Origin: Tetrahymena elliotti 4EA
Lineage: Eukaryota; Ciliophora; Oligohymenophorea; Hymenostomatida; Tetrahymenidae
Assembly (NCBI GenBank): GCA_000231825.2
Contig: JH720301.1
Span: 734,874 to 798,873 of the forward strand
Direction: 5' to 3'
DNA: 64,000 nt
Positions 1-64,000 of this stretch are shown piece after piece. The notes beneath the pieces are model-generated. The model made no database searches. It worked only from the letters and a program-made list of their open reading frames with translations, and was not told the DNA's origin. The translations under genes and the position numbers were made by a program. Position 1 is the first letter of the stretch; each line of letters starts with the position of its first letter.

Positions 1-2346
1 ACAGGTGAGTCTGATTCTATAAATAAATACTATATAGGAGAGCATGGAAAAAAGCCATAACCTTTTCTTATTTCAGGCTCAAAACTAATAGAAGGAAGTG
101 GTATGATGATTGTCCTTGCTGTGGGATCAATGAGTAGAATAGGATAATAGTATGCTTTAATGAACGAAGAAGAAGAGAAAAAGACTCCTCTGTAAGAAAA
201 ACTAGATGTTTTTGTGGAAAAAATTGGAAGTATAGGTTTTAAATGGGCTTTCTTTACTGTATTTTGTATGCTTTTAAATTTGCTATATACTGTATACTTT
301 GATGATAATCTTAAGCTTTTCTCTATTGAAACTCTTTCTGAGATTGTTGATTATCTTATTGTTGGAATAACAATCGTAGTTATTGCTGTGCCAGAAGGTT
401 TACCTCTAGCTGTTACATTATCTTTGGCATATGCTGTAGGTAAAATGAAAGATGAAAATAATTTAGTCAGAAACCTTATTTCATGCGAAATTATGGGAGG
501 TGCTGACACAATTTGCAGTGATAAAACGGGAACTCTTACAGAAAACAAAATGAAGGTCAAAAAATTATATGCATTTGGTAATGTGCACAACTAATTTAAT
601 GTAAATAATTTCGATAAATAATTTATTAGTATATTTACCGAAGGAATTTGTGTTAATTCTAACGCTTATCCAAAAATTGATAATGGTAACTTTGTATATA
701 ATGGCAACAAGACTGAATGTGCACTCCTTGAGCTAGCTTATAAATTCTAGACTGATTATAGAGAGTTTAGACTAAGTGAGAACATAATAAAAGTAATTCC
801 ATTCTCATCTGCTAGAAAAAGAATGACCACTGTTTACAAGCCTAAAAATACTGAATAAAATATTTTAAGAGTTTACACTAAGGGAGCGCCAGAAATTTTA
901 ATTGATTTTTGTAGTAAATTTATTAACAAAAATGGTGAAATTGAGTTGATTAATTAGGAATTTTTAGAAAAATTCTAATAAACTTAACAAAATTTTTCAA
1001 ATGAATCCTTGAGAATATTATTAATAGCTTATAAAGAAATACCTGAAACTGGTACAGATTTACTTACAGTAGAAAATTAATTAGAGGAAGATTTAATCAT
1101 TTTAGGAATGATAGGTATACAAGATCCTCTAAGAAAAGAAATCTAATAGGCAATATCATTATGTAACAATGCAGGAGTCACAGTAAGAATGGTTACTGGA
1201 GATAATAAAGAAACTGCTATAGCAATTTCTAAAGAAGCAGGTATAATTAGTAAAGATTATAGTCCTACTGATGGAACATTCACAGTTATGGAAGGGAAAC
1301 ATTTTAGAAAATTAGTAGGAGGCTTATAGCAAATAAAAGGAGAAGATGGTAAAATTGAAAGATATGAAGTGGGTAATTTAAATACGTTTAAAGAAATAAT
1401 TTAAAACTTAAGAGTTTTAGCAAGAAGTTCTCCTGAAGATAAGTTTTTGTTAGTTACTGGCCTATAAAAATGTGGTTCAGTTGTAGCTGTAACTGGAGAT
1501 GGGACAAATGATGCCCCTGCTTTAAAAAAGGCTGATATAGGATTTGCTATGGGAATTTCAGGTACAGAAGTAGCTAAGGAAGCAGCAGGAATTATATTGA
1601 TTGATGATAATTTCTCAAGTATAATTACAGCAATAAAATGGGGTAGAAATATATTTGATTGCATAAGAAAGTTTCTTTAGTTCTAGTTAACTATCAATAT
1701 AGTAGCATTATTTATGGCTTTTTTAGGAGGTCTTATTTTTAGAGAATCTCCTTTCAATACAGTTTAAATTCTTTGGGTTAATTTAATGCAAGATACTATG
1801 GCGGCTTTAGCATTAGCCACAGAACCTCCTAATGATGAATTACTATAGAGAAAACCAGTAAAGCGTAATGAAGCTATCGTAACTGCTGCTATGTGGAAAT
1901 CCATTATTTTGTAAAGTATTTACTAGATTGCCATACTTTGTATTGTTCTCTTTTTAGGTCCATAATTATTGGATATAGAAAATGGAATCTAAATTAAAGA
2001 CTGGACTGAGGAAAATGGTGTACATTTAACAGTATTTTTTAATATTTTTGTTTTTCTATCAGTTTTTAATGAAATAAACTGCAGGAAGCTAAAATCAAAT
2101 GAAATGAATGTATTTTAAGGTTTTTTCAATAATCCTCTCTTTTTATTTATCATAATTTCAACTATTTTCGTTCAAATTCTTATGATTTAATTTGGAGGAA
2201 GAGTGATGAAATGTTCTCCTTTAAGCTTTGAATAAAATTTAACATGTATTCTTGTAGGGGCTTCTTCAATTATTGCCGGTATGATAATTAAAATATTACC
2301 CTCCAAACTAGATGAGTGCTTAAATTATACTAATCCCTTCAAATGA
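1..2346 (+). CDS. Plasma-membrane type Ca2+-transporting P-type ATPase (P2B), 3' part
   Basis: C-terminal 781 residues of an ATP-driven calcium pump that exports Ca2+ from the cytosol or into alveolar stores; the N-terminus lies before the window. The frame is open from base 1 to TGA 2344 with no intron, reading TAA/TAG as Gln. It starts exactly at the actuator motif TGES (residues 1-4), followed by the M4 motif [10 protein letters not shown] (about 131), the phosphorylation site DKTGTLT with Asp174, KGAPE (about 294) in the nucleotide-binding domain, GDGTNDAPA (about 499) in the hinge, and C-terminal hydrophobic segments M5-M10. The sequence around [16 protein letters not shown] and [14 protein letters not shown] is typical of PMCA rather than SERCA pumps. 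The cytoplasmic tail after M10 is very short (about 15 residues), so a long calmodulin-binding tail like that of animal PMCAs is absent. The family assignment is secure; ion specificity and cellular membrane are inferred from the family. Confidence 0.95.
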
Positions 2347-4253
2347 ATAATTTATTCTTACATTTTAAATTCAAAAATTTGATACTATAATTTCTATTTT
2401 AAGAACATGTGATTTCTAAAAATATGAAAAAAGAAATAACTATTACAATAATTTTATTTGTTATTTTTTATTAGTAATTTAAGTTTGCTTTTAAAAATTT
2501 TTACATTTAATATTAAAAACTTTAATTCTTAAATTTGTTAATAATATTTTATTTTTTTTCAAATCAAAATAAACAAAAAGTAAGAAGATTTAATCAGTTT
2601 AAAAAAATCTATTATTTATTTAAATTTATAAAATTTTATTTACTAGATATAGCTGACTTAGGTAAATTGATTTTAAAAAATCTAGAATAGAAGAATTTTA
2701 TCTAATTTATTTTTGGTTGGATAAATTTTCAAATTAGGTAATAAAAACCATGAAAATGTCTTAAATTTTTACTTCTTGATGAGCAAATCAAATTTATTTA
2801 TTTAAATTGAGATTTACTTTAACTTCTTTTTTTAAGAAGTATGTATGCTAAATAAGAGCTTTTAAAGATGGTAGGAAATAACTAAGCTGTAAAATATTGC
2901 ATTTAAGAAATAAATAAAGGACTATTTATTATCTCATCCATAAGCATCTTTTTATGATTTATATGAATTAAAATGATATTTGTAAAGACATTTTTTTAAA
3001 AACTAGCTTTTTTTTTTGTATCCTTTATTAAATAGAATAAATTTTGATTAAAAATATCAACAAAAGATGATTTATTCTTTTTCTCTTGTGGCTAACTAAG
3101 ATGGAAAGAATTATAAAAAGTAAGATATTGAGTAAAAATTCACCAATTTAATTGATTTTTTTGTTTCAAATAACAAGAATAGATGTTTACAATATTGATA
3201 TATATATTACTTTGAAATAATAGTTTTATTGAATATAATGATGAATTGGTTTGGTTCAAGTCTAAATGTATTAATTTTTAGCTTACTACTTTTCTTATTC
3301 TTGTAGTTGACAGTACATTTATTTCTGTTATTTCTGTGAGTTTCTGATACAAAATTGAAATTTTTTACATATGATAATTAATATTGGTTCTATTAAATTA
3401 TTGATTAAATGTGAGATAAATTTTTTCTAAGTTTATTTAGATATCAAATTTCATTTAATCATACTTCAAGCATTATAGATAAATACTTATTATCTCCTTT
3501 AATTAATTTTTTTAAAAATATGAAAATCATTGTTAAATTTATTATTATTTTCTATTAAATAATTATCCTTTAGATATGTTTTAATTTAGTCCTAAATTTT
3601 ATCTTTTTTTCTTCATAAATTAAACTTTTAATTTTAAACCACCATAAATATTATAATAAAATGAGCTTAATTCCTTCAATATTCTTGTTAATTTATTTTG
3701 TTATTTTTGAATTATTTTTTATTGTCTTTTAAATTTAAACAAACAATCCTTAGTTAAAATATTGATTGTATAATATCTTAATATGTCAATGTTGGATTAA
3801 ATTATTTAAAATATATAAAAAATTCAGTTTGCAAGAAAAAAATTTTTATAATTTTAGAATTTTATTTTCTATCTAAAATTAGTACTATTAAGGTATATTC
3901 AGTTTTTAAAATATAGACAATTTTTTGTTGCCTTCAAATAAAAGAATATGAAATTAAAAATGCTATAAATAAATATTTTGTATGTTTTTAGCTCATAGAT
4001 GGCTTTAGAAGAACCAAAGTATATTTCCTATTTCTATCAGTAAATATGTTAAACTTATTGACTCTTTTATTAAGTTAGCATATAATATAAGATATTCTGT
4101 AATATTTTTTAGCTATTGTGTGGTTCTTTTTCATAATTTTTCTTTAGTTATTTCTTGTTTAACATGATTTTTAAAGGTTTAAATATGATAAATTTTGATT
4201 TAAAAATTATAAAAAAATAAACTATCAAGTAAAAACTTTCTTGAAAATAAAAA
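2347..4253. other. AT-rich intergenic spacer (about 1.9 kb)
   Basis: Very AT-rich DNA with long T and A runs. I found no protein-like frame, RNA gene or repeat. It holds the 3' flank of the calcium pump and the 5' flank of the small gene at 4254. Confidence 0.6.
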
Positions 4254-4466
4254 ATGAATTCTTAATAAGTTTAAAAAGACCCTACATTACCTGCTGACTA
4301 TTCACCTAAAGCTGATAATTCTGACATACCTTTTTATATGAGAATAGCTGTTTGTCCTGCACCTGGAGGTTAACTATCTGACACGAATGAAATAAGAGCT
4401 ATAGAAAGAAGAAATTATGAGAACCATCTTAGAGAGGAAATTAAAAATTAATAAAAAAATAATTGA
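4254..4466 (+). CDS. Small conserved-looking protein of unknown function, 70 aa
   Basis: Single-exon ORF from ATG 4254 to TGA 4464, preceded by an A-rich stretch like that before other starts here. The protein is hydrophilic, with no membrane segment or signal peptide. It has a proline-containing N-terminal part (residues 9-45, with the segment PFYMRIAVCPAPGG at 26-39) and a charged, probably helical C-terminal part (about 47-66) rich in Arg and Glu. The DNA is clearly richer in G+C than the flanking spacer and uses varied codons, which argues for a real gene in DNA where random ORFs are AT-biased. I do not recognise the family. An additional upstream exon cannot be excluded. Confidence 0.55.
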
Positions 4467-4983
4467 TTTTAAAAATAACATCAATATTAAATTTAAAATG
4501 GTTTTGTAGTTATTTAGATTATCTGATCATATAAAGTTGTATCACTTTTTACTATTGTTAATAATCAAAATTTTTTTATGAATTCCTAATAATATCTCGT
4601 TAAATATTTTATTTAATTAAGATTTAGATCAAATCACTAAATGATGCTTAAATAATCTTATCAAAAATTGAATTAATTAAATAAATTCGCTTATTTTAGC
4701 TTACTGACTTTAATAGAACTATCAATTTATTTGAAAGCTAATTTTTTAATATCTTTGAAATAAACCTAATATTTTAAAAAAATTAAATTTAATAAATGCT
4801 TATTATATTTTAATAAAAATTTTATCTAAATACTTAAAGTTTTTAACGTTTGCTGTATATAAACATACTTTATTAAATAGTTTATAATTTTATTTAATAG
4901 TTGCGCCAAATATTTATTTAATTACAAAAATTCAAAAATTAAAATTTCAAAAAATCTGATCAAAATTAAAGATAGAACAAAAA

Positions 4984-7900
4984 ATGTAATATAAATATAA
5001 ATGGCATAGGATAAAAACTGAATAAGTTATTGAGAAATATCAGAACTCATCAGCTTTACCATCTTCAAAGATTAAACAAAATGATGTGTCTTCAAGAAAG
5101 AAAAAAGCAAGAGAGTTCAATATGGATTTTGATGAATTTTAATAAGAAGATTCTTAGATAAATTAGAATTCTCATAATTTTCGCTTTGAAGAATCAGCAG
5201 ATGAATTTGGATTTGATTCTCCAAAGACAAAAACAGAAAAAGTAATGAAAGAAGAAAATAGTGCATTCCGTTTAGAAATAAAAAAATCACCTATTTTAGA
5301 TAAGAGTCTCTTCTCATTTTTAGTCAAGTTTTACAATTAGGTTTAATAATCTAAAAAAGGGTAAAGAAAAAAATTTGTATAAAGATTTATTGACTCTACA
5401 TTTAAAGAAAATAGAGATCCCTCATATACATTTACTCTATTAAGATTAATAATCCCTCATCATGATAAATAACGTCCAAACTATGGTTTGAACTATAAAA
5501 ATCTAGCAAAAGTGCTAAGTGAAGTATTTGCTCTATCAGAAGAAAAGCGTTAATAGCTTTTAAACTATAAAAGACCTTTAAAAGATAATTAATAAGTAGT
5601 AGGTGATTTTGGTGAAGTAGTATAAAATGTTTTATAAGCATTTTCCTAAAAGCCAACTTTAACAATAAATGATGTTGATAGATGTCTAGATGAGTTAGCC
5701 TAACCATAAAATAGAGACTTGAGCTCTAAAGAAAAGGTTTTAAGAAATTGCTTGAAGAATGCAACATCAGAAGAAATAAAATGGATTTCACGGTATATTA
5801 ATTTTTTCATTTTTATAAATATTAAAAATATTTTCTACTAAAAGTTTAATCTTAAAAGACCTTAATTTAGGAATTAATCATGAAATAATTCTTGCTTTAT
5901 TTCATCCAGATGCTGTTGTATTATTTAATTCTACTTCAAGTCTTTGGGAAGTTTGTAAAGAGTTTGTTGATCCAAACCATAAATTATCTAATGTTTTAAG
6001 ATTATTTCATCCAATCAAGCCTATGCTTGCTGGTCGTAAGGCTCTTAAAAGCATAGAAACTATACTAAATGGTAAATTATTTTATTGTAATAAAGAAAAT
6101 TTTGTAATATTTTTTTTATTTAAAAAATAAAGGTAAAAACTATCTTGTAGAAACTAAGTTTGATGGAGAAAGAATATAGTGTCATGTATCTCCAGAATCT
6201 CTTATGTATGATTATTTAGATAATTTATTTTCATCTTAAAAATATCTTTTTTTAATTTAATTTCGAGTGTAAAAACTTTTCAAAAATTGATTTAAAATTG
6301 TAATTGATAATTTAATTTAAAAAATAGGTTTTTCACAAGAAATTCTAATAATTACACAAATATTTATGAAAAAATGATAGAATATGTAAGAAGAAGTTTG
6401 AAAGATGCAGTTCATAGTTGTATTTTAGATGGTGAAATGGTTGTTGTTAATAAAATTACAGGATAGAGAGTTTAATTTGGTCTTAATAAAACTATTGCTA
6501 TGGAAAGAGAAGATGATGAGCTTTGTATATGTTATAAAATATTTGATATTTTGTATCTGAAAACTAAAGATAATAAAGAATATTCTCTTACTGAATACAC
6601 TTTGTAATACAGAAAGAGAATCTTAGAAAATTTAATTGATAATTAATAAGACAAAGTTGAAGTCATATTTGGTAGAGAATACTCTGATATAAATGATATT
6701 CTTACTGAATTTAATGAGGCAATTCATAGGAACGATGAAGGTATTGTGATCAAGTAATTAGATACTCTTTACTATCCAGATGATAGGTCTGATAAGTGGA
6801 TTAAAATGAAAGGAGATTACTATGAAGGTATTATGGATACTCTCGATCTTATTATAATTGGAGGATATTTTGGCGAAAAGTCCTATAAAATTAATGGAAT
6901 TGGAGATTGGACTGACCATTTAACGCACTACCTTGTAGCAGTAGCTAAGAAAATAGATTTATAAAATCCTTCTAATTCTATACTTGTGCCTTTTGCTAAG
7001 GTGGGTGCAGGTTTTACAGCAAGAGATTATGCAGATATTAAGGCTAGAATGAGAGATTAATGGGTTAGAACTAATCATTCTAATAAAACCCCCTCATTCA
7101 TAATTTAGAATTGGAAACCTGGAGAAAAGGTAAATAATTAAATGAAAATAAATAAAGTATTTAAATAAAATATAATTAAGGATAAACCAGATGCATATAT
7201 ATTATCACCTTAAAATTCTCTAATTTTAGAGATAAGAGCTACTGAAATCATACAGTCCTCTTAATATCCTACAAACTACACTTTAAGGTATTAATCATGT
7301 TTACTTATATTTAGATTAAGATAATCAATTTGAGTAATTTAACAAATTAAGGTTTCCGAGGTTTGAGAAGTTTAGAAGAGATAAAGATTGGTTTGATTGT
7401 ATGAAATTTAATGAAATCATAGAAATGACTTAAAATTTAAAGAAAAAAGAATAAAAGGAAAGTGATAAAGAGGATAACGCAAGTGATGAAGAATAAGACG
7501 AAAATGGAGGTAAACTGAAGAAGAAAAGAAAAGGTTAGAATGGAGAAGAAATAGAAGTGACTAAATAAGGAAGGAAACCAAACTGGAAAACTAATAAAGT
7601 AATGGCTTAATATCTTGATATTGATGTTTCTGATGTGAAAATTGAATCTAACATATTTAATAACTTTGTATTTAATATAATTAATTTACCTCATGATGTC
7701 TCATTAAGTGAGGAAAAGATTTTGTAGGAAAAAACTCATCTAGAAAAGGGTATAGTTGCAAATGGAGGTAGAAAGGTATAAAATGATAGCAATCTAGTAA
7801 CTCATTATGTAGCATCTCATTACGACTTTAAAGTTTAAGTGATAGCAGATCACTATAAAGTTAACATTTTGTCTTTGTAATGGGTAAAAGACTGTATGAA

Positions 7901-8414
7901 AAAGAAATCTTTAATTGATTACTCTCCTCGTTACATTATTTATGGACAAGATTAATTGTATGAGAGAAATAAATTGCTTTATGACAAATATGGTGATTCT
8001 TTTTTCAAAGATGTGGAAGAAGATGAATTATTAGATATTTTGAAGTCTATGAAAATAGATGAAATAGAAGAAGAGTTTAAAAATGACGAAGAATTTGAGG
8101 AGGCTGTTTATGATATTATTTAAATGAAAAATTAACTTTTTAAAGAATGCTTTCCTCAAGGATAAGTTTATTGCTTTTACAATTTAAATAATAAAAAAAA
8201 TTCGGATATTAACTTGAATTATCTAATTGATTTAATTTAATTTAATGGAAATCAAGTTGTATATGATTTAGAAGATTATATAGATTATATAGTGGCTTTA
8301 GATTACAGTGAGCCAGACAACGAATAAATTATTAAATTTAGATAATAAAATAGAAATATTGAAGTTATTAGCTAATCAAATTTATTAACTAATTTTGGAA
8401 TCAATATTTTTTGA
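4984..8414 (+). CDS. LIG4: DNA ligase IV (NHEJ ATP-dependent DNA ligase)
   Basis: ATP-dependent ligase that seals double-strand breaks in non-homologous end joining, normally with XRCC4. Six exons: 4984-5792, 5845-6071, 6133-6205, 6328-7129, 7181-7287 and 7352-8414, giving 1026 residues; all phases close. Domains: a poorly conserved N-terminal tail (1 to about 85), the ligase N-terminal domain ending near [11 protein letters not shown], adenylation motif [10 protein letters not shown] with nucleophile Lys354, motif III around CILDGEMVV, the DEGIVIK-type motif IV, motif V DKWIKMK, the OB-fold, then a BRCT domain (containing [12 protein letters not shown]), the XRCC4-interacting stretch DKYGDSFF, and a weaker second BRCT. 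An acidic/basic low-complexity linker precedes BRCT1. The BRCT pair and XRCC4-binding stretch separate LIG4 from LIG1 and LIG3. The 51-bp intron 7130-7180 is a multiple of three without TGA, so its removal is inferred. The start is the first in-frame ATG. Confidence 0.93.
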
Positions 8415-9738
8415 TTTAAATAAAATTTAATTTTTCAAAAATAAGCAAAATAATTCATAAATGCTAACAAATATGAAAAATAATGCTTCTCACTTTATAT
8501 AAAAATTTACTTTATCAATAATAGTATGAATAGAATTAATGATAGAGATTTCTATTTTACCTGTCTAAAAATATTTGAAAAATTAACTTTCAAAATAATA
8601 ATAAATTGCTTTATTATATACTCACCCCACCCCTATTTTAACTAATTGATATTAAATTTTAAAATATTATATTATCTTATACGTTAAAAAAAACTTCTAG
8701 TAGATTTTATTTTTTCATATAATCTTAAAGAATATTTTTAAAACTATTGAAGTAACTTAAAGTGTAAGTTAAATTTATTTAATTCTTTACTTAAAATGAA
8801 TTTTTTTAATGATTCCCTTTCATGCTTTAATTAAAATAAATTTTAAATATTTTTCTTTTTAATTGTCATTTTTTTAAAATTGGATTAAAAAACTAACTTT
8901 CAAAATTATTTTAAAACATCAAAATAACTCTTTTACTCATAATTAGAATTTAAAAAATTATTTAATATTAAATTAGGTGAAATGACTCCTCTTTTGTTTA
9001 TTTTTTGTAATGAATAAAATTTGAGAAATATTTAAATCTTTTCTTTTAGTGTTAAAATATTTCAAATGGATTTTAGAATGAAAAAGTAATTTCTTTTTTT
9101 AATAAAGAAAACTTGATCTCTGTTAGTTTATGATTTTTTTTAAGTAATTTTTCTAGACAAATTTTAATTTAAATAATTCTTTTTGTAGACATGTTAATTT
9201 AAAAATTAAAAAATACTTTTAAATTAAAATTGGAAAATTTAGTCAAGTTGTCTAGAATAAAATATATTTTTATTTTGAAAATGGATTAATCTATCAATCA
9301 TACATTAAATAATTAAAAGAATTTTTCAGTGAAAGAAAGATAAAGAGAAAAGAAAAATTGAATAGGAAGAAGTAGCTCTTTTTAAATTTCAATATGATTT
9401 ATAACGAGACAAAATACACCCATACAAAATTGAGAGACACTTTGAGATATCTTAAAAGGAAAAAGAAAGGTTGAAAACAAGGGGAATATCAAATAGAAAA
9501 GATTTATATTTCTATCTAATTTTTTAAGTCAGAAAGAAAGCAAATAGAAATTTGTTTAGACTCTTTTGCTATAAAACAAGTTAAGGAGTAATAAAAAATA
9601 ATACAAATTTTCAAACAAATTAAATATTATCTAAATATATTCTCTACTGTTTTGCAAAGAAACTACAAAACAAGGCAAAGAGATATATTAATAATAGCAA
9701 TATTTGATCAAAACTAACAAAAATATTTGATTCTTGAA
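8415..9738. other. AT-rich intergenic spacer / likely 5' leader
   Basis: No supported gene. The part from about 9330 to 9738 is purine-rich and less extreme in AT, consistent with a 5' untranslated leader of the Myb gene. A short frame from ATG 9282 ends after 26 codons and is not protein-like. Confidence 0.5.
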
Positions 9739-12492
9739 ATGTCGTACTTTATTGAGAATGGTAGCAGAAGAAATTGCAATGAATATAAGGAAGAAAATTA
9801 ATTTAGCAGATAGTCAGATAACTATAAAAAGATTAGCATACCCAACTCATTAGCAATAACTTCGAATGATGATAGAGTTTTAATGGAAATTGAAATTTAG
9901 TTAGAAGGATTAAAAACTCTACTTCAAAAGAATGAATAGTATGGTCATAAATTGAGATTAACTTTATAGAAAATTAATGAAAAGCATAAATCAAATACTG
10001 AAAAATTAAAAGAACTTCATCAAAAGAAGAATGAGATGTAGCAAAAGGCTAAAGTCAGCAAGTATGGCTTTTTGGCAACTTATGGATAAAATCTCTATGG
10101 CCATAAGATTCAGGGCATTTATTTTTACTAATTTGAAAACTATTAGAGATTAGATTGCATTTAAGCATTTGAGTTGATGTCAAAAAAGAACAATAAAATG
10201 CTTAAATAAAATCACCATCATCACATGAACTCATATTACTCCTTTGATAGTGATAAAGTAATAGAACCTGTCAAGGAAGAAAAGCTGTAAATGTTTTTTG
10301 ATAAGTTACCACTACTTTAAAGTAAATTCACAAAGTAGTAAAAACTTGCTTCTTAGAGTGCTGCCTAGTAAAACCAGTACTTTGATAATAGAGATGAAAT
10401 GAGTAGTGCTCAGAATAATGATAGCTAAATAAAATTTGAAGTCACTGAAAATTCTACTTCTCTTTATCTAGAGTTTACTGAAAGTGCAAAAAAAGAATTT
10501 ATTATTCTCTTGATTTTTAATTTTTTAGATGAATAGGTTGAACTTTCAAATAATAAGCAAATCCATTAAAACTCTAATGCAGTAAAAAAGCAGATACAGT
10601 AGACTAATGATGAAATATTTAAGTAAATTCTTTAATCACCTAGTTAAATTTACCACTACATTGACTGGATTGAGTTTGCTAAGTTTGCTAACCTCATAGT
10701 CAATAAATATGGAGCAACTTCTATGGTTGGATACATAGAAGCCTTAGATATCTTTTCTATTTTTAAATAGCTTTTTATTTAATTTGGAGAATAATTTGTT
10801 GTTTCCATACTATAAAATTATTAAAACTCTCAGAGTGTTGCTGAATGTGCCTCAAATTCTAGTTTAACTTAGTCTCCTATTCATACAATCAAAAGTAAAA
10901 GAAATTATAAAAAGAATTCTTAATCTCAAAGTAATACATTAATGGATGTATATGGAGAAGCAACAAGGAAAAAGGGAAGAAAAGAAAATTCTACTTCAAT
11001 AATCAAAGAGTATATGGTAGGAAATTTTAGTGATAGTAAATAAATAAGTAATTTTTTATCATTAATTTAAACCTAACCATCTGAATGGACTAGACAAGAT
11101 GATGAAAAATTAATTAAAGCCGTCTAGATATTTGGTGAAAAAAGATGGGGTCAAGTTTCTACCCTACTAAATGGTAAAGAACACACTGATATTGTCTAGA
11201 GATGGGTTAAATTCTTGAATCCTAGAATTGAAAAAGGGAGATGGAGCTTAAGAGAAGACTTAAAATTAGCTGTACTCTATGAATTCTACACATCATGCAA
11301 AGAAAAGATAGAAAATAAAACATGGTGCTTAATAGCAAACCATTTTACAAATAGAACAGAAGTTTAGATTCGTGAAAGATGGTGTAATCTTTTAGATCCT
11401 AAAATGAAGTTCACTTCCTGGAGTAAGTAAGAAGATATTGCTCTACTTTAATTGGGAGTTAAATATTAAGGATAGTGGGCTAAAATAAGTAGAGAGCTTG
11501 AAAATAAAACTGATAACTAGGTATTAAGACGTTGGAAGCTCCTATTGAGTGATAGATATAATATAAATCTCATCAAACTTTTAGAACTTGGTAGCATTAA
11601 TCTCAGAAAAGAATTTTTAAAACACCATGGCCTTCCTGAAGATTATAATGTTTAAAAACCAGATAAATAAAATGAATAAAAAATTCAGTAATAAGTGAGT
11701 GTGAAACCTTTAGGCATTTAAGAAGATAATTAAGAGCTAAGTTTCTTTTTACCTTAAATAAATAGTGATAATAATACCTCTTAAATACCAGAGCAAATCA
11801 ACATTTTTAAAGACTACTCCTTTTAGTATCCTTACTAAACAAATACTTAATAAGATGAAAAAACATACTTTACCTTTTCAGAAAAATAAACAAATGTAAT
11901 TGAATAACCAAAACCAAAATTTCCTAAATATTTTACTCTTAGAAGAGATAATGATGACAAGAAAAATGAAATGGAAATCGAAGAATAAAAATAAGTTGAA
12001 GAAAAAAAATAAAATAAAGTTTAAGAAATGGTTAGAATTACTTCAATTTCTACTTCTATCCCTAATAAAACTAAAAATATATTCCAAATGATTAAACTGA
12101 CTCCATCTCTAGCAAATCAAATTAGAAAAGATAATTTAAAACGCAGAGAAAAGAAAAAATATAAGAAAAAACCAACTGGTTATAAATAAAAGTAATTCTT
12201 AGTTTCAGCATCTTAGATAGATAACACAAGTACATTTAGATCTAACTATGAAGATGATGATGATTCAGATGACAATAGCTAATCTGCTATGAACTTCACT
12301 GAATACTAAAGTGAAACTAACAATCATGATCCTTCTAGCTATAATATTTCAACTCCTTTAGGTATTAAGAAAAGAATAACAAAAAAGAGCTATCACAGTC
12401 ATATTAATGTTTCTGAAGCTCTGATAAAAATCTAAAACGAAGAAGAAGGATATTAAAGCGAATCCGAAGGTAGTGAAATACCCTCTAATTGA
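9739..12492 (+). CDS. Three-repeat Myb/SANT DNA-binding protein, 917 aa
   Basis: Single exon from ATG 9739 to TGA 12490. An N-terminal coiled-coil region (about 50-110) is followed by a Gln/Asn-rich linker, then three tandem Myb repeats at about 447-612. Repeat 1 contains SEWTRQDDEKLIKAV and WGQVSTLL; repeat 2 contains RWSLREDLKLAVLYEF; repeat 3 contains SWSKQEDIALL and QWAKISREL, with regularly spaced Trp residues. The C-terminal third is Lys-rich, then acidic (a DDDD cluster near 830) and Gln/Ser-rich. Myb repeats of this type bind DNA, so a nuclear transcription factor or snRNA-activating-complex-like role is likely, but I cannot choose between a c-Myb-like and a SNAPC4-like protein. No intron is needed. 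Start choice: first ATG after in-frame TGA, with A-rich context. Confidence 0.85.
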
Positions 12493-13885
12493 GGTATTTA
12501 TTAGCATTATAAACAATAAATTTTGAAAAAATAAGAAAAGAAAAAAAATTTGAAAAAATTATCAATAAAGTTTATTAAAATAAAAATGATATTATTAAGT
12601 AGTGTAATAAAACCTGTATATAACGAAATAAATAGATCACATTTCAATTAATTAATTTAATCAATTTATAATAAAAAACACTTCTTAGTTTAAATCCTGA
12701 CTAAATACTCTTCTCAAATAAGATGTATTTTGTTTGAATATTTATAAAATTAACTAAAAATAATTTGACATGTCTAATCTCATTAGTCATTAAAATTATA
12801 ACTAAACATCTATTTGTCTATTCATTCTTCTTTTATTTTGTTATTTATTTTAATCAAGTTTTTACTAATCCTTCAATTTAAATATTCTCAATTCTCTTTT
12901 TCATAATATTTTATTAAATTCATTTTTTTGTATTTTAGTTTAAATATATGAAACCTTCAAAAAAATGAAAAATCAAATTAATTTTTTAATAAAACTTCTT
13001 TAGGAGATCATAAAAATTCTAAAGAAACAATTAAATATTTTATTTCAATCAAAAATAATATTTTTTAAAAAAATTATCTATCCTTTTTTAAAAGTGATAA
13101 AAGATTTACTCTTTTAATTTATTTTTTGAGGTAAAATAAATTTGACTTTTAATTGATATAAAAATTTAATTTAGAAGAGATACATGTGAATAAAAAATTT
13201 GATTTTTTTAAATTTTGAATTAATAATAGTTTTTAAAAGAAAATTAAAAATTAACTTACTCTATGAAAACTATTTTGATGGTTGTAAAAAAATAAATCAA
13301 TTAAAAAAAAACACAGTTAAAGAATGAAGCTATCAAAAAGATAGGATGCATATAAAGACTAAATGAAAAGGAAGTATTTACACTTTATCAAATCGTCAGA
13401 TAATATTAATAATTAATAAATTAAAAAGAATATATGTTGTGAATTGATATTATAATTATTGTATCGTTTAGCCAAATAAAAAAATAATAATTCAAACAGC
13501 CACTCATTTTTTGATAAACATAATAAATATCAATTTCTTAATGGTGAAATAATCATTCAAAAAAAATAAGATTAATAGAAAAAGAAAATTTTTATGAAAT
13601 GCTGTCGCCCAAATAGCCCAAATAGAATTGTTTGGTATTTTTGGAATTATATAAATTCAAAGCAAATCATATTTCAATAATCTAATATATTTGATAAAAA
13701 GTTTCAACAGAAAATAAATTAAAGGGATAAAAAATAAGGTAATTATTATCAACAACTAATCTCTACAGGTTCAAGCTACTTAATTATAGGTTCATATTAT
13801 CTACTAAAAAGAAAGATTTTCACTCAATCAGTTATCATAGTAGCATAAAGATATTTAGATCATTCATCTTAAAAGCATAATTAAA
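12493..13885. other. Intergenic spacer with one long but doubtful ORF
   Basis: Mostly AT-rich filler. From ATG 13324 a TGA-only frame stays open for 199 codons to TGA 13921, overlapping the calpain start in another frame. Its composition is dominated by Lys, Asn, Gln and Ile with no recognisable domain. Because TGA is rare in AT-rich DNA, such ORFs arise by chance, so I do not call it a gene; it is more likely leader sequence of the calpain gene. Confidence 0.45.
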
Positions 13886-16626
13886 ATGGGAGGAGGATCA
13901 TCCAAAAAGAAAGATAATAATGATATTGAAAAAAATAACTAAGTTGGTCCTAATGGATCTTCTTCAAAAAAAAATGGAAAGAATGGCTAGCAGAGTTCAA
14001 ATAATTCTCCTGTTAAAGGTGGTTTTAAGAGACATAAGCAATTTGAAGTTTCAAAAATCCATCTATAATCTCACGAATTGAATGAAGTAAAGTGCATGAC
14101 AACAAATAAAAGGGTAGTAACAGATTTAGTAGTTGGCAATAATAGAAGCTCTTAGTCATAGTATTAATCTATCTTAGATTAGTTAAACCAGGGAGAAGGC
14201 TAACTTTATTATCAAGATCCTAATTTCCCTGCATAATTATCTTCTTTAACAAAAGACATAAATACTTTTGAAAGGGCATAAAAATTAACTTGGAAGCGTC
14301 CTCAGTAATTCATGATTCAAGAGAAAGGGAGACCCCTCTAATACTATGTGTTTTAAAAAGGAATAGAACCTAATGATGTTTTATAAGGCGATTTAGGTGA
14401 TTGCTACTTTATGTCTGCTCTTTGCTGCTTAGCAGAAAGACCTGGCCTTATAGAAAGACTTTTTGAAACCAAAGAAGTAAATTAGCATGGCTGCTATTGT
14501 GTTTGGTTGTGTCATGATGGAGAATGGACTTAAGTAGTGTTAGATGACTTCTTTCCTTGCTTTAATGATGGTGGGCCAGCTTTTTCAAGGTCTCATGATA
14601 ATGAACTTTGGGCTTTACTTTTAGAAAAAGCCTATGCTAAACTCTATGGAGCTTATGATAAGGTAAGCTATCTATCTACATAAATTATTTTTCATTTTGT
14701 ATTTAAGAAGGACGAAAATATATGAATCATTATTATAATTATCAATCGGATTTATAAATTAAAAATTTAAAAATAAAACCTAAGAAGTTTAAATAAGAAT
14801 AAAAAATAAGCATTTCCAAAATTTTTAAGACCAACCTTTGTCATTTATAAAATCTATTAATTAATTAATCTCGCTTTTTATTAATTTTAAGATTGAATCA
14901 GGTTTGGCTGGACATGCAATCCATGATTTGACAGGGGCTCCATATGAATATTTTATTAGGTAAAGCTTAATCTTAATTTAAAATAGAATAAAAATAGAAT
15001 ATTTTTTTAATTTTTAAAAATTAAATGATGTTAATTTATGTAATAGCACTAATTCTTAAATTTAAATAAATAAATAATAGAGATAATGATGTAGATTATG
15101 ATGAAAATGACATTTGGGAGTTTTTGATGGAGAATTTAATCAAGAGAAACTATATTGTTACAGCAAGCTCAGAACAGAACACCAGACACCTTGAACAAAA
15201 CTAAGATTATTTAGGTATTATCAGTAATCATAGCTATAGTATTTTGGATGCAAGAGAAGTAACTGATAGCGAAGGTGAGAAAGATAGAATCTTATAAATT
15301 CGTAATCCTTGGGGATAGTTTGAATGGAAAGGTGATTGGAGTGATAATTCCTATAAATGGACATAACGTTTGGCATAAGAATTAAAAGTCCAAGAAAGTG
15401 ATGATGGAATTTTTTGGATGAGTGTTAATGACTTCTAAAGCAAATTCAAATAAATCATGGTTTCAAAGATTGAAAATAACTACAGATACAGTAGCATTAG
15501 AAGCAGCAAAGCTCCTGTTTAAGAGAAAGTAACTGTCAGAGTCTTCACAATGAAAGTTTTTTCTAGAACCAGTGCCCATATTGGTGTTTCTTAAAGAGAC
15601 AAAAGAAACTTTGCTAAAAATCCAAAGTTTAAAAATTATAATTACTCACTTATGAGAATAATGGTATCAAGTATAGATAGCGATGGCAATGATAAATCTG
15701 GGTAAGTTGATAGTTTTATTGGATCTGCTTTTGAATGTGAGAGAGATATTTCTTTTGAGACTAAATAACCTTTAGAACCTGGACTTTATCTTGTTTATGT
15801 AGAATGTGATTGGAGTTAAGATGATGTTAGAGAATTCGTGGTTTGGTGCTATGGTGAAAATCCAGTTGAATTCTTAGAAGTTAAATCTGCATAAAATGCT
15901 TTAACTTCATCAACTCCTAAAACTAAATAATTTGGTGATAATGCTTTAATATATGAAAATTTAGTAGATGACTTACTTGAAACTCATTAAGAAGGTGAAG
16001 ACTAAGATAGAATTCACAGATATAATGACTAGATATATCGTACATGTGGCTCTGTTTGTGGTTATGTATATTTCCTTTATGAGAACGCTTCATAAGATGT
16101 TCACTTACGTGAGGAACTAACTATGAAGAATTACTAATATTTAGAAATATGTTCTCCTAAATCCTTCCCTGATTAAGTAAAAGTAAATGTAGCTCCAGGA
16201 GATAGATAGGTTATAAAATATAGAGTAGATGCTCGTGGTAGAGGAGAGTATTCTTATCAAACATCAGTTAATTATATACTATTGTAACATGTAGACCCCT
16301 TTGATGAAAACAAATTAATGTAGCTTGCTTTATTATCTCCTTCAAAAGTAAAATAAAGAGAAATGCATGGACATCAAATGAAGATATTTGTTCACACATT
16401 TGTTTATTATGGTGGTGTATGCTTCTTGTACATCAATAAGACTTCCTCAAAGACTTATGTTGAAGATCTAGAGTTGGAAGTTCACAATCTAAAGAGTGAT
16501 GTATATGACCCTGAAAGTGTACACATTGAAGTTCCTGCTCAATCATAATGGCTTCTTAATTTAGTAACTATTGATTTAAAAGAAGAAATAGCTTATAAGC
16601 CTAAAATGACTTACTACTTAAAATGA
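13886..16626 (+). CDS. Calpain-family cysteine protease, 796 aa
   Basis: Intracellular papain-fold protease of the calpain (C2) family. Three exons: 13886-14662, 14892-14959 and 15081-16626, all in phase. The N-terminus MGGGSSKKKD followed by a Lys/Ser/Asn-rich stretch has a Gly2 suited to N-myristoylation plus a basic patch, predicting membrane attachment (inference). The protease core (about 145-385) holds the complete triad: Cys173 in QGDLGDCYFMSAL, His332 in SNHSYSIL and Asn357 in IRNPWG; the motifs DDFFPC and ELWALLLEKAYAKLYGAY are classic calpain. Two beta-rich C2-like calpain domains follow (about 410-550 and 580-690), then a third beta-rich tail. There are no penta-EF hands, so Ca2+ control would act through the core and C2-like domains. 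Family certain; substrate and membrane anchoring unknown. Confidence 0.95.
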
Positions 16627-18213
16627 AAAAATAAATGAAACAAATAATTAAATACATTAACAATTTATAAATAAATTAATTAAAATAATAATTAAAATAG
16701 AATATAATCCATATTAATTTATGTAAGATTAATTAAAGTTAAGACACTTATTCATATTTGATCTCTATAAAACAAAAAATATTGTATGCATTTAGAAATT
16801 TATTAATTTTGTTTTAAATAACTTTTCCTCTATTGTCAATTCGAATTTTATTATGAAAAAAAATAAAAAATAAAAGAGATTAATTTCAATAAAAAGAAAA
16901 TATTTTTCACGTTAACTTAATTATTATGATAAAAAAATAATTCTAACCATGAGAAAGTTTTATTTAAATCGTTTTGAGAGAAGAAAATTAATAATTGTTG
17001 GAATACATATGATTTAATTGCTATTTAAAATAAAACAAAAAGCATTTTTAATTTTTATAGAAACGTTAACAAAAATAATTTTAGAGAAAATTAAATTTTA
17101 TTGCTAAGTTCAAAAATAAATTTTAAAGTAACTCAAAATTAAATTCAAAAACTTTATAATTATTAAATTAATAAATAAAAAAAAATAAAAAATAATTTTT
17201 TAAGTTTTTCTTTTTTTTAAAAATCAAAATAAATCATTAATCAAAATTATTTTAATTTAATAATAACTAAAAGTAATTAATAAATGCTTTCAATAATCTG
17301 TACAAAGTAAAGAAATATTATTTGAAGTTACTATTTCAATAATCTGTTTAAAGTAAAGAAATTTTATTTAAAGTTACTATTTGATTAAAGATAATTATTG
17401 GTTTTTATTTTAATTAAGCAAATTTGTTTGAAAAATTAATTTTCTTTTATTTTTTATCAGTTTTATAATAAATTTAATAGAATTTGAAATTAAAAAAGTA
17501 ATATGTAAAAAATACCTTAAAGAAAAACATGTTTTAAGTAGAAATAATAATATTTTTTGAAAATTAACACACAAAATAAATGTTAAATAGAAAATATCTA
17601 AAAAAAGTGAAGAATTTTTAAATATTTTGTTTTTGAAAAATATAAAAACTGTAAAATTTTCTCTGTTGAATATTTCAGTTTATTCATTGTAAATATCTAT
17701 TTCTACTTTACACTTATTTATTATCTCTTTAACAATAAAACTTCATTTAAATTTAACAATAAAAGCTAAAAATAAAATTTTTTTTGTTTTAATGTTTTTA
17801 AAAATAAAAATGCTTAGAACTACTGGTTGATAACAGGTTTATTTAGTTGTAGAAATGAACTTAAATAATTTTTTCTAACTTTTAATTGCTAAATTTCTAT
17901 TGAATTAATGAAGATCAATACAAATAATAATAAAAAATTAAACATCAAAAATTAAACGTATTTACTTGAATTAGTTAGTTGGTCAGCCTAGTGATTATCA
18001 ATTCTTTAAACAAAAAAAAGCAAATAATTAGTAAAAAAAAGTTCTTTAAAAAAATATTAAATATTGGCAAATTTAACTACAAAGTAGTATTAAGCTTGAA
18101 TAATACAAGGCCAACAAAAAAGTCTAGGAGTTCAAATATATTAAGGAAGAAAAATTTAACTAAAAGCAAATTTACAATAAGAATCATCGAATTTTCGGAA
18201 TAAATCTATAAAA
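16627..18213. other. AT-rich intergenic spacer
   Basis: No supported gene; contains the short tandem duplication annotated at 17288-17379. The Lys-rich frame at about 17979-18203 lacks an ATG start and is probably leader sequence of the following gene. Confidence 0.5.
17288..17379. repeat. Two-copy 46-bp tandem repeat
   Basis: Two adjacent 46-bp units, 17288-17333 and 17334-17379, each beginning TTTCAATAATCTG and ending AAGTTACTA, differing at only a few positions. A third copy is not present beyond the first three bases. It lies in non-coding spacer between the calpain and voltage-sensor phosphodiesterase genes. No function is evident; replication slippage is the simplest explanation. Confidence 0.85.
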
Positions 18214-21200
18214 ATGAGTGACGATGAGAGAAATTCTTAAGTAGATGCTGATACAGCAGGAAATGTGAATAAAAATAACGCCAATATAGATTCTAATAGC
18301 AATCAAGGCGTTAGATTAGATGAAGACAAACCGAACATACTAGATTAGGAAAAAATGAGATTAAATTCAAGTCAAGCTATTTCTTAAGATAAAAATGCAG
18401 CAGCAGATGTAAATAATTCAGCAAACCTTTAAGTTTACAATTTTTAAGTTTCTTTATTTGATACTCCATAAAGTAAAAGATAGGAGAATTGATTTTTTTT
18501 AAAAAAGGATAAGAAGTAGATCATGCTATAGAATTAAAGAAGAGAATCCAAGAGTATTCATTCAATGGATAAAAAGGGAGCAGCAAAGCGTTTATCTAAC
18601 TATTTAGACCCAAACCAATTACTTCAAAAGTAAATTGTTTAGTTGCATAAATAAAACTAAAGTCAAAATGATAAAAACTAGTGAGAGCAAGTTATTGCAG
18701 ATTTATTTAATTTTTGCTTTTTAATTTTAAAGAGCAATACAAAAATGATTTAATTAATTAGTGTAGTAAACATTAATTTTTTAACCCTAATGAAAGAATA
18801 AATGAATGTTTGATAATCAAATAAATGTTTTAATTACTATTTACAGATATGATTGAGAGAGTTAATTCAATTTTTTTTCCAACTAATTTATCTAGTTTTT
18901 TTATCTAAGTGTTTGTTATTCATTAATAACCCTCGCACTTCTACTAATACATTATTTTTAAAATAAAACTGGAATCATTATTAAAAATTTAAAACTTTAA
19001 CTTTTAGTTTTGACTAAACAAAATATTTTTTAATCCAAATTTTAAAAATTTATTTCTAAAATTAATTTATTAATTATTTAAAGGAGAAAAGTAAACTTCA
19101 AAAAAGAGGTGAACCATCTTATTAATAGCAAAATGTTTGACTATTTTATTATTTTTATGGTTATCCTGTATACTCTTATTATTTTCGTTTATTTTGGTCT
19201 TGATACTAAATAATATGACAGTATTGATCAAGTTCAGCTTGCTTTAAGAATTATTTAGTTTATAGAATTATGCATTCTTATTATATTCTGCATAGAAATT
19301 CTCCTTAAAGTATATGGATTATCAGCAGCAGTAATTATTTTTCCTATATGTTTGTTTCAAAAAATTATTTTAAAACAAAAAAAAGGTATACTTCAAAGAT
19401 AAATTCAATATTTGGGATGCTGTTTTCATATTCTTGTCTTTAGTTTTAACTATACTTGATATCATCATTGTAGACTATACATTTTCCATGATTACAAGAA
19501 TTATTAGAAGTGTTTTTAGATTCGTCCGTCTTTTCATTGTATTTAGAAGGGTAAATTATCAAATATTTTTTTTTAAATTTGATATTAATGGTTGTCTAAT
19601 CTATTTTGTTTAAAATAAATAATAAGGTCAATGAAATATAATCTCTCTCATCTTTAAATTTAGAAGGTTCCATAAAAACTCCTGTTGAAAGAATTATGGA
19701 TATTTTTGATATGTTGAAAAGTTAAATTGAAGATCCAGATATGCTTAATTAGCTTAAATGGTAAATTACTTCTATGCTTATCCATTAAGTTTTTACTTAC
19801 AAATTTATTTTTAATCTCTAAAATAGGTGCTAAGAAATGGTTAATAGCAATAAATTGTATGAACCTATACTTGGCGATGGAGAAGCAGCAGTTTGGGGAA
19901 ATATTTATGCATCAAATGGAAATTAGAATAAAACCAAAAAAAAAGTTACTGCTATTAGAAACAATAATGCTTTATCTTTGGGCAACACAGCTAGCATTGC
20001 AGATCCTAACACACCTATGGCTTTTAATTATAAACCTATTATTGTGTCATAAGAGGTATATTTATTATTTTAATCAAAAAAAAAAATTAATTTTTTATTT
20101 AAAGCACACTGAATACTTTAAGAACCTTGACGATATAGGCTTTGATGTTTTTACATATCATCAAAAAGTTTAGGATAACAATTTAGCAAATTTGTTAATT
20201 CACCTTTTTAATAGATATGATGTATTCTTCAAAGCAAAAATTGAACCTCAACATTTATTTAATTGGGCTGTTTTAGTTTCTAATGGGTAAATTTTTATCA
20301 AAAAGCATCCAATTTTAATTAAATTTAAATTAATTAGTTACCAAGAGAATTTCTACCATAGCAAAATGCATGCTTTTGATGTGACACAAGTAACATAAAT
20401 TTAATGAGCTTTATTTACTTTTATATCTTAAATCTACTTTTTTTTCACATAATATACATAAATAAATTTAATAGACTATGCACTTCTTCATGTAATCTCT
20501 AAATTTCATTGGAGTTGCTGAATTATCTGGATTAGAAATAGGTTTAATGTATATTGCAGCTGCTGCTCATGACTATCAACATCCAGGTTTTAACAACCCA
20601 TATCTTATTAACACTAGAAATGAGTTAGCTATACGTTATAATGATAAATCACCTTTAGAAAATCATCATGCTTTTTCTACTTTCTTATTGATGCAAGAAG
20701 AAAATTGCAACATATTTGTCCACCTTTCTAAGGATGAATTTAAAAAATCAAGAGAAAGAATAATAAATATGATTCTTCATACTGATAACTCTTAGCATTT
20801 TGCAGATCTTGCAAAATTGAAAGGAAGACTTACTGCTTAAGGTATTTTAGTTATTCAATATTTTCAAAAAATTAATTGTTTCATTTAAAATTAAAAAGAT
20901 TTTGATCCTAAAGATAAGGATAAAGATATCTGTATGATGTCTCTCTTGCACTCTGCTGATGTCTCTAATCCTTATAAGCCTTGGGAAATATGTAGATAAT
21001 GGACATATAAAGTACTAGATGAGTTCTGGAACCAAGTAATTTATTACAATTAATAAATTTAATTAAAAATAAATGTAAATAAAAATTAGGGTGATTTAGA
21101 AAGATAAAGTGGGTTACCTATCACTTATTTATGTGATAGATTTACAACAAATACAAGTAAAAGTCAAGCAGGTTTCATAGATTTTATTGTTAAACCTCTT

Positions 21201-21350
21201 TATGAATCTGTTCAGAAATTTTTACCACTGCTTGATTTATCTCCATTTGAAGTAAACAAAGCTAAATGGGCTGAGCTAGTTGATTTCTACGAATTAGAAT
21301 TACAAAAAATAAAGAGAGAAAGTGAAATTCTTGAATTGGAAAAGGTTTGA
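18214..21350 (+). CDS. Voltage-sensor domain fused to class I cyclic-nucleotide phosphodiesterase
   Basis: Predicted membrane enzyme hydrolysing cAMP and/or cGMP, with an S1-S4 voltage sensor. Proposed exons: 18214-18408, 18508-18680, 19084-19330, 19386-19550, 19627-19760, 19827-20055, 20105-20286, 20338-20389, 20475-20841, 20899-21035 and 21090-21350 (713 aa). S1 is about 140-162; S2 176-202 with two Glu; S3 213-233 with Asp216; S4 has Arg243, 246, 250, 253, 259 and 260. No S5-pore-S6 follows. A linker (about 261-380) leads to a PDE domain with all catalytic residues: general-acid His449 and metal ligands His453, His491, Asp492 and Asp602, plus invariant Gln653. From residue 123 on, splice phases and motifs agree, so the fusion in one transcript is well supported. 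The first 120 residues are uncertain: an in-frame TGA at 18490 must be spliced out (I used GTAAAT at 18409 to AAAAAG at 18507), or the true start is ATG 18562-18570 or elsewhere. Substrate is not predictable from sequence. Confidence 0.88.
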
Positions 21351-22467
21351 TGGATCAACTAAAATTTTTGTCTAAACTTTAATACTTTTAAGCAAACTTC
21401 ATGTAGTTTACAAAAAGATAAATATACTTATTTATTTTTTACTATATTTATTATATATATATATAAAGCTAATTAATTGATTTAATCTAGTAATTATATT
21501 TCATTTACTACTTCATATCAATCTGTTATCTTACTACTTTGCACATTTCTTTTATTACTATTCATCCATTTACTAATTATGTAATTTTATTTCGAAATTG
21601 TATAAAATAAATATCTAATTATTTTGCATATTAATTAAGTACTTTAGCCTCTTATTAATTCTTGTTATCTCATAATTATTTTTCCAGTAAAAACTTCATT
21701 TAAGACCCCAAAATATTTAAAATTGATTAATGTTTTTATTTATTGTTATAAAATTTTAAAAATTTTAAAGTAATTTTTATTTAAATTAATTTATTTAGAA
21801 AATCAAAAATTTTTTATTTCCTATTTTGCCTTAAATTTTTATTAGTTGTAATTATAAAAAAATTGATGAGTTGTTGTTTGTGGTTCTCAAATTTAACTAA
21901 TAAGCTTTCAATTTTTTATTTATTTTTAATTTATCATGTTTTATTTAAATATTAAATTTAATTTGTTTTTTAACATTTTTTGAAAATAATCTAAGTACAA
22001 AAACAATGTTTTGCATTTTATTTATTATTAAATAAATAATTTTTTTATTTTATGTCTTTTTTTCTTCATGTAAGAATTTGGAAAGCAAGCTAATTCCAAT
22101 TTTTATTCTAAAACTCATTAAAATTCTGAAATAGTTTAACCAATTTGCTGAAGTTGATTAGCACAACAAGTTAAGGAAGAGGCCTCTATTAATAATTATT
22201 ATTATTATTTAATTTGCAAACTTTGCAGATTTTTATTCAGTAAATATAAAAAATTTATAAAAATTTTATATTTAGAATTTTTTTAATATTTGTAATTATC
22301 GCAATAAGAGTTGATTTGAGAAGATAAAGTAAATTAAAAATCTATGGTAAAATAATTAAAAGAATAAATAATAATAGAAACAAGTAATTTGAAACTAAAG
22401 AAAGATAAAAAAACACAAAATAAAATAAATTTTTGTATAAAAATACTTTTGGCAATAAATTAAGTTT
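21351..22467. other. AT-rich spacer between convergent genes, with microsatellites
   Basis: Lies between the 3' ends of the phosphodiesterase (+) and coiled-coil (-) genes. It contains a (TA)n run at about 21452-21464 and an (ATT)n run at about 22194-22209. No gene or RNA is supported. Confidence 0.6.
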
Positions 22468-25119
22468 TCAACTAATATTATCAAGAAGAGCTAATTTTGC
22501 TTTTATTGAATCTATATAGAGATTATTTGCTTACTCTTAAGCATCAAAATCGTTGTTGTTATTACTGCGTAATTCTTTGAGCTTTGCATTATGCTCTAAG
22601 CGATTAGCACTTTGGAGAATAAACTTATATTTTTCATTGCTTGATAGAGAAGGATCATATTTATACTTCTCCCAGTCTTCCAGCTTAGATTTTTTACCTA
22701 CTTTCTTTTCTTAGTCTTCACGTTATCTACGTAATTCTTAAATGTAATCAACTTGATATTTTTTTGGTGGTGGTTTAGGTGGCTCTTCAATAGCTGGAGG
22801 TTTAAATTACTTAGGCTATTTGACAGGCCTGTTTTAAGCTGAGTTAGAAGAGTAAGATGATTTCCCAGCATACATATTGGAAGCTTAGTTATTTTGACTG
22901 CTTTCTACATTATCATCAAATACAGGGTTGTAAAGACTACTTTTCTAATTAGATAAGTCATCTGTTCTATTATAAAACTCTTACTATTGATCTTATTTGT
23001 TGAAAATAGGTCTTTCACTTGACTATTCTCTGCCTTAGCTTCTGTTTGAATTTCCATTTTTATTAGGTTTATAGGATATTCTATTAACTCTACTTTATTA
23101 GTTTGAAGGTGATAGATTAGAATTAGAAGAAAAGCCAATTCCTGCTTTCTTTGATCTATACTATTACTGGTTGACCCCAAAATTATTTGGGGTTCTTATT
23201 ATGTTATGGCTCTTAAATTACTATTGTTGTTATTGATTAAAGTTACTCTAACTTTCATCATCGTAAAGCTACTAATTTTCCATACTTTCTACATTAGGTT
23301 TAGGCTTGACTCTAGGAACATGAACTTCTTTTACAAGCTTTGCATACTCCTTTCTACGTTCAATTTATTCCTTTTTCTTTTGCATTTCAATAATTTCTTT
23401 CATTTTAAAGAGTTTATCATCTTCAAGGACCTTATTTAAAGCAGATGTTTTTGGGTATTTATAACTATCTCCTTCTAAGCTATTATACTCTGCTAACACA
23501 TTAGTCTTGGCTTGTAATTTTCGTATTTTTATTTCTTCATCATGCTTTTTAGCATGCTCACGTATTTCCTCAATATCTATTGGTTTATACAGCTTACGTT
23601 TTTCAGCTAATTCTTTTTTTCTTTTTTCAAGTTCAGGGAGCTCGACTTCTTACTTATAGCGTTCATCAGGATTGTTAACTTATAAATCCTTTTTAATATC
23701 TTTAATGATTAAATTTGATTGCTTATTTATCATCCTTCTTTCTTCACTACGAATTCTAATTTGCTCTATTTTTTATGATATTTTTTCTTTCTTTTCTTCA
23801 TTGATTTTTTCTTTTAAGCGAAGTTATCTCTCATGAGATTCTTTAATATCTTCTTATAGCAATTTGTTAAACATGTCCCTCTCCTTTTACATTTTAAGTT
23901 CTTTTTCTTTACGAGCCAAATTCATTTTTCTGATCAAATTCAAAGCATGCTCTTGAGCTTCTTTATCTTCTGATATTTCAGAGTATTTTACAAATTTATT
24001 TTCTTTTTTCTTTTTATCTTCATTAGCATAATTCATAACAGCTATTTCACTTTATACTATTTTTAATTCCTCTTCTAACTCTCTCTTTTTGCGCTGGACT
24101 TCTTCAATTCTTTTTCTCTTTTCTTCAGATTCAAAATTATTATTTTTGAGACTTCCAGATGGACTAACTAATCTCTTAGAGTTTTTCATGCTATTTTAAG
24201 ATAAATTGTTATTTTCTATACTTTTTTCTCTCTCTCTTTCATCTCTTTCGTCATGATTAACTTTTTAAGTGGAATTCTGACTAGTGTTTACTTACTCTAA
24301 AATAGCACTTTTTTTTAAGAGATCATCATCTTACTTCTTTTTATTTGGATTGTTCAAAAGATCTTGCAAATCTACATCTTAAGCACTTTCATCATTATTT
24401 TCACGTAAGTTCTTTTTTTCTTATATTTCAGAAATATTACCAAAATCTTGAGGGTTATTTAGTTTTCCTCCTACTTCTTGCTTCTTCTTTTAGTTATTTA
24501 TTTACTTTTCATCTTAATTAAAATATTATTAATCATCTATGTTTGCAAATTCATCTTCATCGATAATCTATTCTTAGTCAAAAGCAGAGTCTTTCAAATC
24601 TTTTTTCTCTTCCACTTTTGCTATCTCACCTTTTGTTTTTTAAGTTAATGAGCTCATTAATAATTAGGCACTATTTTTAGATGTTTAGTTTACAGTATCT
24701 GGAGCATTTTTAAAAAACTATAATAAACGCTCAGAGGCTTTTTATTTTTAATGATTATCTTATTAAGTTTCATTATTTTTTTCAAGCTATTATAAAACCT
24801 ATGAATTATTTGCTTCCTTTTTATTAGATTATGCCTCAATATTTTCTCCTTTTTAATCATTATTTTGAAGTGATATTTAACTTTTGTTTGATTCTTTTTA
24901 TTAATTGTCTTAGAATGAGTTTTCCATGAGATCTAATATATTTTTATCTCCTTATTTATTGTTATTTGCACTAGAAACTTAGTTCACATTATCTAAAATT
25001 TTAGATCCTTATTAAGAAGCCCTAGAATATGAGTATTATTTATCTTACTAAAATGAGGTTTAGTGACCCTCTACTTCATCTTTTCTAATTTTTGTTGATT
25101 CTATTTGATATTTACTCAT
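22468..25119 (-). CDS. Large charged coiled-coil protein, 883 aa
   Basis: Single uninterrupted exon from ATG at 25119 down to TGA at 22468. The first 330 residues are Asn/Gln/Ser-rich and acidic low complexity with EDLFDLxD-like acidic clusters. Residues about 330-590 are an almost continuous Glu/Lys/Arg-rich alpha-helix with strong coiled-coil character, broken by a Pro (about 500). A Gln/Asn/Ser-rich stretch (about 600-740) follows, then a Pro-rich segment (EEPPKPPPKKYQ) and a conserved-looking helical C-terminus ending IDSIKAKLALLDNIS. There is no signal peptide, membrane segment or enzyme domain. This architecture is common among ciliary, basal-body and cytoskeletal scaffold proteins, but I cannot assign a family. 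It converges on the phosphodiesterase gene with about 1.1 kb between stops. Confidence 0.85.
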
Positions 25120-26518
25120 TTAATATTTTTTCGCAAAGATATGAGTTGCTTTTTCTATCTTTCAATTTAATATAATATTGCACAATTATCTTTTTTTAAA
25201 CAAAAAAGTTTTATTAATAATTAAAAGCCAATACTTCAAGATTGGTAATTAAATAATTAGTAAATTATTAAAATTTTCTACTTAACAATCCAAGTATTTT
25301 TTTCAATTTTTCTATGATGTAATACTTTCCTTTTACTATTATAAATATTAAAAATTTTTCTTTCTTTCAAAATTTAAATTAGTAATAGAATTTTTCTAAA
25401 ACAATTTAATTTATGTTTTTATTTTTGGATAAAAAAAGCTAAATTATAATTCATTTATTAAATAAAAACTCCAAACTATTAATCACTCCTAAATATTAAT
25501 TTATTTCATAATAAATCAATGTATTAAACACCAAAACAAAATTTGCAGTCTAAGTAGTTTAAGTAAAAAATAAAAATATTTTAAAACAGTTGATTTTTTA
25601 TTGGATATTTTTTAAATTTCTTCATTGCTTTATTGCTTTGTAATTTATAATAAACTTAAAATGATCTTTGATTATTATTAAGTAAATGATTCTCTCAAAG
25701 TAAAGACTATAATAATAATAAAATTTCAAATATAAAACATCTAATTTTATCTAAATCTTGAATTTTTAGTAAAAATAACATATTTAAATGAATTTTAGAA
25801 TAGTGATAAAGTGAAAATAAACAGCTAAGTTTTGATATATTCAAAAAAGAATTGTAAAAAAGTTACTTTTCTTTTTCTTTTGATTTTTGTTAAATTTTTA
25901 TGAAAACCTATTAATTAAAATAGTGTTTTATAATAATATTTTTAAAATTATTTCAGTATTTTCTTAAACCTAAAAGATATCTTTATTTTTTAAATAGAAA
26001 AATTATTAAAAATCTATTTTTTGAAAGGAGTTATTAATATTATTTTAAAATTTTAGAATAAAAATATTTTCAGATTGTTTTAATGTTAAAATTATTAAGA
26101 ATTAATAGGTATGTTAATTTAAGCAATTTCAATGTTAATTAAAAAAAATAATTTTACTTAAAGAGAGAAGAAATAAAGAGAAGTTTTTTGTCCAATTTTA
26201 AGCAGATTTTATTTATTCTAATAAATTACTAATTAAATGTCTGTTAAGAAAATTTAAAAAAGGCGTTTGATTAAAAATAAAATACATAATAAGACATATC
26301 AATATGATTGAATTTATTTTTGTAGACGATATTCTTCTTTTTAAAATTACAGAATTAATATAATTATTGATAATTAATAATTAATATATAATTGCAATAA
26401 TTTTGATAAAAAGAAAAACTCTAGGACTTAGGATTTAAGCCTTTATTTAGTGTTATAGATAAATAAGCAAATAGATAATTAGTTAGGCTTGTCACAGCAG
26501 GTTCAAATATTTTCATTT
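25120..26518. other. Divergent intergenic spacer
   Basis: About 1.4 kb between the starts of divergently transcribed genes, so it should contain both promoters. It is extremely AT-rich; no specific regulatory motif or RNA gene could be identified. Confidence 0.55.
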
Positions 26519-28114
26519 ATGAAATAATCTACAAGTATCATTCATTATTTAATCCTAATATTAGTAATAGCAGGATTAATAACCAATATTTCAAATTGCC
26601 CTATTCTTACTTGTGCTAATGATAACGAAGGAAATGATGGAGTTTGTTTTGATTATGATAATGTTTAGAAAGAAATTAAAATATTCCCTTAAAGTTGTTA
26701 AAACTGCTAATTTTAGTTGAGTGAAATAGTATAAAGTAATGGGGACATAAATAAAAAAGGTATCGATAGTTACAATAACTGTTCAAGCTCTCCTGTTAGT
26801 TTTAAACGTTATAATGGAGAAGCCTGTGAATAAAATTAAGATTGTATTTCTTCCAGATGTGAAGAACAAATATGTAAAGGATAGTAATTATCTGAAGAAT
26901 GCAATGATGAATAACAATAATTCTGTGATAGTGGTCTTTCTTGTATAAATAAAAAATGCTAAAAGGTAAAATAAAAGAATGAATCATGTTAAAGTACTTT
27001 TGAATGTGATAACTAAACTTTTTGTCATAATAACAAATGTGTGCCTTATGGTAGCTTAACTGATGGATTAAAAGTTGAAGACAATTTCTCAAGAGTAGAA
27101 GTAAAATGTAGTAGCTTTTTAACTGATGAAAATGGAACTTGCATAAATAGCAATGAGAATATTACTGTTTCCACATGCTCAGCTTAAAAGAAATGTTCTG
27201 CTGATGAAATATTTACCTGTAGCCTTTTTTCAAATTAGTATACATATTCTTAAAAAGGTGGACTAAGTGAGAAAGTTAAAGCGTAAATCTACAAAGTAAT
27301 ACTTTAATTGTTGGCTTTAAACTAATTCTGTCCAACCTCCTTGAAATTTTCTTAAAGTTGTCATTTAATATCTGATCAGGTAGCTTAATTAAATGAGATT
27401 AATAGCATTTACTAAAATTTTGGTAAGTTATTAAATATGCCATTTTGCATAAAGAACTAACTTAAATATTAAAACATTTATGAAATCTTTTTGACAGACT
27501 TTAAATAAATTGAAGGATAAGTTCTAGATGATATAACTGAAGTAAGTTCAAGTGAATCTAGTTTTAGTTTTGTTTTTATTATAGCAGTTGTTGTCTTACT
27601 TATTTTTACTGCAGTGGCTGCTGGCTACTTCTATTTAAAAAAGAGATCAATTTATAAACTAGAAGATCCTTAAATAATATCTGAAGTTTAAGAGACTAAC
27701 AACAAGCGTAATAACTCTAATTCAAAAAAAGATAAAAATATCAACTCAAGTGCTTAAAATAAGGAAGCTTTGAACTTAGAATATAATCCAACTTCAGCAA
27801 AAGGAGACAATTAAATTGATATAAGTAATTCATAGGGGATATAAGATCCTAAGAAAAATGGTCATTTAGAAACAAGTGTAAATTAGAATTTCTTTAGCAT
27901 TGATGGTGAAGATGAAAAAGAAGCAAAAGTAGTTGATTCTTATGATGATAGTCAGAGTGAAAGTGATAATGGAGTATCATATGAAAATGTATTTAATATT
28001 GAAGGTGAAAATATAGATAAACCAAACTCATAAAGGAAAAAGAGACGTTAAACAAACAGAAAAAAAATAGTTAAAAAAGACTCTGAAAAGAAATATGAAG
28101 TAGTTGAAGAGTGA
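26519..28114 (+). CDS. Cys-rich type I membrane protein, 531 aa
   Basis: Single exon, ATG 26519 to TGA 28112. Begins with a signal peptide (hydrophobic stretch about 8-24, ending near Asn/Ser). The extracellular part (about 27-350) carries some 30 cysteines, many in C-x5-9-C spacing, resembling the Dickkopf-N-like Cys-rich repeats found in numerous ciliate surface proteins. One transmembrane helix lies at about 356-378 (FSFVFIIAVVVLLIFTAVAA), followed by a stop-transfer basic sequence and a roughly 150-residue cytoplasmic tail that is acidic with a final Lys/Arg-rich cluster. This is a predicted plasma-membrane or secretory-pathway protein; ligand and function unknown. It has no introns, unlike most neighbours. 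Confidence 0.85.
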
Positions 28115-29521
28115 TTCTATTTGTTTAATATTTAATTAAACTAATATCATTTTATTTCTCTAAAAATAACCCTAAACAATAAATAATTATTATTTTGTTT
28201 GCATTTTTATTTTTGAGTTTGTTTAAATTTTAATTGACTTTCAAATTTCTTAAACTCCTCCTAAAATAATTTAAAAATTGATTTCTCTCAATCAATATTA
28301 TTTATTATTTATTCCAAAAGTTAAATTAGTTTTTGTTTTTACCAACAACTCTTCATTTTTTTAATTTATCTAATTCAATTTTTTAACGTATTCAATTAAA
28401 ATTATATCAAAAGTTAAATGAAAAATCTATTTTTAAGAATAACACTTTGAGTTTAAGTGAAAAATGAAGAGAATAATTGTCTATTTAGTTACTTATTTTT
28501 ATGTCTTTTGACATTTTATTTTATAAAATTATTTGATTGTATTGAAATCATATTTATTTTTACTAAACTAAAGAGCAAAATCAATTAATATTCAATTATC
28601 TCAACCATCTCATAAAAAATTAGAATTATTAGTAAATAGTTAAAATCAAAAAACTATTAACATTTTTAATAATACCCATAATTTAACTTATTTTTTAAAA
28701 TGCCTATTTTATTTTAGTTTTTAAAAAATAAGATAACTGCAAAAGATAAATAGGTGGGAACATAAATAAATAATTCTATCAATTTGCAAAAAATATTTTT
28801 ATAGTGATTAATTATTTTTAGCAGATTTAAAATTGCTGTAAACTTTTAATCTTTAAATTGTAATTATGCAGGTATTTCATTTCAAAAATTTTTGATTTTA
28901 ATAAAAGTATCTGTAAATTAAAGTTAGAATCTCTTAAATAATGAACATGGTAATAGATGAAGAAATCAAACAAAATCATACAATTAAAAATTTGTTAGAT
29001 TCAATTTATTAAATGATATACTATATATTAAATATTTAAGAATTTATTTGACTAGTAAATTTAAAAATTTAAAACAGTAAAAATTGATGAAACGAATAGA
29101 ACATTTGCTAATTTATCTGCTAAGTTAAGACAAGTTTTTAGTCAGTAAGCTTAAATTAAAATGTAATTTGAATATTTTTATCTTCTTTTAGCTTTTTTGT
29201 TTCAATAGTATTAACTTAAGTGACCAGTGTTTTATTCCATTCAGATATCTTGAGTTAATTTTATGAAATAGAGAGAATCATTGAACAATCAAACAATCAG
29301 AAATCTATCCATCTCAATTTTATAATATTGAATCGACTTGAAAAATGAATGAAATAAAACAAAAGTAATATTTAAATGAAAGCTACAAAGTGATCAAAAC
29401 AAAAATTAATTAAAAAAATACTTTACATTTTTTATAATTTTGCAAACTTTCTAAAAATTAAAAAAATTTGTACACTCTGCATACATTTTTATTATAAAAA
29501 ATCTTTAGACAAATAGAATAA
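28115..29521. other. AT-rich intergenic spacer
   Basis: No coding frame with protein-like composition, no RNA gene and no repeat seen. Confidence 0.55.
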
Positions 29522-30889
29522 ATGGGATTCAAAGTTAATTAGACAAAAGGATCAGATAACTCTTCAAAGAAGAAGAATGTAAGACCAACTAACAGAAGAT
29601 GTATTGTTTTTCTCATTTTTGATTCCTTATTCATATTTAATTCTTCCTCTTCTACTGAAATATGCTTTAAATTTTTGATAGCTTATTCAAAAAAAGTCTT
29701 ATTTTAAAAAACTATCATTTAAAAAATGAGGATAAGGCTTTTAAATTCCTTTCATTTTCTAACATTAATTTAAAAATTTTTTACTCACCTAAGACCTTGA
29801 TGTCAAAGTATTAATTTCAAATTATTCTGATTTTCAATAGGTGCTTCAACAATAATGGAACAATACAGTGAAAGAATAGATTAAGAAAATTGCAGACGTG
29901 ATTTGAAGGCATTACTTAAAAAGTGTATTTTTAAAATTGTCGCTGCAGAGAGTGTTGACTAGGAAATAAGCTTTTTAAATGAAGTAAAACGTCTGCTTAA
30001 CAAAGCTTGTTAAGGAAATCCTAATGCTAGTTAATATGATAGTTTGAAATAAATAGTAAAAGAAATGTATCAAATAGCAGCTGATAAATAAATAGATTAA
30101 TATTATCATTAAAGCTCAAAGTATATTGACCACTTAAACGTGCATGATGAATCTTTTAGAATGTATACACTTCGCAACTTCTAAACTCTTACATCAAACA
30201 CAAGTGGTGATTAATAGCTCACTTTTGCAAATTTAATTTAATACAATTAGCAAAATTTTGGATTAGACATTAATTCTGATGATGCTCAAGAAGATATAGA
30301 AGATGATGAAGGAGAAGAGTAATTCTATGAATAACTCTAGATATAGTAGACTAACTCAACTGATTTATAAACATAGAATGAATAAAATCAATAAGTTACA
30401 TAAGATTAATAAATCATGTCTTCTACTGAAGCAAATATCAATATCTATTAACCAACAAGTAACAATATTACTAATTCTTAATAGTAGTAGTAAGTAACAT
30501 CTAACAGCAGACAGCTAACAAGAAGTACTAATCGTACAAACTTCAATTTCTTTTCTGATCACTCTAATTCTTCAACTTCAAGTATTTCTAATCAAAGTGA
30601 CAGATAAAATCACTAAGTCATATCATACAGCAGCTAGCCAGTACAAATAAGGTACTAGACTAATAATTCAAACTAAGCATCAACTTCATCTGTGAGAGTA
30701 AATTTGATAGACCAGCATATTATGTCTGGTGATAATGACTATAGAATCAGCTATCCCAGGAATAGAAACACAAATACAAACCAAAACACATAAATTAGAG
30801 TAGAAGATCACAAAGACTAATAGCAAATAAATGAAATATCCTAATAAAGTTATATTTCAAGAAGAATAACTTAGTAAAATCAAATGTGA
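29522..30889 (+). CDS. N/Q/S-rich hypothetical protein, 375 aa
   Basis: Two exons, 29522-29600 and 29841-30889, with a 240-bp intron (donor GTATTG, acceptor TTCAATAG); a donor at 29579 would put exon 2 out of phase. Residues 1-26 are basic (MGFKVNQTKG...RPTNRR). About 27-150 is a compact, helical-looking region with several Cys and Leu, the only candidate folded domain. The rest is acidic (near 165), then Gln-, Asn- and Ser-rich low complexity with a short Gln run made of TAA/TAG codons. There is no signal peptide or membrane segment. The start at ATG 29522 has an MG beginning, but a start within exon 2 at 29855 would also be possible. Family not recognised. Confidence 0.7.
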
Positions 30890-32134
30890 AATTCTATTTC
30901 ATTTGACTTTTATCCTTTGATTCGAATAAAAACAAAACTTTTTATTCAGTAACTTCAATGAATAAAATTTGAAATAAAAAGCAAAATTAAAAAAAATCTT
31001 ATATATTAATAAAGGATATGTAAAAAGTAAAATTTATCCAACAAATATATTTTGTAGATTTAAATAAAATCACCCAACCCTCCTCATTGTCTTAAAAGAA
31101 ATGAAAATTGTTAAAACTGATTACAATAGAACAAACAAATCAGAAGGTGTTGAGAGAGAGAAAAAAAACATTTTAAAAAGAATAACTAACTGATGGCAAT
31201 AATAATATCAAAGCATTATGTAAAGCTAATAATTTATTATTTTTATAACTATTGTACGTAATTTCATTTATATATATTTATATAATAAATGCTTTATAAA
31301 AACTTATATATTTCTAAAATGAAACAACTAACTCATTCTTGATCTTTTTAAATCTACAAATTTATTAACATAAATTAATTTCAAAAAAAATCAATCAAAA
31401 TGTAAAATTTTAATTTAAAAAATTTGAAAGCATAGATTTTTTCTTTTTCTTTTAGCTTTTTAAATGGGAATTTCATTTGAATCTATTTCTAATGAAAAAA
31501 AGAAATTTGATTTAGAGTAAATAGTTTGAATGTGTTGAAATTTGAATGAACAATCTTAGCCTTTTGAAAAAGAATCAATAATAAATAGATGACGAATCTT
31601 TGAAATTGTGAAATTAGTTTTTGATGCACTTAATTTAATAAAATGAAATTTAATCATGAAATAAATTAAATTTCTTTCTTATCTTATTTTTGATATTTGA
31701 TACTTTATTCATTGACCAATTTACAAAGGTCTTTCATTAAAAAATAATCCAATTCATATTTATACAAATATCTAAATTAATAATGATAAATAGTTGTATT
31801 AAAGAATGGTTATTTTTCTTTCTTAAATAATTATAAATTTGATGAAAGTGTTGTGTTATATTGATATTTCATAAATGTTATTAATTACCACTTATATGAC
31901 AATCAAAATTAATTAAACACCATTCAATTAATACTTGATTAGAGATAAATTATGCTAATAAAAAAATATCAAATTTGTAAAATAAAATCCAAGGATTTCC
32001 CACAAAATTAATTAATTGACATTCTAAATCTAATAACTCTTTAATACTTTTGATTATTCCTGCAAAGAAACAACTGTAGAAAATTATAGTTTTTATAGTA
32101 AACAAATATTTAATTAAGCTTATAATAGGTTTTA
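30890..32134. other. AT-rich intergenic spacer
   Basis: No gene supported on either strand; short frames here are AT-driven. Confidence 0.55.
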
Positions 32135-35100
32135 ATGAGTAGAGATAAGACATTATAAAATAAGCAATCAAGATTTTAAAAAGATTATATCTTAGAAAAT
32201 GACAGGTCTCTATCTGATGAAGAAGATGATGATGAAGATTAAGAAGAAGATTAGTAATTTATTTGACAAAGCAATTAAATAAAACAAACATAAAATATGT
32301 CTTCTATCAAGAAACTTTAGCACATTTTAGTTGCATAAATAAACTAGTTTATTTGAAATATTAGGTTCATAAAAGGAATGAAAATACAAGAAAAGCTTAT
32401 ATTTGAGAATAAGGTTCCAAATAGCTTAAAAGTGTAATTTGAGAGTGATTCAAGTGATGATGATGACTCTGATTAAGTTATGGAAATAAATAGGGATGTA
32501 AAAAAAAAGATGATTGAAAAAAATATGTTATAGGGTGAGAATTAAGATCAAAGAAAAGATGTAGATAAATTGATAAAAGTAGGTAAAAAATAAGCAGCTA
32601 AAGATTCTGTTGTTCATAAGAATTAATAAAAATTTAACAGCTAGGTTGATGAGCAGCTAAAAAAGTAAAATTTAGTTCTGAAAAAAGGGCCTATAAAATC
32701 TGGTTTTGATGTAATTGCAAGTACAAATTAAATTTTAAAAAAATAATATGAAGAATCAGTAAAATTGGAAGAGTTCGACTAATAATTTACTTTGAAAGAG
32801 CAAAAGTTTATAGAAATGATAGATGGATTAAAATTTTAAAATAAGAAAAAAGAGTTGTAGATAGTTTAATTGAAAGAAAACTTGATGTAATAACAAAAAA
32901 AACTAAATGGTGATAATTATGGGTAAAGCTAGATATTTAATGTCTCTGTTAATGCTAATAATAGTAATATCCTATTCAACAGCTCTTACTATAGTAATAG
33001 ATTTGTAACAACTTTGAATTAACACAGTATTTTAGGTTGTAGAGCCACAAGCAACTTTATCTTAAAGGACAATGAAGAAAACTAAAAACTCATTTAATCC
33101 AGGATTGAAGAGCTTAAAGAATAGTTAGATGAGTAAGCCAAAAAATAATTTCATGAAGAAACTCAAAGTGAGGTTTTGGAGTTTAAAATAAAGGAGATGC
33201 AAGCAACAAAAATCGTGTTATAAAGAGAAATATAAAATAATTAGCTGCTTTTGAAGAATTATAACACATAGCTAAGTGATTTGAGTGAAAAACTTGAATA
33301 ATATGATAAGTAAGAAAGTAGCATGAAACACTAATGTAATGTAATGACAAAGTTTCTTTCTGCAGATGAAGAGCAGAAAAAGGAATTTCTTAATAAAAGA
33401 AAGGGAAATTTTGAGTGGTACAAAACTGACATTAAAGATGCACTTTAAGAGCACAATCAAATTTAACAATAAATAGAAAAGGCAACTATTTAAATAGAAA
33501 AAATGAAACTTGAAATTGAAGAATTAGATTATCATGCCAAGGTTAAGCGTTAATAAACACAATAATCATCAGAAATTTTAAGTATTTTAGAGAATTTTGA
33601 TCTTCTTTGTGATGTATTCATTTACAATGATCCTTCGACATCTAATATTATGGAAATTGAGAATGCATATGAATTAACTAATAAAAAAAAAGTTGTAGCC
33701 TTTTCTTAACCTGAAGGAGCTAATGCAAATGATGCCGTTTCAATAAAGCAAACCAAAAAGAGAAAAAATTTTAATACTAATCATAATAATAATGCTGATT
33801 AAGTTGCAAGCAGTAATAGTTAAAATATACCTTCTTCTTTAAATAAAGATAATTTTTAGATTCCTTAAATTTCTTAATCATAAACTCCAAACACATAACA
33901 AGCCTCAGCTCTTCCTCCTGGAGTCCTTTAAAGAATATAATCTAATTTCAATTCCAAAGATAACTCACCATCTTTTAGAAATAAATCAAAAACAAATGAA
34001 GAGAATCTTAGCGAATAAATTAAGTCAAAATAATAAAATGCTAATACAAGTTCTTTAAATAAGTCTTTCTCCACTCTCTGTAAAGATAATGAAACAAACT
34101 AAGGTAAATACTAAACCCATTTATTATTTTTAGAATAGTCTCTAAAAACTAAAATTTAAATATTTTAAAGATAATTTATTATTGAATATAAGCTTATAAT
34201 TTTAATTTAAATTTTAGAACAACAAAAATTTTAAGAAGGTTCATAGGCAAATTTAGATGAATAAAAGCATGATTAAGATGTAGAAGATTAAGGCTAATAG
34301 GAAGTCATTGAGCAGCCTATGCACAAATATAAATAAGGAGATATAATATTAAGATTAACATAATTCTATAGCTTCCACAAAAATGATGTAGAAAAGGCTG
34401 TTAATTAAGTAATACAAACATTTAAAAGTTACAATAATGACCATGATACTTTAAAGACTAGGATAGTTGATTTATCTATTTAAAAAAAGAATTACACATT
34501 TTTATTTAAAAAATATGAAAATGAACTCCTTGAGTTAAAACTAATATATGGTGATTTAAAGTAATAAGAGGAAGAGGAGGAGTTATAAAAAAGAATTAAT
34601 ATCAGACTTAATATTTCTGTTGATAATGGAGATTAAGATGCCTAATCAAAAAATTTACTTTAAACAAACAATAAAAAGAATAATTTTAATGACTAAAGCA
34701 ATGAGTAGTTTTTGGCATTTGATGCTTAGATATTTGAAGGCTAATTATTTTTATTCTTAAATGAATGCCTCTTTAGGATTTCAAAAACTATAAACTCTGT
34801 CAAATACATTATTTGTTACAGTGAGCTCTTCAAGGAAGATATGGATGTGCAAAATTACTATTTCAAAAATGATCTTTTTTAAGAAATTCAGGATATTTTA
34901 AAGTTTGCTCTTGAGACAAAAATGATTTATTAAGAAGAAGATATACCACTTTTTGGCAATAAATAAGTTGATGATGGCGAAAAGACTGTCAATGGATCAA
35001 ATAGACAAAGTTTAACAGGAGATGCTTTGAAAAATTAAATTATTCTAAAAGAGTAAACCCATGAAAAGCTAACTCATAATTAACTCGCCCTAGCTCGCTC

Positions 35101-37099
35101 AATTACAAAAAAATACTAAAAGTCAACAATCAATAAATTAGCAGGTAAATTTTTATTAATAAACACTTTTATTTAGTATTATTAAAAAAAAAGATATTAA
35201 GAACATCTTTTTAGAAAAATTTTCTCCTCATCTAAAAAAGCACGATAAGCTTGATACGCTTTTACAATTGATTAGAAATGATATAGTTATTATGTACTTT
35301 TGTTCGATTGAGATATTTGTCAAATTTACAGGTGATATAAAGGAGAAATTTATGAGGGAATATGATGTTGAACAAATCAAAGATGAAAAATAAATTGAAA
35401 ATTTATACTCTTATGCTCTCTTTCATTTAAACGAATTAAGAGATTTAGGTGAATAGAATTTTAGAATTTACTTGAAGAAACTCACAAATTTTTTTGAATA
35501 TGTATTGCTAAACATTTATCTTTAATCAGATAAAGTTTGGTATGACATTAAAGCATACGATCCTAATTTCTACCTCTAAGGTCCAGAAAAATATCAATAA
35601 CAAAAGAAAAAAAGTAAAAAAACTTGGAGAGAAAAGTTGGTTTCGAACAAAATAAAGGCTTATGAGAAGTAAGATTTGTATTATTTTGAAATTTTCATTA
35701 ATTCTATTTATTATAAAAGTTATCTTGGACTTGAATTAGAAAAAAATGAGAATTAAAATGCTTCAATGGGAGTTTTATTTAAAGAATAAATTACTCAATT
35801 TCTAAATAATGATGGTTAAAAAAGTGATTAAGTTAGTGATTCGGAGGAGAAACAGTTTTTTGAAGAAAAAAGAGATAATTTAAAATTCCCAAAAGTAGCA
35901 ATAAAAGTAGAGAAAAAGAGAAAGCCATATGAAAAAGTAAAAGAAGAAATAGAAGAAGAAAATACAACACAAAATACAAATGCTACATAAAAATTTGTAG
36001 AAACTGTCTTGAATTAAAATAATGTTCATAAATAAGAAAAGTAAATTGTTAGAATTGATAAAGAAAGAATGAAAGATGAACTATAAAGGTGTATAGGCAT
36101 AAAGAAAAATTTTCAAAGAATGATTTAAGAAGCAGACTTATCTGCCTCTAAAACTTAAGCATCTATCAATAATTCTAGTTATGTAAACTCCTCTTCCTTG
36201 AAATTAACATCTGCATCTCTAGTAAAAAATTATTCAATTATTTATTTATTAAAATTTTTAAATCTTTAATTAATTCACTTTACTTAAACTTATAATAGAA
36301 CAAAACTGAGGAGGTTTAGTCTGTTTACAACAAAAATTATCCTTTTTCAAAAGTTTTTTATACATACAAGGCTAAATAATTCAAATAGCCATCATCTCAA
36401 ATTGTAAACAGCATGATAAATCAAAGCTTCTAAAATAATAAAAAGGATGACTCTAACAATAATGCAGTACAAAAAAGACAAAAAAGATCAGTAAGTTAAC
36501 AATAAAGTAGCTAAAGCAATTATAATGCTAACCAAGATAGTTTAATGCCTTCTACTGAAAGAAAAATAAAAACATCATAAGAAACTAAAAATTTAGAGCA
36601 TAAAAAACAGCAATCTTTACCAATAATAAAAAGCTAACATATTTAATCTTCGTCTTCTTAAAGAAATTTACCTAAATACATATTGCCTCACTAAAGACAC
36701 ATTACTAACCCTTCTGCTCAAAGTATAAGATTTGACCCTAACTCTTCCTATATAACTGATAACAAAAGTGAGCTAGGTTTTGCTAAGAAAAACTCCTTTG
36801 CTGGGATTCCTCTATCTGAATTTAATGGTTTGTCATTATAAGGTACACTTTTAAATAAAGGAGATAGCCAATAATCTTTTAACAAGAAAAGCTTAAATTA
36901 ATAATAATAAATTGGTACCTATTAAATAGAAGATCTGCTAGGAAAATAAATTGTAAATTTAGGAAGTGAGCCCAATATTGTACACTCCTCTAGAATTTTA
37001 AGTGATGATTTTAATAAAAATAAAAGCATATTTCCTAGTATCCCATCTAATAATTACGAATACAATTAATTTGTTAAGAAAGATGGTGTTTTAATTTGA
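32135..37099 (+). CDS. Large coiled-coil protein, 1537 aa
   Basis: Five exons: 32135-32253, 32365-34103, 34218-35144, 35194-36221 and 36299-37099; all phases close to TGA 37097. The N-terminus has two acidic/Ser clusters (DEEDDDEDQEED and ESDSSDDDDSD). Extended coiled coils lie at about 150-230 and 290-480 (heptads rich in Glu, Lys, Gln and Leu), followed by a Ser/Asn/Gln-rich linker. A mid-section at about 640-1060 looks like a folded alpha-helical domain with well-conserved hydrophobics (for example LFLFLNECLFRISKTINSV and NDIVIMYFCSIEIFVKFTG). The last 480 residues are basic and Ser/Gln-rich. No enzyme motif, signal or membrane segment is seen. Probably a cytoskeletal, basal-body or cortical structural protein by architecture (inference); no family name can be given. 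Confidence 0.8.
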
Positions 37100-37406
37100 A
37101 AGAAATTCTTTATGCTTTTTAAGTAAGTCAAAACTTTTATCTAAATTTTTAATGCTTGCTTGCGAGAAAAAGCCAATTTTAGATAGATTCTTGTTAATTT
37201 TGTTACTTTTAATTGATTCATAAATAAATTGTATATATTGCATTTGATTATCATATTTATTATAAAAATTGTAATTTGCAAATTCTACATAAAATTAACT
37301 CAATAGAATATTTAACTTCAATCAATTTGTATTTATTTATTTGCCTACTTAATAAAAACATGATTTTCAATTTATTTTAAAAGTAAAAAGTTTTGTGAAG
37401 AAAGTT

Positions 37407-38113
37407 ATGAGTGAAGAAAATAATTAATTGGAAGAGGTTAAAGTAGAGGAGAGTAGAATTCCAAAAGAATTTTTAAAGGATGTCTGGATTTAGCCTAAGA
37501 TAAATATAGATCCTGAAAATGAAAAGCATGAAGAGTTTGTCAACAAGCAGATTAGAAATGATTTATGGATTGAATCATTTACAAAAGTAAACACCAAATC
37601 TTTGAATTAGATTTATTTATAATTTTCAAACAAAACAACTATTTGAAACTTAATTCTAACAAATAAAGGTTTCTGATGTTGAAATGAATTTCTTGAAAAG
37701 ATAAGAAGATTTTGTTAAAATTAAAGATATCTAAAGTTGCGAGAAAGATGATAGTTTGTTTTAAAAATTCATTACCAAATAAGTTTATGAAGTTTAAGTA
37801 AGAATATCCTTAAAATCTTAATATTTTTTAACAGGTTATCTAGAATCCTCTAAATCATATATTTTTGATTAAAAATGAAAATAGGAAGATGAAATGTTAA
37901 GGTGTGAGGAATGGACTCTCAATCTAAATGACAAAAAAGAAGTTAAATATAGAGTAAAATATTTAAATCTCTATTTATATTCTTAAAAATATTTTATTAA
38001 AGGTCAAACACTTCTAATCTGAGGCTGATAGATTTTATTCAGTAATATTTCCAAAGGATCTATTAAGATATTATTATTTATTTAAGAGCTAATACAGAAT
38101 TAAATTTTACTGA
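37407..38113 (+). CDS. Small hydrophilic protein, 162 aa
   Basis: Four short exons: 37407-37586, 37669-37797, 37885-37953 and 38003-38113, separated by 49-87 bp AT-rich introns in phase 0. The acidic N-terminus leads into a mixed region with several Trp (KDVWIQPK, NDLWIESF, CEEWTLNL) and ends in a Tyr/Phe-rich tail (FPKDLLRYYYLFKS). Exons 3 and 4 were found because their frame is clearly protein-like, and retention of intron 2 or 3 would disrupt that frame. There is no signal peptide or transmembrane helix. I do not recognise the family. The gene starts about 300 bp after the 1537-residue gene, in the same direction. Confidence 0.7.
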
Positions 38114-38429
38114 ATCTTCATACATAATTCATTTTTAATTCAAGTCAATACATAATTAAAACAATTTATTAAACTCTTTCAAAAATATTTACTCTATTTG
38201 TAATCTCTAAAATAATTTAAATTATTATACTTTTAAAATTTTTGTTATGAAATCTCTCACAATAACAAGAAGAGATTATGAAAATAAAAGAGGTTTTTAA
38301 TTAGATTTGATCAATTATGCTAAGTAAATGTAAATTACAAATAATATTAATTTCTTTATTAATTAACAATTTATATTAAATTAATTTTATGACGATTTTA
38401 TTTATTGTTTTATTCCATAAGATGATCGA
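38114..38429. other. Short spacer between convergent genes
   Basis: About 0.3 kb of AT-rich DNA between two convergent stop codons. Nothing else seen. Confidence 0.6.
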
Positions 38430-39086
38430 TCAATGGTGAAATTCAAAATATTTGTTAATGCAATAAGTATGCCATATAAATCCAAATAAATAATTTTTAG
38501 AGAACTAAATCTTCTTTCCAGTAAGTGTTAAGTCTGTAACTATTTTAGCAGTCTATCTTGACATGTTAAATCTAGGAAAAGCACAATCCCAAAAAACACT
38601 GATTGCTGATAAATGAATTCTAAATCTTAAAATATCTTTTAATAAGTCTTATGCAATTTTAGCTTCTTTTTCTAAAAGTTATTTTTTCTCAGTTTCAGCT
38701 CTTATCTTATCAAATTTTTCAACAGTCTTTGGCTTTGGAGTATATACATGAGGAACGACATATTAGAAATAATTATAAAGCATAGTAATAGAAACAAAGG
38801 GGAAGAAGAAATGATTTAAACTCAAATCAATAAATAAAGCCTTAGCATTATGTAGGTAAAAGAAATTATAATTTGGGAGATCCATACGCTTTAAAATCAA
38901 CTAATTAAGCCCATATTATCCCATTTTTAATGGCATCATTCCACCAACCCAAAATGCAACTATATATCCTAGTTTTTTAGCATCCCAATATTCTTTATCA
39001 GTTGTATGAACTATTGCACAAAGCATACTAGAGTAAACTACATTTTAAACAATAGTCCTTCCAAATTTTCTAACAAAATCGCTCAT
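38430..39086 (-). CDS. Small multi-pass membrane protein, 218 aa
   Basis: Single exon, ATG at 39086 to TGA at 38430. Hydrophobic segments lie at about 13-29 (VVYSSMLCAIVH), 39-55 (LGYIVAFWVGGMMPLKMG), 84-108 (aromatic-rich, with NHFFFPFVSITMLYNYF) and about 165-180, with a Lys/Glu-rich amphipathic helix at about 120-150. The arrangement of short membrane spans plus a charged helix and no cleavable signal recalls small mitochondrial or ER membrane proteins, and the N-terminus (MSDFVRKFGRT) is mildly basic, but targeting cannot be decided from this. No family recognised. Confidence 0.75.
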
Positions 39087-39560
39087 AATTGATTTATATT
39101 CTAAAGATGCTGTGAACAAAATAAATAGTTTCAAAGTTATAAATAAATTTTTCTTCTAGAATAAATTTGAAATTTGTAAAGATATTTTTAATTTGATAAT
39201 TATGATTAAATGATTATTAGGATATACTTCGAATTTGATTTGAAAAATTATACTTTTTAACTAAGTAAACAATATTAAAAAAATTTTTTTCTATAGCTAT
39301 GATTAAATAATCTAAGGAAATATGTAGAAATAAATTTAATAATCAAATTAATAATATTTTAACTAGATAATAATATTAAGAATGAGAACAATTTATTATT
39401 TTTTATAGAATATTTACAAATAATTATTTATTTATCAGATGAGATTGATGCTTGGTTGGTTAGATTTTAAGCATAATAATTTAATTTTATTTGTTTGTTA
39501 TTTTATTAATAATTAAAATTAATTGATTAATAAAAACTTACTGTTTTTTATCTTGAATAT
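39087..39560. other. AT-rich intergenic spacer
   Basis: Upstream of the 218-residue membrane protein gene and downstream of the RBR ligase gene; no gene or motif supported. Confidence 0.6.
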
Positions 39561-41451
39561 TCAATTATAAAGTCTTTAGAATAAATTACTTGAAATATTG
39601 AAAAACACAGCCTATCCTGATGGGAAAGAAGAGTAAATATAACTTCTAAAGCTCGAGCTTATAAATATTAAAAGCAGACATGGAAAGATTGCCAAAGCTA
39701 TACATACTGGAAAAATAATTATTCCAATGATCACATATAAACCTAGACAGAAGTAATATAGGCATTTATTATTAGATTAAATAACTTTCATCTTTAATGT
39801 TGATAGTTTTGCATCATAAAATCTAAGCCATAAATATAAGCCAAAAACGATAGGATAAACTAAAAAAAGGCCAATAATAAATGCTAAAAATATCAAAAAT
39901 ATAATCAATAGTCTTTTTAAATAGATTTTCCACTTAGGTGAGTTATCTGTTGTAAATTCCTAACCAGACATTCCTGGACATCCTAAAGGATTACTTAGCA
40001 TGTAATGTCCATAAATGATCTATTACCTACAAAGCCAGCACCAATTATAATTGCAAACACTATTAATTAGTTAAAATGAAAAAATCAAACTTCAAAATAC
40101 TAAAATAAAAATGTTTGATATTAAACAGAATTTTGTTTGCAAGATGATATCAATAAAATACTTTACTTGAATTTAATTAATTTTTTATGAAAACAAGAAT
40201 TACAATAAATTATTTTCTTGTTAAAATTTTCTTTTTTAAATTAGTTTTTATGTAAATCTAATTAATAATACTTACCTGCAGACCATGTGATTGCATCCTT
40301 CTGTTTTTTCAGTCCTAACACTACAATTTGGACATAACTAAACTGGTTTTCCTACAGCCCAAATTTCATACTCTTCGTTTAGTTCTTCTTCACAATTCTT
40401 TTTGAAGAAACAACATTTCTTAGAGTGTGCCTTTCTCTTACATTTTAGACATATTCGTATTTGACAATAAGAACAACTAATATCACATAGGTTTTTCCTG
40501 ATATTCTCCTCTAATCTCATATACTTTCCACAATTTGGATTTGGACACCAAAGCACACTCTAATCAGCGTTTAAAGAGGCTATTTCTTTTAATCTAAAAA
40601 ACTTTTCTGTTATTTCAGGTTGGATTAAAGTTCTAATATACTCATCTTAAAATACAAAGATACAATCTTCTGTCATACATTTGATATTGAAAAACTTTAT
40701 ATTTTTAAATTGATTATAGTTCAAGGTTTACAAATATAATTACTTTTCCTTTATTTATATTGCTCACAATATAATTTTCAATGCAATTTCCACAAAACAT
40801 ATGTTTGCATGGTAATTCTTTCATATTTTCTGGTGGTACTAAATCTCTGCAAACTTCGCAGTACATAAATTTATTTTCATTTTCCTTTTCTTCTTCAACT
40901 CTACTGAGAAATAATGATTTCTTATTGCTAGCTTATTTATGAAGCTCTATTTGTTAATTTTAGCCATGAAAAACTTAGCTTTTTTAATAGCTATTTGCTC
41001 TTGCTGGGTGCTCAAAAGAATTTTCACTATTTGACTCAGAAAATTAAATAAGCATTTAGTTACTTTTATTCTAATGTTATTCTAAATCCTCATTACAAAT
41101 CATGCACCTATAAAATATATTGTAATAAAAAATTAATATCACTGAATAAGTAAAAAATTATTCTTGTTACCTTTAAGTTGTAAAATCCATGCGATATTCA
41201 TGAGCCCATCCATTATCTCCTTTTACTAAAAAATTTAACAATTCATCCATGTTTTCTTTTTGCTTTGAATATTGAAATGCTTTATCAACTTAATTCTTTT
41301 GAAAACCTAATAAATAATTTAAAAATTTGCTGATTGATAAACAACAAATAACTAATGAACAATGTATACCCATATCAATAAGATTATCATAAAGCTGCTT
41401 TTTAGTGTTACTAAAATCCTAACTTTAGTTATATCTAATTCTACTATTCAT
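39561..41451 (-). CDS. UBA-RBR (RING-between-RING) E3 ubiquitin ligase with membrane tail, 499 aa
   Basis: Transfers ubiquitin through a thioester on RING2. Five exons, in coding order: 41451-41370, 41306-41171, 41107-40744, 40694-40276 and 40059-39561. Splicing the 63-bp first intron restores a clean UBA domain at about 18-60 (LIDMGFQKNQVDKAF...LLNFLV). RING1 starts at Cys156 (CEVC...CKHMFCGNC), the IBR follows (WCPNPNCGKYM...CSYC...CLKC), then RING2 (CPNC...EGCNHMVCSVC) with predicted catalytic Cys328. Two hydrophobic segments near the C-terminus (around LLIIFLIFLAFIIGLF and YVIIGIIIFPVCMALAIF) predict a tail anchored in a membrane, as in RNF19/RNF144-like RBR ligases. The 63-bp intron is a multiple of three with no TGA, so its removal is inferred from the UBA fit. 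Substrates unknown. Confidence 0.92.
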
Positions 41452-41929
41452 AGTTCCTAAATATATTTGCTTTTTTCAGAATACGAGTAAATAATTTTTT
41501 GATTTACCGCAAAAATAATTAATTGATAAATTATTATATTCAAAAAATTAAATTATCAACTTTGATAAAATTTTTTATTGTTTATGGCTCCCTATAGCTT
41601 ATTATTGATTTTATAATCAAAATATAAATAATAATAATAATATAACAAAAGTATTTACAATTTAAAAACACAAAGAATAGAATTATATTTTTAGACAAAT
41701 ATAAATTTTAGATTAAAATAAAAATAAAAAAAGATTAAATTATTTTATTGTAGAAATAGTTTTTTGAATTTTATTTTTAATTCCTTTTTTATAATCTTAA
41801 TTTTTTGTTGAAATAAACAAAGTAATAAAATAATTAATATAATTTTGTTGAAAATTTGAATAAATAAAAACAAATTTAAAGTATTTTATATAATTTAAAT
41901 ATTTTAATAATAAAAGTAGAAATAATAAT
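41452..41929. other. AT-rich intergenic spacer
   Basis: Lies between the stop of the 41930-45211 gene and the start of the RBR ligase gene. Long TGA-free frames continue into it but are pure AT-rich noise. Confidence 0.6.
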
Positions 41930-44900
41930 TCAATCTTTTATTTAAGATTATCTCCATCCTTTTACTTGATATTTTTCCTGAAATAATTAACCAATAACTC
42001 TACTTAGCAATTGCTTTTTTGAAGGGCTAAGCAAGGCATTAGTGAGGAATATTATTTATAAACTAATTAAATAAACTGTGAGATTGCTTTTAAAATAACT
42101 TAACTTGTTAATTCAACCATTTGTTCATTTATTTTATATATTTATTGTGCAAGTTTTTTTAATTAAATTATTCCATCTTTTTAAGTTAAAATCAATGGAA
42201 AGGTCTTTTTTTAAACATCTCCTTCATTGGACTTACACTTTGTTAAGATGTTAGTCTTTACATTACTTTTTCAAAAGGCTCTATTCTTTTATTCCACATT
42301 TATATGGTTTAAGATTTTCTCACTTGAGGACTCTTAGATCTTTAGAGCGCAGTAGATTAATTTTAAAAGTTATTTAGACTTTATTGCATATAGTTATTAC
42401 TTGATATACTTGTTTTTCTATTTTTTAAGTTACTATTTTCATTCCAATTGCTATTATTATTTCCTTAGTATTTTTTGTCAGGAGTTTATTCTCTAAAGCC
42501 CATAGAAGTTTGCTATCTGAGTTATATATCAGAGTTGAAGTGATTTACCTTTTTATATTTAATCATAAATAAATATTTTGATAATAATAATTTTTAGTAC
42601 ATTATCTATTGAATTTGTTCTCATGTTTAATGAACTTTTGGCTTTCTTTACAGAAGACCCTTACTAATTATTGAAATTTTTTATTTTTGAAGAGGCAGTC
42701 TATTTTTAGAAGGATACTGATTAAGAAGGATGGGGCTAAAATTCATTGATATAAGTTTTTTGTTGATTAATTTATTTTTAAGAATTAGATAAAGAAATAT
42801 GGAATTTAATTGGTGAAACAGATTTAGTAGGAGTAACTTATCTTAAAATGCTATTGTATGAATTATTTGGCAATTTTTATCTAGAATTATTGCTATTTTA
42901 TTATCTACTATCTTGATTATTAAAGCTGTTATTGCTATATCTTAAATTTTATCGAGCCTAATTTGTTATATTAGATAATTTAAAATCATGATTAATTGTA
43001 TAATAATTTACATCTAAGGGAGGCTTAGAAATCATTTAAAATTTTTATTATTTCTAAAGCTATGAAGTTGATACTTTTTAACTATTAAAAGTCATTCCAG
43101 CTTGATTTTCCATTTAAAAATTTTACACTGGACTTTTACTCCTATTTTTAATATTCTTATTGCTTGACCTATTTAGGTTTGATTGTCTAGATTACTACTA
43201 TTATTATTGTCCTACATCAAAATCAGTTAATTTAAGATTATATTCTATTTAACCCAATGATCCATTTTGATTTTTAGTTATAAATTGTTAGAATAGTTGT
43301 TATTTTTATTGTTAAAATTGTGGTTAATTAGTTTAAACATTATAGCCTCTGCCATTTTGAGTCATATTTTTAATGTTTTTGTTTACATTATTTTATAAGC
43401 TATCTAGATAACTGTTATCTTTTATAGAATTTCTGGATGGAATCATTTGTTGGACTGATGCCTAAAAAAATGGTATTGATGATTTGCTTTATAAGTCATT
43501 TTAATTAGAATAGCTTTCATTCCAAGAGTGATAATTATTGTTGAAATTATTATAAGAACTATCATCAAAATTTATTTTAGGCTTATAATTTTCCTTTTCT
43601 AACCTCTGCGCTTCTGTTTTCATATCAACACTCGGTTTATTGGGCCTAGATTTTGAAAAAACCTTTGATCCCTTTTGCTAATCTGATGAATTAAAATATT
43701 TAAAATATTCACTTAAAAAATAATTTACTTTATTCTTATCTTGAATCATAAGATTGATAACTTGAATATGATTAAGAAATATATTTGTTTGTGAATGTAG
43801 TAATATATTGTTAAATTTTTAAATCCAATCTAGTTACAAAGCAGCTAAATACATTTTAAGAAAGCTTTATATTTAATCCAGATAAAACTCTTTCATTATA
43901 GAATTCTAGACTATTACTAAAGAGTGCTCTTTGCAGTTTACCTTAATCTAAACAGTTAATGTAGTTATTGTGGTTAGTGGTTTCTCCTAAAATCTTGAAG
44001 TAATCTTCATTCAAAAAGATGTTATAAGTGTTTAAAACTAATCAATAAACAATCATTTTATTTGACATTTTAATTATAAATAAAGTTACATTCATCTCTC
44101 ATTAAATCTTCGTTTGTTATATAGCCTTATTAGTGAAGAGTATTCATGCACTCAACAAAGGCTTCATTAAAAGGTTTAGGAAAAATAAATTAAACATCAC
44201 TTGATTCTTGCTAATTAACCTAGTTCCAACCAAATTCATTCATTAAATCTTAGCAAGTTTCCAAAATTTCTTAAATATCTTCAGAAGATTGTGTAGTAAG
44301 AACAATATAAGCCTTAAAACTCCTTAAAGAAACCTTGAAATTTTAATAAAATTTAATAATGAAAAAAATAATATAAACTTACATTGCCATTTATATGTGG
44401 GATCTAAGAAATAAAAGCTTGAAATTCAGTATAAAACTAATTTTTAGAATATGGCATGTTTAATTTTTATTTCTTAACTAATGCCATATACAAAAAGATC
44501 ATTTGATCTATCCCTATATATCCAATTCCTTCATCATCAAACATTATATAGATATCTTCACTAAGTTCAATCTTAACAAATAAGATTAAATATATGTTTT
44601 AATGAGTAGTAATATTACATTCTTTGTTTTTATGTTAGTGATAGTTGACAAATGTTCGTTAAACTAACTATTCAAAAGTTCCATATATTAACTAATCTAA
44701 TAAAAATTATATAAATATTCAATTATTTGATAAATTTTTTATTTTATTTACAACAAAACAAAGGTCTTCATGCTTTTAATTTCTAAGATAATTTATAATA
44801 GTATTTTTAGGAACTAATAATTCATATGAGAAAGATGTTAAGTGATCTTTAACAACAAACTATTTAGATTTAAGCCACTCTTCATAAAGCATCCCAAATT

Positions 44901-45211
44901 CACTGTCATTAATATTACCATTTAATCTCCATTCAAGCACTCTTTAATTAATAAAATTAAAAGTTAATCTATATCGCAACAATTTAATTTCATATTTAAT
45001 CTATTTACTTCATAATACCCTCCATCAATCCAACATTTATTTATTTGTTTCTAGCAAAGCTATCATTTAAAATACTTTAATTTGAAATCAATGATAACTC
45101 CATAAGAAGAGCTTAGATCAAATTTAATGTTTTCTAATCTAGTCTAATCTTATAAAGCTAAAATCCATGACTCATAAAATTTTCTTCAGGAAGCATTTAA
45201 ATATCATTCAT
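41930..45211 (-). CDS. Ten-exon protein of unknown function, about 936 aa
   Basis: Exons in coding order: 45211-45009, 44941-44752, 44696-44619, 44571-44383, 44333-44090, 44037-43942, 43910-42601, 42548-42324, 42255-42077 and 42026-41930. Each join was chosen to avoid TGA and keep protein-like sequence; introns are 47-68 bp except one of only 31 bp (43911-43941). The N-terminal 380 residues look globular and helical, with YEEWLKSKQFVVKDHL and a possible EF-hand-like or degenerate loop at IMFDDEGIGYIGIDQMIF (about 170). The middle (about 400-860) is Asn/Gln/Ser-rich low complexity. The C-terminus returns to an ordered helical segment (IIQLKKLAQQIYKINEQMVEL) ending in WRQSQIKD. No signal or membrane segment. 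Family not recognised; the many small exons make individual boundaries moderately uncertain. Confidence 0.65.
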
Positions 45212-45975
45212 TTTATTTTTAGCTATAAATGTAATCTATTTTATTTTTCAGGAATAACTAGCTTTTGTTATTTTATTATGATAGCTTCAAGATTTTACTT
45301 TGTGATTGATTTGATTAGATATTTTTTATGAAATTTATAGGATGAAAATATTAATTAATCTTTAAGAAATATTAATTATTTTTAATTATTGATTTGAAAG
45401 AAAGGTTATTTTAGAAAATGATAACAAAAGTTGATTTCGATTTTTTAATTATCTTAACTATCAATCTATCTACAAATGTACATATTCATGTTTTTATTTA
45501 TGGAGTGTATTTTTTTCTACTTATTCTAAACATAAATTATTTTTTAATTTAAATACAAAAATTTAACGAATATGTTTATGGTTGTTAAATATTTTTTGCT
45601 ATTAAAAATTCTATTTTTCAAGATCAATCAAAAATCTTAGTTTCATTTTTATTTTCAGAAAATAATAAAAAACCAATAATTCAATTTTTGTAATAAAATT
45701 ATCTTAGGCAGGTAATTTCAAATTAAATTATTAATTAAAGAAGTCGTTTAGTTATGCTTTAGTAAAATGAAAAACATAATTTAGAAACATAAAAATACAA
45801 AAACTGTTAATTGATTAAAGTTATGTTTAAGTTATAAAGTAGTAAAGAGTTGGAGGATGGGTAGGTATGATATCAGAAATATTTATTTAGAATTTGTGTT
45901 TATTGTTTAATATTATTTTAAAGTATATCTCAGAGTACATTAAAAAGTAATACTGTTATTATTATTTTAATTATT
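45212..45975. other. AT-rich intergenic spacer
   Basis: No gene or RNA supported. Upstream region of the ten-exon gene and downstream of the REI1-like gene. Confidence 0.6.
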
Positions 45976-47632
45976 TCAAATTCTGCTTTGATAGATTACC
46001 ATATTTTGGACTTTATTTTAGTGAATGCCAGAACTTTTGTTAAAAATATTTATAAATGAATTAATATTCAAAAATAACTAATTTTACCCAACTTGATTAG
46101 CGTTGTTTTTCTTGTTTAAATCGTAATCTTTTTTTTAAGCTTCTCTTCTATACTTATCTTCTTACTATTTAGCAAAGAGCTTTTAAAATATTAAATTTGA
46201 TTAATAAGGCATATTAAAAAATTAATTTTTTACTTTTTGTTCTTCTAATTTCATAAGTTAATTCTTTGATTATTCGTAACCTTCTTCACCAAGAATAGCT
46301 ATCATCTTGGATTCCTAAGTAGCCATAGGACGATAATATTAATCGTAATACTTAGCCATAGATCTGTGACCTAGAACCTTACCAGAAGGTAAAATAATTT
46401 CACCAAGATTATTTATTTTAGCTTTTGTTTCTTGTTGGCATTACTTGTATTTAAGATATAATTCTTAAGCTTTTTACTTAATTTATTTTTGCTCTTCAGT
46501 CAAATCTTCATCATCCTTTGAAAGCTCTCTAATCATTTCCATTAATTTTTAATCACTTTCTTAAGAGATAATTTCATAGTTTGATTCAGATTGAGATTAT
46601 TCTGACTGTTACTACTAATCACCCATAATCTTTTCAGGAATTGAGCTTGAATCGCTTTCATCTTCAGCTTCTGACACTTCAACTATTCTTTCATTAGCCT
46701 TAAACTTATTCTTGAGAGCTTCTTCTATAGCAAGTGTAAAATCATAATACTCACAATATAAATCGAAAAACTACTCATTATTCATGAAACAATGGCCTTT
46801 TTGAACCATATGCTTTTTAACTCCTTCTGCATCTGCAAATCCTTTAGTATTTTTGTTTTCGCAATAAGGGCATAATAATTTTTCATTAATTTGCTTAGCT
46901 AAAAATAAAATGAGTCCTGAGAGGTCTTTTATATATTTTTCTTCGCAAATAAAGAATCCATGAACTCTTTCCATATGTTTAATATTGCTTTTTATTTATA
47001 AAAATAAAATCAATGTTTGAATTATTTTTTCAATCTTCAAAATCCACTTACTCGTTCAAATCATCATTAATCTTATCGCAATATAAACAAATTGATACAT
47101 CATCAAGAGTTGTACGTCTTTGTTCATTCTAGATGAAATCTAAATGTATTTCCTTATCTTCAATTTTATAATTAAGTGCATTTTCTTAATGCTTTCTACT
47201 TTATAAATGCTATTTATATGTTTAATGAGAACCGAATTCCTTTCTATTATAAAAATCAACATTTTTTCAGCTATTCAATATCATAATATTAAATATTTAC
47301 TTGCAAATCATGCATTTTAAGCAATCAGTAACAGAGGTACTTTGTGATTTTTGACCAGAACTTAAAAATTCTATATAATAAAATAAAATTTTAATTATTT
47401 ATCTTAAAATATTTTTTAGATCAATCTATTGATCTTTCTAAATTGAATAATGATATTTACATCTCTAAAATTCTTCAAAAGTTGCAGGAGGTAAGTCAAG
47501 CATTTTACGCTTGAGGTTGTAACGATGGTAATCTGATTTAAAGTGTATCTTGTAGTTAGCATCTGTGTCGAACTCTAACTAACAGCAGTAGCAACGGAGG
47601 CCTTAACCTCCTTTGATAATATCCATTTCCAT
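45976..47632 (-). CDS. REI1: REI1/ZNF622-like 60S ribosomal subunit maturation factor
   Basis: Cytoplasmic zinc-finger protein that, in yeast, releases Arx1-Alb1 from pre-60S subunits. Exons in coding order: 47632-47461, 47370-47301, 47243-47052 and 46987-45976 (481 aa). The first zinc finger near the N-terminus (RCYCCQLEFDTDANYKIHFK) runs directly into the family hallmark SDYHRYNLKRKMLDLPP. A second finger is completed by splicing (CMICKKEFGSHQTYKQHLQSRKH); two further pairs follow (CLYCDKI... and CPYCENK...GVKKHMVQKGHCFM). A Gln/Glu/Ser-rich acidic stretch precedes the conserved C-terminal part ILPSGKVLGHRSMAKYYDQYY. Near the stop a 54-bp AT-rich stretch (46034-46087) has GT..AG ends and is a multiple of three, so the true protein may be 463 aa. 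Family assignment is strong from the hallmark segments. Confidence 0.92.
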
Positions 47633-48560
47633 TTTTGTAATTATTTTGTGATTATTTTTTTTTTCTATACTATTTTTTTAATTTTTTAATCAAATTACTT
47701 CTAAACGCAAAGTAATAAGGAATCGAAATAGCACAAGCTTTTTTCTCTTAATACTAATATTTATTAGACAAGAAATACTTATAATAAAAACCCTTTCAAT
47801 ATTTATCAATATACTTAATAAATGCTTATAATCAATTCTTGTAAGTAGAATCATTTTTAATGTTTCTTTGCTTCTTTAGAAGTTGGCAGAATTTTTAAAT
47901 TTAGAAAAATAGAATATCTAATAATATTTTTCTTTTTTCAAATTTCTTCAATAATTTATTCATATTTTTTGCAAAAATTAAGGTAAAGAACTTTATTATT
48001 GCTTTAATGAGGCCATTTAACTTTAAATAATTGACATTAATTTGCTAATAAAAATTTAAAATTACAAATATTTTAATAAGATAGTTAAATATCTTTAAAA
48101 TTGAAATAAATTAAAGTAAATTTATTAAACTATTTTATTTATTTAAAAAAAGAAAAAATACTTATTTATTCTTTTTAAATTATTTTTTAAGCTTGACTCA
48201 TTTTATTTTTTAAAAATAATTGCTCTTAAAATAAATGTTAGCCAGCCAGTATAAAATATAATTAAAAGACTAGTTAGTTTTTATATTTTTATTTTTATTA
48301 TATAAAGATAAATTTAAAAAAATAACATTAGCATTATAAAAAATAAATAAAATATTGCAAGTCATTTATTACCAAATATAAGTAAACAATTAATTACTAT
48401 TTTTATTTCAACAATCAATCTCTCTTTTTGTGAGATATTAACACTATTAACTATTAATAATACTACTTAATTGATCAAAAGTAAGTTATTTAGCATTTCC
48501 TAAAGGAAAAATTTATAAAAATTAATTAAAAAATTTTTGATCTCTAAATATTGATAAGAA
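47633..48560. other. Divergent intergenic spacer
   Basis: About 0.9 kb between divergent starts (REI1-like, - strand; allantoinase-like, + strand), presumably containing both promoters. No motif identified. Confidence 0.55.
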
Positions 48561-51500
48561 ATGTAGAGTGACTAAATTATCAAAACAGTTATACAAGAAC
48601 ATGATATAAATAAAGATGCAAATATCATATTCGATCTTAGTATAACGAGCAGTAAAGTTTTAGTTGGAGAAGATAACTTTTATAGAGCAATAGTTTGTGT
48701 TAAAAATGAGAAAATTGCAAGTATTATTATAGACCCTTCTTAGAATTAGCTAGAGGAAATAAAAAGATTCAGTACTAGCTTTATAAATTATGGAGATAAA
48801 TATATAATGAGTGGAATAATAGATATGAATGTGAGCTTACACTCTAATTATGAAGAAAAAGAATGGAGTGAAATATAAAATTTAACTAGAATAGCTCTAG
48901 CAGGAGGTATTACTATGGTAGTTAACAACCCAATTTTGGAAAATGAACAAAACATAGTAGAATTAAATTAATAATTATGCGATTGTAGGGAGAAAATTCA
49001 AGTAATGTAAGATGAAAGTTTAGTTGATTTTGCTTAACTAACGTTATTAACAAAAATAAATTATTAAGACATGTTTGATAAAGAAAAGGTAGATCATTTA
49101 AAAAAACACATTATTGGATTTAGGACTTATTTTTCTCCATCATTTTAACCTGAAGTTGACTACTGTTCTAATAAGAGTTAAATATTACAATTTATTGACT
49201 AAATTAAGAACTTGGAGGATATGAGTATTTTTATTCACCCAATTTATCTTTAGTGTGAAAAAGAGTTAGGAGTTACTAGTCCAATGCGCAACCTCAAAAT
49301 TAAATCAAGAGTGGATATACAAAAAGCTATGGATTGTGTGAATGAAAAAAGTATCCCTTGCTCGGATGCAGTTCTTGGAGAAACACATGAAGAAGAGAGG
49401 TGGTCTTCAGTAGAATTAGAATCAATTCGAAATGACAAAATTCAACAAAAATTACTTAAAATATTTCCAATGGCTCAATAAAAAACAATGCAATCAGCAT
49501 TAAAGTAAGAGAAAATCTATATAATAGAATTTAATGAATTTTATAAATTTAAATTTTAAAGCTCGTTTGTTTGCCTTATAATTTAGCAAGAAGATTTATT
49601 TGGTTTAAAGATAAAACCAGAAATACATTCAAGAATATAAATTGAATGAATAGTAAAATAAGAGTACAATTTCTAAGATTATTTTTTAAATATTAGATTA
49701 TTAAGTATTTAGGAAAAAAGTTAATATCTTTGTTAATCTCAAATTGATTCTGGAGAGAACAATAAATCTGAAGAAGGAGAAACTTCAAATGAAGATCAAA
49801 ATGATAAATACTTAGAATTTAAGAGCCTTAATGACGCTAAACATAGCTTCCTTAGCATAGAAAGCGAAGATGAAAATATCAATAATCAGCACTCAAGTAA
49901 CCCATGCGAAGCGACAGGTTAAAAATAAAATAAGTTATCTAAAAAAGTAAAATTTGTAAGACCAATATCTATAAATTTAGACAGCTCGAAAATTATTAAC
50001 ATTTCCAAAGTAAATTTAAATTTATTTAATGATTTAGGATGAATCTTTCTATCTTTTCATTTATTTCAATGATTATCAAAAATTTATAATATTTTTATTT
50101 TCTTTTTATTTACCCTAAAATATCTAAACCAATATTATTTCTGTTTACATTCAAGTGCTTTAATTTATAAAATTGAAATTCCAATAGAATGATCCTGAAT
50201 AGAGTCTTGAAGAATTAACAGAAACAGGTAGTAGAACAACTTATAGGATTAGCTTATCTCCTTAAAAAGATTAGACAAAACCTGAACAAAGCAAATAAGT
50301 CTGCAAAAATAGAAGTAGTATATTAAATAATATAGAAGAAAATAGGACTGACAAAAACGAATCCAAATCTATTTTGAAATAGATAGCTACATCAAATTAG
50401 AATGAAATTTAAAAATAAAATAGTCCAAGTTCGCTTTTATCCATTCGTCCAAAATCAAATTCAAATTTATTGATCAGAAGAAAGCTGTAGCAAGTTAAAA
50501 ATGAAAATAAATCAATTAACTTTAACAGCATGAGAAAAGTGAATTTTTTAGTCCTTTCTAATTCTAACCTGTGTTTACCTACCAGTGATTGTAATGTTTT
50601 AAATGAAGAAGAAACAGAATCTAAAAATAGAATGAAATATATCAACTCTAAAACTCATACCAACTTAACAGAAACCTCTATGCATTAAATTGATGAAACA
50701 ACTTGTGACTAAAGCTAAGGTATAAGCTTGAGGACAATAAATATAGCTGGGGAAGGATTCACTCGTATAAGAAGCTAGACTTCTTCTCATGTTCTTAATT
50801 TGAAATAAAATACTAAAGATTTAGAAAAAAAGTAGAAACTCAGAAGAGATTACTTAAATTTTCTAACTTTTCGTCCCCCTTTTTGGGAAAATATAGCTAT
50901 CAACTTTTTTAAATAGAAATTTATTGAGTATAAATAAAACAAAGTTAATTTTTAACCAACTCTCATTTTTACTAATGTTTCAAACTCCTATTCTGTTGCT
51001 AAAATATTTAGATAAAAATTAAGAAATCCTAGTTTTAAGTTACACATAGAAGTATCTACCCCATTTTTATATTTTGACTCTTCTAATATAAAAGAAGGAG
51101 AAACAAAATTCAAAAATGAGCCAGCTATTTATGATAAACTAAATAAAAAATTACTCCTTTCTGAATTAGAAGTTAACTAAGTAATTGATTGTGTTGGATC
51201 TAATCACTTTTATGTTCCTTTAAAATACAAACCTCAAGACTTTACAGTAGCATTTAATGGCTTAAATTCTATTGGAGGAAATTTATATACCTTATGGACA
51301 TTATCTTGGATTAATTTGAAGCGAAAATTCAAATAAGATATTAAAGATCAATAAAGGGTCAATACTGGTTTAAATTAACAAGAATTGTAATATAATTAAA
51401 ATAATTAATCGAAAAATTAAGCCAGCTCTGAAAATAGTTAAAATGTTCCAATTATTAATGAAACACATACATGCTAGAATGTTACAAAAGTAACTGAAAA

Positions 51501-51987
51501 TGAGAATAATTTTTAAGATCAATTAAAATTTGATAACTTTAATATAGATTTACTACAATATAATTCAGAAAAAATTGAAAAAAAGATTATAGAAATATCA
51601 AAATTGCTCTCTGTAAATCCTTCTAAAATATTGGGAATTTAAAATTAAAAAGGATAAATAAAGGAAGGCTTAGATGCTGATTTTGTTGTTTGGGATCCTT
51701 TTGAAAAATCAGTATTTGATGTACAAAACTTTCAAACAAATAAAGATATTTGCTCTCTTCATATTTATGATAAAAAAAACTTTTATGGTAAAATATATTC
51801 TACTATTATCAGAGGAAACATTCTTTATAATATTTCTGATGAGTAAATAAAAAATGACAGTTTTACAGAACTTGATAAAAAAGATATAGAAAGCTTATTT
51901 TAAAATGATTTTACCATAAATCAAAAAATTAAACATGTGTTCAAAGATAAATCTGAATTTAAGGCAAAATTAATTACAAAAATTTGA
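48561..51987 (+). CDS. Dihydropyrimidinase/allantoinase-like amidohydrolase, predicted inactive, with large insertion
   Basis: Three exons: 48561-49504, 49697-50009 and 50188-51987 (1018 aa). The N-terminal barrel start GIIDMNVSLH (about 85-94) and LAGGITMVVNNP match the cyclic amidohydrolase pattern, but the metal-binding His-x-His is Asn90-x-Ser92. After IFIHPIYLQCEKELG (about 222) comes a roughly 400-residue Ser/Asn/Glu-rich insertion, then the allantoinase-type YLNFLTFRPPFWENIAI (about 641), KLHIEVSTPFLYF and CVGSNHFYVPLKYKPQDF, where the catalytic Asp of the usual SDH is Asn758. The C-terminus is closest to allantoinases: LLSVNPSKILGI, GLDADFVVWDPFEKSVFDV. The usual metal ligands are replaced, so hydrolase activity is unlikely (inference); a structural or regulatory role is possible. 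Exon 1 is joined over a 192-bp intron to avoid TGA 49645. Confidence 0.85.
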
Positions 51988-52464
51988 GAACTCTCAACAA
52001 AATTATTGTATCAAAAATACAATTATTAAATATTTCAACTCACTAACTAACTAAATATTTATTTATTTACTTTGACTTACAAATCATTTACATATGGTAT
52101 TCATTTATTTTAATTTCATTATTTCTCAATCAAAATTCTTTCCACCTTTTTAATTTGATAAAATCTAAAAGAAATATGGCTTTCAAAATAAAAAAATATT
52201 TATCATAAGTAAAATTTTTGAAAGCAGGAATAATTTTTGTTTTTATTTCTGAAATAAATCTTAAAAATATTATTTATAATAAGTCAAATAATTATTATCA
52301 TCTTTAAAAAGTTTCATTAAATTTTATTAATCTTTAGATGAAGATAAGAAATAAATATTTTAAGTGGTTATTTGATTTTGATAATTTAATTACAGGCTAC
52401 CCAATTTAAAATCTAAATAAATGTTAATGAAACATAGACGATATTTAATAAAAAATTTCGAATC
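51988..52464. other. AT-rich spacer between convergent genes
   Basis: No feature beyond the two 3' flanks. Confidence 0.6.
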
Positions 52465-55400
52465 TCATAATAATACAACTTCATCAATTTCTTCCATTTT
52501 CCCTTAGTATTGATCTTTTAATACTTTCTCTGATATAACTTTATTTTATTTTTCTTTCCAATTAACTTCACCAGCTTTTGAAACGATTTGCTAACACTTA
52601 AATAGTTTTGGTTTATCTCCTCCTATCTAAGCAGTCCTTTATTCAGATTTCAAATCATCTAATATATTTTCTAGTTTATTGTTTCCATTATCTTTTATGT
52701 TTTAAATTTCTTCGAAATGGCTTTCTGCATCCTAACTTTTTACTTCAGTTGGCTATACTTTATTTTTGTTCCTATAATATTTCACTATAAAGTATATTAT
52801 ACCAATTAAAGTCACTGCAGCTAAAGGAATAACAATGTATAAAATTAAATTTGAAACTGAATAAGTTGTTATATAAATAATTGTATCATTATATACACCT
52901 GGGAACTAATAAGCATAGTCTTGTAGTGTTAAATCTGTTAAAAAATAATAAGCAAAATATGTTTTATCTGCCTTTTTAATAGTTAAATTAAACTAAACTG
53001 TTTTGTTTTCATCTAATGGGTATATGTATCTGGCTATAAAGTTTTAAGAATTAGATCTAAATTAAGCTATATTCAGTTATTTGACTACAGATTCTGTCAA
53101 GTTGTAATCTGATATCATTAAGTATATGATAGAGCTACCTGATGTTTATTCTATGTAAAAATTACATCTAAGTTCAGAAGAACAGCTGTTCTTGGCTACT
53201 TTTACTTTTGGAGTAATTTTATTTCCATAATTTTAAACTTAAATAAAATTATAATATCTTTCACATATACCAATATATGTAAAAATATCATTTCTATTTA
53301 AATTAAATAAAATAATTTAATATTAATTTTAAAATAGTGCTTTCAAAGAATTTATGTATTTATTTTTTATCTGAGAAAAATCAAGTTCAACAAATATGCT
53401 TGTATCATTCATATACTCAATAGGAAAGAATTAAACATTTTAATCATTATTTTAAGAATTCCACTAAGAATCACTTAATATAGTCTAACAAATCTAATTT
53501 GTACCAAATCCACCATTAGCCTATTTTGATTATGAACATGTTTAAAAATATAAAAAGATTTAATTGTAAAATTTTTTGATTTAAAAATTAAAAAAAATAA
53601 ATTTAATCAAAATCAAATATTACATATGTTTAAAATTATTGATAGTTAGAATTCAAATATTGCTAGCAAGAAGCAGTAGGATAACCTGAGAATCTAATTA
53701 GTGTATGAGGTATACCTAATGTGTAAGAGAGATAGCAAAGAAATTGAGATCTTATTAAATTTGGATTCTATTATGATGATAGGCTTAGTTATTAAACTAT
53801 TCCTAACTGTATAAAGAGTAAAGGATTAGTGGCAATTTGAATTGTTTCTAAATCATATTTAGTAGAGCTGTTAGAACCTTCAATTAGTAGATTTAGTGAA
53901 TATTTTGTACTAGCTCTCAGCCATTTTATATACAAATTATTTATTTTATTTTATGTTGAGGAAGGATTACACTGAATGGATCCAATTAGATGAGTTTATT
54001 ATTATTCAACTTAATTGTTTTGATTTGATTATCTAATAGCTCCATTTTGAGCTTGTAAAATAAGATCTGAGTTTTATAGGAAATTTTACTTGTTTTCTGT
54101 TAATAAAATCTCATAAAAGATTAATTTATTTTCGTCACAGGATATATTTAAAATTAATTAATTTTATACTACCTATGATTTAAGACTAGATAAGCTTAAT
54201 GTAAGAGAGTCACTGGTATATGGGACAATAATTGTATTTTATATACTTATATTAGGTAAGTTAGTAGCTGAATACTAAATGTTATACTCAGTATTTACTG
54301 CAACGCTACCACTAACATTTATCTAATAAAAAATTACTTTATTAGAAGTTAGAGTTATAGTTTAAGAACCAACTATTGTTCCTAATGCTGCTGGGATTTA
54401 TACAGTAACAGATACAGAAGAAGGATTAAAATTAGGATCCAATATTTAACAATTATCATCTAAAAATAGTCTTACTGTTAAAGAATTCTATCCCTACTTT
54501 ACAAAATATTTTGGAAATTCTGAATTTACTATACAATTTTTGAAAGTTGTAAGAACAAAATTAGTAGTGGAGCTCATTTAGGCTATATTTTAATCCTCAA
54601 TATAAATATACATTTGAGTACTTTATTACTTTTTTAAGTATAAATCTTACAATTACTATGAATAAACTCTATCTTCTTTAAACAAATAAATATCATCTTA
54701 GCATTATAATTAGTCAACTTTTCCCATGTTTAACAATGGACTTCTTATTTAACTGCTTATACCATTCATTTCTCTGATTTAGAATGTTTAAGATTTATCA
54801 ATCATGTTATAATAAAGTGGATAGCTGTAAACTTAATCTCCTTCATAGTCGGAAAAATATAAAAATGATTTTTCTGTATATATTTTTGAAGAGCTTAAAA
54901 GAGGTAGCCCAATCAAATTTGATATGGTATTATGAGTCATTGCCACAAGATCACTATTAACATATAGACAAATATAAATAGGAATGAAAATTAAATCTTT
55001 AGTCTTAAATTTTGAAGCTGTTATTGTTGATATTTAAACTTAAATATCTTTCGTCATATCAATATCACTTTATTATTAAAATATCTTAATACCGTTAGTT
55101 GAATAACTATATTAACTACCTTAAGTTTATAAATTTAGCTAACTACCTACTCTGGTGTAAACTTAAAACCAAATATTTTATCCAGTATATATGTAGTTAT
55201 CAGTTACTCTAAAAGATATATTTAATTCATCAATAGCTTTCTACAGTCCAATATTATACGAAGCTTTAGTGACATAAATATTCTTAGGAGATCTTTCTTA
55301 AAATAAATTAAAGTTAATATTATTAAAAGGGTAATAAGCATAGTCAAGGAATGCTTTACTATTTGTATCCATGCATTCAACATAAAGAGTTCTTTAACTT

Positions 55401-58400
55401 TTTGCATTTATTAATTGTTTTGTAATTTATGTAGGAAATATTTTCAAATAATATGCGTTTGTTAATAGTTATTATGATTACACCTTTATTCTTAATGCAT
55501 GTTTTTCTGCTATGTATATAGTTGTTGATTCTAGACTTGTTGTAAACATAAATTCACTCAAATCTATTTCTATAGGAAGATATATATAGAACTCTGTTTG
55601 AATAAAAGTTGGTAAATTTGTTGGATTTTATTAAATCCCTATTTCAAAAGTATTTAACCCAGCTTCATTAACTTACATATTTACTGATAATATTGATAGT
55701 CCATTCTTAGGAAGTATGAGATTCCATTATGGTAATATAAGCTCTTATGTTTTGGTGATTGTTGTAATCATATCCTAATTTAAGGAATTAAAATACTTTA
55801 CTTCATAAGAGTTTGTGTTTGTTTAATCATACACGTTAACTCCATAACATGAAATAAATATTTTTTGAGTATATAGCCTAGCAGTATTAAATTTAAATAA
55901 ATAATTTGAAAAATATCCAATATTATGGTCTAGGTTCTGATAAGTGCTGTCAGTGTAAAATAGACAATTATCTTCTGATTTAGAAGGATCTCTAAGGAAA
56001 CCTAAATTTATTTATATTGACTCATTAATATCAATACTAACTTTATTTGTATTAGAATTCTCTAAAGAGAATGAGAATTATAGCACATCTCTACTTCCCT
56101 TCATATTATTCATGAAAATAGGCTTATCTATGGTTGCAGTTATTGAAGAACTTGGCCCACTTGAAAAAGTTTGGGTAACAACACCTTAAACTAAAAAAAA
56201 ATTAGATAATTAAGATACATTTTGATTGATAAAAAGTTTAATAAGATACATATTTTTAGCTATTCAGGTGTAGTGCCCATGTAATATTGCAGATTGTAAT
56301 ACAAAATTACAATAAAACTAATTGAATTAGAGTTTAATGTTGCTGTTGAGTCTGTTCTAAGGAAAAATGTTTGAATACTTAAAGTTTCTATCTTTAAACC
56401 TTATGTGGCTTTATTTAAGGTAGTCGAGATTTGGAGTGTACTAGTTGAATATGAAAAAGTGCAAGGTATTTCAGTTGACCCATTTAAAATTATTTTAACA
56501 TCAGTGAAAATATTTTTTCCTTAGAATAAATTATTATCAACTTGGATATTTATGCCAAGAGGTTAATTTAAGAATGTATCAATTTAAAAATTTTATAATA
56601 AGAAATTAAGAGGAAATGCAAAGTTAACATTCACATTATACCCGCTAGAAGGAGACGTTATAGTAATTTATGGGTTTATAATAGCGGGTGCTTGTATCGG
56701 TATATTCTACTAAGCTATATTTCTACCTTGCTTCTCTGAAATAGCAATTGATAATGCTGAGTTAACTACAGATTAAATTGCTAGGATAAATTAAGATGCT
56801 GAGTTTGTAGGATTTTATGTTTTTGATACAGTAATAGGACTTAAATTAGGAGGATTTGTATCATCAAAAGGACAGAATACACTATACCTTATTGAGTAAA
56901 AGAAAATACCTGCAGGGTTATCATAATTTTCTCCTAGCTTAGATGTGTAATAAGATAGTTTATAACATTTACCTGTTTAATTTGGAAATGATCCTGATGA
57001 TGATTAAAAATTAATCTAATCTTAGAAAGGATCTTATATAACTGAGGTAATCAAAATACCTGCACCTTTATATTGAGCATCATTCATTATTTATCCATAA
57101 TTTAGAAGGTTTTTAGTATCCGTAAAACTCAATGCAGTCCCAGAGGGAGCAGCTACAAAAGTTATAGACTATGCAGGACCTGCATAATTATAAATCTTTT
57201 ATTATCCTGTTAAATCTTCATTTAAAAGAGTTGTGATAGAAAAGTAAGAAGTAAGTAGAGTTTACAAAGAAGGACCAATACTTGATACTCCCTGAACAGA
57301 AATCAAAGATTAGATTGCTAAGCTCTTTAAACCTTTATTAAAAGAATCTATAAGGATACCATACCCAACATGCAACACAGTAGGATTCAATCCACTTGTT
57401 TATGATGGAGATAATGGTATTAATATTTCAAGGTAAGATGAACCTGATAAATTTGTGTTGATCATAACTACATTATTTAATATATAATTTGTAGAGGTTA
57501 ATGCTCCTGCTCCTTTATATGCTAAACAGGAATTCTTATTATAGTTTGCAAGTGTATCACTTTATGTGATTACCTAACAAGAGTAGGTTGCTTGCTGCTC
57601 ATTTATAAAACTAGTTAAATCTACACTATTATCTAAGAAAATTACTATAGCCTTATTTGGCTTATAGTTCGTCACCCTCAATCTCAATAAGGAGGGATTG
57701 TATAAACCTTAACTATCTTTAGACAAATTCACAAAATTAGCATTATATATTATATTATCTGTTGAATAGTAACTTATTGCATAGGCGTTAATAAGTGTAC
57801 GTAAGGTTATAATAGGATTGTTTGACATATTCATAGGATCTTCTAAAGAAAAAGTAATTAAAAAGTCAGGAGATTGATCGTCAGCAACAACTCTACTAGG
57901 GATGTAACTATTTGATAAGTCTACTTATTTTATGTAGAATATACCACCATACCCATTTTAGTATGTTCCTAAATTTTATTCTTTACCCTAAAATTAAAAA
58001 TTTTAATAAATGAAACATTTTTTGAAATAAAGTAAGTACTTATAACATGTTTGCACATTATTGAGAAGGTAGAACTGCTTATCCACTTTAACCACAACGC
58101 AAAGTATATTTTACAATGTTGTGGGTAATATCTACTTATTTTCCATTTAAGATATAATTATTTGAATCAACAACCTAATTTGAACTTCCATTTACACATC
58201 CTGAAGAAACTTAACTACAGTCTAAGCCGTTGAAGCTATAGCTTTATGGAGAAGAGTTTTAAGCTGCTAATTGCAAACCGCTTGAGTCTGTGACAGAGAA
58301 CTTTAAAAAATTATTGTTTGCAATCATTTACATTTTAATTATCTTGTTTAAACTAGAGCAATTTCCATTGCATAAAGTGGAAGGATTAATCGCTAAAAAG

Positions 58401-60084
58401 AAAACAATAGATTCTACTCCTCTACTGATAAAAATACCTCCACCTTGATTTGTTGATGTAGAGTAGAAAGCTTTTTAAGCAATAGTATCAGCAGTATTAG
58501 TTCCAACATCTGAGACTGATATTACTTAAAGATCTCCTAGATAAGAAGACCATGGCTAATTCGTACCTTAACTTGTTGTATCAGTATTTGTTGCAAAATC
58601 TTATTTTTTTAAATTAAATTTTAAAATTATAAAATGATAAAATTATTAATTTTACTGTATTAGATAGAACTTAGTGTTACTGCTGATACTTAAGTTATGG
58701 CCTCTTTTATTGTACCACTATTATACAAAAGATTGATTGATTGGATACTAAACTAATTCTAATCAAATATAATAGCTTTAAAGCTAATTTCATAAATTGT
58801 GTTAGCCAATAACTGATTAATATTTGTACAAACAACTTAAAAGTTAAGTACATAGCACATAACATTTTGATCTGAAGAAATAGGAGAAAAATTATTCACA
58901 AATGACCCAGATAATATTTTATATTAAGAGCCTAATTAAACTGTGATTGAAAAATATTCTTTCGTTGAATCAAATAAAGCAAAATTAGTATCTGTCTAGA
59001 ATTAAATAGTCAACTTATTGTAGACATATTTAGTTTAGGAAGAAACATAGATAGAAACTTCATTATTCGCATCTCTTGGTAACTTCCAATGATATAAGAG
59101 ATTTTTAAAAAGCAGATTTTAATTATTAGAATATGTGTATTTTGTTGAAGATATCAAATTTCCTAAAATAAAAGAATTTGTTTCAGTTATGCTGTAAAAA
59201 GCTTTTATTTTTGTTTATATTGATGCTTGAAGAGAAAAGGTTGGTTTTATCTAGGAAGTAGGACTAAGGATAATATTACCTAATACTTAACTTGAAGATC
59301 CAACAAATGGAATTACTAAAAATAGTTTGTCTGAAGATATTAAACAGTTTTAAATGCTACAAGACTGTACAGTAATCTAAATTCCTCCTATTTATAAAAT
59401 TTACACTACTACATATCCACCATTTTGGCTCACAATATCAGATATAGTATTTATATTGCCACTTAATTAAACTTCTATTGTATTTGGTGATATTCTATTT
59501 AATTAAGTAAATTACTATACAAGTAGCGTTGAGGAATCAAAATTTAAACTAGCAATATTTGTAGAATGAGAGTAGATAACATAATTTGGTTGTTAATAAT
59601 AACTTACTATTTTGAACCCTACTACATCTAGTGAGTAGGATGAGAGGCTAGGAAAGGTAAGGTAAGGTTCAGGTAAAAACTCAACAATAAAAAGTTATGA
59701 AGTTGTGAGTTTTTTTTATATTTTAAAGTAATATAATTAACTATTTCCACTTGAAACACAGTTCTAAAATTAGTTGACGTCCTAGTTGTAAAACTCTAAT
59801 CCGTTTAGAGAATATGAACTTGTGTCTCCATAATCTACTATTCTCAATTTAGGATAATCTTAATTCATATTTCTTAGAGAGAAAGGAAAATAAACTTCTA
59901 AATAATCAGATGTTTAAACCTCAACATCGAAAGAGACAATAAATCTATAAACTAAAACTGATTTTTGCAATGAATCAGTTAAAATGTAAGAAATTTGATG
60001 TCCTTAGCCTCTTATTTGATAATTATATGCCTTTTAAATGTGAATAAATACTAAAAAGAGAATTTAAAGTATCTTTAAAATCAT
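52465..60084 (-). CDS. Giant single-pass surface protein, about 2449 aa
   Basis: Exons in coding order: 60084-58656, 58599-58040, 57987-56250, 56190-53624 and 53520-52465; phases all close. It starts with a signal peptide (MILKILQILFLVFIHIQKAY). The very long extracellular region is beta-rich, dominated by Ser, Thr, Asn, Ile and Tyr, with few Cys and many short loosely similar segments of the type ILPLSPSQTSG... or YAGPAQSITFVAAPSG, suggesting tandem divergent beta domains, though no exact repeat is visible. One transmembrane helix lies near the C-terminus (LILYIVIPLAAVTLIGIIYFIV), followed by a basic stop-transfer sequence and a roughly 90-residue acidic/Lys-rich cytoplasmic tail. It is the longest gene in the window. 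It may belong to the large extracellular proteins expanded in ciliates; I cannot name the family or ligand. Confidence 0.82.
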
Positions 60085-60460
60085 TTTTAAATGTTATTTA
60101 GTCTATCTATTTATTTAATAATTCTCTAAAACAAACAAAATAAAAGGAATTCTTTTCACTAAATATTACAAAATAATCCAAAGTAAAAGATAAAATTTAA
60201 TTGATTGAAAGAGCACATATTAATTATATTTTTCACTAATTTTTTAAATTTGCGTCAATTAATAAGCATATGATCTACAATTCTAAATTTCAGGTTAATT
60301 TTATTCGAATTCTAAATTTTTTTAACATTTTAATTTTTTACTAAAATATTTTTAATGATAGAAAATTAATATCAAAATATGACAATTTACTTTTAATTAT
60401 TTCATTTATTATATAAATATGATAAAATATAAGCTTTATCTAGATTATTTTTTAACCTAT
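60085..60460. other. AT-rich intergenic spacer
   Basis: Promoter-side flank of the giant surface protein and 3' flank of the WD40 gene; no motif recognised. Confidence 0.6.
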
Positions 60461-62917
60461 TCAGTGCCAAATACAAATGCTGTGATCGTTGCTGCCAGAT
60501 ATCAATGTGAACTTTTCAGGTAAATAGCTCAAGCAGCTTACAGCACTTGTGTGGCTTTCTAATGTTTTAACACAGACTGCTCCATATCCATGTCTTGAAT
60601 CTTAACTATTTTCTAGAGTTTCTCCTTCTTCATAAGCCCATATCTTAATTTTATTATCACTTTAACCACTAGCTATATAATGTTCATCAATTTTGCACAG
60701 AGTGTAAATTGATTGATTTGGTACTCTTATGATCTTAAATTACATAAAATTATATTAATTTTTATTAGTTTAATATTTAGAGAGAATGATAAATATTTCA
60801 ATTCAAAAAATTAATAAAATTTTCTTCTTTTTTTCAGATTTTACTGAACAAATTATTTAAGAGATAAAGATATAACTGAACTTTTAATGAATTGTAAATA
60901 AAAAGCTTGAATTTTAAAACAAATTTTTTAGTGTTTAAAAATTTTAAATAATTGGCTGTTTAATTTCTTAATTTACCTTTGTTTGTATCCCTTAAACATA
61001 GTTCCATATGCGGATAGTTTAATCTGCACTACCAGAGGCTAATAAATTCTTTTTTAAGTAGCATATAGTATGAACAGCTTATTTTGGACCTTTTAGTGTA
61101 CACAAAACTTCCTTTTTATCAAAATTGTAAACTTTAACTGTAGTGTCTTTACTGCATGAAGCTAAAAAAGAATTTGTATGTAGGAATGCTATTTGGTAAA
61201 TAGCTTAGGAATGATAATTTGCTAAATGGTTTAAAACTACCTCTTATTTCCAATTCCAAATTACAATACTATTATCAGAACCACAACTTGCTATAACCTC
61301 TTCATTTAAATTTACTATATAGTTTACACCTCCTTTGTGACCCTTTAGCAATTTTATCATTGCTTCAGTCTCCCACTCATAAATCCTGATTAATTTATCT
61401 GATCCACCCATAGCAACTGTTTTTGAGTCTAATTTACATAAAGAGAGGATATGATTTTTAGAGGAGGAGGAATCGGTCCATGTTTTTATAGGTTTTTATG
61501 TTTGTAAATCCCAAAAAATAACTTTTTTATCAGATGAACAAGAAGCAAATAGATTCTCATTAATTCTTTCTATTCTTCCAATCCACCCCTTATGCTCTTA
61601 TAGCTTTTTAATACATAAACCTTTTAGTTTTAATTATAGAGTTTTTCTTATAAATGTGTTGTTTCCTTCTTAATTTGCATATTTCTCATCTTCTTGCTTT
61701 TATTCCTCCTTCCTCTATCTCCAATTATAAGTCTCTTTCGAACTGAAAAAGGAATTCTTTTGCTTTTATATTTATGACTAGATATTATCCTTATTTAAAG
61801 GGGAAGCTTATTCCTAATTATTTTAAATTTCATTTTATTCTTGTAAAATATTTTCACTCCTATTTTATCTTAGATTTTTAATCCCTTTAGATTATTGCTG
61901 TTATTTTAGATTATTTTCAGCTCTTATTTATTCCTTATCTAAAATCTACATATCCTCAGTCCTTTAAGTGAAAGCTTTATACATATTCTTTTCCACCTTA
62001 GCTATTTCTTTTTTAATGTCGTCAATAAATAATTAGAAGTTCGCCTTACTAACCTCTACAGATTCGTTTTATTCAGAGTTATATAAAATAAGTGCCAACT
62101 ATAATTAAGAGTTGTCTTAAAACGAAACTTATTAATTAGCAAATAAATTTAATATTTTTTTATTTTCTTGTGAAGAGAGGTCATTCTCATAACCACTTAG
62201 AAGTTCATCACCTATTAAACTTGCACTATCAATTAGTTTAAATTTTTCTTCTTTAAAATCATTAAGCATGCTGTTAAAATCATCTTGAATTTTTTGAATC
62301 TTTTCTTGTATTTATTATTTAGCAGATTCTTTATTTATTTACTCCAAAAGCTATATTGTATGCTGAGATTTTGTTTGAATTTCTTGTTTGAAAGTTTCAA
62401 TTTTTATGAGCTCATGCTTAGGATGAGGTCCCTCAACATGGCACTCTGCACATGCTATCTTAGAGAGGGCTGAACAATTTTATTATATGCAAATATATTT
62501 ATTTTTGATATCATGAATCAAACATTTTTCTGGTAATACATTTTGCACATCTTCGAAGTTACCAGCAGCATTTTCAATTAAAGGATTTTTTTAATCAATC
62601 TAATCTTAAATTTCCTCCTTAAAGTCAATATTATTAGCAATTAGTTGATCTGTAATTTCATTTTTCTTCAAAAGTTCTTATTCATCAAATTCATTTTTTA
62701 TTTGAAAATTAAATTCCTAATTTACAGACTATTCAATAGGTTCTTGTTTAACAGTAGATGCTTGACTAGATATAAGAGGATTTTCTTATTAGTTGGCTTC
62801 ACCATCAGATTACATAAAATTTTAGATTTGTTCCTTTTTCACCTGAATATCTTCCTCTAAATTTATTTAATCATTTTGTGGCTACTGTTAAATATTAGAA
62901 TTTATGCTTATATCCAT
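60461..62917 (-). CDS. B-box zinc finger, coiled-coil and seven-WD40-repeat protein, 737 aa
   Basis: Two exons, 62917-60977 and 60733-60461, joined over a 243-bp intron in phase 0. Residues 1-125 are acidic/Gln-rich. A B-box-like zinc finger follows (about 130-175: Cys132-x2-His, C...C...CAEC...GPHPKHELIKI), then a long Gln/Lys/Glu coiled coil (about 178-420). The C-terminal half (about 430-737) holds seven WD40 repeats, each with the GSxD...IxIW-type ending (for example SCSSDKKVIFWD, GSDKLIRIYEW, GSADQTIRIWNY, GSNDHSICIWH), enough for one complete propeller. Without a RING finger it is not a classical TRIM ligase; a protein-interaction scaffold is the likeliest role (inference). The combination of B-box-like finger and WD40 is common in ciliate genomes. 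Confidence 0.9.
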
Positions 62918-63270
62918 TATACTTACTTTTGAGATTATAATAAACCTTTCATTTAAATGATAATTATTAATTTTGGGGTATTAAATTTTCAAGAGATATT
63001 TTGCAAACATGAATTACACCTCAATTTTTTTGAGGAAAAGCAATTTTTAATGAGCTTTTAAATCTTTAAGGAATAATAAAACAAAATAATTGGTATTCTT
63101 TTCATTATAAATTGATAAAAAATAATTACAAATTTTTTTTTACTTTTCGTAAAATCTAATAAGATTAAAGTAGAATGTAGGAACAATAAAATAAAGATAC
63201 TCCAACTAGAAAGTTTTCTAAAAAAAGAAACTAGCAGCTGAGTACAATCATAGAGAAAGGGGAAAGCTAT
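62918..63270. other. Short divergent intergenic spacer
   Basis: About 350 bp between the divergent starts of the WD40 gene and the last gene. No promoter motif identified. Confidence 0.55.
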
Positions 63271-64000
63271 ATGGCAAGTCCGAGTCATAAAAGCAGTCGG
63301 TTGTAAGAAATAGAAGTAACTCCAAGTAGTAGAGTAGATACTATTAAAGAAGATAATGGCAATTAGCAATAGAGTGCAAATCCAATAACTTAGAAAAGAA
63401 TAAAATAAATAAAAAAGAAAGCTTCTACGTTTTCAGACAAAATAGATGAAGAATCTGTTTAAAGTCATGTTGAAAATAAGGAAGATATAGAATAACCAAC
63501 AAAAGAGAGTAAAAAAGTTTAGGGAGTAGCATAGAGAAAACGCTCTACTGGTAACTCTTCAATCAAAACAAAAAAAGAGTAAAGAAGAAAAGAATCAAAT
63601 GGAGATAAGTAAAAAAATGAAGAGAATGCAAAAAAAAGTGAAAAAAAAACCTTTGATGCTAAAGAAGATGAAATGATGAAAAATATAAAGATAAGTCTAA
63701 ATAATATACCAGTAGATATAGACTTGGAGAGTTAAAAAGAAATTAAACAAGAAACAATCATAATAAATGAATATGATACTTCTTTAAATTTTTTTAAGTT
63801 CTTTTTGGACAGTAAGTACACTTTGTATTAATTTTTTTTAATTTTTTACTATTTTACTGAATAAATGTTAGAATAGATATCATAATTTGAATTTTGATTT
63901 CTATTCCATTTATCACTCATTTTTAGCTCCATAAATAGTTATTTATCAAAGAATTAAATTTATTTTATTTTTTTAAGAGAAAATTAGAATATAAGAGAAA
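63271..64000 (+). CDS. Start of a basic, charged protein (truncated by the window)
   Basis: ATG 63271 opens a frame of 180 complete codons to a strong donor GTAAGT at 63812. Residues 1-150 are Lys-, Glu-, Gln- and Ser-rich, with basic clusters (KRIKQIKKKAS, QRKRSTGNSS) and no signal peptide, so a long disordered N-terminus of a cytosolic or membrane protein is likely. The last residues of exon 1 become hydrophobic (SLNFFKFFLDS), perhaps the approach to a folded domain. A possible second exon starts at 63927 after TTTTTAG, but too little is present to confirm it or its frame. No family recognisable; the rest lies beyond the window. Confidence 0.6.

Follow-up and report, generated by a model that had tools for sequence, protein, structure and literature searches.

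The established example of direct enzyme control by a voltage sensor is that of the voltage-sensing phosphatases (VSPs), and the Hv1 proton channel is a voltage-sensor domain (VSD) that stands alone, without a pore. Alveolates are known to have adenylyl cyclases that include a K+-channel-like part (PMC5746546); in Paramecium, a cyclase ties cAMP production to hyperpolarisation, and the connection between voltage and cyclic nucleotides in ciliates has so far been discussed mainly via cyclases (PMC4588038). Among cyclic-nucleotide phosphodiesterases (PDEs), an ion-transport domain is reported in Toxoplasma TgPDE4 (PMC7720076) and portions of one in TgPDE4 and TgPDE16 (PMC8809380), with a link to ion transport suggested in the relevant passages of both papers; human PDE1, coccidian PDEs and those of free-living alveolates together form clade B of the eukaryotic enzymes (PMC10865986). 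Among the matches listed in our literature search of openly licensed papers, we found no description of a voltage-sensing PDE.

We analysed a 64-kb stretch of Tetrahymena elliotti DNA (hereafter the window), in which an original prediction had placed a gene fusing a pore-less voltage sensor to a PDE (VSD-PDE). The predicted gene has 11 exons at 18214-21350 on the forward strand (coordinates rechecked), and all 10 introns begin with GTA and end with AG. In the code of this genome TAA and TAG specify Gln, and the product is 696 or 695 residues long depending on the exon-3 acceptor (19084 or 19087), so that the 713 residues first proposed were slightly off; residue numbers for VSD and PDE sites follow the 695-residue model. 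The Tetrahymena thermophila protein P0001 decided the choice of 5′ splicing, and the 5′ part of our model therefore leans on that gene prediction. An alternative 5′ splicing with an open frame of 752 residues was dropped for the model matching P0001, and another early 5′ splicing was out of frame; the 752-residue draft had been the query for the first family and homologue searches. P0001 is the closest named relative, with 91% identity over the query region of the homologue search (91 proteins; only the 7998 candidates sharing most words were scored) and 84% identity to the draft region spanning VSD and linker. In the predicted spliced model the VSD and a class I PDE domain lie in a single reading frame, as follows.

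18214-18408 and 18508-18629 (+): exons 1 and 2, N-terminal cytosolic low-complexity region, residues 1-105; boundaries guided by P0001. The predicted start codon is at 18214; P0001's model begins about 100 residues further upstream.
19087-19330, start possibly 19084 (+): exon 3, S1 and S2; from translation, Ion_trans match and AF2 helices of P0001.
19386-19550 (+): exon 4, S3 and S4; from translation, alignment and AF2.
19627-19760 (+): exon 5, into which the S4 helix is modelled to continue, with linker motif KTPVERIMDIFDML, conserved in the family; from AF2 and family conservation.
19827-20055 (+): exon 6, linker, in which a variable stretch of low confidence follows the conserved WCQEMVNSNKLYEPIL helix; from AF2, alignment and hydropathy.
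20105-20286 (+): exon 7, in which the catalytic fold of the PDE begins; VIA-align matches set in at residue 455-463 of P0001.
20338-20389 (+): exon 8, PDE signature YHSKMHAFDV with H431 and H435; from translation and alignment.
20475-20841 (+): exon 9, H473, D474, H477 and LENHH (E503); from translation and alignment.
20899-21035 (+): exon 10, HSADVSNP (H581, D584, N587); from translation and alignment.
21090-21350 (+): exon 11, Q635 and F638 (SQAGFID), C-terminal helices and TGA stop; from translation and alignment.

Elsewhere, the window encodes an ATP-dependent DNA ligase that comprises N-terminal, catalytic and BRCT parts and has a DNA ligase IV match (4960-8411, +), a 1005-residue open frame with Myb DNA-binding repeats in three stretches (9475-12492, +), open frames of a calpain-type cysteine protease (Peptidase_C2) that lie upstream of VSD-PDE (13598-16626, +), an amidohydrolase-like C-terminal segment (49342-51987, +), a protein with two copies of a C2H2 zinc finger (45976-47055, -), and a WD40 beta-propeller protein (60803-63247, -). 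Rfam and tRNA scans of the 64 kb were empty.

The sensor was originally described as S1-S4 with acidic residues in S2, an Asp in S3 and S4 arginines spaced 3-4-3, and translation, the Ion_trans match and alignment all bear this out. S1 (about 19133-19210) and S2 (about 19229-19324) lie in exon 3, S2 carrying E166 (19265-19267), F173 (19286-19288) and E176 (19295-19297); exon 4 holds S3 (about 19404-19469), with D198 at 19416-19418, and S4 from about 19479, in which R225 (19497), R228 (19506), R232 (19518) and R235 (19527) have the 3-4-3 spacing, with R241 (19545) and R242 (19548) after them. The segment thus combines four predicted transmembrane (TM) helices, modelled on the orthologue, with the S2 Phe and Glu, the S3 Asp and the repeated basic residues of S4, which would carry the gating charge. 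In the AF2 model of P0001, S1 and S2 are helices at residues 222-247 and 254-285 (minus 100 for window protein numbering), and the S4 helix spans 319-356, its pLDDT falling from about 80 to 50 toward the last part; with low confidence, it runs on into the linker, continuing in exon 5 to about 19668. Kyte-Doolittle hydrophobic stretches of the window protein cover residues 117-147, 152-190, 192-227 and 222-240, with a marginal one inside the PDE at 452-471; S4 hydropathy is above threshold in the window protein and below it in P0001.

Searched on its own, the VSD segment matches Pfam Ion_trans with 44.5 bits and E 1.4e-11. The match is confined to positions 2-119 of a 241-position profile, corresponding to S1-S4 without S5-pore-S6. 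The predicted absence of a pore also stands on the linker: neither the Ion_trans coverage of the VSD nor linker hydropathy revealed an S5-pore-S6 after S4. hmmscan left Ion_trans unreported for the whole 752-residue draft and for whole P0001; PF00520 is present in the stored annotation of P0001, and hmmscan reported Ion_trans in the full-length relatives P0003 and P0009. We modelled the VSD on its own because whole-model structure searches were dominated by PDEs. Its matches among solved structures are CaV channels, 3wkv (which we take to be an Hv1/VSP chimera), Hv1 and TPTE2. The VSD alone scores E 1e-5 against Hv1 5oqk and E 9.3e-6 against 3wkv, and a six-sequence family VSD profile scores E 1.7e-22 against a CaV chain (channel chains sum several VSDs), 8.7e-12 against 3wkv, 1.2e-11 against TPTE2 and 1.1e-10 against Hv1. 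The comparison with Hv1 and Ci-VSP that had been proposed as a check supports the pore-less-VSD architecture, CaV and Ci-VSP matching as well as or better than Hv1.

The catalytic half is the class I PDE that had been claimed, with its general acid, metal ligands and invariant Gln all present. PDEase_I scores 278.8 bits (E 5.4e-83, hmmscan of the whole 752-residue draft), and the protein has H431, H435, D438, H473, D474, H477, E503, H581, D584, N587, Q635 and F638; following the class I PDE literature, we take H431 to be the general acid and H435, H473 and D474 to be metal ligands, the HD pair included. A structure search found the same fold as in PDE1B, PDE7A and PDE4D. PDEase_I was the sole family reported by hmmscan in the draft and in P0001, where PTEN-like phosphatase and C2 domains are absent, and the draft gave no cyclase family at E up to 0.1. 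The Asn at 587 is presumably the cAMP-type residue of PDE4 structures; on this residue, cAMP would be the main substrate, and dual cAMP/cGMP use is conceivable. Deducing substrate from phylogeny calls for caution, however, according to PMC10865986. The enzyme is probably dimeric. In a subgroup of relatives (P0103, P0114, P0116, P0123, P0124 and P0126) a Ser occupies the position of the invariant Gln, either a real change or a misalignment.

Between the two domains lies the predicted intracellular linker, supported by sequence, alignment, hydropathy and predicted structure. It is 155-257 residues long across 36 rows of the family alignment, window included; neither a Kyte-Doolittle scan of the window protein nor the family alignment shows a hydrophobic segment in it; and it contains a conserved module, TPxEkvleIL...WciemIsSNKLYEP. 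We rejected its identification with the N-terminal/CaM region of PDE1: hhalign reached E 9e-13 when the linker was extended into the first part of the catalytic domain, the clear part of the alignment lying in that domain, a shorter linker alone gave an hhalign probability of 0.8, and a Pfam search with seven linker pieces gave no match to PF08499. Comparison with the segment preceding the PDE8 catalytic domain (E 0.0033, probability 9.7) is no more than suggestive of a PDE8-like linker.

The fusion is not peculiar to this gene. PF00520 and PF00233 occur together in at least 37 proteins among the 120 matches listed of 295, from Tetrahymena, Ichthyophthirius, Pseudocohnilembus, Paramecium pentaurelia, Paramecium bursaria, Paramecium tetraurelia and Chromera velia, together with many environmental proteins; no Toxoplasma sequence is named among the matches listed. 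In the other homologue search, both domains were found in 12 of the 91 proteins, some of them dinoflagellate-type with a different layout. The suggested search for this architecture in other ciliates thus yielded the same-order fusion in several of them and in Chromera. The original observation, confirmed overall, thereby grows from a single gene into a family that is present in ciliates and in at least one chromerid. The host genome itself (90 Mb, 134 contigs) has 24 PDEase_I matches at 11 or more loci; in a survey of the window and ten other PDE regions, clear VSD exons lay upstream on the same strand in 4 of the 11, namely the window, L021, L024 and L025. The S4 segments of the latter three are RIFFRFMRLFIILRK, RAIFRFLRIFLLLRK and KGMFRFFRIILLFRK, and their PDE motifs number 5/5, 4/5 and 4/5 by a regular expression so narrow that it failed to pick up S4 in the window itself. 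At L030 (C42) the VSD-profile match is weak and 24 residues long (E 0.027), and the locus was not counted. As judged from sequence, chance origin of the fusion is excluded by the domain scores, the orthologue and the three further loci of the same genome.

A second membrane-sensor layout appears in five dinoflagellate/Perkinsus-type PDEs (P0028, P0049, P0063, P0012 and P0017) with PF26726 in their stored annotation: an S4-like segment, roughly RAARxxKLGARAGRxTR (P0017 begins within it), is followed by two more TM helices flanking a non-hydrophobic stretch and then by the PDE. Only P0028, P0049 and P0063 of these pass the Ion_trans cut-off. The Chromera-type VSD-PDEs P0128 and P0129 have, by eye in the sequence fragments inspected, extra hydrophobic segments before S1.

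We next consider conservation within the sensor. The family alignment has 52 rows, the window and 51 relatives; excluding 16 (truncated, dinoflagellate-type with P0015, P0005, P0010) left 36, removing 10 near-duplicates left 26, and P0001 and P0098 were also dropped for a count on 24. (The folding alignments A1 and A4 comprised 29 of the 91 homologue-search proteins and 14 of 23 fragments, the latter without P0007.) In these 24 rows, window included, mean pairwise VSD identity is 29%, and conservation across the 135 VSD columns is highest at eight positions, R232, E176, D198, R242, L170, F173, R235 and R241. Seven of the eight are among eleven pre-listed VSD positions, with a hypergeometric chance of 1.9e-8 that is optimistic because the family alignments had been seen before the positions were listed. 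Positions E166, R225 and R228 are kept only in part. The 16 excluded rows have basic residues at S4 positions 232 and 235 in 14 cases; P0010, left out before the count, has no row of S4 arginines, and P0121 does not extend into the VSD. P0007 has lost most of the conserved VSD residues. Both P0007 and P0010 retain N-terminal hydrophobic helices and the PDE with most or all S4 arginines gone, and are possibly voltage-insensitive derivatives. We regard the conservation of VSD residues as the strongest evidence, at the level of sequence, that the VSD does more than anchor the enzyme.

In a catalytic-domain tree of 54 rows, the 14 ciliate-type rows, window included, form one clade (support 96/93). 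The test of a single origin for all VSD-PDEs neither establishes nor rejects it (p-AU 0.277, from 28 rows including P0010). The free tree calls for 4 changes of the VSD-PDE label, 2 of them forced by well-supported branches (27 rows, without P0010). PDE1 rows nest among VSD-PDE rows only on open branches.

We suggest that this is one membrane protein in which a pore-less S1-S4 sensor is joined to a class I PDE with its catalytic residues, and that depolarisation would likely move S4 and raise hydrolysis, a reading we hold to be probable. Depolarisation would drive S4 outward; the movement would pass via the S4-linker helix to the conserved linker module, would change access to the active site and would relieve inhibition of the probably dimeric PDE, giving more cyclic-nucleotide hydrolysis at the cell or ciliary membrane. 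The protein would then be the breakdown arm opposing the hyperpolarisation-linked adenylyl cyclase of Paramecium. We infer this sign because of the analogy with Ci-VSP and the hyperpolarisation-linked cAMP production in Paramecium. The interpretation offered originally is supported in part: sequence, family searches, relatives and predicted structure support the architecture, and the further step, that voltage would directly control hydrolysis, is an inference with good motivation.

Several other readings bear on this one. That the model erroneously merges two neighbouring genes at the intron between exons 4 and 5 is very hard to credit, given the same-order fusion in predicted proteins of T. 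thermophila, Ichthyophthirius, Pseudocohnilembus, three Paramecium species and Chromera, and at three other loci of the same genome. It is also improbable that the VSD partners or regulates a separate pore channel, the PDE sitting in the channel nanodomain and voltage acting on the channel and not the enzyme: VSDs of the Ion_trans family normally serve pores, but here VSD and PDE are in one predicted protein, joined by the 155-257-residue linker in all 36 rows. We give equally little credence to an Hv1-like proton path, in which the VSD itself conducts ions and the PDE either senses pH in its vicinity or simply has a scaffolded place next to the conductance. A Tyr would face the position of the Hv1 S1 Asp, which we take to be the selectivity residue (by eye against an Hv1 sequence), and there is no pore segment. 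The matches of the VSD alone to 5oqk and 3wkv would suit such a path, as would the Toxoplasma relatives read as tied to ion transport (PMC7720076, PMC8809380), but CaV and Ci-VSP match at least as well as Hv1.

Lastly, the VSD-like segment might be only a membrane anchor and a dimerisation or targeting module, the PDE being insensitive to voltage. P0007 and P0010, with hydrophobic helices and a degenerate S4, speak for this; malaria PDEs carry as many as six TM helices, and TM helices lack a defined regulatory role in many apicomplexan PDEs (PMC5746546, PMC10865986). We nevertheless consider an anchor unlikely, as F173, E176, D198, R232, R235, R241 and R242 are seven of the eight top VSD columns despite the low mean identity. 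Voltage control of the PDE by its own sensor remains our preferred reading, and we regard the functional claim as a well-supported hypothesis.

If true, VSD-PDE would extend the VSP principle to second-messenger breakdown, and in ciliates a single molecule would connect membrane potential with the cyclic nucleotides governing ciliary beat. T. thermophila is genetically tractable and has the orthologue, so the claim is directly testable; VSD-PDE could also serve as a voltage-controlled eraser of cAMP/cGMP, and it offers a testable alternative reading of the "ion transport domain" of Toxoplasma PDE4 and PDE16. More tentatively, and with rather less confidence, we propose a second class of voltage-controlled enzyme, by which ciliates and chromerids may turn membrane potential directly into cAMP/cGMP breakdown via VSD-PDE, without pore, Ca2+ or G protein, and the VSD-PDE form may also be ancestral for the PDE1-like class I branch.

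Among known systems, VSPs (Ci-VSP, TPTE/TPTE2) share a pore-less VSD N-terminal to a cytosolic enzyme, which in VSPs is a PTEN-like lipid phosphatase and here a cyclic-nucleotide PDE; VSD-PDE is not a VSP because PDEase_I is the only family reported, without PTEN-like or C2 domains. Hv1 also has a pore-less VSD, with the sequence match to 5oqk, but stands alone, whereas the VSD here is followed by about 450 residues of linker and enzyme. PDE1B, PDE7A and PDE4D have the catalytic fold in common with VSD-PDE, and the pre-catalytic segment of PDE8 weakly resembles its linker; the regulatory parts of the human members are PAS, UCR or CaM-binding, in place of which VSD-PDE has a VSD. Ciliate and Plasmodium adenylyl cyclases likewise fuse a membrane domain of the voltage-gated family to a cyclic-nucleotide enzyme, but make cAMP and have a six-TM K+-channel part, whereas VSD-PDE degrades and has no pore (PMC5746546, PMC4588038). 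Choanoflagellate RhoPDE is also a membrane sensor fused to a cyclic-nucleotide PDE, the sensor being a light-sensing rhodopsin (PMC8774190) and not a VSD. TgPDE4 and TgPDE16, compared by published description only, combine PDEase_I with an ion-transport domain or portions of one (PMC7720076, PMC8809380) and are placed in clade B (PMC10865986); the relevant passages of their descriptions make no mention of a voltage sensor (PMC7720076, PMC8809380), and TgPDE4 is reported to have many substitutions in the catalytic region (PMC7720076). We conclude that VSD-PDE is neither a VSP, a channel nor a cyclase, and that its mode of action would most resemble that of a VSP in which another enzyme has taken the place of the phosphatase.
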